Source of the DNA: Escallonia rubra
Lineage: Eukaryota; Streptophyta; Magnoliopsida; Escalloniales; Escalloniaceae
Direction: 5' to 3'
Assembly: GCA_033065855.1 (NCBI GenBank)
Contig: JAVXUO010002007.1
Location: forward strand, 1 to 64,000
Length of the DNA stretch: 64,000 nt
The translations under genes and the position numbers were made by a program. Positions 1-64,000 of the stretch are shown here, in pieces; position 1 is the first letter of the stretch, and each line of letters starts with the position of its first letter. The notes under the pieces were generated by a model that worked only from the letters and a program-made list of their open reading frames with translations, ran no database searches and was not told where the DNA came from.

Positions 1-1
1 A

Positions 2-1603
2 CTGTACAAGAATCCAACTTTTGAGAATAGCTTGGCATTTCAGGATTTTCAGACAAATTATAACAAGCTCATTCCTGAATTGAAGCTTTGCTTGTTGTGT
101 TTTGCGGTTTTTCCGGAGAATGTTACCATAAAGAAAAGGGTCATGGTGTATTGGTGGATAGGGGAGTGTTTTGTACCTCCTAGGGGAGCATTACAGGAAA
201 TTGCCGAACGGAAGACACCAAAAGACTTTGCCAATCGGTTCTTTCACAATCTTATGGAAATGGGTTTCATTGAGCCTGTTGACAAAATAGGCAATCCAAT
301 AAAGGTTTCTTCCATGGTGGACAGTTGCAAAATGCACCCTTTTACTCGTTCCGCGGTGATTGCGCTTGCAGCTAGGGCTAATTTCTTTGATTTTGATAAT
401 AAGGGGAACCCGACTGAGGAGTTTGCTAATTCTTTTAGGGCATGCTTAGCAGGTAAGGGACTAATAAACCTTCAAAACTTGGATAAGCTGCACATGTTGT
501 TTAATGTGAATGAGGCTATTCTTGAATTTAGACAGGAATGGTTTCTGAAGATGAAAAATGTTAATGTTCTTTATTTGGGAAGGTGGCAGACCGCGGCCAC
601 TCATCACATTGAAGTTGAGGATACCAAATTTCTTAGTGGACTGGAGAATATGAATCATTTGAGGTTCTTTAGTCTTCAAGGGGTATCTAGAGTTACGGAA
701 CTTCCAGATTCCATCTCGCAACTGACGAGTTTGATGATCTTGGATATGAGAGCATGTCACAATCTTGAGGTGATTCCTGAAGGAATCGGCTTACTCAAGA
801 ACTTGACACACTTGGACATGTCTGAGTGTTACTTGATAGATAATATGCCAAAGGGTCTTGCATTTCTATCGGCACTAGAAGTCCTAAAAGGGTTCATAGT
901 TGGAGATTTTAATAGTAAAAGCTCGTGTACTCTTGATGATTTGGCAAAATTGCCGAGGCTGAGAAAGTTGAGCATCTACACGGGTGTGACGGACTTTCCT
1001 AGAGACCTGCAATTGGCAGCTTTAAAGCGATTTCCAGAGCTTCGCAAGCTAACAGTAGCATGGGGTAGGGGCTCTTTTCTTGAAAAATCAGATATTGCAA
1101 AAACAGGAAATAGCGGCCAAGATAAAAATGCGGGACAACCAGCTACTCCACCTGCCAAGAAACCACATGCCACTGGTGCCCTTACAAGAGCTATGCCCGT
1201 CAATCCAGAAATTGCGGCACAATCTGTAGTTGCCCTGCTTCCTTTGCAACTAGAAAAATTGGATCTTCAATGTTTTCCTGAAAAGTTTGCTCCTGATTGG
1301 CTGAAGCCTAGGAATCTGAGGAGCCTCAAGAAACTCTATGTTAGAGGAGGGAAGCTTTGTGATCTTGGTCAGTTTATGGAATTCGACGACGATGGCGGTA
1401 CAAACTCTATGCCTAAAAAGGATACTTGGGTAGTGGAAACCTTGTGTCTGAAGTACTTGAGGGAATTAGAAATTGATTGGAGCGAATTACAGGGCTTGTT
1501 TCCAAAATTGATGTACTTGAAGAAAGTCAAATGTCCAAAGCTGACATTCTTCCCGTGCGACGAGAGTGGAGTGTGGGATATCAAGGTAGCTGCAAGGAAA
1601 TAA
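2..1603 (+). CDS. NB-LRR (CC-NLR-like) disease resistance protein, 3' part
   Basis: The reading frame is open from base 2, so the true start and the P-loop half of the NB-ARC domain lie upstream of the window; the visible part is about 533 codons ending in TAA at 1601-1603. Seen: a winged-helix segment (LKLCLLCFAVFPEN, then VYWWIGECFVPP), an MHD-position motif that reads KMHP rather than MHD, and LRR strands between about codons 190 and 345 (LPDSISQLTSLMILDMRACH, IPEGIGLLKNLTHLDMSEC). After these comes a lysine/proline/alanine-rich stretch (about codons 360-400), then further LRR-like strands to the C-terminus. The family is intracellular immune receptors that sense pathogen effectors. The winged-helix wording is closest in my memory to the RPP13-like protein 4/ZAR1 group, which is inference. 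No stop or frame change is visible. A related NB-ARC relic lies 2 kb downstream on the opposite strand. Confidence 0.85.
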   Translation: MYKNPTFENSLAFQDFQTNYNKLIPELKLCLLCFAVFPENVTIKKRVMVYWWIGECFVPPRGALQEIAERKTPKDFANRFFHNLMEMGFIEPVDKIGNPIKVSSMVDSCKMHPFTRSAVIALAARANFFDFDNKGNPTEEFANSFRACLAGKGLINLQNLDKLHMLFNVNEAILEFRQEWFLKMKNVNVLYLGRWQTAATHHIEVEDTKFLSGLENMNHLRFFSLQGVSRVTELPDSISQLTSLMILDMRACHNLEVIPEGIGLLKNLTHLDMSECYLIDNMPKGLAFLSALEVLKGFIVGDFNSKSSCTLDDLAKLPRLRKLSIYTGVTDFPRDLQLAALKRFPELRKLTVAWGRGSFLEKSDIAKTGNSGQDKNAGQPATPPAKKPHATGALTRAMPVNPEIAAQSVVALLPLQLEKLDLQCFPEKFAPDWLKPRNLRSLKKLYVRGGKLCDLGQFMEFDDDGGTNSMPKKDTWVVETLCLKYLRELEIDWSELQGLFPKLMYLKKVKCPKLTFFPCDESGVWDIKVAARK

Positions 1604-3250
1604 GAAATCAAGTTCAAGTGGTGTTTTCTTCTAAGTAGCCTACATTAACAACAGTACGTCATTCATGTTTAGATATATTTTTGTTTTATTTCTGTATCTT
1701 GGGTTTCTTGTTTATGTGAACAATGGATGTCCCAAGTCGGTAAGTTGTTATTTTGTTGATCAATACCACGGGAATATTTTCCAGGCCGACTCTCTTAAAA
1801 TTGTTGCAATTGAAAACATTCATTTCGTGCACAATATGTCCTTGATAAAAAGATAACCTATGGATTGACTGGTGAATTTTATGGAAAGAACACAGGAAGG
1901 GTTTTTCTTTTCTATCCTTTGAGTATGACATGAAACTTTAGTAAACAAGAGCTGTTTGTAGGAGGGATAAGGTAGATAGTCTATCTGGAAACGTCATTAG
2001 AATGCAATCCTGGCTTCAGCTCAGCAGGCTCTGGTTCATTCCTTATCCTGAGGTATCCTGAGGTTTCAAGACTAGAAGCTTGTCAGTGTCATCCTTGAGT
2101 ACTGTCCTAAGTTGAAATGAGCATTCCTTCTTGCAAACAAGGAAAAAAATCAAACCTCTCAATGACTTGACTCCAAAATAATGGAGTTTCAGCAGATGCA
2201 AACTACCTGTCCATGTTGCTATGGAATCATTAACTTTTTCGTATCTGAGAGGCAAGTTTTGATGCCATCATTCCACAGTATGCCCAGGAACTCTTTCGGC
2301 ACTTTTTACCATAGGAGACCTTTTGACATCATTTCCAAATGACTATAGAAGCGAAATTGAGGTGATTGTTTGGAAGCTTATCATTTACTGGCTATTGAAA
2401 ACTTATTCTCTGACCCCCTTGTGCTTTCATTTGGTTTGTTTTTAGAGCATCTACCTAGTGTGTGAATTCGATAGACATTTGGATGCCAATTCATTAATTT
2501 TGGCATCTGTAGTTTTTCTTACACCAATAGTGTGTGAATTCGATAGACAGAATATCAGTGTCACCCTTCACAGTTGTTGCGGTACGTATGGGGTATGCTG
2601 TTTATGCTGAAAGCTGCTTCCCTAACCTTGCGGATCATTCATGGCCCTGATGTTCTTGTCTTTGAGCTTCTCTTTTATTCAGTTGATGATAAAGAGATGC
2701 CAAAGACAATTACTTGGCGGAGAAAGATGCCAGAATCAAGGGTCCCCTGATAACAAATACACTGGAAGGCTGCAAGCTGGTCCTAGGACAGGTCATGTAC
2801 CTGAATCTATTCAAATCAAGAAGTAAAAGGGCAAAAGTAAAGATGATGATGCTTTAAAACTTTTCCGAAAGGAGGAAAAAAAGAGCCAATGGTGTCATCT
2901 TAAAGAAAGTGAGCTAATAGTAATGCAGTAAATTACCAGCAGTGGTTCCTCCTTTTCAAAATACTACTGCTGTTTAGTACTGGACTCAGATACATGTAAG
3001 TGGAAGTGGATCCAACTGATCTTTCTTTGCCTGCCGGAATGTCATAATTCCAGTTGTTTTTTGATACTTGGATACTTTACCAGCTAAGGAATCCTTTTTC
3101 ATGTCCTACTCAACACTCACCTCCCCCTATTTCTGTACTTTAATCCTCTACTTGGTACACAAAACTTACTACTCGTGGTAAAGTTCAAAAAGCAAAAAAA
3201 AAAAAAAGGAAAAGGAAAATGAAACACAGAATCTGTGAGACACATTGTTG
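1604..3250. other. NLR 3' flank, intergenic
   Basis: No supported gene. It presumably holds the 3' UTR of the NLR gene. A perfect 21-bp direct repeat sits at 2457-2477 and 2529-2549, its core being GTGTGAATTCGATAGACA. An A-rich run lies near 3198. Short open frames here have no recognisable motif. Confidence 0.5.
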
Positions 3251-3270
3251 TCTGAAATGATTTGCCAATG

Positions 3271-3720
3271 AAGAGAAATTTGAAGCAATATCAGAAGCAC
3301 ATAACAACATCCAATTCCAAGTAATATCCTTAAGCTAGAACAAAGAAAGCATGTCAGATAAGGTGCCGTGCATTTGCCAGTGTTGCGCTAGTGGGGCGCT
3401 GTGTGGCGATGGTGGTGGTAGGTGGGGCTTGGGGTATGGCAGCGGGAGAAGTACGTATGCTGAAGAAGTAAGAAATAGAAAAAGAGACCGGAAATAAAAA
3501 TAAAAAAAAATCAAACATGGGCCGACAATTTTGCTCCTGACAGGTTTGTGTCCAAATTCAAGGATTTGGACATAAGTACTTACTTGTTAGGAAATTGTCG
3601 TGTGTGAAGTGATTTGTTGCCACTCAAAAAAATTAAGAGAAATTTGAAGCAATATCAGAAGGAAAGACAAAAATCCAATTCCAAGGGATATCATTAAAGC
3701 TAGAACACAGAAATCATGTC
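3271..3720. repeat. Direct repeat pair of about 85 bp beside the NB-ARC relic
   Basis: Bases 3271-3355 and 3635-3720 are diverged copies sharing AGAGAAATTTGAAGCAATAT, then CCAATTCCAAG, then AGCTAGAACA and CATGTC. The spacing is about 364 bp. The second copy abuts the broken edge of the NB-ARC relic. It looks like a local duplication made when the NLR fragment was rearranged. Confidence 0.7.
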
Positions 3721-3736
3721 AATTTCCTAACAAGTA
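3581..3736. repeat. 17-bp perfect inverted repeat
   Basis: TACTTGTTAGGAAATTG at 3581-3597 is the exact reverse complement of bases 3720-3736. The right arm ends where recognisable NB-ARC homology begins, so the inverted repeat marks a rearrangement junction. The spacer between the arms is 122 bp. Confidence 0.75.
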
Positions 3737-4235
3737 GGCTGCTGCATTCCTTGCTGAGTATTCACGCTTGCTCGAAGATTTTTATTCATTATCTCACCCA
3801 ACATTTTTGTAGCCAATGGAAGCCCACCACACTTGTTCACAATGTCATATTTCAATGTTTCCAGGCCTGTAGGGAGCTCTGTTCCATCTTTCTGAACTGA
3901 GTCCTTAAAAATCAGCCAAATCACCTTGTCCGAAAGTGGCACAAGCTTATGCAAATTCTCCTCGCCCACCATTTGCTTTCCCACTTCCTCATCCCTGCTT
4001 GTCACAATTACAGTTCCGCCACACCCTTTTGGCAACCTAGATCGTATCAGCTCTCCCATTTCCTCATCATAAGACGACCCAGATTCCAAAGTCTCATGAA
4101 AATTACTCACATCATCCAGAATAATCAAATACTTCTTACCTACTAATTGCATTCAAAGCGCAAAGATCAGACCTTTGAGACCGTGTTTTCCATTAACACT
4201 CGCGATAGTCTCGTCTTCCACCCCAAGGCACATCA
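3737..4235 (-). pseudogene. NB-ARC fragment of an NLR gene
   Basis: Read on the minus strand from 4152 downward, it shows kinase-2 (KKYLIILDDV), RNBS-B (GTVIVTSRDEEV) and the GLPL motif (KCGGLPLATKMLGE). Upstream, about 4235 to 4150, another frame reads CLGVEDETIASVNGKHGLKG. That looks like the RNBS-A side of the same domain, so there is one frame change near 4150. P-loop, winged helix and LRR are absent. Homology stops on one side at a 17-bp inverted repeat and on the other within about 15 bp of a probable Helitron 5' end (4248). It resembles the RPP13-like protein 4 class, as does the NLR at the window start, but lies in the opposite orientation. It is too short to work as a receptor. Confidence 0.8.
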
Positions 4236-4279
4236 ACATTCTCTTTATCTATATCTATACATATATAAAAGCACGTATG

Positions 4280-5890
4280 AACTTAAATGGCTAATTTTTT
4301 CTTTCCTTAAAGTACTCTTTTCTAATTGATATTTTCATAAAAGATTAAGGGTGAGTAAGGGTGTTTTTGACCTATAATATTTTTTTCCATTAAATACCAT
4401 TTTTAAGTTAGAGTGTCATTTAAAAATAAGGGTATTTTTTACTTCTCATAGGATATAAAGTCTCTTTTCTTAAAATACCCTTAATGGGATATATATTTTG
4501 GTTAGAATTTAAGGATTGCTTTGACTTTTGACTTAAAACTTTTTTTTCATTAAATACCTATTTTTAATAAGAGTGTGACTAAAAAATAAGGATGTTTTTT
4601 ACTTCTCATATGGTAACAAGCCTCTTTCATTAAAATATCTTTATTCAAATATATGCTTTTGTTAGAGTAAAGAGTTGTTTGACTTTCATTTTAAAAAAAG
4701 AAAAGAAAAAAGAAACCTTATAAAAATTCTACAAAATCACTCTCAAACTCAAATTCTTTCTAATTATTGAAAAAAATTCCTATCAAACCCTACTGCCTCC
4801 ATTCACGTTAAAGCTAAATTAGCTTAGAGTTATTACATGTTCTCCATCATATTTGATTAAAGAAAATAACTTGCAGAGTTTTCTATAGCCCTTTTCAAGA
4901 AATGATATATACCTAAACTAAATTGAATATTTTATCAGAAACTTGATTCTTTTTTAACTTTTTATTTCATATTTATATGTTGATGGGTATGCTACACATT
5001 TGAATTATTCTGCATGTATATAGATTTTAATACAAATATATTAGTACATTAAAACTATTATAAACCTGAAGTTTAACTCTAGATTTTGAATACACATGTA
5101 TTGATAGAAGGAAGCTGTCGTAAAACTAGAGTTTTTTAGGATTTTCTAAATTCATATGTAATCCTAAATAGAGTTAAATGGCTATTTTTTTTAAGATGCC
5201 CTTTTTAAACTGAAGTCTTCATCCAAAAGTAGTGTTGATTACGGGTGTTTTTTAACCAAAAACTTTTTTCCCATCAAATGCCCATTTTGAATTAGAGTTC
5301 TGTTAAAAAAAATAATAATAATAAGGGTGTATTTGGCTTCTTTTAGGATATCAAGTATCTTTTCTTAAAATACCCTTACAGGAATCTATGTTTTAGTTAG
5401 AATTGTTTTGTCTTTTAGTAAAAAAGGAAAAAAAAAACCCCCTATAAAATCAACCTTGAACTCATGTATGTTCTTTGATTACCAATTGTTTTTTTATCAA
5501 AACCTAAAGCCTCTATTCACGTTAAAGCTAAATACCTCAGAACTACTACATCTTCTGCATCAATTGCGGTTAATGAGTTAAATACCTCTGAGCTACTACA
5601 GCTTGCAGAGAAAGTGTTTTCTATAACTTTTAAGAATAAACATAATGTACTTACACGAAATTGAATACTTTGTCAGAAAATTCAATCCTTTTTTAGTTTT
5701 GTATGATGTGTATGCTACAAAATTCAATAATTTTGCATCTATATATAATTCAATGCAAACATATTCGTACATTAAAACTATTATATAACTGAAATTTAAT
5801 TCTAAATTTCAATTGCAGACACATATTAGTATAAGAAAGTTATCGTAAAAGTAGAGCTTTAGAAATTTTAAATGCATATGAATCGCTGGA
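4280..5890. repeat. Diverged tandem duplication of about 0.75-0.9 kb
   Basis: Two AT-rich units, roughly 4280-5165 and 5166-5890, line up along their length. Shared landmarks are TTCACGTTAAAGCTAAAT (4803 and 5517), GTACATTAAAACTATTATA (5044 and 5768) and the motif TTAAATGGCTATTTTTT near each unit start. Weaker copies of that start motif recur near 6190 and 6410, so the ancestral array may have been longer. No coding potential. It forms the body of the probable Helitron. Confidence 0.7.
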
Positions 5891-7682
5891 GATCACTATA
5901 GCTTCCGTTCGTGGCAAGTACATAATCATATATTCATATTAGAGTTATTGGAATACGCTTATTTGTATGACAACATATCCTTCATATGGTTATTGTCTTT
6001 CTATGATGTACTGTGTCCTGAGATATCATATATTTACCTGATAATATATTATTCATATAACTATTGTCTTCGTATATTTCACTCTTACAAGTGATAGGAT
6101 TGGATAAAATCCAATTGATAGATACTCTATTTCGGCTCAAATGATTAATAATTTTTTTGAGCTTAAAAACTCTCAAGTTTTGATATGCAAGGGATTAAAT
6201 AACTATTTTTTTTCTTAAACTACTCTTTTCAAGTTTAAAAGTTTTCTAAATAATTTGACTTTTTAAAAGGTGAGGTTAAATTACTATCGTTTGGGCTGAC
6301 TTTAAACATTTTGATGCTAAATAGGTTCACTAATGCATCGACAAAAGACTATGAATATAACTAAAACGGGTAAAGATTTGGCTCCATCGTATAAAATAAT
6401 CTCAAGAGATTAAAATGGCTAAACATTTTTTTATTAAAAATACACTTTTTAGAAATAAAAGGTTTACAACAATTAAGTGTATTTTTTACTTTTAAGAAGG
6501 TGAGACTAAACTATAGTTTTTTGGCTCAATATAAATAATTTGTTGTTAACGAGGTTAAAAGTTCACTAATGCATTTTTAAGTGACAAAAATGTGGGAGTG
6601 AACTTAATCCATTCTTCTAAATATGATACTAAGAGTCTGTTCACTTTTGAAGAAAACCCTATCAAAACATAACCTTAAAAATTATCAACTTCAAAATAAC
6701 CCATGTCCCTGAAGTTATGATGAAATTACAATCAATGACACTGAGTTTTAAAAGGTAAAGCCGTATTGATCTGTTAAATTTTTTTTTTACTTATGTCATC
6801 AATACGTATTTTTTAAATGTCAATATTGCCCTCATTTTAATCTAAAAGGTATATAAAATATTAAATTTTACAAATCCTAAATTTTCAAATTAGGCTTTCA
6901 ATCTAAATTCTCTCCCCCCCCCCCCCCCCACCACCTTGCCACCTTACTTTTCTCGGCAAGCACTCAGCCTGAAAGTTGGCAAATTGGCTCAGCCTCACCC
7001 GCCTTATCCCAGTGCATGAGAACGTCGGCCTCCACATTATCCCATCCCGTCCAAACGCCTCCACTACCATAAATATCCTCGACAGCAACATAAACATGCA
7101 AATTTCAAAGCCGCCAAATCAATCATAAGTCTATAACATTGGCTGAGTGTGTGTGTGTGTGTGTGTGCGTGTAGGTCTATTAACTAGAGGTGTGGTGGGT
7201 CGTGGAGGCTGATTGATGGTTATTGTGATTTGTAGAGGGTGGATTTCAAGCAGTGGTGGGTTGATTGGTGGTGGTTAATGGCAACGACTACCGTAGTGTT
7301 GGGTTGACACCAAACAACAATCTTGTCTAACTTCTTTTAGATTTGGAACCCCAAATATGCATTTTCATTTGTTGAATCGTGATGGTTTGCTACAAGTGAC
7401 TGGGGTGAGAAAGCTGTGACAATTTATTGGGGTGAGAAAACTGAAGAACACGATAATGAAGGGACGTGATTGTGGCTGTGGTTGTGGCCGATTGTGGGGG
7501 TGTGTGTGCGGGAGCGTGTGTATGTATGTTGAAGCTGAAAAAGTGTAAAGAGATGATGGTAGTGGGGCTGTATGGGGAGACGGAGAGGGACGAGAAATGA
7601 CATTTGAGGAATTGTGTTCCTATGTGATGGACATTCTGGTTTTTTCATCTTTCAGTATTTTCATTCAGTCAACAGACATAAG
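5891..7682. other. AT-rich Helitron interior with simple repeats
   Basis: No supported gene. It contains a run of about 17 C (6914-6929), a GT dinucleotide tract (about 7148-7167) and further degenerate copies of the Helitron start-like repeat near 6190 and 6410. Short open frames at 6900-7100 and 7420-7650 are low-complexity shadows. Confidence 0.5.
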
Positions 7683-8872
7683 TAGGGCTGTATATGAACC
7701 GAGTTCGAGCCGAACATAGGTGTGTTCGAACTCGGTTCGTTTAAATTTTGGTATGTTCGAGCTCGGCTCGAGCTCGTTAAGAACCAAAACATTGATGTTC
7801 GAACTCGGCTCGAGTTTCGTGACTGTAAAATTCGGGCTCGACTCGTTCGGCTCGTTTAACAATACGAGCCAAACTCGAGTTTGGAAACTCGGCTCGTGTA
7901 CATGTTAAACTTCCAACCAAATCCCTAAAATTTGCAAAAAAATCTTCAAATACTTCAATCTAATCAAGCTATAATGAATCAGAAACAATATTACAGAAGA
8001 TACAAGAAGAGATGCAGAATCAAAAACAGATCTTGATCGATTGGCGATGAAGAAATTGGAAACGGGATGATGCATGCGCCGGTGAGGGAGACGACGGCGT
8101 CGAAGATAGGCGATTACGGCATCGTAGACAGACGAATCTGCATCACTAATCGCAGATCTTGGGCACTGGTGGTTGCATATATAAAAAAGCGGCTCGGTTG
8201 GAGTAGAGCTCTTCTGCTGATCTTGCACAGGATGTTGCCTCTTCCTCAGGATGGATCAAACTGAGAATGATCGTTGTAGCTGTGATGTGCGTCTGTGAAG
8301 AGAGAGAGAGAGAGCTCAGTGCGATATGTGAAGCCTATGTGTGTTTATGTGTGTGAGACGAGGGAGGGGATGAGAGCTGAGTGCGGCTGGGTAAAATTGT
8401 GAGTTTGTGAGAAGAATGAAGACGGAAGTGCGGCTGCCAAGGATAAGGTCTCAAAGAATAAAGGTATTAGGGTTTGGGGGTTATTTTTTGGACTTGGACT
8501 TGGGCTTGGCTAGTCTGGGTTTGTCTTCTATTTGGGTTTATAAGTAGGCTTGGTCTTTTATTTGGGTTTATAAGTAGGCTTGGTCTTTTAGTTAATTGGT
8601 TTTGGGTTATCAAGTTTTTTAACTTTATTTTACATGGATATATTTGCTATTAACTATGCTTTAATTATAAAAATATTAATTTATTATATGAACACTATGT
8701 TCACGAAAAAAATAGTGAACATTTTTAGATGTTCATGCTTGGCTCTTTTAATAAACGAGCTCTAAAAAGTTGTTCATGTTCGATTTGTATATTATACAAA
8801 CAAACGTGAACGAGCTTTTTAGAGAACGAACTACGAGTTGTTCGTGAACAACTCTGTTCATTTACAGCCCTA
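7683..8872. mobile_element. hAT-family element, non-autonomous, 1.19 kb
   Basis: Flanked by perfect 8-bp target-site duplications GACATAAG (7675-7682 and 8873-8880), as expected for hAT. The terminal inverted repeats begin TAGGGCTGTATATGAAC on the left; the right end read in reverse is TAGGGCTGTAAATGAAC. Subterminal motifs built on GAACTCGGCTCGAG and GTTCGTGAACAAC recur near both ends, a usual hAT feature. A 29-bp unit ending in TAAGTAGGCTTGGTCTTTTA is tandemly doubled at about 8531-8590. No transposase. A GC-richer patch (8060-8230) may be captured or old coding DNA but shows no motif. Confidence 0.88.
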
Positions 8873-8880
8873 GACATAAG

Positions 8881-9550
8881 TGCTCTTATTTCACTTAATG
8901 GACATGCATGTAATTTTACCCTAATCTCAAGGTCATGGGTGCAATTAAGCCTATAATTTTCTTAACTCTCAAAACCTTATGTCATGGGTAATATTTTTTT
9001 CCTTTTCATTTTGATGATACATGTATTTATTTAATGAATGATCTGAAATTATTCGTGATAAACTTTTGTTGAGTTTGTATTTATATTAGACCTGTGATGC
9101 ATATATATAAATATAGGGTGAAAACGTAGGTTTGTAAACATTGTTGAAATTACTTAGTTCATTACCATTATCTAATATCAATTTCACACATTTATTTTGC
9201 GCTATAGATTTCAAAAGGACACACAGGCACACATGTATATAGACTTTTTAGATGAGTAGGTTTGATATTATCATATAAGTCTGTCTTAAAAATAAAAGTC
9301 CTTATTATAATACTAAGATGAATAAGGTCGTGCTAGATAAAAATAAAAAAGAGTTTTAGAGTACACTATCTTGAGAAATTTAGAGTACACTATAGATATT
9401 TAATTGAAAAGTAGAAAAAAGAAAGTATAGTTAAGATTAAGCATAATTTTAGACAAATTGTACTCGAACGTTGGAACTTAAAATAGAAAAAGTTGAAAAA
9501 AGACTTGCTATGTATTTTAATCTTAAAATAAGAGATGCATGAAAATTATG
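8881..9550. other. AT-rich stretch without genes
   Basis: Nothing recognised on either strand; interior of the probable Helitron. Confidence 0.5.
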
Positions 9551-9847
9551 TTCCCTTCGTCCCAAATTATTTAATCATATTTGACTGCACGCTTATTTAG
9601 GATATGAGTCTTATTATATAAGTTTCTCATTCTATCCTGAGAGAAAAGAGGGGGGAAGAAAGTGGTTAAGTAGAGAGAAGTGGGTTGATGGAGGATTAAA
9701 TGTGGAGAGAGAAGTTGAATAACAAAAAGTATACAAAGGGTAAATATGTAAAAATACCTACGTAATCTTTTTTAACTTAAAAACTGATCAATTTTTTTGG
9801 ACAGTCCAAAAATAAAATATGAGAAAAAAAAATTAGGACAGACAGAG
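9551..9847. mobile_element. Stowaway-like (Tc1/mariner) MITE, degraded
   Basis: The left end reads TTCCCTTCGTCCCAAATTAT and the right end GGACAGACAGAG followed by TA, a degenerate form of the plant Stowaway ends (CTCCCTCCGTCCCA type). The interior has the same blocks as the copies at 16880, 38965 and 44941: GAGAGAAGTTGAATAA and GGTAAATATGTAAAAATA, then the motif GATCAA near the right end. About 300 bp, no coding capacity. Confidence 0.7.
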
Positions 9848-10084
9848 TAATAGATTAGATTAGTACCAAAAGCAAATAAACTAGAAGATATATTTTGAAC
9901 CTGAATAATCATTGCTACAAGAAATGGCCATCATTGTACAGAAAGAAACAAGATGGATACTGAATGATACTGAAAATCTTAAGTGATGATATTTTGAACT
10001 TTTGTGGTGCTGCTTACAAGAAAAAGTGTCAAAACCCTAAAAGCAAAGATAGAAAAACTGTGGAATATCCACCACAAGAAAATA

Positions 10085-10425
10085 TGTATTTTGCGACGGA
10101 GTTTTAGCGACGGAAGGTATTCCGTCGCTAAACATGTCTTTAAGCGACGGAATATCCCGTCGTTAAAAATCCGTTGCAAAATACTATTACCGACGGAAGA
10201 CACCGTCGGTAAAAGTATTTTGCAACGGATTTTTAACGGCGGACTTTTAGCGACGGAATTACCGTCGCTAAATATTTTTTATAAAATTAGTAATTTTGAG
10301 TTTTTTTTTAAAATTATTTAAACGACAGAATGTAACCGTCGCTAAAAAGTCTGTCGCAAAAAGTCTTTATAATAAGACATTCACCGACGGATTTTTAGCG
10401 ACGGTGTTATTCCGTCGCTAAAGAT
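10085..10425. repeat. CACTA left subterminal repeats
   Basis: About ten short copies of GCGACGGA/TCCGTCGC variants (for example TTAGCGACGGAATTACCGTC), many arranged as small palindromes. They match those at the right end. Confidence 0.85.
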
Positions 10426-11860
10426 CCTCCATTTAAAAACAGATCTGGTTTCTTTCTCTCTCCCCGTTCTCTCTCTGAAATTCTGCTCTCACCCACCCAC
10501 CGCCGTTCTCACCTCCGGCGACCCAGCTCCGGCGACACTCCCGTCCCCCACCCGACACCGCGCCACCAAGCCTTGCACTCCGGTCGTGCCACAAAGCCCT
10601 CCACTGTCGCCGAGCAACGAAACCCACCACCGTCGCCGCGCAACGAAACCAACCACTGCCACCGCACCACCAATGCCGCCGCCGTCGTACCCACCTCGAG
10701 ATTTGTATGTCAATTGCCCTAAATTATCTGAATTTTTTGTTATTTTGTCTTCAATTTAGGTTACATGCCCTAAATTATGCCTGGTTTATTTAGATTTGTA
10801 TGTCAATTTAGGTTCAATTTTTTGTTAATTTGTCAATTGCCCTAAATTATCTGAATTATTTATGATGTCATTCACTTTGTTGTTCAGACGGATCCTGCCC
10901 CATGTGACTGTTTGCAAATTCTTAGAGCATAGTTCGAAGTCTTTACCCACTGCTCTTGCTTTAGTTTCATTTGTCAAACAATACTTATTTGAGTTCAATA
11001 TAACCTTTAGATGTCCGAATCATGTCCTAGAACGTAGTGATAAACTAAACGTGGCAAACGTTATGGAAGGGGGAGGGAGCAGCATTCTCGGGGACGAGGT
11101 ACCCAGATTTCGGCACGTCCCAAAAGGGAAAGGAGGATGTGATAGGAAAGTTCACTCCTCATACAAAAACATTACTCGTACATTAGTGTGTCAACATAGT
11201 GCATTTCTGAATAAAATTTGAGGAATGCAGCGACGAGGTTAACTGCAAGTAGAATTCAAATTTAATTTTACCTAACCAATGATCTTCCACGTGTGCCCTA
11301 GCAAATTAAACATGCCCCACATACTCCCTTGTAGCAAGTGAACGATCAGAATTACAGTCTGCAACACGATTACATGTATAAAACCTTAATTAGAAAGAAA
11401 TAGTTACGGTTAATCCCGAAAAATGGGGGAAAAGGATGCTATTGAGAAGCGTGTGAGGCATGAAACTGAAGGTGTAATTTTGTGAGATTGATGCCCTAGT
11501 TGCTTCCCGATCGACAGAGAGACTGGTTCCGACTACACCTTGGGAACAATACGGGAAGCCCGCGACCGACGGCGAATTGCTTCCCGAGGCGTAGTCGGAA
11601 CCGGTTTTTTTCTATTTTCCGTTTCGGTTAAGGTTGTCTGTTCAGGGGCAAGTAAACGACAAAGAGAGCCAGTTATGATAAGTTTCGGTGCGTATCCTCG
11701 TATGGAGGGAGAGGTGGACCACTTATTCGCCGAGCTAAGCGACAGAGAGCGAACGTGAAAGCCTAGAGTTAACACGACCGTTAAAAAAAGGATAAAATAT
11801 GTGAACGAAAGTATTTTAGAAAGATCTGTGACTTAATAAATGTACATAATCTGGCGTTTG
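10426..11860. other. CACTA interior, leader-like and unassigned DNA
   Basis: 10440-10700 is pyrimidine- and C-rich and resembles the 5' UTR/first exon of a plant transcript. 10700-10860 repeats the phrase GCCCTAAATTATCTGAATT. A 119-codon open frame (10862-11221, +) has no recognised domain and may be accidental. A 15-bp imperfect inverted repeat around ACTGGTTCCGACTAC lies at 11522 and 11591. Confidence 0.4.
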
Positions 11861-11868
11861 GGTTGGTG

Positions 11869-12010
11869 GCTTTTTTTTTTGAATTTTTCAAATTGGAAAA
11901 TAATAGAACTGCAAATATGAGTAACCCTTGGTGGAAGGAGGAATCGAACACGAGATCTCGAGGTCACTTCTCGAGACCCCTTGCCAACTCAACCAAATTC
12001 TTTGGGTTTG
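11869..12010 (-). mobile_element. tRNA-derived SINE
   Basis: On the minus strand the unit reads TTGAGTTGGCAAGG (A-box-like), then a CTCGAG-rich middle, then GTGTTCGATTCCTCC, a good tRNA B box. It ends in an A-rich tail, seen as T11 at 11869 on the plus strand. Flanking copies of TTTGGGTTGGTGGC (about 11855) and GTTTGGTTGGTGGCC (about 12007) look like a 14-15-bp target duplication. Length about 140 bp. It inserted into DNA that is now inside the CACTA element. Confidence 0.65.
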
Positions 12011-12019
12011 GTTGGTGGC

Positions 12020-13700
12020 CTTTATCGTGTTGTTTTTCTAATCTTTATCCTGTTTCTAGGTTTTTTTTTTTGGGAAAGGTTAAAAATATATACCAGAAAG
12101 AAGGATCAGAATTTACGATAGTAGTTACGCATAAGCCAACACAACAAGTTGGATGATATCCCTATCCAATCGAGACAATGACTAACACAAAATAACCACA
12201 GGACAAATAGTCACAAGGAAGTACTAGGACGACGGAAGGATAAATGGAAGAGATTTGCCCTTCTGTACACCATCAAACCACTGTTGCGAACCTCCACGAC
12301 CCGACTGAAAAGCAAAAGTCGCCAAAGCCGATGAAAGAGACAACAGCGCCTCACACTGTTGATTAATCGGCTGAGAGGTATAAGAAGGGTATCAAATGCC
12401 CCATGGCTAACCATGGGAACATCACTATTTGTAGAACTTCTTCTTTCTCCATGGACAGGATGAAGGAAGAAGGGTTTTCTTTTTTTGGTCTTTCAAAGTA
12501 CTCAATGCAGCAAGAAGAAGTATTATAATGGAGATGGTTAGAGCTCGGCAGAAAACAAAACGAATTGAGTGGCTACAAACTGCCAGCCAAGTTCGACTGC
12601 CATTCGGCACCACCGACAATAAATAAATAAATTGGATTGAAAAATCCACCACCTCTGGTTTGAACTTATCTAGAAACTCAATTCTCATACCACATAAAAA
12701 AAACATGCAAAAATGTGAGAACGGTAGAAAGGACAATAAAATAATGACGATAGCAACATGATCTTTGCATTCTAGCGCCAGCATCACGAGGAACGAATTA
12801 AATCATCTGTAAACGAATATCTTCTTGTACCCCTGCAACCTTGCAAAGCTACGACTCTGCTGAGACTGCCTTTTCCGCACAACTCAGTAATCTCCACTAG
12901 CATGCACACAACAGCACTACACATCTGCCATGGAAGTTACCGAATTTATGAGCAGTTTTTAGTTTCCTTTTATAAAAATCCTTGTTAACTATGCACATTG
13001 CGAAGTTACCGAATTTATGGAATTTAGAAATGTTTTGCCTATTAGGTTGATGAACAGCACTTGTAAGATATCATGTGAAGTATAAAGAATCGGAAGCGTA
13101 GAAGCCGACACTAATACAAAGACCCAGATGCCCCGACGACGGACACTAATACACTGTATGGACACTTAGCATGCCCAGCTTGTTACAGTCATGGATCATG
13201 ATTAATCCGAGTCCCTTCCCAATGACTTAGTCAGAACATCCGCAAGTTTATTCGTTGCATTTACATTATAGTAGAAGTAAGTTCATCCTACGCATGTTCT
13301 CAGTTTAAGTGACAGTCTATGTTAGTATGGTTTGGTCGAAACATGACAGACCTGATTGGAAGCAATATGAATAGACACTAAAACTGCACTGGAGATGGAT
13401 TCCCAAAACCAAGCTTATATAAGACTACGGGAGCTGTCTTATTAGCGGTAATATGGAGCATGCGCCATAGCTTGATACTCTTACTCAGGACTTTATCGCA
13501 CAACAACATTTTGCTTCTTACTTTCCGTGACATAGGTGGCTATTTGGGTGGTGAAATGATGATGTGCGTAGTTGAGATTTTTGTGGTAGTCATTTTAGCT
13601 ACAACTCAATGTGGATCTGTTTTTTTAGCATCACTTTAACATAATTTGATAGATTTAATTCAGCTATGAAATTGATGCTCGTCGATTGAATAATCATCGA
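12020..13700. other. CACTA interior upstream of the B3 gene
   Basis: No gene recognised in about 1.7 kb. It presumably includes the promoter and 5' UTR of the B3 gene if the gene was captured whole. Open frames of 67-120 codons on the minus strand here lack motifs and have unlikely composition. Confidence 0.4.
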
Positions 13701-13727
13701 TTGGTTTTTCATGTTAAAGTAGGTTAA

Positions 13728-14170
13728 ATGGCTTCTGCTTCGGTGAACAGGGACGTTTCAGTCAACAGGCACTTCTTCAAGGTCATGATGCCTGGTTTTC
13801 ATACAGAACTTGTATGTCATCCCGCTTTCTCTATGTTTTCGTGTGTGTTAAAAATTTTATCTTTGGTTAAAAACTTACATGTCTTACTGTATTATGAATA
13901 TGTTAGGCCATACCGGTAGCATTTTGGCGATTGCTTACCACATTGAGATTTGAAGCAACTTTAACCAGCCGCAAGGGGTCATGGCTTGTTAAATTGAAGA
14001 AGAAGGTTGGCCAAGAGGTTCTTTGCTTCGAAGAGGGTTGGAACGAATTCGTGCAACAACATGACCTCCATCTAGGAGACTTTGTAATCTTTCAACACAT
14101 GGGGCAAATGCGTTTTCAAGTCAGCGTGTTTGATCAAAGCACTTGTGAAAAGCCTTTCCCCCAATGTTGA
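13728..14170 (+). CDS. REM-type B3 DNA-binding protein, two exons, inside a CACTA element
   Basis: Exon 1 is 13728-13811 (ATG to a phase-0 donor, CTT|GTATGT). The intron is 13812-13906 (ends TATGTTAG) and exon 2 is 13907-14170 (TGA). The product is 115 residues, essentially one B3 domain. It starts HFFKVMMPGFHTEL, runs through AIPVAFWRLL and GSWLVKLKKK, and ends DLHLGDFVIFQHMGQMRFQV. The order HFFKV...IP..F...SW.VK...FV..H.L..GDF..F matches B3 domains of the REM family, plant nuclear DNA-binding factors. Typical REM proteins carry several B3 domains and are longer, so this is either a minimal member or a captured piece. No stop or frame change is seen and both splice sites are good. It lies 0.6 kb inside the CACTA right end. 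Alternative: an unspliced dead capture kept by chance. Confidence 0.75.
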
Positions 14171-14439
14171 ACTCTAAGGCGTAATTAGACAATATTTTAA
14201 ATTAATCGCATCGGATATGTACATTTTGAACAATGTTGTGAACATTGACTATTTGTTTGATAATTTTAGGTTGTTAATTGTGATTATTGATCGATGATTT
14301 GTTAATCGATGATTTTAGATTGTTAATCGTGCATTTGATATATTGAGATTGTTGACGGAAGATGGGACCCAATTGGTTTGAATTTTTTATTACAGGTTTG
14401 GGCATTAAAAAATTAAAAAAAAATTAAAAAATGACTTTA

Positions 14440-14745
14440 ACTTTTAGCGACGGATTAATTCCGTCGCTAAACATTTTATCCCGTCGCTAATTTCGTAAAA
14501 AAGAAAATAAATTAAAGTACGTAAAACAGAATTAGCGACGGATATTCCGTCGCTAATTCAGAAATAAATCCGTCGCCAAACGTTCTATATTAGACGACGG
14601 ATTTTATAATTCCGTCGCAAAACTTTTAGCAACGGCCTTTTATACGAGGGACTTTTAGCGACGGTAATTCCGTCGCTAAAAGTTTTCGCGACGGAATATA
14701 GGCCTTTAGCGACGGGAAAATCCGTCGCTAAAGGCCTTATTCCTT
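14440..14745. repeat. CACTA right subterminal repeats
   Basis: Repeated TTAGCGACGGA/TCCGTCGCTAA motifs in both orientations, mirroring the left end. They occur between the B3 gene and the right CACTA terminus. Confidence 0.85.
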
Positions 14746-14754
14746 GTAGTGATC

Positions 14755-15480
14755 ATTGAAAGTTAAGCTACTAAATTTATTGCCTAAATAGTTCAGTTTT
14801 TTATATGTGTCCTGTTAAATCTCTTAAGTTTGGTTGATTCTTGGTTTTAAAGATACAACATTTAAGCTCCTAAGACATTTCGTCGTATAAACTTTGTTAT
14901 AGTCATAACTTTTTCCCGTTAAACACTTTACTTTCGACAAGTCTTTTCAGGTTAATTTTTGAACTTTTATTAATCACTTTACTAGAATTCAAACTTCTTC
15001 TTAATTTCACTTCCTAGACTTATATATGTGCCATCAAAACATATTACAGGAAATTATCTCTAAAAAATTTCTTTACTTTTATTACTGTACGATCAATCTT
15101 GTAGTATTTCGTGAGAGTTAGATATTTGTGGAACATGTTTGAGACTAATTACAATATCAGTTTACCTTCGATAACAAGATATAATATGAAACAGTTAGGA
15201 TTCTTTTTAGCGGTAACTTAATGTGACGAAAGAAATAAGTATGATAAATAGTTAAAAATATTGGTGATAATTGCCTTGAAAAATCCGGGTTTGAAAGTAA
15301 GACCATGTTTAATTAGCTTTTCATATTTCGAGTATTTGATTAATAGTTAACAACTGATTTATTGTTATAGTTTAATTATAATAGTCATATTGATTAATTT
15401 CGATTTTGTTTTTCACATAAATTCATAATATTTTTATTTCAAATTACTATATAACGTGCAAAACACGTGATCCTTACTAG
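14755..15480 (+). other. Helitron 3' terminal region
   Basis: AT-rich, no coding signal. Its last 115 bp resemble the remnant ending at 42879 and finish with the hairpin and CTAG terminus. Confidence 0.6.
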
Positions 15481-16434
15481 TATATATATAAGTATGAATG
15501 TTTTAAATCATATTTGGACGATTATGTCCTCCGTTAATTACATAAATACTTACCCTTCTTTTGTTACTCCCTTTTAAATGTTGATGAAATTTGAGAAACA
15601 TTTGGTAATGAATATATTCAATACATTGGAAAATGAAAAGTGTGAGGAGAAAGAAAAACAAAGAAATTCCTTTATTATGGTTAAAATGAAATAAACATTA
15701 GATATTGAATTGGTTAATGAGAACTGTGATTTTTTTTTCCTTGCATTTTAGGTTAGCAAACAATTAACCAGTTGAAAAACTGAAAAACAAAATAAAGAAA
15801 CTGAAATACGTAAAAAAATCAATTAAGAAACAAAAAATTATTGAAAAACAAAAGCAGAATAAAACGAAAAAGTGATAAATATGCATAAAAAAACAAGGTT
15901 TAAATATAGTGCCAATTTGAACTGAAAATATGTTGGGTTATTGCAGTTGAATACCGGGTGTTCTACATTTCTTATTGATGAAATGCAAAGTATCTGGTCT
16001 TGAAAATTATAAATCTTAATCACAAACCAATTTAACAGATTACAAAAACAAATACGTAAATTCATTCTTTTAAGCTTACAAAGAATATTTCTAAATATTG
16101 AACTGATTACAATTACGAACATCAAATATACATTTCTTTTAAAACAAGTCATAAAAAAATTAAGAACATAATTGAATTATATTATTTTAATTTTAAAAAA
16201 ATAATAATATCACCTCAAACATTAGTCTCAACTATATCTACCTGTATTTGCACGACGACTATATCTACTTGTATTTGCACGTGCCAGATACTAGTACGTA
16301 GAAACTAGAAAAGGTCCAAACTTTAGTACGGAAGGACGAACTGAAAAAGGAATACAGATGGAAGATGAAGTGAAGATGATTCAACTTCTTTCTGAGTTCT
16401 GATCAGATCAACAAATCCAACTTCTTAGGTTCTT

Positions 16435-16470
<36 letters not shown>

Positions 16471-16879
16471 CTTCCATACCCAAATTCTGTTCTTGATCTA
16501 CCCTTCTGGTGTCAACAGTTATAATTCATAGATGAACTTGTGATTTTAATGTAATGGGTATTTTAGCTTGCATCTTTTAGGTAAGTATCAACTGGGTTTT
16601 TGCATACACCGTAAATTAGGCCATTAGTTCTACATTTGCACTTTGTCCCAATCAAATTTTAGGAAAGCATGAGACTTGCATTTTGTCTATGTTTGGTGAA
16701 GGAATCTTGAAAGTAAGTTCTCAAGTCAACTTCATAGATCTACCTGAAAGCATGCAAAGTGAAGTCAATTGCTTTTTACTCTCACAGGTTTCTTCTTTGT
16801 CTCACAGGTTTTTTTATATGCATTTTAAATTCATTTGCCTTACACACTTGGTATTAAAAATTAATTTTTTTAAATAGTT
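15481..16879. other. Intergenic, AT-rich
   Basis: No supported gene. An uninterrupted CT microsatellite lies at 16440-16467 in a pyrimidine-rich stretch (16400-16480) that could be a transcript leader, but no matching coding exon follows. Confidence 0.45.
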
Positions 16880-17184
16880 CTCCCTCCATTTCTAATTAAT
16901 TAATCAGATTTTACTTGCACATTTATTTAGAATATTACTCATATTTGATGAGTCTTTCATTCTACCCAAGAGAGAGTGCGAGACAGGGAATGAAGAAAGT
17001 GATTCAGGAAAAAGAAAAATAGATTTGTAGAGGATTAAATGTAAAGAGAGAAAATAAAATTTAAAAACTATAAGAAGAGTAAACATGAAAAATTATCTAT
17101 GAAATCTTTCTTAATTTGAATAATAATTAATTTTTTCAAACATCCTAAAAAGGATATATGATCAATTTTTAGGAACAAAAGGAG
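16880..17184. mobile_element. Stowaway-like MITE
   Basis: Left end CTCCCTCCATTTCTAATTAA; the right end in reverse is CTCCTTTTGTTCCTAAAAAT, followed by TA. The interior GAGGATTAAATGTAAAGAGA and TAAACATGAAAAATTATCTA blocks match the other Stowaway-like copies in the window. About 305 bp, no coding capacity. Confidence 0.7.
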
Positions 17185-17856
17185 TAGTTATTAATATATA
17201 TTTTTAAATTGCTTAAAAATATATAAAAAAGGGTTGAAATAACATTTTCTTAAATGTTTTTAGTTGTAAATTAAATTACGTAGGAAAGGAGCAAGAGCGT
17301 GAAAGCGAAAAATCTCGTGAACAGATCGGAGGTGGAACCGCCACCCCAGTATTGCAACTTAAAAATTATAGCCAAAATCTATGCACGTTAATAAAAGTAA
17401 GTTATTAATCCTATATTAACACACAAGAATGACACAAAAGAACATGTGCTAAATTGGATTACAGAGAAGTGGCCTACTCTCAATCATGTGTGCGTAGAAA
17501 TTCTAGGAAAAAATATTATTGTGTCATAGTTTTAGTGACAAATACTTGTCACTATAATTTTTAGCGAAAAAGAAGAGAACTTTTGAAGATAATTTTTTAT
17601 TATTAAAGCTGATACAACTCTTTGCTGTAGAGCGGAATCATGGTCCATGAATAAGAGAGAAAGGTAAAGATAAAATTGGACGATAATATAAAAGCTAGCA
17701 GCATCCAAATTATAATAAACAACCGTTTACAAGAATAATCTCGTCATATTTGAATTGCTTTTCCTTTCCTCTCCTTTTGACAATAGGAAAGGAAAAAATT
17801 TAACATTATTGTCTCACTGCTCCTATACATGGGTATAAATCCAAAAGCAATGTCAA
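17185..17856. other. Intergenic
   Basis: No gene seen. A small palindromic patch near 17534 (TAGTGACAAATACTTGTCACTA) may be a MITE relic. Homology to S-receptor kinase copy B begins at about 17857, just after the codons for ASGRG; the last 19 codons of copy B have no counterpart here. Confidence 0.45.
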
Positions 17857-19345
17857 TAGCCCTCTACCTGAGGCAGCAAGCAAGGGGGCTCTCCCAACAG
17901 TAAAAGCAGGTCGTTTTGGCGAAACTAATATTGTGTGTTCATTGCTAAGCATAGCAACAACTTCAGCCATAGAAGGTCTATCAGATGGAACTTCTTGAAC
18001 GCACAAGAGCCCGACAGCTGTTAGTGTTTTCCAATATATAGTGTCAAGTTTGGTTCATTTTCTTTGTCAAAATGATGAAAGGAATGTGAAGAGGCAAGGA
18101 GAGAGGAATCCCACATAGAAGGGAATTGGAAAAGTAAGTGGATATATAATAAAGAACTCCACTTACTTTAATATTTATGTGGTATGCTACGGTGTATGCA
18201 TGTGCACCGAGTATGGTGCGAAGCACCATACGAGGAACGATCACATGCGCGCGCGCGCGTGGCAGTGGGTTGTGAGGCGCCATGTGGCGCTTTGATGGCG
18301 CACTTTGCACTTCGTACGTGCAGTTAGACGCCTTTAAGTTTTCGTGACGAAAACTAGGCCGTCGGTGCAACGGGTCGGATCCGACCGTTAGCAGTGGTTA
18401 CACTTGCACCGGTTCGGGTTATGCCCGAATGGTTGCACCTGTTAGGCAGCTGGGTGGTTCCAGTTCGGGCCAGACCCAACTGTTGAGAGCTGGTTAGTTA
18501 CCAGCCCAGATCTGGACCGTTAATCTTAACGGTTTCTGATCCAACGGTCCAGATTGCTTGGGGGCATGATGAAAGGGTGTGACCATTGATTAGCAACCAC
18601 TAGTGCTTTATAAATAAAGCACAATGGTCAGATTTTTGGACATAGTAATTAGCCTCTTCTCTCTTCGTTTTATTTCCTTTCTGTAGATCTTTTACAATAA
18701 GAAATTTCTGCAGAATTTCTTACTTGTAAAACCATTATCCCTAATTCCATACACGTATCTATGGGGTGAATATCGTGTGTGCAAACGCTATTCACTAAGT
18801 GTGCTTCATTGTATCTTGGAGGATATTTGCATGTAACCCGCTGCACACCGTTTTAGGTGGGGGCAAATATAAACTTAAGGAAAGCGTTTTACAACGTGCC
18901 TCGAAGCCAGTTTTTCTTTCAGTCACAAAGCCATACCATACTACGGATTATCCAATAACAACAACGTATTTCAGTGGCGTACACGAGGAAGACGGGATAT
19001 CTAAAGTCGGATCGATCAGCTCAAGCACCCTGTCATTTTCCCATAACTCCCACGCCTGCGAGGTCAAAGAGAATACATGCTTACACTCGATACTATTAGG
19101 TGAACAATAAGAAATAAGAGTGACTAAAGATTTGAATGATGCTTCATGAAAATCAGCAGGAACTCACATATCCAAGAAGACTTTGATAGTCCAAGTCATG
19201 GAAGCCAGTACTCTTTTTCCCGCTCACAATCTCTAGTAGCAGAACCCCAAAAGCAAACACGTCCGACTTTATCGAGAAAAGTCCTTCCATAGCATACTCA
19301 GGGGACATATAGCCACTGCATTTTCTCACAAGAAGGACATAAAGC
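17857..19345 (-). pseudogene. S-receptor-like kinase copy A, last two exons only
   Basis: Matches copy B (33831-37493) closely. The exon 7 equivalent is 19168-19315 ([20 protein letters not shown], kinase subdomains VIII-IX). The exon 8 equivalent starts at 19055. An insertion (18019-18960) splits it, and it resumes at 18018 with [19 protein letters not shown], the kinase C-lobe. Splice sites match copy B base for base. Exons 1-6 are missing: at about 19345 intron-6 sequence runs into LINE sequence. The C-terminus diverges after ASGRG and reaches a different stop at 17806. It cannot encode an active kinase, lacking the ATP-binding lobe and the catalytic HRD/DFG part. Confidence 0.88.
18019..18960 (+). 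mobile_element. Solo LTR, probably Ty1/copia
   Basis: Begins TGTTAGTGTTTTCC and ends near CCAATAACA. The flanks ACAGC (18014-18018) and ACAAC (18961-18965) resemble a 5-bp duplication. Copy B shows the uninterrupted exon, so about 940 bp were inserted. A TATA-like TATAAATAAAG lies at 18610, and the phrase ATCCCACATAGAAGGGAATT recalls the LTR of the copia element at 21754. No coding region. Read as an old solo LTR; the exact right end is uncertain by a few bases. Confidence 0.6.
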
Positions 19346-20471
19346 CCAGAGAGACACCCAAATTCTTCTAAAGCTTGTTTAACTTTTGTAAGAGCTTCTT
19401 GGTCAGCTGCTGCCATAATAAAAAGCTCATCTGTAAAGCACAAATGATTGACCAGTAACTCTTGACACTTTAGGTGGAATTTGAAACCATCACTAGCAGA
19501 GTACTCATCCAATAGTCCTGAAAGAGCTTTCATAACCAGCAAAAATAGGTAAGCGGATATGGGGTCACGCTGTCTAAGCCCTTTAGAGCTTGAGAAGTAA
19601 CCTTCCATAGCTCCATTCAAGTTAATAGAAAATTTTGCAGTAGTCACACATTTCATAATCCAGCCAATGTATTCAAAAGGGAAATCAAAAGCTTCCAAAG
19701 CACATTTCAAAAAATCCCATCCCATTGAGTCATATGCCTTTTGAATGTCAATTTTGATCACACATCTTGGTAATCCTCCTTCTTTGTGGTAGTTCTTGAC
19801 CAGCTCTTGCATCAAGAGAATATTGTCTGCAATATATCTATCTTTCACAAATGCTGCTTGTCTAGGGTTGATGAGTTTGGGTAGTATGCCTTTAACTCTT
19901 TTACATAGCACCTGAGAAATAGCTTTATAAATCACATTGCAACATGCAATGGGCCTAAAGTCTTTCATTTTTTATGGGGATGGGATTTTAGGAACAAGAG
20001 TAAGGCTTGTATTGTTGAAGAGGTGTACTCCATAGCCTTGAACAAAATATTTCATCACTGCACATTCCACATTTTGCCTATCATGTCCCAATTTTTTTGA
20101 AAAAACTCAGCTGTGTACCCATCTGGGCCAGGGGCTTTGTTTGCCTTCATTGAAAATATGGCCTCCTTGATCTCTTCAGCTGTGACTGGGGCTCCTAGCA
20201 TGTCCTTATCTGTGTTGTTCAGTTTTTTCCTTATGATCTGATTCAACCTTTGATGAGTATTCCTCTGCCTAGATACTCCTTTATTATTTGTGGTGTGCAC
20301 AAAACTCCAATTCTTGCCCCATTTCTTTGTCATAACACCAATATTCTCTATACTTATTTTAGTTTCAACCAAACCAATGCATCCAATATTTTGATTTTTA
20401 ACTGCTTTCTTCACATCATATTGCTTTACAGGGTCATTTAGACCCCTCACATTCGAGCTTGCTACTGTCAT
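19346..20471 (-). pseudogene. LINE ORF2, endonuclease and reverse transcriptase remnants
   Basis: 20055-20471 begins like an L1 endonuclease (SSNVRGLNDPVK, then GLVETKIS). After about 60 residues it jumps to the linker before the RT (MKANKAPGPDGYTAEFF), so most of the endonuclease is deleted. A frame change and a stop follow near 20050-19970. The RT core then reads [37 protein letters not shown] and [13 protein letters not shown], and stops at FGCLSGLYV. The expected YADD box reads FTDE, a defect at the catalytic site. From there the frame runs on into kinase sequence. Confidence 0.85.
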
Positions 20472-21708
20472 TGTTTGGAAATATTGGGCGTCGCTCTTCT
20501 TGCAGTACTACTGCTTCCTCTCTGCTTGTTGCTCATATTCTCTTCAACTGGCTTTCCACTTGATCTATCTTCAGTGCTTGAGTCTCCCTTTTCAAGATAC
20601 TGAAACATATTGTGAAGGCTAGGGGTTGCATTTTGTATACCATTGTCTGCCTTTTTCAAATGACTAGCAGTATGCTCAGCCTTCTCCCACTGTTCACTGT
20701 TCATGTTCTCTTTCATGGAAGGATTACTATCAGGTCCAATAGTAGATTCTATATCCTTACTTTGCTTCTGTTTCCATACTTGATGACTCACTGGTTTTTT
20801 ATAACATGAGATTTCCACATGTCCAAACACTTTGCAGTATTTACACATAGCAGGTTTCCATCCATATTCTACCTTATGTTTATGCACCCAGTCATTTGGG
20901 ATTTCTTGTGGGAAGTCACTATCTACATCCATCTCTACACAGACTCTTGCATAATTGAGTCTCTCATGGGATGCCGTCATTCTATCAGTAAACAAAGGTT
21001 TCCCTAATGTACTCAACATACTTTTAGACCAAAATTGCAGTGGTAATTGGGGTAATTTGATCCATATAGGCACTGTTTTTAATCCTTCCTTCTCCATTGA
21101 CATATCCTTAGTCCAAGGCTTTAACACCATAGGCTTGTTATCAAAAGACCATGGACCCCCTTGAGCCCCTTCCAATATAGAATTTACCTGATTAGTAGGT
21201 AGGATTTCAGGTTGGTTGCTCTGTTTCCTGTTTGGCAAAGCAGGAAATTCTTCTCTGTTTTTCGCGCCATTTCCCTTCATCGCTGGGCTTTCAACTGTTT
21301 CACACGCCCCTAGGTTGAATACATGTCCTTTCATTTCCAGGTTTATTGTAGCTTTTCTGGCATTTAATGTGTCTGTAGCTTTAATGCTATCCTTGAATGC
21401 CGCTTTTAACTCCAGATTTTCTCTCTTTAATTCCAATTCCTGGTTTCGCAATTCCCTAATCAATGATCGAATTTCCTTATCTTCATCAGAGTCCGAGCTT
21501 GATGATTCCAATTTCTCCGGTTGTATGTCACCGACATCATTACAACCTTCTTTTCCCAAGATTATTGTCCTGTGTTCTTCGGAGATGGTGGATTTGGCTT
21601 TATCAGTTTCTCCTCATGAGCATTGGTCCATTGTTTTCCAACAAATTCTTTTGCGAAAGGATCCTTCGGAGGACCCCGTAGCCTGCCTGATCTACGTTGA
21701 GTTGCCAT
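20468..21708 (-). pseudogene. LINE ORF1 (DUF4283/zinc-knuckle RNA-binding protein)
   Basis: An ATG at 21706-21708 starts a 48-codon frame (MATQRRSGRLRGPPKDPF...) that ends in a stop near 21565. The rest continues in another frame from 21559, so there is one frame change. Seen further on: an acidic/coiled stretch, part of the DUF4283 fold (GLKTVPIWIKLPQLPLQFWS) and a CCHC knuckle CKYCKVFGHVEISC (C-x2-C-x4-H-x4-C). The join ILEGAQGG/PWSFDNKP suggests that a middle section of DUF4283 is lost. In living L1 elements this protein coats the element RNA. Confidence 0.75.
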
Positions 21709-21753
21709 GGTTGATTGTATTGTTTTATAGATTTGTATATGAAGCCCTAAAAG

Positions 21754-22658
21754 CGTTGGAATTGGGTTTTAAACCCATTGTGGAGAAGCAACTTTGACTC
21801 AATTTTCAAATGGGTTCCAAACCATAGATTGGTTAGGAACAAATTAATTCACGTTCATCTATTGGAATAGATGATCGTGGTATATTCACATGTTTAAAAC
21901 GAATGAGAAGTGAATGAGAAAATTGAAGCTAAAGTTAGTGGTTCACCTTGAAAGGAAAAGAGTATCCCATAAAGCCAATGTTGTCATAAGGCTTAGCCTT
22001 GAGCTAAGGGATGGGCCCCTTGGGGGTACCCATGTTTTGTAAGGAGGGAGGACCTAGGTTGACCCAAGGTCCACCACACGCGCGCGCCGCCCGGTCCGTG
22101 GCTTGGGCTAGGGCTAGGCCCAATCAGGCTTTATTCTTTTTGGGACAAATAAATTTTATTTATTTAATTTCCTTTCCGAAAAGTTGTGACCTTTCTTTTC
22201 CAAGCTGTGAAGAGTTGCACCCCCCAGTGAATACTCTGTGTATAAAACCGAGTCAGTTTACAGAAGTTATATACGAATTAAAATCCCGAATTTTCTTTTC
22301 TTCTGTACAAGAGTCTGTCCAGTTTTAAGTGTTCGTAAAAGAAGAAAGAGTTCTACCATTGTTTGGTTCGCCGGGTCTGGAAATTTGGTGTGCTACTATT
22401 TTCAGACGTAGCCGTTGTATCCTGGGAGACTATTATCAAGAACCGTCAGCACCGTTGCGGGACGAATAAAGTCTTAAGGACAGTGAATCAAATTCACGCC
22501 TCGGCCCCTTTTTCCTTTGCTGTTCTGCAATCCTGTTGTGAGTTCATTTTAATTGTTCTTGCAAAGACTATATGTTCTGTTTAGTAAACTATATTTCTGT
22601 ATTTCGTACTTAATTGTTTTCTGCACAAGTATACACAAAGTATATATTTCGAACAACA
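21754..22658 (+). repeat. Copia 5' LTR
   Basis: Starts GTTGGAATTGGGTTTTAAAC (after its first base) and ends CGAACAACA. A TATA-like GTGTATAAAACC lies at about 22238. It aligns with the LTR at 31970 throughout. Confidence 0.92.
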
Positions 22659-22912
22659 TTCTTAAGACTTTATTCCGCACTTTGTGTTGCATGTGTAGAA
22701 TCATTGTTTTCGAATTTCGTAATAGTTTTTCTAAAACAGCGTTTTCAAAATTTCGTTTCATATTTTGATTCTGCAGTACTTTATACTAAAATTATTTTCA
22801 GTTTCTGAATTTAATTTTAGTGATTACTATACTCTGTTTTCGTTTATAGTTTTTTGTATTAGACTGGACTGTTTATTAATTGTTGTTATAATCTGTTGAT
22901 AGATTTACAACA

Positions 22913-23942
22913 ATGGCTACTAGTGAAACCAATTCGGAAAGTGGACCGGTTAATCCCAACGTGCAACACAGTGGTGGGACTGTGTATGCGACGCCTTATG
23001 TGGCACCTACTCATGGTTCTGTTGGACATGGTGAAAGACCGGAAAAGTTCAACGGAAAAGATTTTAAGAGATGGCAACAGAAAATGTTGTTCTATCTTAC
23101 CACCTTAAATTTGGCAAGGTTCTTGCACGAGGATGCACCAGATCTTGGTGACAATCCTGACCGGCAAACAGTGGCTGCCGTGGATGCTTGGAAGCATTCG
23201 GATTTTTTGTGCAAGAACTACATCCTCAATGGATTGGACAATGCGTTGTATAACGTATACAGTCCAATGGCCAATGCGAAAGCATTGTGGGAATCCTTGG
23301 AAAGGAAATACAAAACGGAAGATGCCGGCTCAAAGAAATTTGTAGTCGGCAAATTCCTTGATTTCAAGATGATGGATTCTAAGACAGTGATTAGTCAAGT
23401 CCAAGAGTTTCAGCTTATTCTACATGATATTCATGCGGAAGGGATGGTACTTGGAGAGTCTTTTCAAGTGGCTGCTTTGATTGAAAAATTGCCACCTACT
23501 TGGAAAGATTTCAAGAACTATTTGAAGCATAAACGCAAGGAGATGAAGCTCGAGGATTTGATCGTCAGATTGAGGATTGAGGAGGATAATCGCCAGTTCG
23601 AGAAGAAGGCCGGTAATTATCATCATGAGGCCAAGGCAAACGTGGTCGAGCAAGGTCCATCAAAGAGGAGGAAAATTTCCGATTCCGATGGTCCAAGCGG
23701 AGCAAGCGGCTCAAATTTCAAAGGCGGTGAGAAGAAGAAGTTCAAAGGGAATTGCTTTGGGTGCGGCAAAGCTGGCCATCGTGCTAAGGATTGTCGCAAA
23801 AACAAAGGGAACTTTAAAGGAAAGAATTCTCAAGCCAATGTGACCGAAGTTACCAAAATCACCGAGGACGTGACAGATTTGAATTTATCTGCGGTGGTAT
23901 CCGAAGTCAACTTGGTTGGAAATCCCAAACAGTGGTGGGTAG
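22913..23942 (+). pseudogene. Copia gag region
   Basis: An open frame with the copia gag (UBN2-like) core and a CCHC knuckle [14 protein letters not shown]. It runs up to the point where the nested element begins. The protein would form the particle shell of the element. Treated as a fossil part. Confidence 0.85.
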
Positions 23943-24325
23943 TGTTGCTGCTAAAAATATGCTCCGCATATGTTGCGGAACCCGAGCCTGGAGCGATGAC
24001 CTGCAAGACAGAAAACGAGTGACCGCCGGGTGGGGTTCCCGGCGGAGAACTCTCCGATGCCTAAGTCAGAGCGCAGCTACATGATAATAACTCTGAAAAA
24101 GCATGAATTGTGTAATCTCCCTGATACCTGGAGGGGTAGACCCCTTTATATAGCTGTAGGAGGAGAGTCCTAGTAGGACTGGGCCGTGGGCCAGATGTGC
24201 TAGGATCGCGTTAGGATCCTCGAGGATCACGTCACAATCCTTAATAAGATAATAATTGATCTCCCAGTTTGACTGGGATTGCCGGGTATTCCCCAATTAT
24301 TGGGAGTTATATTTGAGCTATATCA
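23943..24325 (-). repeat. Nested element LTR, left (3' in element sense)
   Basis: Plus strand TGTTGCTGCTAAAAATATGC ... GAGCTATATCA. Nearly identical to 28011-28393. Confidence 0.9.
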
Positions 24326-24984
24326 TAAGCCCCCCACTTCCTTAGCTAAAAATGTTTGGCTGAGGAAGTTTATACCTGGTGTCTCGAGACACGCGTCAGA
24401 TTTGTAAGTGATTCTCATCCACTTGTAGGGGTAACAATATTTCTCTCTTCCATGTGCTCTGACCTAAGCGGGAGCTTAAGCCTTAGAACTTCGCCCAAGT
24501 AGGGCGCTAGAACCCTAGCTTTCGAGAGCCAAGTCTTAGAATGTCACCTGAGTAGGCTATTCGGAGTCATCTTTAGGAAGACGAATCATGGGATCTCGAG
24601 ATCCTTTAGAGGCTGTGCCCCATGGTAGCCTAACACAAAGCTGTGCATGCAACTTGTTGCATGTGCTAAGTGTTTGAATGTCCCCTCGAGGGGTCACCTC
24701 TCCTTGGAGGGTGTTCATTTTGTGCAAGTGTGTGTTCTTTGGCTCGAGCCGACCACATCATGCTTGCGTTTTACTTTGTCGCGAACTCTTATCATCAGCT
24801 AAGAGATGACAAAGAAGCCTCGCACTCACGCTTGGCTGGGTTTTGAATTGACAAAGAATGGTGGGGGGATGAAGTCTCATAGTCCTTTGCTGTTTCACGG
24901 GTTAGAACTGTAGCTAAACCGTTCGGATAGAACTCGAGCTCTATCATGTTGCCCTTGGGGGTGTTCGTCCCTCGAGGGACCACC

Positions 24985-26035
24985 CTTGAGGTTTGACGGA
25001 ACTTAAAGTCCTCATCATACGCGCCCTCGGGGTCAGATGGAGCTCGGAGCTCATGCAAATACCCTCGAGGGTTTAACGGAACTTAAGAGCTCTCGTCGTA
25101 CGCGCCCTCGGGGGCGGATGGAGCTCGGAGCTCATGAATATACCCTCGGGGGTTTGACGGAACTTAAGAGCTCTCGTCGTACGCGCCCTCGGGGGCGGAT
25201 GGAGCTCGGAGCTCATGAATATACCCTCGGGGGTTTGACGGAACTTAAGAGCTCTCGTCGTACGCGCCCTCGGGGGCGGATGGAGCTCGGAGCTCATGAA
25301 TATACCCTCGGGGGTTTGACGGAACTTAAGAGCTCTCGTCGTACGCGCCCTCGGGGGCGGATGGAGCTCGGAGCTCATGAATATACCCTCGGGGGTTTGA
25401 CGGAACTTAAGAGCTCTCGTCGTACGCGCCCTCGGGGGCGAATGGAGCTCGGAGCTCATGCAGATACCCTCGCGGGTTTGACGGAACTTAAGAGCTCTCG
25501 TCGTACGCGCCCTCGGGGGCGGATGGAGCTCGGAGCTCATGAATATACCCTCGGGGGTATGACAGAACTTAAGAGCTCTCGTCGTACGCGCCCTCGGGGG
25601 CGGATGGAGCTCGGAGCTCATGAATATACCCTCGGGGGTTTGACGGAACTTAAGAGCTCTCGTCGTACGCGCCCTCGGGGGCGGATGGAGCTCGGAGCTC
25701 ATGAATATACCCTCGGGGGTTTGACGGAACTTAAGAGCTCTCGTCGTACGCGCCCTCGGGGGCGGATGGAGCTCGGAGCTCATGAATATACCCTCGGGGG
25801 TTTGACGGAACTTAAGAGCTCTCGTCGTACGCGCCCTCGGGGGCGGATGGAGCTCGGAGCTCATGAATATACCCTCGGGGATTTGACAGAACTTGAGAGC
25901 TCTCGTCGTACGCGCCCTCGGGGGCGGATGGAGCTCGGAGCTCATGAATATACCCTCGGGGGTTTGACGGAACTTAAGAGCTCTCGTCGTACGCGCCCTC
26001 AGGGGCGGATAGAGCTCGTAAAAATACCCTCGAGG
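24985..26035. repeat. 81-bp tandem repeat array, about 12 units
   Basis: Twelve full units plus partial ends, each carrying TACGCGCCCTCGGGGGCGGA, GAGCTCGGAGCTCATGAATA and TTTGACGGAACTTAAGAGCT. The unit length is 27 x 3, so any frame without a stop in one unit stays open throughout. Long frames therefore occur on both strands (25037-26080 + and 25073-26146 -). The central units are almost identical, pointing to recent unequal exchange or slippage. It lies inside the nested non-autonomous LTR element. Confidence 0.92.
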
Positions 26036-26099
26036 GTTTCGGTCGAAGCAACGTGTACTTGTGGTTATGGCGCTGAATAAGAAGGCACAGGGCATTGAG

Positions 26100-28010
26100 C
26101 CCGTAATATGGCCGCTACTATGAAGCCCCCCTGTCTGAGAAGGCACAGGGCATTAAGCTCGTAATATTGCTGACATCATAAGATATGAAACTCCCCGCCT
26201 TTGAGAAGGCGTAGTTATATAAAGACGTCTTTTCGGCTTATATGTAGGGCCCAATCGCAAGAAGACCAGATGCGTTGGTAGCATGCGCTGGTGTGAACAT
26301 TTGACCGTTCATAGTCGGTCACTGTATGACAGGATAGATCACAAGATAATAAGAAATGTCGAGTCGGCAAGATGCTGCAGCAGAAACCCTAGGCATGACT
26401 TCCAGTTGCAGGGTGCTGTGAATTTGTTCCTTGCTTTATGAAGCAATTTATACGTCACCATTTAATGTTTGTTGGTGCGGTCTAAGCCCTTAATGCTTTT
26501 AAAAGGTGTGGCATGTGCGAAATAAAGGAGACCTCGCGGGTCTAAAATATAAATGTGCCTTTTTGTGGGGGTTAATGTAGAATTCTCTAAAAGGAGAGAA
26601 TGCACCTTCTAAATTGGTCTGTCCTTTTTGTCTTGACCGAACAGAGCTAATGCCTGAAGATAGATCTGACCACCATAGGGAGGCGGCAACGTCACGGCGA
26701 GACGGCGACGGTAAATCCGGCAGCTATTGCCAGCGGCGGCGTCTGCGGCTTTGCTAACGCACAGCAGGATGTGGTGCCAGGGAGTCGCTCGGCAATTGGC
26801 GCCGTCACCGTTTGCTTGCGGCGGGCAGGCGCGACGCTGGGGGAGCTCGCTGCTCAGATGGCGACAACCGGAATAGTGAGGCGAACCGGGCGACAGTGCT
26901 CCTCGGCAGATTGCAGCGGCAGACGGGTCGGTGATGGAAGCACTGTCGGCCGCAATTTGTGCCTCGACGGCATGGTTGCGCGGCGGACGGTGTCGATGGC
27001 GTAGATCTAACGGTGCTTGTTGCAAAATAAGGATCTGGGCCAAGGTGGCGGCGCTGCCATTGGTTGGTGGTCCTGCCCGGATGGATTAACGGCGCGAGGT
27101 CGGAGGTCTTTGACGGCGCAACATCGGAGATGGGCTGATTGGTTTCATTGTCGATGATGCACGGAGTGTTGCTGTGGCAGCAACATGCGGTCGTGGGGTT
27201 TGTTGGTGATAGCCTCCGGCTGTGTTGCTTCCTCCAAATTTTTTTTTTTTTCTTTGACGTTGTTCCCGCAGTTGTACGTCAATTGCAGGTTGTTGTCGTT
27301 GCCGGCGGTTTGTGACGAAGTGGTTGCACCGCTGAGAATCTTGGTTGAGGTGGCGCAGCGCAACGGCGAAGGAGCGGCGTTGGGGCGCAACGTGTCCTGG
27401 ACAGCGAGGTTGTAACCTTGCCGTTGGTGGTGGTGGTTCCCGTCGTCGCAGTGGCGACGGCGCCGTTACTGCTTCTGCTTCTTTTTTTTTTTTTCTTGAG
27501 TTATATTGTGCAGCTGCTCCGGCAGCTTAGCGGCGGTGGTCGGCGGTTTATAGTGCCCACGATCCCGTTGGTGATGAGGGACTGTTTCTCCGTCGGCCAT
27601 CTCGAGTTTTCTACGAAATCGGTGGCGATGGCGCGATGTCAAGGTGCTTGGCAGTGGTGCCATTGTCATAGGTTGCCGTGGAGTTGATCCAAAGAACGGC
27701 GGCGAGGTGGCGCCGTAAAAAAAGGGGAGGCCCACTGTGGTGGGTGCCCTGATTATGCGTGACACCGCTGGTAAGGTTTCGACCCATGGTGCGACGGTGC
27801 CGTGGAATGGCTTCTCCATGGTTCTCTTTTCTTTGTTTGGCAGAAACTTGAATCTGAAACCTGTGACGATAATTCAATCTGGAAATTTGTGGCGGCGGCG
27901 GTGGCTGTGTCAGTGGTTCCAACACGTTGTCGCCGGTAATTTGGGATAAACTGTTAAATTTTCTTGAGATCAAACGGTTAGGCTGGCGGGTCCCACGGAT
28001 GGCGCCAATC
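26100..28010. other. GC-rich interior of the nested LTR element
   Basis: Minus-strand leader side of the element. Several frames of 60-145 codons exist on both strands because of high GC, none with a recognised domain. T-runs occur at 27239 and 27482. Confidence 0.5.
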
Positions 28011-28393
28011 TGTTGCTGCTAAAAATATGCTCCGCATATGTTGCGGAACCCGAGCCTGGAGCGATGACCTGCAAGACAGAAAACGAGTGACCGCTGGGTG
28101 GGGTTCCCGACGGAGAACTCTCCGATGCCTAAGTCAGAGCGCAGCTACATGATAATAACTCTGAAAAAGCATGAATTGTGTAATCTCCCTGATACCTGGA
28201 GGGGTAGACCCCTTTATATAGCTGTAGGATGAGAGTCCTAGTAGGACTGGACCGTGGGCCAGATGTGCTAGGATCGCGTTAGGATCCTCGAGGATCACGT
28301 CACAATCCTTAATAAGATAATAATTGATCTCCCAGTTTGACTGGGATTGCCGGGTATTCCCCAATTATTGGGAGTTATATTTGAGCTATATCA
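28011..28393 (-). repeat. Nested element LTR, right (5' in element sense)
   Basis: Near-identical copy of 23943-24325. It is followed on the minus strand by the gypsy-type primer-binding motif. Confidence 0.9.
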
Positions 28394-31370
28394 GGTAGAC
28401 ACAGGTGTTACTCGACATGTGTGCTCCGAGCGAAGTATGTTTACTACGTATGAGAGCGCCAACAACGAGAATCTGTTCATGGGAAACTCTTCTTCTTCAA
28501 AGGTGCTAGGAATGGGCAAGGTGGTCTTAAAGATGACATCCGGAAAGGAATTGAGTCTCAACAATGTGCTTCATGTGCCAGACATTCGGAAGAATCTAGT
28601 GTCAGGCTCATTGTTGAGTAAGAATGGTTTCAAGCTAGTGTTTGAGAGCGATAAATTTGTACTCACTAAAAGTGGGATGTTTGTAGGAAAAGGGTACTTA
28701 TGTGATGGTCTGTTTAAGTTAAATGTAATGACCATCGTGCCTAAAGTTGTACCAAATTCTGATATTAATAAAATTATTTCTTCTGCTTACTTGTTGGAAT
28801 CTCCTAATTTATGGCATCGTAGATTATGTCATGTAAATTATGGTTCCATACAAAAGCTAGTGAAAAATGGTTTTTTGCCTAAAATGGATTTTGACTCACA
28901 TAAAGCATGTGAAATTTGTGTTGAAGCTAAAATGGCAAAAACGTCTTTCAAGTCAATTGAAAGAAGTACGGAACCTTTAAGTCTAATTCATAGTGACATA
29001 TGTGACTTAAAGGTGGTACAATCTAGAGGAGGAAAAAAGTATTTTATTACTTTTATTGATGATTGTACGAGATTTTGTTATGTATATTTGCTTAGAAGCA
29101 AGGATGAAGCCTTGGAAGCATTTATGCAATACAAAATTGAGGTTGAAAATCAACTTAGCAAGAAAATCAAAGTACTAAGAAGTGATAGAGGCGGAGAATA
29201 TGTTTTCCCTTTTGAAAAATTTTGTGCCGATCACGGAATCATTCATGAGACCACGGCACCGTATGCGCCTCAGTCAAATGGAATTGCTGAGCGGAAAAAT
29301 CGTACTTTAAAGGAAATGATGAATGCTTTGTTGATAAATTCTGGACTACCGGATAACTTGTGGGGGGAAGCGGTCTTAACCGCAAATCATATACTTAATA
29401 AAGTACCTCACAAGAAGTTGCAAAAGACACCTTATGAGCTATGGAAAGGTCGTCCTCCTTCCTTCAAATATCTTAAAGTGTGGGGGTGTCTAGCAAATGT
29501 AGCTATCCCACCACCTAAAATGGTCAAAATAGGACCTAAAACGGTCGATGTGATTTTTATTGGATATGCAAGTCATAGCTCGGCATATCGGTTCTTAGTG
29601 CATAAATCTGAAGTTGACGATATACACGTCAACACCATTATGGAGACAAGGAATGCACATTTCTTCGAGGATGTGTTTCCTTGTCGAGTGGCACAAGAAC
29701 AAAGTTCTTTAAAAAGAACTAGTATGAACCAAGAGCCCTCACAAGAGGAAGATGAGCAAAGACGTAACAAGAGAGCTAAAACGTCTACATCTTTTGGTCC
29801 TGATTTTCTAACATATTTGTTAGAAAATGAGCCTCGTACTTATAGAGAAGCAATGTCGAGTCCCGAAGCTCCTCATTGGAAAAAGGCTATTAATAGTGAA
29901 ATAGAATCCATCATGCAAAATCATACATGGGAACTGGTGGATCTTGCTCCTGGAAATAAACCATTAGGGTGTAAATGGCTTTTCAAGAGAAAGATGAAAG
30001 CTGATGGAACGATCGAGAAATATAAGGCCCGACTAGTTGTCAATGGATATAGACAAAAGGAAGGCCTTGATTATTTCGATACATATTCACCAGTTACAAG
30101 AATAACATCCATTCGAATATTGATAGCTATTGCAGCTATTAATAATCTTGAGATACACCAAATGGATGTGAAAACAGCTTTCCTAAATGGAGATCTAAAT
30201 GAAGAGATCTATATAGAGCAACCCGAGGGGTTTGTAGCTCCTGATCATAAGAGGAAGGTGTGCAAGCTTGTTAAGTCACTTTATGGACTAAAACATGCTC
30301 CGAAACAGTGGCATGAAAAGTTTGATAAAGTCATGATCGAAAATGGCTTTAGAATCAACGAATGTGATAAATGTGTCTATGTTAAAGGCACGGAAAAAGG
30401 ATATGTCATTGTTTGCCTTTATGTGGATGATATGCTCATTATCGGGAGCAATAATGAATTCATTAAGGCTACAAAGAAAATGTTGACCAGTAAATTTGAT
30501 ATGAAAGATATGGGTGTGGCTGATGTAATACTTGGTATGAAAATTACCAAAACATCAAATGGACTAGTCTTGTCACAGTCTCACTATATTGAGAAAGTGC
30601 TAGACAAATTTAAAAGTTACGATGATAGTCCAGTTAAGACACCACTAGATGTAAATTTACATCTAACAAAGAATACTGGTGAAGGAATATCTCAATTAGA
30701 GTATTCGCGTATAATTGGTAGCCTAATGTATATCATGAATTGTACGAGACCCGATATAGCATATGCTGTCAGTAAACTGAGTAGATATACTAGCAATCCA
30801 GGGAAGAATCATTGGATAGCTATTGTAAGAGTTTTAAGGTACTTAAAATATACCTTAAACTTTGGGCTGCATTATACAAGATATCCAGCTGTATTAGAAG
30901 GATACAGTGATGCCAACTGGATATCAGATTCTAATGAAACAAAGTCCACAAGTGGATATGTGTTTACATTAGGAGGATCAGCTATTTCTTGGAAATCCTC
31001 TAAACAGACATGTATTGCCAGATCCACTATGGAATCTGAATTCATTGCTTTAGATAAAGCAGGAGAAGAAGCGGAGTGGCTTCGTAATTTCTTGGAGGAT
31101 ATTCCAAATTGGCCTAAGCCTGTGCCACCAATTTGCATACATTGTGATAGTCAATCTGCAATTGGAAGAGCACAAAGCAGTATGTATAACGGCAAGTCTA
31201 GACACATACGTCGTAGACACAATACCGTTAGACAATTACTTTATAGTGGAATTATCTCTATTGACTATGTGAAGTCAAAGGATAATATTGCGGATCCGTT
31301 AACGAAAGCTTTGACTAGAGAGAAAGTAAATGTGTCATCAAGGGGAATGGGTCTTAAGCCTATGAACTAA
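28394..31370 (+). pseudogene. Copia pol region (protease, integrase, RT, RNase H)
   Basis: A long open frame resuming after the nested element. It has the protease region ([10 protein letters not shown]), the integrase zinc finger ([15 protein letters not shown]) and catalytic core ([34 protein letters not shown]). Next come the RT ([20 protein letters not shown] and the YVDD box CLYVDDMLI) and the RNase H end ([23 protein letters not shown]). The domain order is that of Ty1/copia. Treated as a fossil part of the element at 21754-32924. Confidence 0.93.
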
Positions 31371-31969
31371 AGAGTTGCCATAATGGAAACCCTACCTAGC
31401 TGACTGGAGATCCCAAGATCTAGGTTCAAAGGGAAAACCGAATTATGTAAATGCGACTCAGACAGAGCACTGTGGGGGGTTAAAACCCTCATATTCATTC
31501 CTATGACGAGAAGACAGTGGCACCTACAAAAGGTTAGGTTAAGCTATGCTTTTAATGACTCTTATATCTTAGAAATCTAAGTGGGGGTGCGGTAGGAACC
31601 TCTTAATAAGAAGTCACCTATGTGAGTAAGAAGTGGGGCCGCTTCTATGAGAATTGTAAGGCTGAATTCTCAGAGAGTACTCATGAAAACCAGGAGTTGT
31701 TCAGGGCCAAAATGAACACAACAATGAGAACCTCAGAACAATGTTTGAGCGATACTGTGTGAAGTTCTATTGTCTCGGTTTACACTAAAGGTTGAACAGT
31801 TCAAGACATCACGTTCACTGGTTAACCAGTAAATCCGATAGTTCTCACTAGGGAAGGTTCAAGGCCATCGGCTACCTATCCCGATGCAGTGTCGTTCTAA
31901 AGAACTCTTTCTTATGTCAGTGTTTCTGTGCGTATAGAGTCCAGTCAATTTTCTATTCATGTGGGGGAT

Positions 31970-32924
31970 TGTTGGAATTGGGTTTTAAACCCATTGTGGA
32001 GAAGCAACTTTGACTCAATTTTCAAATGGGTTCCAAACCATAGCTTGGTTAGGAACAAATTAATTCACGTTCATCTATTGGAATAGATGATCGTGGTATA
32101 TTCACATGTTTAAAACGAATGAGAAGTGAATGAGAAAATTGAAGCTAAAGTTAGTGGTTCACCTTGAAAGGAAAAGAGTATCCCACATTGAAGAGATAAA
32201 GCCAATGTTGTCATAAGGCTTAGCCTTGAGCTAAGGGATGGGCCCCTTGGGGGTACCCATGTTTTGTAAGGAGGGAGGACCTAGGTTGACCCAAGGTCCA
32301 CCACACGCGCGCGCCGCCCGCCCCGCCCCGTCCCGGTCCGGTCCGTGGCCGTGGCTTGGGCTAGGGCTAGGGCTAGGCCCAATCAGGCTTTATTCTTTTT
32401 GGGACAAATAAATTTTATTTATTTAATTTCCTTTCCGAAAAGTTGTGACCTTTCCTTTCCAACCAACCAGCTGTGAAGAGTTGCACCCCCCAGTGAATAC
32501 TCTGTGTATAAAATCGAGTCAGTTTACAGAAGTTATATACGAATTAAAATCCCGAATTTTCTTTTCTTCTGTACAAGAGTCTGTCCAGTTTTAAGTGTTC
32601 GTAAAAGAAGAAAGAGTTCTACCATTGTTTGGTTCGCCGGGTCTGGAAATTTGGTGTGCTACTATTTTCAGACGTAGCCGTTGTATCCTGGGAGACTATC
32701 GTCAAGAACCGTCAGCACCGTTGCGGGACGAATAAAGTCTTAAGGACAGTGAATCAAATTCACGCCTCGGCCCCTTTTTCCTTTGCTGTTCTGCAATCCT
32801 GTTGTGAGTTCATTTTAATTGTTCTTGCAAAGACTATATGTTCTGTTTAGTAAACTACATTTCTGTATTTCGTACTTAATTGTTTTCTGCACAAGTATAC
32901 ACAAAGTATATATTTCGAACAACA
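31970..32924 (+). repeat. Copia 3' LTR
   Basis: Preceded by the polypurine tract GTGGGGGAT; begins TGTTGGAATTGGG and ends CGAACAACA before the AAAAG duplication. About 50 bp longer than the 5' LTR because of small insertions in GC-rich and short-repeat stretches. Confidence 0.92.
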
Positions 32925-33830
32925 AAAAGTCTAGAGAGAAGGAAGAGTTCCTCTCTCTAGCATCTTTCTGCAGATTTTCATTTTAGTCAATAGCAAATCT
33001 AGAGAGAACTAACCTATAGGACTAAAATAGATGAAACAAAAGGAATAATGAACTCTGAGGACGGCAGTTCCGTTCTAGAAATTGGTTCTGAGGTGAACAA
33101 TGGAAAAGTAGGAAATGAATCAAATTTGGAACATGTTTATCAATTTTCAGGATCTGCTAAGGCACGACGAAGGGAAGAGCTTGAGAAAAATAAGCAGCAT
33201 GACTCTGGAGTCATGGTTTCAGACGATATCTGGAGTCAAGGAGATCATCAATCTACCAGTTTAGTATGTCTACGCACGTAATATATTTTCTGCCATTGTT
33301 TTTCTGGCTTGATAATGTCCAATGGAGCCGACACCCTAAACTCAAATGCGTCTCTTGCGGATGGGAAAACCATAATTTCATCTGGTGGAACCTCCGAACA
33401 AACCAAGACCTTCGCGAAGTTCGAACTCTATCAATCTACCAGATGAACGACAACCTCATCACATGTTCTCGTAAATGCGGTTACAGTTGCAATTGAATCG
33501 CTCAGTTTGCATTCATACAATTTGCAGTTCTACGATAATGGTGAAAATGAAAGAGAAAAGAGAAGGAAGATGAAGGTGAAGAAAGGGAATGAGAAAGAGA
33601 AGTGAAAATATATTTGTGGAAAAAAATGGGTCAGCAGGGCTTTCAAAATTTTGTTAAAATTTGAATTTGAATTTTTCACTAATCATGGTTACTCAAAGTT
33701 GGATTTGCTATTGTTGTCCCTGCTGTTTTCAGGCTAACCAAGGGCATAAGTCGGTGAAAAATATCCTCTTAGAGGTTGCAAACAGGGGGCTTTGAGTTCA
33801 TGTAATACAAGAAAGCAGATATTTCAAGTC
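32925..33830. other. Region between copia and S-receptor kinase B
   Basis: 32930-33045 has CTCTAGAGAGAA-type repeats on both strands and probably belongs to the LINE leader displaced by the copia insertion. A 77-codon plus frame at 33048-33281 is not recognised. A possible S-domain relic lies at 33327-33446. The rest is AT-rich. Confidence 0.45.
33327..33446 (+). pseudogene. Possible S-domain N-terminus relic, plus strand
   Basis: The frame reads ADTLNSNASLADGKTIISSG, then after a short insert KFEL, then a stop. Mannose-lectin (B_lectin) domains of S-receptor kinases begin very similarly (DTI..SL.DG.TIVS.GGKFELGFF). It lies on the opposite strand to the nearby intact kinase gene and about 0.5 kb beyond its 3' end. 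Only about 35 codons are left. It could be chance, but the motif order is suggestive. Confidence 0.35.
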
Positions 33831-37493
<3,663 letters not shown>

Positions 37494-37698
37494 CTTCCGG
37501 CCCGACTGGAGACCTGTAAGATGGAAATCAGACTTCACCACCTCACACAAAGTTCACAGGCATCACAAGCTAGTATTCAATGTTAACATGTCAAAGACAA
37601 ACGTGTATGGCAGCAGCTAGGACGCGTACGTGATTAAGACCTCCCAATACCATTTCTTTATTCTATTGAAGAAAATTGGAAAAGTCTCTACGTTTGTT

Positions 37699-37742
<44 letters not shown>

Positions 37743-38051
37743 TTTAGAATGGCTGACTCACAACATTCTTCTTCTGATGACTAGCCTGTTCATTCTCAAG
37801 CTAATCTTTCTTTACATTGGAATGTGACCTGCTTAGTGCATTTTGTGACGTCAAACCTTTTGCTTATGTTTTTGAGAGTTTTTTAACCATGTATCCTTCT
37901 ACTAAACTTAACTACTTACTTAATTCGTGTATAATGCACGGGATAGAATAAAAATAATTTTTTTTAATAATAAAAATAAGTAAAACGAATTAAAAACAAG
38001 CGACAAAGATAAGTCCACAAAGATAAGTTAGTTTGACCTCTCAACTAACAA
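37494..38051. other. S-receptor kinase B upstream region
   Basis: Likely promoter/5' UTR. A GT microsatellite followed by a GA microsatellite (about 37701-37741) is conserved at the same place upstream of copy C (44333-44373). No TATA box can be assigned with confidence. Confidence 0.5.
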
Positions 38052-38716
38052 CTAGTTTTTTAACCCGTGCGTTGCATACGGAAATGAATTTTAAGAAATG
38101 CTACAGAAAATTAGAATTAGAAAATCGTATGCAAAAGAACTACTATAGGAGCAAAGATGAGAGAGATAATAGGAGATTTGAATTTTGATTTTCAGTTAGG
38201 ATATGAAATTACCCTGATTGATAAGATAATGATTAAGAGATAATATAAGAATCAATTTTAAAAGAGAGTAAACAATAATGGCATAGGTTGGAAGTTCTAA
38301 CCGTACACAAAGTATTGTATATTAATGAAAAGGAAAGAGAATATTTGTGTCAAATAATTAGCATTTCTTATATGACACGTGGTAAGCGGAGAGAACTTGA
38401 TTTTGGGCAAATTTTTTGGGAATAATTGTGGAATAAGCTATTAATTAGATTAATGAGATAATAATAATTATAGAAACTTGATTAAGGTGCAATAATTACA
38501 AATTACTTTTGAAATTTAAATTTAAACTGATAAGAAAAATTTTAACTGATTGGAGAGAGATTACTGAATTCAAAAATTAAAGTGATAATGATAAGCAATT
38601 AATGTTAGTTTATATAATAATAAATTAAATCCACATGGCGAAAAAAGAAAATGTCCACGTAGGTGGTGACATGACAACATTCTCTCAGCTTCGGCTTTCA
38701 TATATATATAATTAGA
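38052..38716 (-). mobile_element. Non-autonomous Helitron, 665 bp
   Basis: On the minus strand it starts TCTAATTATATATATATGAA (38716 downward) and ends CTAG at 38052-38055, with a short hairpin (CCGT...ACGG) about 12 nt before the end. Host bases are A on the 5' side and T on the 3' side, with no target duplication, as expected. The paralogous block C shows the join AACTAACAAATTTGTAAAC at 44661-44679 without the element. No coding capacity. Confidence 0.88.
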
Positions 38717-38964
38717 TTTGTAAACAATGTCACGAAAATGATGTGGCTAATAGTTCTGGGAAAAAGTAATGTAAATGTACTATCTAGCGCTCTTCTTCCT
38801 TATGCTTGTTCTAGATTTTTTGTATTGAGGGTGCTTAATACAGCGTTTGCCATCATCATGTTCTAAGGATTTTCATGTGCTGAACCTTTGAGCTACTATC
38901 GTTGTTTCCACTAACCTTACTCAAAGTAATGAAGGTGAATATGTAAATTTTGAATAATATAGTA

Positions 38965-40097
38965 CTCCATCTGTCCCACATAAAGTAATCATTTTTTTTT
39001 TTTTTTTTTGCACTCAGATTAATGATTTAGGTCATATTTTGTGTGTTTCTCATTCTATGCTTTAGAGCCCGTTTGGGATTGATTAAAAAATACAGATTCT
39101 GCTTAAATCTTAATCAGTTTTTAAAATCTGATTTAATCAGAATCAGTTTGCTGTTTGGCAAAAGTAGTTGTAAATTAGATTAAATTTATAAAAAGTGTTT
39201 GGATAAAAAGTACTTAAATCAGTTTCACTATGACAAAATGACCATAGAGGGCATTCAATAAACAATTTTTATAATATTCAAGTAACGTTAACATAACTTT
39301 TATTCGTAAATAATTATAATGTCCAAATAAATTATGAAAATAATTATTTTCACGTCCTACAAAATTTGTTACTTTTTATTTTAAATTAAAAACACAAACA
39401 ATCTCACATTATTGCTTATAGTAGGACAACATCCCAAAATTACAAATAAAATTTATCTTGAGCAAAAAAAATATATTTATCTAGTAGAAACCGCATCACA
39501 AATAGCATCACGAACATTAGTATGGAAAAGAGGTTAACAGAGAAGAGATAAACTCCAGCAATTATCTAATTAATTAAGGGGTATGAGAGGTCTTTTTGTA
39601 AAAAATATAGGGATAGGATGGTAAATTACATGGTCAAACCTGATTATGGAAAAAGTGATTATTTCATAATCCTCACTTTTGAGGATTATGGATTAAATCA
39701 GTTTTTAGCTTTTGGAGATGGATTAAATCTGTTAATCTATTTTGCCAAACACTCACAAACCTGATTTAATCTAGATTAAATCAGGCTTGACCAAGATTTA
39801 ATCAATCCCAAACACCCTCTTAATTAGAGAGAGTATGGAAATAAAGAGGACTAGGAAAGAGAAAATGAGTTAGTGGAGTGTTAAATGTTGAGAGATAGAT
39901 AGAATAAAAAAGTGGGCCATGAGAGAGAATATGAGTTGGTGGAGAATTAAATTTGAATAGAGAAATAGAATAAAAAAAGTTTTAAAAAGGTAAATATGTA
40001 AAAATACTTACAGAATCTTTTTCAATTTAGAAAGTGAACAATTTTTGTTAGACAGCCTAAAAAGAAAGTATGATCAACTTATGTGGAACAAAGGGAG
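38965..40097. mobile_element. Stowaway-like MITE with a nested Harbinger-like element
   Basis: Left end CTCCATCTGTCCCACATAAA; right end in reverse CTCCCTTTGTTCCACATAAG; TA duplicated at 38963-38964 and 40098-40099. Without the nested 755-bp insertion it is about 375 bp. The related fragment at 61501-61510 has a single TA with the same flanks (AATATAG TA TATGTTAAGC): a clean empty site. Block C carries the same insertion at 44941-45302, so it predates the B/C duplication. Confidence 0.88.
39065..39819. mobile_element. PIF/Harbinger-like (Tourist type) element, 755 bp
   Basis: Terminal inverted repeats GAGCCCGTTTGGGATTGATT and, at the right end in reverse, GAGGGTGTTTGGGATTGATT. Target duplication TTA (39062-39064 and 39820-39822). 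Subterminal AATCAG/CTGATT motifs recur. It sits within the Stowaway-like MITE. Block C (about 45025) lacks it. No transposase. A CACTA-type origin is also compatible with a 3-bp duplication, but the ends fit Harbinger better. Confidence 0.8.
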
Positions 40098-40259
40098 TAT
40101 ATGTTAAGCAATATTTGCATACATCCTTATTATTGTCAACTGATTTGATAGTGACCTCGTCTTTAAAGAAATAGATCAGCGTATAGTCTTCAAAACCTTT
40201 CTCCATTCACATACAAATTTATTTATACATTCCAACAATAAATAATAGGACCTGGTATG

Positions 40260-41329
40260 CAGGGGCGGACCTACGTTGTGAAGGGGGGGGGGGGGGTGAA
40301 GCACCTCTTGACTTTTGGGAATTTTTTATTTTTTTTGGGAATCGCACCGCGACCCCGTTCTCAAGATCCTGTTCCCCGAGACCCACACTCGACACTTTCT
40401 CTCTCTCTCACCGATTGACCGTGACTGACTGACCGGCGACTGCCGGTGACTGAACTCAGGCAGCCGGCAGGCCATGACGACTGACGAGGGCATGAGGCTA
40501 CTCGATGCACCAGATTAGGCAACCCATCGTCGCTCCGACGCACCGAATCAGGTGACAAACTGAAGCTGCGACGGCGGCGACGAGATCTGGCCCCTCCGCT
40601 TGAGATCTGCTACTCCGAACTTTGAAGTCCAATGACTCACCGGCGCCGCTCACGACTGACGAGGCTGCTGCTGCTGTGGCTTGTGGGCTGTGGCCTGTGC
40701 GTGGGTCTTACATGTTCAGTTCAAGCAACTGAAACAACTCAAACAAGACTACAAGAGGTGGGTCTTTAGACTTTAATGTGTGACGTGTCATATGTCATCA
40801 GTCAGGTATGGATGTATGGCCGGTATGGGCGATTGGGCATATGTCATGTGAATTCTACGTGCAAAGACAAATTTGAGATACCACTAGATAAAAAGAAAAA
40901 TGAACTGTTAATTGTTATCATGTACGAGTTCATCTGATATGGTAAAGAATATAATCGGATTATCAATCATTTAATGCGTAACACAATGCTCCAAGAATAA
41001 AAAAGTGTAAAGAGCATATTCAAACAGTTTTCACCGGATTGGACACACTACCCCCCATTTTACCTTCCCTTAATTGCATTGTAAAAGCATATATAAATGT
41101 CAACCTTATCAGCCCCTTTAGTAATTTCGTTTGTAAACACTTGGAGTATAATTTGTATTTTTTTTTCTGTTGTACTTGTAAAGAGTCTTTAATGGCTCTC
41201 TTGAAACTTAATAATACTTTTTGTATGTTTTTTAAGTGCACTTTATTTTTAATATTATTCTAATAATTTTTTTTGGTGAATTCGATATAATTTTTGCACA
41301 TTCTGAAAAAATTCCTGATTCTGCCCCTG
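40260..41329. mobile_element. hAT-family element, 1.07 kb
   Basis: Ends CAGGGGCGGA and, at the right end in reverse, CAGGGGCAGA. The 8-bp flanks CTGGTATG (40252-40259) and CTAGTATG (41330-41337) are a target duplication with one change. Related fragments at 55130-55150 and 61630-61650 read through the site without the element. It contains a run of 13 G near 40284 and a GC-rich core (40330-40690) with no recognised transposase domain. Confidence 0.88.
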
Positions 41330-41625
41330 CTAGTATGGCATGAAGTGCACTCACTTTGAGCAAGTTGTTAAAACTTAATGCTACAAAGAATGTAATCATA
41401 AGGAAAAATGGGCCAATGATGGACTTTTTATTTGTTATGTATGATATATTTCATTTTTTTTATAACATTGCAAACGCAATGGATTAAGTTTTATTTTTTC
41501 TAAATATGTTCCTTTTTACTAAAGAAGAAACTTCTCATAACAAATATAAGGTAGGTTTTAGAAGTAAAATAGGGCTAATCTCAAATTAGTACCTTGAAGT
41601 ATCACTTCGATTAGTATTGCTTAAA

Positions 41626-42473
41626 ATGTCAAAAGGCCGGGCCATTTAGGACTTTGGGCCTTGGAAACCGGGCTGGGCCCAAATCTAGGAAATGGAGGCC
41701 CTGTCCAGGCCTAAGCCCTAGGCCCTAACTTTGGGGCCGGCCCAGGCTCTTTTTTTAATTTTATATATTCCTGTTTTGTGTTGCGAAAACATTAACACAC
41801 GAAATAAATTTTTTGATAGGCTCTCCTCCTTTTATCCGGGCTTGAGACCGACTGCATGTAAATTTAGAAAAACAAGAATGATTAGCAGTGAAAGAGAGGC
41901 AGTCCATGCCCGTGCACCTACTTGCAGGCTGAAATTTAGTGGGGATTGGTGAGTAGTGAGTGTCCGGTAGCTGACTTGGCAGCGAACGGACGATCTTACT
42001 ATAAAAAATATCTGGAAAAAAAATGTTATCGTCACAACGATGCCCGTTATAAAGAACGCGTTATATTTAAGGAGTTGAAGAGATTAGCGAGCCGTGATTC
42101 AGAATTTTGGCCACTGTAGTTATAAAGATGGGACTTCGTTACTATATCGAGAATGCTTCAATCCCAATGCATTTTGGTTGACCTGTTGTGTAAGAAACAT
42201 ATGTCTCTCTCTGCTATTTGAGAAATTGGTTTCCAAGAAAGAATTATTCCTTATGGGCTGTTTCTTATTAAAATCTTCATGCATTCCTCTTATGAGCAAA
42301 CTTGTTTAATTATCATATTTTTTGAATTGAAGGGGATTTTTGGAACCCCCCCACCCTTCTGGTATTCAGCCGCTTGTGAACCTTATTGTTATACCATAGG
42401 GGAAATGCATCCAAACAGGCCAAACAGAAGGTTTGGAGGTTTGAGTGTAACAATTTTGGTTCAAAATACCCAA
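41626..42473. other. Spacer between duplication blocks B and C
   Basis: No gene recognised. 41630-41750 is rich in GGCC/GGGCC motifs (AAAGGCCGGGCC, GGGCTGGGCCC), a composition seen in some hAT-derived repeats, but no paired ends could be found. Short frames here lack motifs. Confidence 0.4.
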
Positions 42474-42794
42474 GCCCCACTTTTCCAATATCTTTCTGAG
42501 CGATTCCTCCATGTGAAAAATTCGGCGCTGCCACTTGGATCTATCCCAAATGAAAACGTCCCTGAAGATGGATCATCGGAGCTTCTCCACGAAGTGAGGA
42601 CCTGTTGGAAATATAGCTTTGAATTGCTACATTAACTTGACATAACAATTAATTATCAAAACTTATGACTAAATAAATATATTAGGGATGCCAAAATATA
42701 TATATATATATATAAACAAACTATTAAGTACTTTAACTAGCATGCAAATTTTCAAGACATAAATAATTAAAAGTAAATTCACGCTAGCCTTATT

Positions 42795-42879
42795 ACGATT
42801 TAATTGTAACAGTGGTATTAATTATAATATTTTTCCTTCAAATCACTATATAACGTGCAAAGCAAGTGATCCTTACTAG
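42795..42879 (+). mobile_element. Helitron 3'-end remnant
   Basis: The tail ATAACGTGCAAAGCAAGTGA and CCTTACTAG followed by T is nearly the same as the Helitron 3' end at 15480. Only about 85 bp remain. The surrounding intron-1 sequence is doubled (42720-42794 and 43030-43105), so a local duplication accompanied the event. Confidence 0.65.
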
Positions 42880-42945
42880 TATATATATATATATATATGG
42901 AAGCTGATCCATTGCTAGTGTTACAACGTTGCTAGCACTGTTTTG

Positions 42946-43000
42946 CCGTCCGTTACATAATGTAGCGGACGATAATTTACCGTCCGCTACATTATGTAGC

Positions 43001-43040
<40 letters not shown>
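42946..43040. repeat. Palindrome and AT microsatellite in intron of copy C
   Basis: CGTCCGTTACATAATGTAGC (42947 on) is followed by its inverted partner CGTCCGCTACATTATGTAGC (42981 on), each itself palindromic, then a TA tract to about 43040. It is probably a MITE relic; similar AT tracts occur at 36515 and 42700. Confidence 0.6.
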
Positions 43041-43042
<2 letters not shown>

Positions 43043-44331
43043 CAAACTTCTAAATATTTTAACTAGCATGCAATTGCAAGATCTAAAGAATTAAAAGTAA
43101 ATTCACGCTAGCCTTTGAGATTCGCGACAAAATTGTTGTCCTAAGACATTTATCGTCTCCCTACGCATGAGTTTCAACGAATGATAAACCCTCCAAGATA
43201 AAACCCAAGACTCGCGGCGTCGCCTTCTCTATTTGAGCGTCCAGAGGAAGACAATTGAACTAGCCCCGATCAAGTTACCCAAAAACCAAGAATATAGAGA
43301 ATGTAGAGAGCATATAAAATATCAAGCATATGTATGTGTTCTCCATGGTAAAAGTGATCTCCTTTTACAATAGAAGACGACTAGGGATTACACATATAAG
43401 AAATAGTAACGGTCAAAAACATTATGAATAAGATTATAACAAGGTTTAATACAACAGGTTATATTGACTAGAATAAATAAAGAAAATAAATTAAAGTTTT
43501 AAAGGTTTAATAAAAGGAATTTGTAAATGAAATAAAAGCAAATTCTAAGAGGACCTGGCTTCTGTTTGTGGTTTTATCCAATCCAAGCTTCCCGCCTGGA
43601 AGAAAAGTGTCCGTCGGGTAATCAAAACTCTGCCATACAACGTTAAATTCATTGCTCAGAACAAGGTTTCCCGTGTCGAGAAGTACTACTGCGCCTTCGG
43701 TGGCATTCAAGAACCGAAAAGTAGAATTTGTGGACCAAATCGTCCTTTTAAAACCATCGAAGAGGGTTAAGTTTCCATCTGCAGAGAGTACTAACTGGGA
43801 GAGAGAGTAAGAACCGACAGGGATAGGCATATCTCTATTCGCTACCCAAACAATGGTCTGACCTGGGATGTTTTTGTACCATATGCCCATGTAAAATTGA
43901 ACTGAATTTCGAGTAAAGAAACCCAGCTCAAACTTTCCTCCTCCAGAGATTATAGTCTGGCTTGCGTTGAGGGACTGGCCTAATGATATTCGATCCAGTC
44001 CAGCGGAAAAGTCAACCACACAAAAGATGCAAAGAAGCATGAGGGATCTCGGTAACAACCATATTCGGTTGAACAGAAACATCTTCTGGCCTGGAGACCT
44101 GTAAGATAGAAATCAGACTTCACCACCTCACACAAAGTTCACGGGCATCACAAGCTAGTAGTCTATGTTTTCGGCTCTCTACTTCTCAGGTCTCTACCAG
44201 GAAGAAAAGAAGCTTAGAGTATTCAATGTACCTCCCCCAAGCTAAGACATTTCAAAGACAAACATGTATGTTAAGACCTCCCAATAGCATTTCTTTATTC
44301 TATTGAAGAAATTTGGAAAAGTCTCTACGTT

Positions 44332-44372
<41 letters not shown>

Positions 44373-44940
44373 GTTTAGAATGGCTGACTCACAACATTCT
44401 TCTTTTGATGGCTAGCCTGTTCATTCTCAAGCTACTCTTTCTTTACATTAGAATGTTAACTGCTTAGTGCATTTGTGCTGTCAAACCTTTTGCTTATGTT
44501 TTTGAGAGTTTTTTTTAACCATGTATCCTTCTACTAAACTTAACTACTTACTGGATTCGTGTATAATGCATGGGATAGAATAAAAATAAGTTATTTTAAT
44601 AATAAAAAGAGGTAAAACGAATTAAAAACAAGCGACAAATATAAGTTAGTTTGACCTCTCAACTAACAAATTTGTAAACAATGTCACGAAATTGATGTGG
44701 CTAATAGTTCTTCGACTCTAATTAACCTGGGGAAAAAGTAATAAGTAAATGTACAATCTAGCTCTCTTCTTCCGTAGGCTTGTTCTAAGATTTTTTTGTA
44801 TTGAGGGTGCTTAATACAACGTTTGCATCATCATAATTTTAAGGATTTTCATGTGCTGAATCTTTGAGCTACTATCGTTGTTTTCACTAACCTTACTCAA
44901 AGTAATGAAGGGGAATATGTAAATTTTGGATAATATAGTA

Positions 44941-45302
44941 CTCCATCCGTCCCACATAAATTGGTCGTTTTTTTTTCCACGCAGATTAATGATTTATGTC
45001 ATATATTGTGTGTTTCCCATTCTACGCTTTAAAGAGAATACGGAAAGAAAGTGGACTAGGAAAGATAAAATCAGTTAGTGGAGTGTTAAATGTTGAGAGA
45101 GAGATATAATAAAAAAGTGGGTCAGGAGAGAGAAAATGAGTTGGTGGATAATTAAGTGTGAAGAGAGAAATATAATAAAAAAAAATTTAGAAGGGTAAAT
45201 ATGTAAAAATATCCACAAAAAATTTCTTAATTTAGAAAGTGAACAATTTTTGTGAGACAACCAAAAAAGAAAATATGATCAACTTATATGAGACAGAGGA
45301 AA
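44941..45302. mobile_element. Stowaway-like MITE, block C copy
   Basis: The same insertion as 38965-40097, in the orthologous position of the duplicate and without the nested Harbinger element. Left end CTCCATCCGTCCCACATAAA; TA flanks at 44939-44940 and 45303-45304. Confidence 0.85.
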
Positions 45303-45378
45303 TATATGTTAAGCAATATTTGCATACATCCTTATTATTATCAACTGATTTGATAGTGATCTCATCTTTAAAGAAATA

Positions 45379-45614
45379 GAGGAAACAACCCTGGTGATCC
45401 ATGTACTATACACGTTTTGCCAAATTAGTCCTTAAACAATTTTTTTTTTTTCAAAATAGTCCTTAAACATCGCGCCGTTTCCCATATTAATCATTTTCTC
45501 AACTTCCGTCCAAAATATTTCGTTTCTGGACCCCACATAAGGGGCACAAAAGACCATTCCCCTATCCCCTTCCCGTTTGTTTCCCTTCCCTCCAAAAACA
45601 CATAACCTTCTCCC
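45379..45614. repeat. MULE left terminal inverted repeat
   Basis: Pairs with 54819-55052 in reverse, for example GCCAAATTAGTCCTTAAA, AACATCGCGCCGTTTC and CACAAAAGACCATTCCCCTA. Differences are scattered substitutions and a T-run length change. Confidence 0.9.
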
Positions 45615-45762
45615 GCTCAAACGAAAGCCTGCCAAGAAAACATTTATGCATCCCTCCAAAAACACACAACCTGTCAAGCCCTAACCTTTCATACTCCAAT
45701 TAATGCATTCCTGTCTAAAATATCAAGACCCAACATCTCTGTGTTGGCAAGGATAAATATCC

Positions 45763-46056
45763 ATGGAGGTATACTGCTACTGTGGGGTAAAGGCTGTACA
45801 ACGAACATCGTGGACCAATCGCAATCCTGGAAGGAGGTTCTACACTTGCGAAGTCACTGGTGTAAGATTTGTGTTTTTCTGAGGTGGTAGCTTGTTCCCC
45901 CTCCCCCACACCTCATCCCTATGCTCTATAATCTTTATTTGCAGAGTTTCAAAGATAATAACTTTATGCACATCAAATGTTTGACAGAATGCTTCGTGTC
46001 GATTCTTTCAATGGCGTGACCCCCCTATCTGTGCTAGACCAGTTCAATTGATCTAG
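45763..46056 (+). CDS. GRF-type zinc-finger protein in MULE, two exons
   Basis: Exon 1 is 45763-45861 and reads YCYCGVKAVQRTSWTNRNPG, then RRFYTCEV, followed by a GTAAGA donor. Exon 2 is 45988-46056 after TTTGACAG and reads NASCRFFQWRDPPICARP. Together they make the full GRF pattern (C-x-C-G ... NPGRRFY-x-C ... C-x-F-F-x-W-x-D), a zinc-binding nucleic-acid-interaction fold. The 55-residue frame ends at TAG (46054) inside a 14-bp perfect palindrome. Just beyond it, in another frame (46059-46198), comes a typical tail ending in a hydrophobic segment (LWMAIICMGAIADMVCYMV). The palindrome therefore probably broke a longer protein. It lies just inside the left MULE repeat and runs opposite to the transposase. 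Confidence 0.7.
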
Positions 46057-46065
46057 CACAGATAG
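46025..46065. repeat. 14-bp perfect inverted repeat in the GRF gene
   Basis: CTATCTGTGCTAGA (46025-46038) and TCTAGCACAGATAG (46052-46065) with a 13-nt loop. It coincides with the frame change and stop of the GRF gene. Confidence 0.85.
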
Positions 46066-46693
46066 GTCAATTCAAGGAGAGGGGACAAGCTAAAGAGAGG
46101 ACATTATGGATGGCTATCATATGTATGGGTGCAATTGCTGATATGGTTTGCTATATGGTGACAACCACTCCTAAGGGACTGAAAGTACGGGTTTTGTAAA
46201 ATATATGGCTCGGGTTTGAGAAGCATTGCAAAGTTGATCCTTTTTTTTTATCGATGTAACTCTAACTCTTGTAACAATGTAAGCAATAATTTTTAAGGCA
46301 AATGAATGAAATCTATCATTTTGTAATGTTCAGTGCCCAATGCATCTTCATTTAATTCACTGCAATTCCAATTGATAACTCACACCATGAGTGCAATGCA
46401 ATTCCAGTTGACAAAAAATGTAACAATAACAAGCTGCAATCACAAGCTGTAATCAATAACAAGCTGTAATCACAAGTCAAAAGCAAAGCTACCATTAATT
46501 ACCAATTATCAAACAACAAAAAGTTGGTCTCCAAATTTCAAAAGTTGCCTAGTTTTGATACAAGCCATAATTACAAACATCCAAAATGTAATGGTCCCAA
46601 CTGTATCCAAGGAAAAACCACAACATTACATCAAAAGGTCTACAAAAATCTAACAGCCATAATCACAACCACTACTAGTACCCCAACAAACCA

Positions 46694-47690
46694 TCAAAGA
46701 CCTGCACCTCTTTTTCTTAGGTCTTGAATCCTTTTTAGCTCCAACATCAATAGATCTTTTGTATTGTCAACCTCTTTCTTCAGCTGCAACAACTCTTCTT
46801 GCATTGATTTTACAGGTTTCTTTGTTATGGCACCTTGATATTTACTTGCAGGCTTCCCTTGAGATTTGCTTGTACTTGCAGGCTGTATTTGATACTTGCT
46901 TGTACTGACAGCAGACTTCTCTTGAGCCTTTCTTTTATTTGCAGGAGTTGTAGGCTTCTCTTGAGCCTTTCTTGTATTTGCAGGATTTGCAGGCCTTTCC
47001 TGAGCCTTTTTTGTAGTTGCAGGCCTCTCCTGAGCTCTTCTTGTTCTTGCAGACAACATTTCAGTCTTGCTTGTGTTTGTACCCTTCCTTGTTGTAGGCT
47101 TCTTTGCTACCACAGCCTTTCTTAGAGTTACAGGCTTTTCTTGACTAGGTGTTGTCTCTACAGGCTTCCTTGCTGCCATAGCCTTCCTTGTTGTCACAGT
47201 ATTTCTTGGAGTTGCAGGCTTCTCTTGAGTCTTGCTTGTGTCTGCAGACTTCATTGGAGTTGCAGCCTTTCTTGTTCTTGCAGTCTTCCTTGGAGTTGCA
47301 GGATTCCTTGTACTTGAAATTTCTCTAAATACATCTTCTGGTAATGCAGCATCTGGTGGTGCAGCATCTGCTGGTTCAACCTCTGATGGTGGTGCATCCT
47401 CTGCTGGTGATGCAGCCTCTATTGGAGGTTCAGTCCCTGTTGGTGTGAACTCTGTTGTTGTAGCTTCATCCATGGCATCTTCATTTGTGCAGCCTCTCTT
47501 TAGAGATTCCCTCTTTTGTGCAAGGATAGTCCTCATTGCACATACAGTGTCAGTTCCCCTGAACCTGCCCACAGTATCATCAACAGCCCCTACAATTGAC
47601 ACTTGTTTAGCAGCCTTGCTCTTTGCAATTTTCTCTACAATCATAGTTTTCCTCGACAACTGAGCCTTAGCACTGTCTATTATCCTAACC
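46694..47690 (-). pseudogene. MULE transposase C-terminal tail exon (Lys/Ala/Pro-rich)
   Basis: Open for about 330 codons after a probable acceptor near 47690 (AAATAG before GTTAGGATAATAGACAG). The start (DSAKAQLSRKTMIVEKIAK) is followed by an acidic/proline stretch and many degenerate copies of TRKAQEKPATP. The end has a coiled segment (MQEELLQLKKEVDNTKDLL). The preceding transposase exon ends RPKLP before GTAAGC at about 47786, so this reads as its last exon. Its role is unknown; basic repeats suggest DNA binding. It might instead be a separate MULE gene. Confidence 0.6.
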
Positions 47691-47786
47691 TATTTGTACA
47701 CAACCAACACCAAACCAATTAAAACAGTTAACATAACTTAGATAAGAAATGATAAATACATTATACCATAGGCAAATGCGCTTACA

Positions 47787-48910
47787 GGCAATTTTGGCCT
47801 CTCCTCAACTGCCTCAAGCAACACATTTGCCTCTACTTCTGGTGCCTTGCCCTGCCCTTTGCATGTCCTCATATTATGCCCATACTTGCCACACTTAGTA
47901 CATGTCATTTTCACCCTCTTTCTCCCTAGCTTGGTAAGACTCTTTGGCTCTTCTACTTCTCTTCTTCTTACCTTCTTAGGCCTTCCTGGTTGAGCATGAT
48001 ATAGTGGGGGTAGCAGCTCAGGCTTGTCAACAGACTCCCATAGCAAAGGACCATTAATTGGGTAGATAAGATTTGAATAAATCTTAATATGTGCCTCTCT
48101 AGTGTAACATTCATCCACCCAATCTTCTGGCATCATCCCTCTATTGTTTCCATTTGCCTCATCAGAATAAATGACAGAGATAGCATGAGCACATGGAATG
48201 CCACTCAAGTCCCATCTTCTACAAGTACAAGTACTCTTCTCTAAGTTCACAACATATTGAACCCCATGTGGAAGATTAAGCTAGTACTCACTCCCACCAT
48301 TCCAACTACATATACAACTACTGCATCTGTTCTTGTTCCTTTCCAAGATTTCTTGAATGTGAGGGGTAAGCCTACCATGTTGTTTCTTCATATCATCTTT
48401 TTTTATATACATTCTCTTCATTAATAGTGCCCTTATCCCCTCAAACATGGTAATAATAGGCTTATCTCTAGTTTCTAAGATGAAGCTATTAAACTACTCA
48501 CAGTAGTTGTTTAGTAGCTTATCACATTTGGGGAATGTGGAGAAATGAGACCTACTCCAATGTCTAGGGTGCACATTCATTAACCATTCATGTGCCTTGG
48601 GGTCTGCCTCTTTTATCTGCTCCATAATTCTGGCAAAATACTTGACACATGACACCTTGCTTGCATTTTGCATAAACTCTTTCATCTTCTCTCCCTTGAA
48701 TAGTTTTTTGAAGTTCTTATAAATGTGTAAATTGCAAAACATGTGCTCTACATCTGGCAACACATCATGCAGTGCTGGAACCAAACCCTAAGATACAAGT
48801 CATTGTCCACTGTTAACAAAAAAATTTGCATTACTAAGTATGAATTATTAATTTGACTAAATTATAAATTATTTGGTTACCTTCAGTTGATCTGAGATGA
48901 ATGCCCACAT
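47787..48910 (-). pseudogene. MULE transposase, C-terminal half (DDE part, SWIM, CCHC)
   Basis: Minus strand from 48910: WAFISDQLK with the second catalytic Asp, then an intron (48880-48788). It continues GLVPALHDVLPDVEHMFCNL and HPRHWSRSHFSTFPKCD, with NNYCE carrying the expected catalytic Glu, followed at once by an in-frame TAG (about 48491). A second stop lies near 48282. The SWIM finger (CTCRRWDLSGIPCAHAI) and a CCHC knuckle (CTKCGKYGHNMRTC) follow. This is the standard MURA order. Confidence 0.9.
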
Positions 48911-51900
48911 TGTAATACCCTAACTTAATCTAATTATGAGTTAGATTAATTAAGGACGTAAATGTAATCGATGGCATTATTTTTTTTATCATTAACGAAG
49001 TAATTAGGATAAATGAAGAGCTAATTTGGCTTTGGGGTGAAACTGTAATTTTGTGAAAGTATGGGGTCCAAGTGAAAATGTGGAAAAAGTGAGGGGGTTA
49101 AAGTGCAATTTTGCAAATTAGTGATGTGTGGCACCATGAGGTGTCGTGAGGAGGAGGTGGAAAGAATAATAAGTGAGCACCTCATGCTTGTAGAGAGGTG
49201 ACTCATTAATTAAAAAGATAAAGTATGGGGTTATGTGGGAGTGGGACTAGAAACAAAAAAAAGGGGAAAAGAAAGAAGGAGAATAAGAACACTCGGCAGA
49301 AGAGAGAAACAAAGGAAGAAAAGAGAGAAAAGGAGGGAAAAACGGGAAGAAGGAAAGAATAGGAAACAAAAAAAAAAAAAAAAAGAACGAATGAATCAAA
49401 ATGAAAGATAAGGTAAATCCCTTATTCATATATTGATTTTATGTGTATTGTATATTGGTGCGCATCCATAGTAGGTTCAGAGTATGTTGTGTGTGCGTGG
49501 GTGATGTGTGTGTGCACATGTGAAGAACAGCAGCACAGCGCTGCTGTGCGTGCTTTCCGTGTGTGTGAGTGCATGGCTAGGGTGCTCTGTGTGTTGATGG
49601 GGCGCACGGTGAGGGGGCTAGTGCCCTGCAGGAGCTTGAAAGGGGGAAAGGGAGAGGAAAAGGAAGAAGGCCGCAGCTGGTGCTGCTGCCATGTGAGTGC
49701 AGGGGGCATGGTGATGGAGGAAAAGGGAGGGGGAAGGTAGCGTGGGAAGTGGGGAGGGTGTAGGTAGTGTTTTTGTGTGTGTTTACAAAGAAATTGGTAA
49801 AGAAAAGAGGTTGAATCCCATGGCCGCGAAGTTGAGAAGCTCGGTAGTGGGGAAGAAGATGAAGTGCAGGTGCGTGAATAGTGTGGGTTTGATTCATTTA
49901 TACATGATTAGTGATTGTAATGGTCACTAAAAGTGGTAGGGTTAATTCAGTCCTTTGATTGAATTTTTAAAAATAGTTAGGGTCAGATCTAACCAAAGTG
50001 CAAACAAGAGACCCTAGCTATTTTTAGGAGACCTGTATTGTGAAAAATGTTCAGATTTTTCCAAGGTCGGGAAGGGGGAGAACGGCTGCGGGAAGTTTGG
50101 AACTTTATAGTGAAATTTAAAATATCAAACAAACGCGGTTTTGGGCAAAATTTTTATGAGGACTCTATGAAGCTGAGACGTTCCATTTCCCAAGAATTCG
50201 GGTCATTTCGAAGTCGTTAGCTATTTTTTTGACCGAACGGGCTTTTAAGCGCTCGGTCCTGACACCAATTTGGGATTTTTGAGCGAAAATTTTATAAAAT
50301 ACTTTTTAGCTCAGAAATGATTTTAGGACGCTTAAAATAGCATTTTAAAGCGGTTTTGAGATTTTTCTGGTACCGGGAACCCTCAGGGGGCATTTTGGTA
50401 ATTTGCCACCGGAGAGGGGTATTTTGGTAATTTTTTCAGTAAAAGTTTTTGAAGGACTTGTTAGTTCGATAGGGGTTGTAAATTCCTGAAAGGTTGTTTT
50501 GAAGTTGATTTGGGGTGTTGTGGTGGTAGTGAACCCTTAGGGGTATTTTGATAATTTGTCAGGTTGGCGCTAAATTTTAGGGAACGCATGTAATTCAGCG
50601 TTCGAAATGGTGGAAAGTGAGGAATGATGTTAATACGTTGAAATAATGAGATAGTGGCTACTGCTAATGCGTTGGTAAGTTAGGTTAAGGATCCAATTAT
50701 TGGATCGGATTAACGAGCTATCATAAGACGCTATAAATGTCAAGTGGGAAGGGGTAGAATAAGGAGTGCGTATATGTTGAATGATGACTAACGAGCAGGA
50801 TATGATTTGACTAGGTGATGCAGCTCGTTGCGATCAGAGATTGAGAGTCGCTTCGGCTATAAGCCAATCAGGTAAGGACAATGTGGTTCTGATATGCTAA
50901 TTCATTGTTTCGATTAGCATGCCATGTTGATGACGTTTATGTTGGACTCTTACTGTTATGGATTGACACCGGTAGTCATTGTGACCGGTATACGTGTATT
51001 TGAATTGTGCTGTTGAGGACTTAGGGTAGAATAAATTCCCTTGGTCCGCCCTGTTGATAGAATTTATTTAATGAGGATGATGCGTGTCCTAGTATGCTAT
51101 GATTCGATTCGATTAGCATACCTGATGTCGATGATGATATTGTGTAGGAGTTGTTGTGTGATGGTTGTGAGATGCCGGCAATTATTGATAGCCGATATCT
51201 CTTCTCTTTGAGAACACTATTGAGGACTTTTGGCAACTTCTCCCGAGTCTGCCCTATCGTTGATGATGATGCTGTAGAGATCGTTGCGTTGTTGTTATGA
51301 AATGTCAGCACTTATTGATAACCGACATTTCTCTTATGTAAGAATGTTGTTGAGGGCTTGCGGTAATCTTCTCCCAAGTCCGCCCTGTTGATGATGTTAC
51401 GTTGAACTCTTGTTGTTAGGTCTGAACACCGGTTGATCTTCTGATCCGGTATTCCTTGTTGAGCTGTGTTGTTGAGGACATAAGGTGGAATAAATTTTCC
51501 CTTAGTCCGCCCCGTTAATGATGTCTTGTTGCATGGCTGTAACGTGGTTAGGGAAAGCACTCTAAATGAGCTCCCTACCTGTTGACAGTGTCTCTTCTAT
51601 TTATTTGAGACTGAGATGAACATCCCATAAAATGGGACATCAATATGAGGAGGATGGCCTGTGAAACATGGTCACTGGCAAAAAAAAGGATGTAGGGCGC
51701 GCGAGTCGAGTCTGTCATGTCTGGTCAAGTCCAGTATGTCGTATCTGAGTTGCATTGCATTTGATTTTCTTTTGATGTTAATGATTTTAATGACTTGTAT
51801 TTCGTTGATGTTTATCTTTTCAATTTCCTATTTTATTGTTCACTTGCATAGTCAGTCAGTCAGTCTGTCGGTCGATCTTGTCCATGAGGAGGTGGCAGTA

Positions 51901-52499
51901 ATGTTGTTCTATTGGGCCTTAAAGCTGCTCAGTGTAACGAAAGAAAAATTATCATTTGACAATTAATGTTGATGCTGAAATTTATTGACTACTCTTGATT
52001 CATTGTTATCGTTAAGATGATTATTATTCCTCCGAGTCTTTTGAATCATTTGTACACAATACTTCTCGTGTTGTCTTTACTGGGCGATTTGTGCTCATTC
52101 CTTATGTTGTATTGTGCAGGCTATGAGGTTGATCAAGGAGAACCTTCTAGAAAGGAAAAAGACACAAGCTAAAAGGTTGAGTAAGGGGATCAGCTGTGTG
52201 AGGTAAGAACAGCTAGGAATGGTGGAATGAAGAATGTGTTGCGAGATAGGTTGATAAGAGTCCTACGACTACAGTCGTATATTAGGTTGTATACTTTCAT
52301 GTTGTTTAAAGACTTAAAAGTCTTCCGCTGCAATATGATGTATGTTTGTAAGAAATTTTTTGTAAGAACGCAATTTGGAGCGTCTATTAATGATGTATGA
52401 GTATGAGGATGTAGTTGCTATGTATTCAGCACAGGGTTTTGAAAGTGATTATGGTTGATAACTCAGCCCGGTGATGTCACTTGGGTTGAGGGTGTCACA
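48911..52499. mobile_element. Solo LTR, 3.6 kb, probably Ty3/gypsy (Del/Tekay-like)
   Basis: Starts TGTAATACCCTAAC and ends GAGGGTGTCACA, with a perfect 5-bp duplication CACAT (48906-48910 and 52500-52504). No gag or pol. Gypsy elements of the Del/Tekay group have LTRs of this unusual length; the family call is inference from size and ends. It lies within the MULE transposase gene between the first and second catalytic regions. Internal repeats of CCGCCCTGTTGATGATG-like phrases occur at 51040-51510. Age cannot be read from a single LTR. Confidence 0.8.
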
Positions 52500-52504
52500 C
52501 ACAT

Positions 52505-53640
52505 AGACTGATTATCACAATTAATTCCAACATCTCTGCAAAACAGCTGTATGAACCATGTCCAAGAACTTTTGTTTTCAGCTTCAACCACAGCATTGGC
52601 AACTGGGAACATGCAATTGTCTGCATCTATTCCAACAGCAGACAACAATTGACAAGGGAATGGTCCCTTCAAAAAACAGCCATCTAATCCCACAAATGCC
52701 CTACAGTGCTTAAAACCAGCCTTACATGCTCCCAAACAAACATACAGTTTCTCGAATCTGTTCTCACTCTCCCCACTGTCAGACACCTTTTTTACAACCA
52801 TTGTTATGTTGGGATTAGTCCTACAAACCTCACCACAGTATTCCCATATCCTTTTGTACTGTTCTCTGTGGCTTCCATTAATCTGATCTAGGGCCTTTCT
52901 CTTAGCTTTATAGGCCTGGGTCTTGCGAATACCAAGTGTGAACTCCTCCCTTGCAGCATCTCTCAAAGCTGGCATTGGTAATCCAGGATTTGACCTAATT
53001 CTATCCATATAAGTCTTAGACAACCACTTTGAAGTTGCCCTCCTATGATAATAAACAGAAGGACAATCATGTTCGTTAAAGTATGTCTTTACTTGCCAAG
53101 TTGTGGTCCCCTGCATGATAGACCCTAAAATGCACCACTGACATTGCACACTCCCAATGCATATGGCCCTCACTCTACACTTGTCATTTTTAACAAACTC
53201 TATCTCATTCCTATTCATAATAGCATATTCTTTAATTGCATCTTTAAGTACTTCTCTACTGGAAAATGTCATGCCCAAAGCAAATTCAGGATTTTTCATG
53301 TCCCTTTCAGGCCTAAACTGTGGATACCTCACCCTGCCACCACCTTCTTCATGTTCTTCTTCAGAAGGTAAACTCCTTAACTCATCTGATGATTCACATG
53401 CTCCCTCTCTTCCCCTATCCACAACCTCATTCACCTCCTGACCACAAATGTTCTCATTAATCAGCTTTCCCTTCCCTTTATTATCATCTGTATCGTCCTC
53501 ACTGAAGTCATAGTCACTATCCTTAAATGCTTCATATTCTACCTCTGAGTCGGTGTTATCCTCACTATCAGTCTCATGTCCCTACTCTACAATCAGTCCC
53601 TCTCTTTGAGTCATTGTCTGCCTCTTTTCATTGTTATTAT
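52505..53640 (-). pseudogene. MULE transposase, N-terminal half (MuDR domain and first DDE residue)
   Basis: An acidic lead-in (DSDYDFSEDD) precedes the MuDR DNA-binding region (MTFSSREVLKDAIKEYAIMN, CQWCILGSIMQGTTTWQVKT). The first catalytic motif reads FVGLDGCFLKGPFPCQLLSA, and WTWFIQLFCRDVG follows. The frame is interrupted at 52504 by the solo LTR. An in-frame TAG near 53581 separates it from the N-terminal exon. Confidence 0.9.
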
Positions 53641-53647
53641 GGTCTAA

Positions 53648-54207
53648 TTAGTTATTAAGCTCACTTACATTTTGACTGTCTGCAATCATTCCCGCTATCT
53701 GACTCACTGTCTGCTTCTTTTCATTGTCATTATGGTCTAACTGATTATTAAGCATAGTTACATTTTGACTGTCAACTATCATTCCCTCTATCTGACTATA
53801 GTTGACATCAACCACATCTTGAGATAACACAAATGGATGACCACTATTTTCTCTGGATACAATTATGAATCCCGTGCCGTTGTCACCCACTGTTGTATGC
53901 CTGAATTCCATGTAAACCTCTATTATCTTATTGTTACCAACAAAATCCATCATGTCCCTAACATCTGAATCATTTCTTAAGCTTCTCAAACCCTCGTATA
54001 GATTTTTTCCAGGCACTTTATAATAAAAAAAAGCATTTCCCTTATACCCTTCTTCCATTACCATCGAAACTATTTCACACACGGAAAAGTAATCACTATG
54101 ACACATGTCATAGTGATCAACCACCCCATCAACATATTGAATATTGGGAGTACCCACAAACTTCCCCCATGGTGAAATTCGACTGTGAAATACTCTGAGC
54201 CATCCAC
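53648..54207 (-). pseudogene. MULE transposase, N-terminal PB1-like domain exon
   Basis: After an acceptor (TTTGCAG at about 54208) the frame reads EYFTVEFHHGG. A one-base change in a G-run near 54168 shifts the continuation KFVGTPNIQYVDGVVDHYDM and GYKGNAFFYYKVPGKNLYEG to another frame. This PB1-like module is the usual N-terminus of plant MuDR transposases. A 35-codon acidic stretch with a doubled DSQNV motif (SQIEGMIVDSQNV and SQIAGMIADSQNV) follows. Confidence 0.85.
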
Positions 54208-54599
54208 TGCAAATAAATTAAGAGGACTCAATATACTATGATAGAAGTAAAACAGGAAAGTTGTTATCTAATGTCGGGAGAAGGGGGACTAGGGGACCAC
54301 AAACACACAGGTACGATACATGACAAATCTATGCATCTAACGCTTCTAATTTTAAATCAAGCACTAACATTGTTTAATCAACATTACTACCGAATAGAGA
54401 CAAAAGATATGACAGATTCCATAGAACAACTAAACAACTATATTATATCACATGTGGATTACAAATGGTGGAAATTTGTAAGGAAAGTTTCAGATAAAGT
54501 AAACAGACATACCATAAAGCTTTGAGTTGTCCACCGTCACGACCCGTGGCCTCTTCTCCCAACTCATTGTCCTCGATTGCAGCCCTAATCTCGATTTTG

Positions 54600-54818
54600 A
54601 TAGTAAACTAAACCCTAATATTGATTTTGGTACAAATAAAAACCCTAATCGTTAATTAAAGTCGTAATAAAACCCGTAATCGCGATTATTCTACAGTAAT
54701 CGCGATTACGTACACTGCTCTTTTGTAACCCTTGACTCTCAAATCCCGATTTCTCTCTCTTGGAATAAATCGCGATTATTCTACAGTAATCGCAAAACGT
54801 TTTTGTCTTTCAAAAGTT
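54600..54818. repeat. MULE subterminal repeats
   Basis: Two copies of AATCGCGATTATTCTACAGT (about 54679 and 54768) and a palindromic TAATCGCGATTA core, plus AAACCCTAAT repeats, sit between the right terminal repeat and the transposase 5' end. They may be promoter or transposase-binding sequence. Confidence 0.55.
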
Positions 54819-55052
54819 GGGAGAAGGTTGTGTGTTTTTGGAGGGAAGGGAAACAGAAGGGAAGGGGATAGGGGAATGGTCTTTTGTGCCCCTCGTGTGG
54901 GGTCCAAAAACGGAATATTTTGGACGGAAGTTGAGAAAAGGATTAATATGAGAAACGGCGCGATGTTTAAGGACTATTTTGGAAATATTTTTTATTTAAG
55001 GACTAATTTGGCAAAACGCATATAGTACAGGGACCACCAGGGTTGTTTCTTC
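54819..55052. repeat. MULE right terminal inverted repeat
   Basis: Reverse-complement partner of 45379-45614; ends GGGTTGTTTCTTC before the AAAGAAATA duplication. Confidence 0.9.
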
Positions 55053-55435
55053 AAAGAAATATTTCGGTGTATAGTCTTCAAAGCCTTTCTCCCTTCACAT
55101 ACAAATTTATTTATACATTCCAACAATAAATAATAGGACTCGGTATGGCATGAAGTGCACTCACTTGGAGCAAGTTGTTAAAACTTAATGCTACAAAGAA
55201 TGTAATCGTAAGGAAAAATGGACCAATGATGGGCTTGTTACTTGTTATGTATGATATATTTCAATTTTTTATGACATTGCAAATGCAATGAATTAAGTTT
55301 TATTTTTTTCTAAATTTGTTCCTTTTTACTAAAGAAGAAACTTCTCATAATACATATAAGGTAAGTTTTAGAAGTAAAATAGGGCTAATCTCAAATTAGT
55401 TCCTTAAAGTATCACTTCGATCAGTATTGCTTAAA

Positions 55436-57365
55436 GAACTTAACATTGTGCCTAAAGTCCATCAGCTGATGGATGGTGGAATCCTTTAAAAAGTCTAGGG
55501 GTCTGACCATTACGATGTGTTAGTCTTTTCTCCTCGAGGTTTTGTTGGGTCACTCCAAGGAAGTGATAAATTCAGATAAAAAGGAGAAAGAATGTACTGC
55601 ACAAGCAAAATTGTGCTCTCGCTCCTCTCTGCACTTTTTTACCAGACACAAAATAACACCTAAATTAAAGCAAGGCTTACCGATTCAATTGCAATTCCGT
55701 TTGATTCTGACTTGATCTTTAAATTCATTTTTGTCAAATAAACACCGACTATAATATTAAGGCTTTTCACCAGTTCTGTCGAATGATGCTTTGAGGGAGA
55801 GGAGATGGGAGTTACCGATGAAATGAAGAGACTGAGACATAACTGTAAGTTTTTAATAGTGGGCTAATATATTTTATATTTGTGTCCTTAGTTAATTACA
55901 ATCTTAAGTTCAAAATGATGGGTAATTAAGGAAAATTCTTCAATATGGACGCTTGTCTTTTTCAAAATGAGTCTCAATGTAACACCAAAATTATGCTACA
56001 CCAAACCATGTTTCCCTTAATAAGTGGTATAGATATAGATTACGAGCTTTCAGATTAAATCATGATCTTTACAAGGTGTAATTCCAAGAGTCAGTGAATT
56101 AATCACCATAAATCAAAGCATGTCACTAATACCGATTTCACTAAAAATCTTTCAAGAAGAAATTGTCATGGAGTATTCAAGCATTTTCTACCGGAAGGAA
56201 CAAAAGTAGATGCACAATTTTTTTCCTTGATGAGGTTTCGAAGTAGAACTGACGCTAGTCTTTACCATGCACTCAAAGTTTACCAAACAGACTTCTCCCA
56301 ACTCTACAATTCAACAATTTTGTTTCCAAAAACTTAGTCGTTAAAAATGATTTTTTTTCTCCAAACCCAGTCAAATATTACTCGCCACTTAAGCTACAAA
56401 AACTTAATTGGATTGGCTATATTGAATCTTTGAGCTTGCAAATTGTTTGAGTTCTCGTCGTTACTTGGAAGCTGATGGAACAGAGAGATTTCGTCCGCGA
56501 ATGGCCCAAACGCCCAAAGAATCTCAACCCCATTAGACGACTTGGAAATATTGTTAAAAGTCTCTGGCAGAATTTCCACTGAGTGTCTTGCCAGCACACT
56601 TGCAAACAAAAAAGTCTCTCTCGTTTTGGAATCTCTCTCTCTCTCTCTCTCTCCCCCCACACACACACACGAACACGTTATAGACCTTGAAAAATCTCTT
56701 TCATTCTCTTTGTGACTGGTGATTAGTGAATTAGGATAAGATCTAGAAACCAAGTGTTACTTGGTGGAGTAACACTCGTACAGTCTTCGATTGCAAATAT
56801 ATATGGCGTCTCTAGTGTCTTCCTCTCTTATTTTTCTAACATTTATCTTCTAACTTTGAATAAACAGTCTTTACCAGACATCTCATATTTATACTAAGGG
56901 TACAAATAGCATTTCTAAGAGAAATGTCACAACCTTTAAACAATATTTTAACTGAAGTGACACAACTCTTGACAGAAGATATTTATTTCAAATGGAGTTT
57001 TGACACTTTCCAAATAGAATTCTCGACAGTCTTGCAAGTGGACATGGTAGAATCATGTTACTATTTAGTTGTAGTATTAATCATGATATTTTGTGTTCCA
57101 CGTTTGTTTCTTAGTTTAGACTTTTGCTTTAAGTAGGCAACATGAGATTGCTTGGTTGTCTATGCAGCTGATTAAATGTAACTGCGCTTAATTAGAAAAA
57201 AGAAACGTAGAGCACAACATGGGGGCATCACAATTTTATTGAGAAACAAAATAAATCAACACTTATAATGTATATACCAACATCCATGGGATATTTATTA
57301 TCGTTATGTGTATGCAACAATGCACAAAGATGATCCAGATCTATACTCCTTTATCCCTGCATCCG
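55436..57365. other. Intergenic 3' of oxidase gene 1
   Basis: No supported gene. A CT tract followed by an AC tract lies at about 56633-56669. An unrecognised 119-codon minus frame (56394-56753) spans that tract and was not accepted. The stretch 57200-57365 is probably the 3' UTR of the oxidase gene. Confidence 0.45.
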
Positions 57366-59015
57366 TTAGTCCCCTTTCTTCTTTCGCCATAGCGAAACAG
57401 GAGGAATACTTTGCTCATTCCTGAAGAAATTACCAGGATCCACCATGGTTTTCACTTTAACCAACCTGTTGAAATTGTTCTTGAAGTACTTAAAGCCCCA
57501 AATGCTTGCTTGTGCATAGCTTGTGTTGCCTTGGTTGTTCACTCCAACATCCAGATCTCTGTAATTGATATAAGCAGCCCTTGGAAACTTGGAAACATAA
57601 GGAGCCATGTAACTGTAAAGCCTTCTTATCCAACTTATATGCCTTTCAGCTGCCACTTCCCCTTCTTCCTCCCAGTACACCAAATGCTGGATTTTGTACA
57701 AATTTCCAGCTCTGTGTGGAAAAGGAAGTGCGTACTCCAAAATCTCATCCATCTTTCCACCATATGGACTCAAAATCATGACTGCAGCCTCTGCCTCATC
57801 TTCATAAAACATTTTCCATATGCCTTCAAGTCCGTTCTTCGATATAGGTTCCTTCACATAATCCGATTTGGCTTTGAAATATAATTGCCTCGCAAGAGGA
57901 GTCCTGTCCAACAAAACCTCAAGTGATTCTCCACGGGGGAAACCGGCAATATAGAGGACAGATTCTATCCAACTCATTTCCGTACAATCTTCTTTTCCTA
58001 ACCCCAGCTCCGGGAAGCTTTCTTGCATCAACGAAAGAAGCCTATCTAGTCCACCAAGAAACAAGGAGTGGAATGTCGCTTGTATTGTTTGCTCACCATC
58101 CCGCGTTGAATTCACTCTCGTTATAACGATTCCAATGAATAAATCTTCAGGAAATTTGCTGGCAACAGATTGCCATTTGTGAACAAGGTTGGTGGCATTT
58201 TGTTCCAAGGTTTTGTCGACGGTGAATACCGTCACCTCTTGTGGAACAGAAAGTAACTTTATTTTCCATTCGAGAATGACTCCAAAACTAGCACCTCCAC
58301 CTCCTCTGATTGCCCAAAAAAGGTCTTCTCCCATGGATTTTCTATCGAGAATTTCACCATTTACATTGACCAAGCGTGCATCAATGACATTATCAGCAGC
58401 AAGGCCATATTTTCTTAACATCATGCCATAACCTCCACCACTGAAGTGTCCACCAACACCAACAGTAGGACAAACTCCGGCTGGAAAGCCAAGAACTTTA
58501 CTCTTTTCGGCAATCCGATAATAAAGTTCGCCAACAGTTGAACCGGATTGAACCCACGCCGTGCGAGTTTCAGTGTTTACAGTGATAGACTTAAATTTGA
58601 TCATGTCAAGTACGACAAATGGAAGCTCAGAAACATAGGAAAGACCCTCATAGTCGTGGCCACCACTTCGAACCCGAATCTGCAGGCCGTGTGTTCTGGA
58701 ACATTTTATAACAGTAGAAATTTGGGATTCATGCGATGGAGTAACAATCACAGTAGGTTTCTGGGTGTCGGATGACGTGAACCGAAGGTTTTGTATGGAG
58801 AACTGCAAGATAGGCAGATAAGAAGGGTTGTTTGGGGTATATATGACTTGAGAGATGGAGGTGGAATTTTGAGAGTGGAGGGAAAGACATTGAAGAAAAT
58901 CTTCAGGATTTTGAGCTGAGGCTGCCCACGAAGATGAGAAGAGAAGAACCAAAACAAATGAAAGCCCTGAAGTACTTTGGATATTCATGTTAATTCGTGA
59001 AGTGGATGTGTACAT
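57366..59015 (-). CDS. Berberine bridge enzyme-like FAD oxidase 1
   Basis: 549 codons, no intron, normal for the family. A hydrophobic signal peptide (about 11-34) is followed by the FAD-binding PCMH fold. It carries RVRSGGHDYEGLSY (His about 120) and GFPAGVCPTVGVGGHFSGGG (Cys about 182), the two residues that attach FAD covalently in this family. The substrate region follows, then the BBE C-terminal motif YINYRDLDVG and DPGNFFRNEQSIPPV. Relatives are secreted or vacuolar and oxidise carbohydrates, monolignols or alkaloids; the substrate here cannot be told. Met10 (ATG at 58988) may be the real start, since the neighbouring TATA position leaves little room before Met1. Nearly identical to the gene at 61706. 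Confidence 0.93.
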   Translation of the reverse strand: MYTSTSRINMNIQSTSGLSFVLVLLFSSSWAASAQNPEDFLQCLSLHSQNSTSISQVIYTPNNPSYLPILQFSIQNLRFTSSDTQKPTVIVTPSHESQISTVIKCSRTHGLQIRVRSGGHDYEGLSYVSELPFVVLDMIKFKSITVNTETRTAWVQSGSTVGELYYRIAEKSKVLGFPAGVCPTVGVGGHFSGGGYGMMLRKYGLAADNVIDARLVNVNGEILDRKSMGEDLFWAIRGGGGASFGVILEWKIKLLSVPQEVTVFTVDKTLEQNATNLVHKWQSVASKFPEDLFIGIVITRVNSTRDGEQTIQATFHSLFLGGLDRLLSLMQESFPELGLGKEDCTEMSWIESVLYIAGFPRGESLEVLLDRTPLARQLYFKAKSDYVKEPISKNGLEGIWKMFYEDEAEAAVMILSPYGGKMDEILEYALPFPHRAGNLYKIQHLVYWEEEGEVAAERHISWIRRLYSYMAPYVSKFPRAAYINYRDLDVGVNNQGNTSYAQASIWGFKYFKNNFNRLVKVKTMVDPGNFFRNEQSIPPVSLWRKKKGD

Positions 59016-61055
59016 TAGCTCTTTAGCTCCATCATTTACAGTGCATGCGTGCCTAGGAATTGAAGATCAACCGAATGTAAACATTTGGGTTTGTATTTGT
59101 GTTGTTTGAAAAGCTTTATCTAGTTTTAAGACTATTCAAGCATCCAGTTGGGTTGAAATTTCTAGACAGAGAAAAAAGAAATTAAAGCTCTTCCTAATGC
59201 AGACAGCAAATTCTCAAATGATCAGCTTTGCGGTCTCTTGCGGCCTCTCACAAGGCTCTGACATTTCAGAACTCGTGATGAATTCATTCAAAAGAGGAAA
59301 TTGTCCACTCCAAAATTCATCTCACCTATCGGAAAATTCATCCTCGTCATTATCAATTTTCTTGTATCTGTCACGTGGTTACATCGCAATCCTTAGTTCA
59401 TTGCTGAGTTCATTCTTTATCGGTTTGAGTCGTTTAATTAGAGTAATTCGTAATTTAACATAATATCAGAGTTAGAATTTGTCAAGATTTACTAGGGTCT
59501 TGTGGTTTGCTATGCGAGAGGGACCCCTTTAATCAGATCGAGACTTGAGATCATCTTATATTCCACGCTACGCTTGAAAACATGTATTAAAGTCTCACAT
59601 TAACTAGACATAGTGATTGAAATCAGTTACATTTTCTGGATTTTCTTATTTCAGGGTAAGTTACTTATTTTTAGTTAACTCTACATATTTGGGTACACTT
59701 TCTGGTCTCTCATATAAAGAGGCAAATAATCTTCCTAGTTGACATACTGTGCAATTGTGGTGGGTGGGGCTGGAATGGTAGTTGACATCCAGGGAAGCTT
59801 TAATTTTTCTTGTTCAATGGTCTTGTATTAGTAAGAGTAAGAACATGCAAACGGGTGATCATGAATTGAATTCTTGAGCCATCTACCTTCAAAATGAGGC
59901 CACAAGTTTTTAGGAGAAAGTTGAACTGCAAGTTTCACGCATCAACATTTTTTTTAGCTAATTTTTTTTTTTGTTGGCATATTTCAACTTCTTTGTTTTG
60001 TTTTTCCTTTTCAGCTTTTAAATACCCTAATTAACTTTTTGCTTTGTTTTTCCCTCCGAGTTATCTCACCACGCTTTCATTTTCCAATGTGTAGATTTCG
60101 ACTACGTTCATCTCTCAATGTTCATTTGCCATCAACAAGATTAAAAATATAGTAATTATCAGAAGAGTAGGACTGTTATTGGAATAATATATGGAAGGCG
60201 TAATCAGTAAAAAAATGATTTATAACATTCGTACTTTTATAGGTAGTATAGATGTGATTCATTAATCGTTCAGAATAGAAAATAACAAGTAAATGTAATT
60301 TTAGTCATGTAATTTTCATTTAAATGTAATTATTATGCAAGCAAACTCATGTATGTTGTAAGACAAACCAAATAAATAAGTCTACATCTTCCATCGTCCA
60401 GCAGCTTCCAGTTTTCTTTGAAAAGGTAAAACATGAAAATTTTGGTCAATCAGAGGGCTATTTGACATTGCTTTCGGACTTATTCCAATGTATAGGAGCA
60501 GTGAGAAATAAATGTTAAACTTTTCTCCTTTCCTATTGTCAAAGGCTGTTTCCAATTTGGATGCAGCTAGCTTTTGCATTTTCGTCTAGTTTTATCCTTA
60601 CCTCTCTCTCTCTCTCTTATTAGTGGATCATGATTCCGCTCTACATCAAAGAGTAGTATTTTTCAAACACTCCATTTAATAACTTAAATTTTTAATATGC
60701 TTTCAAAGTCAAACTGAACGATTTATGTATGACGGAGAGAGTAGTATTTTTCAAACACTCCATTTAAATAAAATATGTTTTAATAATCTATCATTTATAT
60801 ATATTTTAATAACAAGTGTACAAGGCAAATCCATATAAAGAAACCCTGTGAGACAAAGAAGAAACCTGTGAGAGTAAGCAATTGACCCGAGATCACCACC
60901 ATGTCGATCACGATCAGCTCACCACCACCTGAGAATTCTACTCTCAGCCAACCCAAACCTGAGATGTCGCAAACCCACCTCTGTTAGGTAATGCCAAACC
61001 GAAAAAGTTCACCATGTCAATTTTTCAAGATGGCTTCCCCTCAAATCCCCACATG
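59016..61055. other. Intergenic between the oxidase genes
   Basis: 59016 to about 59600 matches 63353 to about 63930 and is the duplicated upstream region of the oxidase. Beyond it no gene is seen. A 28-bp phrase containing AGTAGTATTTTTCAAACACT is doubled at 60652 and 60741. A CT tract lies at about 60602-60618. Confidence 0.5.
59034..59040 (-). promoter_or_regulatory. Altered TATA position, oxidase gene 1
   Basis: The minus strand reads TGTAAAT where oxidase gene 2 has TATAAAT, at the same distance from the coding start. Confidence 0.4.
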
Positions 61056-61673
61056 AAGAAAAGAGTTTTTTAACCACATATCCTTGTATTAAACTTGGCT
61101 AGTTACTGGATCCGTGTATAATGCAGGGGATAGAATAAAAATAAGTACTTTTAATAGTAAAAAGAGGTAAAACGAATTAAAAACAAGCGACAAAGATAAA
61201 TTAGTTTAAACTCTAAACTAACGATGTTACGAAAGTGAAGTGGCTAATAGGTCTTCAACTCTAATTAAACTGGGGAAAAGTTAAGAAGTAAATGTACCAT
61301 CTAACTAGCTATATATCTTCTTCCTTTCCCTTGTTTTAGATTTTTTGTATTGAGGGTGCTTAATATAACATTTGCATCATCATCATTTTGAGGAGTTTTT
61401 ATTTTGAATTTCATCCATGTGCTGAATCTTTGAGCTACTATCGTCATTTCCACTTACCTGACTCAAATTAATGAAGACGAATGTGTAAATTTTGAATAAT
61501 ATAGTATATGTTAAGCAAAATTTGATTTGATAGTATCCCTTCTTTAAAGAAATAGTTCGGTCCTTAGCCTTCAAAGCCTTCTTGATTAACATACAAAAAA
61601 TTTTGTACATTCCAACAGTATATATATATTAGGACTGGGTATGGCATGAAGTGCACTCACTTGGAGCAAGTTA
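61056..61673. repeat. Third fragment of the S-kinase upstream duplication
   Basis: Aligns with block B from 37872 to 41357 and block C from 44510 to 55175, without any of their transposons. Landmarks: GGTAAAACGAATTAAAAACA, AGCTACTATCGTCATTTCCA and TGGCATGAAGTGCACTCACT. Intact pre-insertion sites are visible for the Stowaway (61504-61505), the MULE (about 61547-61556) and the hAT (about 61633-61640). Confidence 0.88.
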
Positions 61674-61705
61674 TTCAGATCTATACTCCTTTATCCCTGC
61701 ATCCA

Positions 61706-63352
61706 TTAGTCCCCTTTCTTCTTTCGCCGTAGCGAAACAGGAGGAATACTTTGCTCATTCCTGAAGAAATTACCAGGATCCACCATGGTTTTCACTTTAA
61801 CCAACCTGTTAAAATTTTTCTTGAAGTACTTAAAGCCCCAAATGCTTGCTTGTGCATAGCTTGTGTTGCCTTGGTTGTTCACTCCAACATCAAGATCTCT
61901 GTAATTAATATAAGCAGCCCTTGGAAGCTTGGAAACATAAGGAGCCATGTAACTGTAAAGCCTTCTTATCCAACTTATATGCCTTTCAGCTGCCACTTCC
62001 CCTTCTTCCTCCCAGTACACCGACTGCTGGATTTTGTACAAATTTCCAGCTCTGTGTGGGAATGGAATTGCATACTCCGATATCTCATCCATCTTTCCAC
62101 CATATGGAGTCATAATCATCTGCGCGGTCTCTGCCTCATCTTCGTAAAACATTTTCCATATGCCTTCAAGTCCGTTCTGCGATATAGGTTCCTTCACATA
62201 ATCCGATTTAGCTTTGAAATATAGCCTCACAAGAGGAGTCCTGTCCAACAAAACCCCAAGTGATTCTCCACGTGGGAAACCGGCAAAATAGAGGACAGAT
62301 TCGATCCAACTCATTTCCGTACAGTCTTCTTTTGCTAACCCCAGCTCCGGGAAGCTTTCTTGCATCAACGAAAGAAGCCTATCTTGTCCACCAAGAAACA
62401 AGGAGTTGAATGAAGCTTGTATTGTTTGCTGACCATCCCGCGTTGAATTCACCCTTCTTATAAAGTTTCTGATGAATAAATCTTCAGGAAACTTGCTGGC
62501 AACATATTGCCATTTATGAACAAGGTTGGTGGCATTTTGTTCCAAGGTTTTGTCAACGGTGAACACCGTCACGTCTTGTGGAACAGAAAGTAACTTTATT
62601 TTCCATTCGAGAATGACTCCAAAACTAGCACCTCCACCTCCTCTGATTGCCCAAAAAAGGTCTTCTCCCATGGATTTTCTATCGAGAATTTCACCATTTA
62701 CATTGACCAAGCGTGCATCAATGACATTATCAGCAGCAAGGCCATATTTTCTTAACATCATGCCATAACCTCCACCACTGAAGTGTCCACCAACACCAAC
62801 AGTAGGACAAACTCCGGCTGGAAAGCCAAGAACTTTACTCTTTTCGGCAATCCGATAATAAAGTTCGCCAACAGTTGAACCGGATTGAACCCACGCCGTG
62901 CGAGTTTCAGTGTCCACAGTGATAGACTTAAAGTTGATCATGTCAAGTACGACAAATGGAAGCTCGGAAAGATAGGAAAGACCCTCATAGTCGTGGCCAC
63001 CACTTCGAACCCGAATCTGCAGGCCGTGTGTTCTGGAACATTTTATAACAGTAGAAATTTGGGATTCATGCGATGGAGTAACAATCACAGCAGGTTTCGG
63101 GGTGTCGGATGATGTGAACCGAAGGTTTTGTATGGAGAACTGCAAGATAGGTAGGTAAGAAGAGTTGTTTGGGGTATAAATGACTTGAGAGATGGAGGTG
63201 GAATTTTGAGAGTGGAGGGAAAGACATTGAAGAAAATCTTCATGATTTTGAGCTGAGGCTGCCCATGAAGATGAGAAGAGAAGAACCAAAACAAATGAAA
63301 GCCCTGAAGTACTTCGGGTTTTCATGTTGATTCTTGAAGTGGATGCGTACAT
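61706..63352 (-). CDS. Berberine bridge enzyme-like FAD oxidase 2
   Basis: 548 codons, intronless. About 94 percent of residues match gene 1. It has the same signal peptide, His and Cys flavin-linkage motifs (RSGGHDYEG, AGVCPTVGVGG) and C-terminal YINYRDLDVG. Differences cluster in the middle region (KFPEDLFIRNFIRRV against KFPEDLFIGIVITRV) and near ETAQMIMTPYGG, close to where substrate loops lie in the family (inference). A TATAAAT lies about 20 bp upstream of the first ATG. Transcription would then start at or after that ATG, making Met10 (ATG at 63325) the likelier start. Probably a recent tandem duplicate. Confidence 0.93.
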   Translation of the reverse strand: MYASTSRINMKTRSTSGLSFVLVLLFSSSWAASAQNHEDFLQCLSLHSQNSTSISQVIYTPNNSSYLPILQFSIQNLRFTSSDTPKPAVIVTPSHESQISTVIKCSRTHGLQIRVRSGGHDYEGLSYLSELPFVVLDMINFKSITVDTETRTAWVQSGSTVGELYYRIAEKSKVLGFPAGVCPTVGVGGHFSGGGYGMMLRKYGLAADNVIDARLVNVNGEILDRKSMGEDLFWAIRGGGGASFGVILEWKIKLLSVPQDVTVFTVDKTLEQNATNLVHKWQYVASKFPEDLFIRNFIRRVNSTRDGQQTIQASFNSLFLGGQDRLLSLMQESFPELGLAKEDCTEMSWIESVLYFAGFPRGESLGVLLDRTPLVRLYFKAKSDYVKEPISQNGLEGIWKMFYEDEAETAQMIMTPYGGKMDEISEYAIPFPHRAGNLYKIQQSVYWEEEGEVAAERHISWIRRLYSYMAPYVSKLPRAAYINYRDLDVGVNNQGNTSYAQASIWGFKYFKKNFNRLVKVKTMVDPGNFFRNEQSIPPVSLRRKKKGD

Positions 63353-63370
63353 TAGCTCATTAGATCCATC

Positions 63371-63377
63371 ATTTATA
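63371..63377 (-). promoter_or_regulatory. Probable TATA box, oxidase gene 2
   Basis: The minus strand reads CTATAAATGATGG. An RY-type CATGCATG (about 63381-63388) sits just upstream. Confidence 0.45.
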
Positions 63378-63388
63378 GTGCATGCATG

Positions 63389-64000
63389 CCTAGGAATTGA
63401 AGATCAACCGAATGTGAACATTTGGGTTTGTGTTTCAATGTTGTTTGATAAGCTTTATCGAGTTCTAAGACTATTATTCAAGCATCTAGTTGGGTTGAAA
63501 TTTCTACACACAGAAAAATGAAAGCTGATCCTAATGCAGACAGGAGACTTCTCAAATGATCAGCTTTGCGTCCTCTTGCGGCCCTCACAAGGCTCTGACA
63601 TGTAAGAAGTCATTAATTCATTCAAAAGTGGAAATTGTCCACTCCAAAATTCATATCACCTCTCGGAAAATTCATCCTCATCATTGTCACTATTCTTGTT
63701 TCTGTTACATGTGGTTATATCACAGCCCTTAGTTGACTGTTGAGTTCATTCTTTATCGGTTTAAGTTTTTTATTAGAATAATCGGTAGCTTAACATAATG
63801 TCAGAGTTAGAATTTGTCAAGATTTGCCAGTGTCTTATAGTTTGCTTTGCGAGAGGGGCCCCTTCAATCAAATCGAGACTTGGGATCATTTTATATTTCA
63901 CGCTACGTGTGAGAACGGGTGTTAAAGTCTCACATTGACTATACATTTTTTTTGTACTTCTCACATTGACTATACATTTTTTTTACTTCTACGGTGGACT
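63389..64000. other. Upstream of oxidase gene 2
   Basis: Duplicated upstream sequence of the oxidase to about 63940, then a short direct repeat of CTCACATTGACTATACATTT (63931 and 63961). No gene seen. Confidence 0.5.

What the first reader, a model, noticed from the sequence alone, without database searches (positions are those of the whole stretch)
10070..14751. CACTA element carrying an apparently intact, spliced B3/REM gene
The sequence shows CACTA termini, a 3-bp ATC duplication and subterminal GCGACGG repeats enclosing a two-exon B3 frame with good splice sites and no stop. CACTA elements are known to capture gene pieces, but an undisturbed complete B3 domain with its intron suggests recent genomic capture, or a gene kept in use. 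Mobile B3 factors could carry new DNA-binding activity around the genome (inference).
Basis: partly seen in the sequence, partly recalled or inferred. Interest (0 to 1): 0.8.

Follow-up and report, generated by a model that had tools for sequence, protein, structure and literature searches.

The report
Jumping genes carrying a B3 gene
The stretch is one copy of a mobile DNA family that has spread hundreds of copies of a small plant regulator-type gene (B3) through this plant's genome, and relatives of the same gene also sit beside the transposase of a second, unrelated kind of mobile DNA, so it looks like an old passenger or helper gene of mobile DNA rather than a fresh one-off capture.

Summary
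Window 10070-14751 is a complete CACTA-type element (3-bp ATC duplication, 16 exact TAGCGACGG repeats) with an open two-exon, single-domain B3 gene. The left end reads CACCA, not CACTA.

The "recent capture" reading does not hold. The B3 gene is a fixed part of a young, high-copy, non-autonomous CACTA family: 491 matches of a B3 36-mer in the 566-Mb genome (control 0), and B3 in 38 of 38 non-self places among the 40 best matches to the non-coding 3' end. Elements share both ends and the B3 module but swap their middles. Within this burst B3 evolves neutrally, so openness of one copy only shows youth.

Older relatives of the gene (exon 2 56-91% identical) sit in other CACTA families and, in 36 of 115 listed copies, on the same strand 1.8-2.4 kb (once 6.3 kb) downstream of a FAR1-type Mutator-like transposase (about 0.5 pairs expected by chance per list). 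Host B3 exons sampled are at most 44% identical, so the capture looks old.

Most likely: an old transposon-resident B3 gene that passed between two transposon superfamilies, perhaps binding the elements' own repeat arrays. Binding, expression and any benefit are inferred, not shown.

The parts
10067..10069 (.). target-site duplication ATC, left copy
10070..10081 (+). left terminal inverted repeat CACCACAAGAAA (variant of CACTACAAGAAA)
10091..10424 (.). left subterminal array of TAGCGACGG/CCGTCGCTA repeats
   Evidence: 7 exact TAGCGACGG copies here; inverted and direct repeats
10437..10703 (+). inferred 5' leader (untranslated) exon of the B3 gene; its part 10437-10567 is similar to sequence upstream of the B3 ATG in Mutator-type copies
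   Evidence: 69% over 134 bp to L129; L122 and L130 leaders 80% alike over 121 bp; transcription not tested
10704..13722 (+). inferred first intron (GTATGT ... TAG) that holds the family's exchangeable middle segments
   Evidence: splice sites by inspection only; middle segments shared as modules by other elements
13728..13811 (+). B3 coding exon 1 (ATG)
13812..13906 (+). B3 coding intron, GTATGT...TTAG
13907..14170 (+). B3 coding exon 2, ends TGA
14440..14739 (.). right subterminal array of TAGCGACGG/CCGTCGCTA repeats
   Evidence: 9 exact copies here
14740..14751 (-). right terminal inverted repeat CACTACAAGGAA (on the minus strand)
   Evidence: shared by the copies aligned
14752..14754 (.). 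target-site duplication ATC, right copy

Best explanation
This is one young copy of a high-copy, non-autonomous CACTA family whose standing cargo is a single-domain B3 (REM-like) gene of 115 codons. Shown: both ends and the B3 module are common to the family, middles are exchanged, no transposase was found in the window element, and relatives of the gene occur in other CACTA families and directly downstream of a FAR1-type Mutator-like transposase. Inferred: the element is moved in trans by the transposase of a related CACTA (abundant in this genome, with similar ends); the B3 gene is transcribed from a leader at the element's left end with the middle spliced out as an intron; the gene entered transposons long ago from a host REM-type gene and passed from a CACTA element to a Mutator-like one. 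Most likely role if it has one: an element-encoded accessory DNA-binding protein that recognises the elements' own repeat arrays (as TnpA or VANC proteins do). I put about 0.9 on the anatomy and family picture, 0.7 on CACTA-to-Mutator transfer, and only about 0.35-0.4 on an accessory function as against a passenger gene.
For: 491 B3 36-mers with up to 3 mismatches, reversed control 0; 900 family 3' ends with up to 3 mismatches, control 0, and 76 of the 100 listed exact 3' ends have a listed B3 within 1.1 kb on the same strand (a lower bound, since the B3 lists are capped). All 33 fetched non-coding-ranked copies plus 5 held before carry B3: 38 of 38. Complete related element with C-type B3 and TGT duplication in L130. 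Transposases with related ends: ends of L002, L003, L005, L006 are 72-81% like the window's ends over alignments of 226-415 bp; PF02992 gave 150 matches, 150 scored of 2228 candidates, many with frames over 700 residues; one lies between the ends of L005 and L006, and inside the 3' end of that element, where this family has B3, is a weak Transposase_24-like frame (E = 0.0047, below the curated cut-off). Mutator link: FAR1 (6.2e-12) and MULE (1.7e-14) domains; 28 pairs with the E-type B3 list and 17 with the F-type list, all on the same strand, 27 of 28 and 17 of 17 at 1.75-2.41 kb, about 0.49 expected each; together 36 of the 115 listed transposase copies. Transfer from CACTA: D-, E- and L122-type genes are followed by a short relic of the CACTA repeat region (51 bp at 84% in L129; read by eye also in L122, L124). 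Mutator-type B3 rows form one group (96/92). Constraint among CACTA families A, B2, C: omega about 0.35, lnL -539.3 against -542.9 at omega 1.
Against: No element with a CACTA transposase and B3 together was found. 79 of the 115 listed FAR1-type copies have no B3 in the two capped lists. Young copies show no purifying selection. Mutator-type families give omega about 1-1.5, which fits decay or fast change as well as use. The F-type copy L151 has no CACTA relic. The tree does not fix the root of the transposon clade, so transfer in the other direction is not excluded by it. CACTA ends in whose inner 1.5 kb I saw no B3 have the same GCGACGG repeats, so the repeats do not depend on B3. No Mutator ends or target duplications were established.
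Confidence: 0.65

Rival explanations
1. Pure passenger: the B3 gene was caught once by a CACTA lineage and has been carried along since; open frames reflect only the youth of the copies and the recency of common ancestors.
For: Neutral N:S inside the burst (42:16 against 46.6:17.4); CDS and intron diverge alike (1.5% and 1.7%); Mutator-type omega about 1 or more; 5 of 38 copies not chosen by protein already carry a clear lesion.
Against: Gene kept at the same place with open frame across CACTA families and beside a second transposase; no stop among the eight rows where about 8.8 are expected over the tree or 3.5 on inner branches (several rows were found because their frames are open, so this is weaker than it looks); CACTA-family omega about 0.35.
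Confidence: 0.45
2. Recent capture of a host REM gene by this one element.
For: Intact splice sites and frame.
Against: Hundreds of copies, several diverged families, nearest sampled host exons at most 44% identical.
Confidence: 0.03
3. The gene began in the Mutator-like element as its second gene and was later caught by CACTA.
For: In the Mutator-type copies read (L122, L129, L128, L151) leader and B3 are contiguous and stand next to a transposase frame; the unrooted tree allows it.
Against: CACTA-type repeat relic behind the gene in L129, L122 and L124; host-rooted trees place the root among CACTA genes, with weak support.
Confidence: 0.2
4. Domesticated host gene family dispersed by chance near transposon ends.
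For: B3/REM genes are a large host family (clusters on C1471, C1869, C2145).
Against: Same 3' terminus behind the copies, different flanks outside it; 38 of 38.
Confidence: 0.02

Closest known systems
Non-autonomous CACTA (En/Spm) elements with captured host sequence, e.g. those of Chenopodium (PMC8978399, abstract and passages seen) and soybean Tgm-type elements (recalled)
   Same: CACTA ends, subterminal repeats, captured sequence
   Different: The cargo is one whole, spliceable, open gene kept at a fixed place by hundreds of copies and several families, not scattered fragments; the passages seen in PMC8978399 report gene fragments and extra domains of other kinds, and 'b3 domain' occurs 0 times in its main text
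Jittery-group Mutator-like elements (FAR1 at the transposase N-terminus; PMC6446971, passages of its table seen)
   Same: FAR1 plus MULE domains in the transposase beside the E-type B3 gene of L128
   Different: That table passage gives one ORF for the dicot/monocot Jittery subgroup; here a B3 gene follows the transposase in at least 36 of 115 listed copies. Membership of that subgroup was not tested by a tree
VANC proteins of Arabidopsis VANDAL elements (PMC5735166, abstract and passages seen)
   Same: Element-encoded DNA-binding protein, short motif repeated in arrays in the element's non-coding DNA (analogy only)
   Different: VANC has DUF1985/DUF287 domains, not B3; no binding or methylation effect has been shown here
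Plant REM/B3 genes such as At1g16640 (solved structure 1yel) and VRN1 (4i1k)
   Same: B3 domain; best PDB match 1yel, E = 0.0028
   Different: Host exons sampled are at most 44% identical; this gene lies in transposons. The name REM for the host exons is recalled, not from a call

Membership tests
CACTA (En/Spm) superfamily | terminal inverted repeats CACTA...TAGTG | tested here: met
   Right end CACTA, left end CACCA; 12-bp ends 1 mismatch each from CACTACAAGAAA; exact CACTA ends in L130
CACTA (En/Spm) superfamily | 3-bp target-site duplication | tested here: met
   ATC at the window element; TGT at L130; no other copy was tested on both sides
CACTA (En/Spm) superfamily | subterminal repeat arrays | tested here: met
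   16 TAGCGACGG against 0.09 expected
CACTA (En/Spm) superfamily | Transposase_21 gene (autonomous members) | tested here: not met
   No stop-to-stop frame over 130 aa in the window element and no similarity outside the repeats to the transposase loci held; so the element counts as non-autonomous; transposases with related ends exist elsewhere
B3 DNA-binding domain family | full-length B3 domain above Pfam cut-off | tested here: met
   49.1 bits, cut-off 30.1, positions 1-100 of 101
B3 DNA-binding domain family | sequence-specific DNA binding | not testable with these tools
   needs EMSA or DAP-seq
Mutator-like (FAR1/Jittery type), for the D/E/F relatives only | FAR1 and MULE domains in the transposase | tested here: met
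   L128: FAR1 and MULE; the L129 piece scanned gave MULE
Mutator-like (FAR1/Jittery type), for the D/E/F relatives only | long terminal inverted repeats and 8-10 bp duplication | tested here: inconclusive
VANC-type anti-silencing factor (works like) | binds the element's array motif and removes methylation | not testable with these tools
   only the arrays are shown: 12 TAGCGGACG in 1.5 kb of L151, 0.00 expected

The most novel reading that the evidence does not exclude
Two unrelated DNA-transposon superfamilies of one plant share an element-encoded B3 protein that recognises their own repeat arrays, TAGCGACGG in CACTA and TAGCGGACG in the FAR1 Mutator-like family (cores differing by one inserted G), and so acts as a horizontally exchanged anti-silencing or transposition helper: a plant transcription-factor domain turned into transposon machinery.
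Probability: 0.25. Interest if true: 0.87.

Novelty: new variant of a known kind. Interest (0 to 1): 0.62.

Why it matters
Transposons often pick up pieces of genes, but a whole regulator-type gene that stays as standing cargo over many transposon generations, and that appears in two transposon superfamilies, would show gene exchange between selfish elements and a likely new accessory function. It also means that hundreds of B3 'genes' in this genome belong to transposons and should not be counted as plant transcription factors. The repeat arrays next to the gene give a direct binding test.

Tried and rejected
Recent single capture: rejected by copy number and by the diverged families. Chance enclosure by ends: rejected. 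A CACTA element carrying both transposase and B3: looked for by eye in the listed, capped positions only; none found; the nearest case, C2450 (transposase at 6137, B3 at 18203, both +), was not followed. Selection inside the burst by a protein-ranked set was set aside as biased and replaced by the non-coding-ranked set; from that set 6 of 39 rows with indels or runs (L067, L079, L080, L081, L084, L085) were left out of the variant count. Subfamily differences inside the A type were too few to decide. Pairwise dN/dS gave 0.19-1.00 by plain Nei-Gojobori on single copies and 0.53-1.33 with transition-weighted sites on consensus exons, with wide intervals; since transversions outnumber transitions between families the weighting was unsuitable and the codon-model grids were used for the statement. 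That the first grid parameter is omega was checked on toy data. The 'CACTA' set includes L122, which lies in Mutator context; A, B2 and C alone gave the same answer. IQ-TREE runs printed likelihoods but no omega. Host parent: not found; the Pfam list held 150 of 1397 candidates; 21 exons were compared, of which L146, L147, L149 proved to be transposon-type. Structure prediction was not run: the spliced protein is not contiguous in the DNA and Pfam already settles the domain. Donor of the element's middle: C2737 holds window 10900-12343 in two pieces at 99% and 93% split by about 750 bp that looks like an inserted small element; whether it is donor or sister copy is undecided. Papers: the titles and abstract starts in the listings for CACTA with B3 domain, FAR1 with MULE and B3 domain, Pack-MULE with B3 domain and transposon-encoded factors pointed to no earlier report; only this open library was searched and most listed papers were not opened. 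PMC12487180 was opened for passages and was irrelevant.
Full report
The thing itself. The element runs from 10070 to 14751. Its left end is CACCACAAGAAA and its right end, read on the minus strand, CACTACAAGGAA; ATC flanks both ends. TAGCGACGG occurs 16 times in the window, all inside the element near its ends, with 0.09 expected. The B3 gene has exons 13728-13811 and 13907-14170, a GT...AG intron and 115 codons; Pfam B3 covers positions 1-100 of 101 with E = 5.8e-13; the closest solved chain is At1g16640, E = 0.0028. No stop-to-stop frame over 130 aa is in the element, so no transposase.

Copy number. The window's own genome is held (566,129,122 bases in 3222 contigs, unnamed). The B3 protein gives 173 matches, with 150 of 1959 candidates scored, so this is a lower bound. 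A 36-base word of exon 2 with up to 3 mismatches occurs 491 times, its reversed control 0 times. The last 30 bases of the element occur 900 times with up to 3 mismatches, control 0, and 76 of the 100 listed exact ones have a listed B3 within 1.1 kb on the same strand; the other 24 may have unlisted ones or none. CACTACAAGAAAA occurs 3047 + 3176 times against 179 + 156 for the control, so CACTA elements in general are very abundant here.

Family structure. Of the 28 copies first fetched other than the window itself and the overlapping contig (L009, L012-L038), 25 are similar to the window up to its right end (14751-14757) and no further, and the other three (L017, L028, L029) stop at 14696 in that alignment but have the same end; the flanks differ. 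Upstream the homology breaks at a few recurring places (window 13532, 13563, 13020, 12933), and copies share other middles among themselves. The window's middle 10900-13500 is found whole in four other loci (C866, C1021, C373, C1156) and in contig C1970, whose end overlaps this contig; pieces of it occur in others (40 of 404 candidates scored). Of 38 best left-end matches other than the window and C1970, 20 have a listed B3 at the right place, giving elements of 3.08-4.87 kb. So left end, B3 module and right end travel together and the middles are exchanged.

Is the openness of the frame meaningful? To avoid choosing copies by their protein I ranked copies by the non-coding stretch 14175-14751 (40 of 3597 candidates scored) and took the B3 region of all 38 non-self places among the 40 best: 33 fetched and 5 already held. 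All 38 carry B3. Five have a clear lesion (L063 stop, L067 deletion, L080 and L084 frameshift near the end, L087 splice donor); the other 33 are open with GT...AG, two of them short of one codon (L079, L081) and one with a run of F (L085). In 16 of the 33 rows counted a stop replaces codon 114 of 115. In those 33 rows (the window among them, 6 of 39 dropped) I counted 42 non-synonymous, 16 synonymous and 2 nonsense variants; the mutation spectrum of the same rows predicts 46.6, 17.4 and 4.7; pairwise divergence is 1.5% in the coding part and 1.7% in the intron. This is neutral evolution after a recent burst. The intact frame of one copy is therefore expected and says little.

Older relatives. 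The Pfam B3 search over the genome (150 of 1397 candidates scored) showed a second repeated set of B3 exons. Fetched examples fall into B2 (L108, L109, L114, L119; exon 2 89-91% identical to the window's, ends TTCCTTGTAGTG in three and TTTCTTGTAGTG in L114), C (such as L112, L120, L121; about 72-79%, L122 85%), D (L116) and E (L123-L126). Between the window's type and the others the exon-2 protein identity is 91% (B2), 82% (C), 82% (D), 65% (E) and 56% (F, below). L130 holds a complete 3.0-kb CACTA element with a C-type gene and a TGT duplication. The intron acceptor is kept in 17 of 18 rows read (L119 has it changed), and 16 of the 18 exon-2 frames run to the usual end: L118 is altered at its end and L123 has a stop one codon before the last.

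The second transposase. Around L128 (E type) and L129 (D type) the B3 gene follows frames with FAR1 and MULE domains, or MULE in the L129 piece; in both loci the transposase is split into several frames. With the E-type B3 (150 listed rows) and the transposase (115 listed rows) as queries, 28 pairs lie within 8 kb, all on the same strand, 27 of them 1.75-2.41 kb apart and one 6.3 kb; 0.49 pairs would be expected by chance. With an F-type B3, which gave 240 matches (150 candidates scored; most listed rows 95-100% identical), 17 pairs appear within 8 kb, all on the same strand and 2.0-2.4 kb apart; one more, beyond that limit, lies on the other side. Together 36 of the 115 listed transposase copies have a listed B3; the other 79 have none in these capped lists. 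Several of the paired transposase frames are open over 780 or more residues. The spacing holds for C-like genes too: C2921 (L122) and C1035 have a B3 about 2.2-2.3 kb from the transposase in the listings.

Direction of transfer. The leader before the B3 ATG in Mutator-type copies is similar to sequence at the left end of the CACTA elements (L122 with L130, 80% over 121 bp; window with L129, 69% over 134 bp). In L130 about a kilobase and in the window about three lie between leader and ATG; in L122 and L129 leader and ATG are joined. Behind the gene L129 has a 51-bp stretch 84% like the CACTA repeat region (window 14455-14505), read by eye also in L122 and L124; L151 (F) lacks it. The Mutator-type genes form one group in the tree (96/92; L122 was not labelled Mutator there and falls with the C type). 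The transposon genes as a whole are one side of a branch against 17 host exons (82/81) and against 6 host exons that I chose from these (100/100). The root within the transposon clade is weakly placed. I infer CACTA to Mutator, at about 0.7; the C-like L122 in Mutator context may mean more than one transfer.

Selection over the long run. Codon-model grids on consensus or representative exon 2 give omega about 0.35 for the CACTA types A, B2 and C (lnL -539.3; -542.9 at omega 1), about 1-1.5 for the Mutator types and about 0.75 for all (-1085.9; -1086.8 at omega 1). About 179 substitutions over the tree contain no stop where about 8.8 would be expected, or 3.5 on inner branches (P about 0.03); several rows were found because their frames are open, so the whole-tree figure overstates. 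Constraint is thus suggested for CACTA, not shown.

Parent gene. The closest host exons sampled are 37-44% identical (L134, L141, L142). A closer parent outside the 150 listed exons is possible.

How it may work. Shown: arrays of short inverted repeats flank the gene in both superfamilies, TAGCGACGG in CACTA and TAGCGGACG in Mutator-like copies (12 in 1.5 kb of L151, 0.00 expected; 12 in L129, 0.03 expected). Known from others: VANC proteins of Arabidopsis VANDAL elements bind short motifs that form tandem repeats in the element's non-coding DNA and induce loss of methylation (PMC5735166, abstract and passages); TnpA of En/Spm binds subterminal repeats (recalled). Inferred: the B3 protein binds these arrays. 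Against: CACTA ends in whose inner 1.5 kb I saw no B3 have the same GCGACGG repeats, so the motif does not depend on B3.

What is new. Gene capture by CACTA elements is known, including in Chenopodium (PMC8978399, abstract and passages), and the dicot/monocot Jittery subgroup is tabled with one ORF (PMC6446971, passages). A whole B3 gene as standing cargo of a CACTA family and as neighbour of a FAR1-type transposase was not apparent in the listings. I rate it a new variant of a known kind.

Noticed in passing
window 1 to about 14790 and contig C1970 end: The end of contig C1970 (L010, 99.8% identical through the B3 half of the element and its right flank; left end matched) repeats this contig's element, so the two contigs seem to overlap or to be alleles; the C1970 copy was not counted as an independent insertion.
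   Followed up: partly
window 22892-31370: Copia-like frames (name by eye; 22892-24022 and 28341-31370) are separated by a segment framed by a 300-bp direct repeat 4068 bp apart (99%), which holds an 81-bp unit repeated 12.7 times with long open frames on both strands.
   Followed up: no
window 57369-59066 and 61709-63403, minus strand: Two tandem 565-566 residue frames with FAD_binding_4 and BBE domains, berberine-bridge-like oxidases.
   Followed up: no
window 47741-53581, minus strand: A separate MuDR-type Mutator-like element (DBD_Tnp_Mut and MULE in one frame, SWIM in another), with no FAR1 match in the two frames scanned.
   Followed up: no
L123 968-1366, L124 987-1367, L128 6986-7417 (minus): An antisense frame of about 127-144 residues follows the E-type B3 gene in several copies; the L123 version has no Pfam match up to E = 1.
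   Followed up: partly
C2737:40150-42360 (L152): The element's middle occurs here split by about 750 bp with inverted ends and a TTA on both sides, which by eye looks like a small inserted element.
   Followed up: partly
whole genome G000: Many CACTA transposase frames are open, with dozens of rows of equal score, mostly at 761 residues, among the 150 scored of 2228 candidates, which suggests a recent CACTA burst.
   Followed up: no
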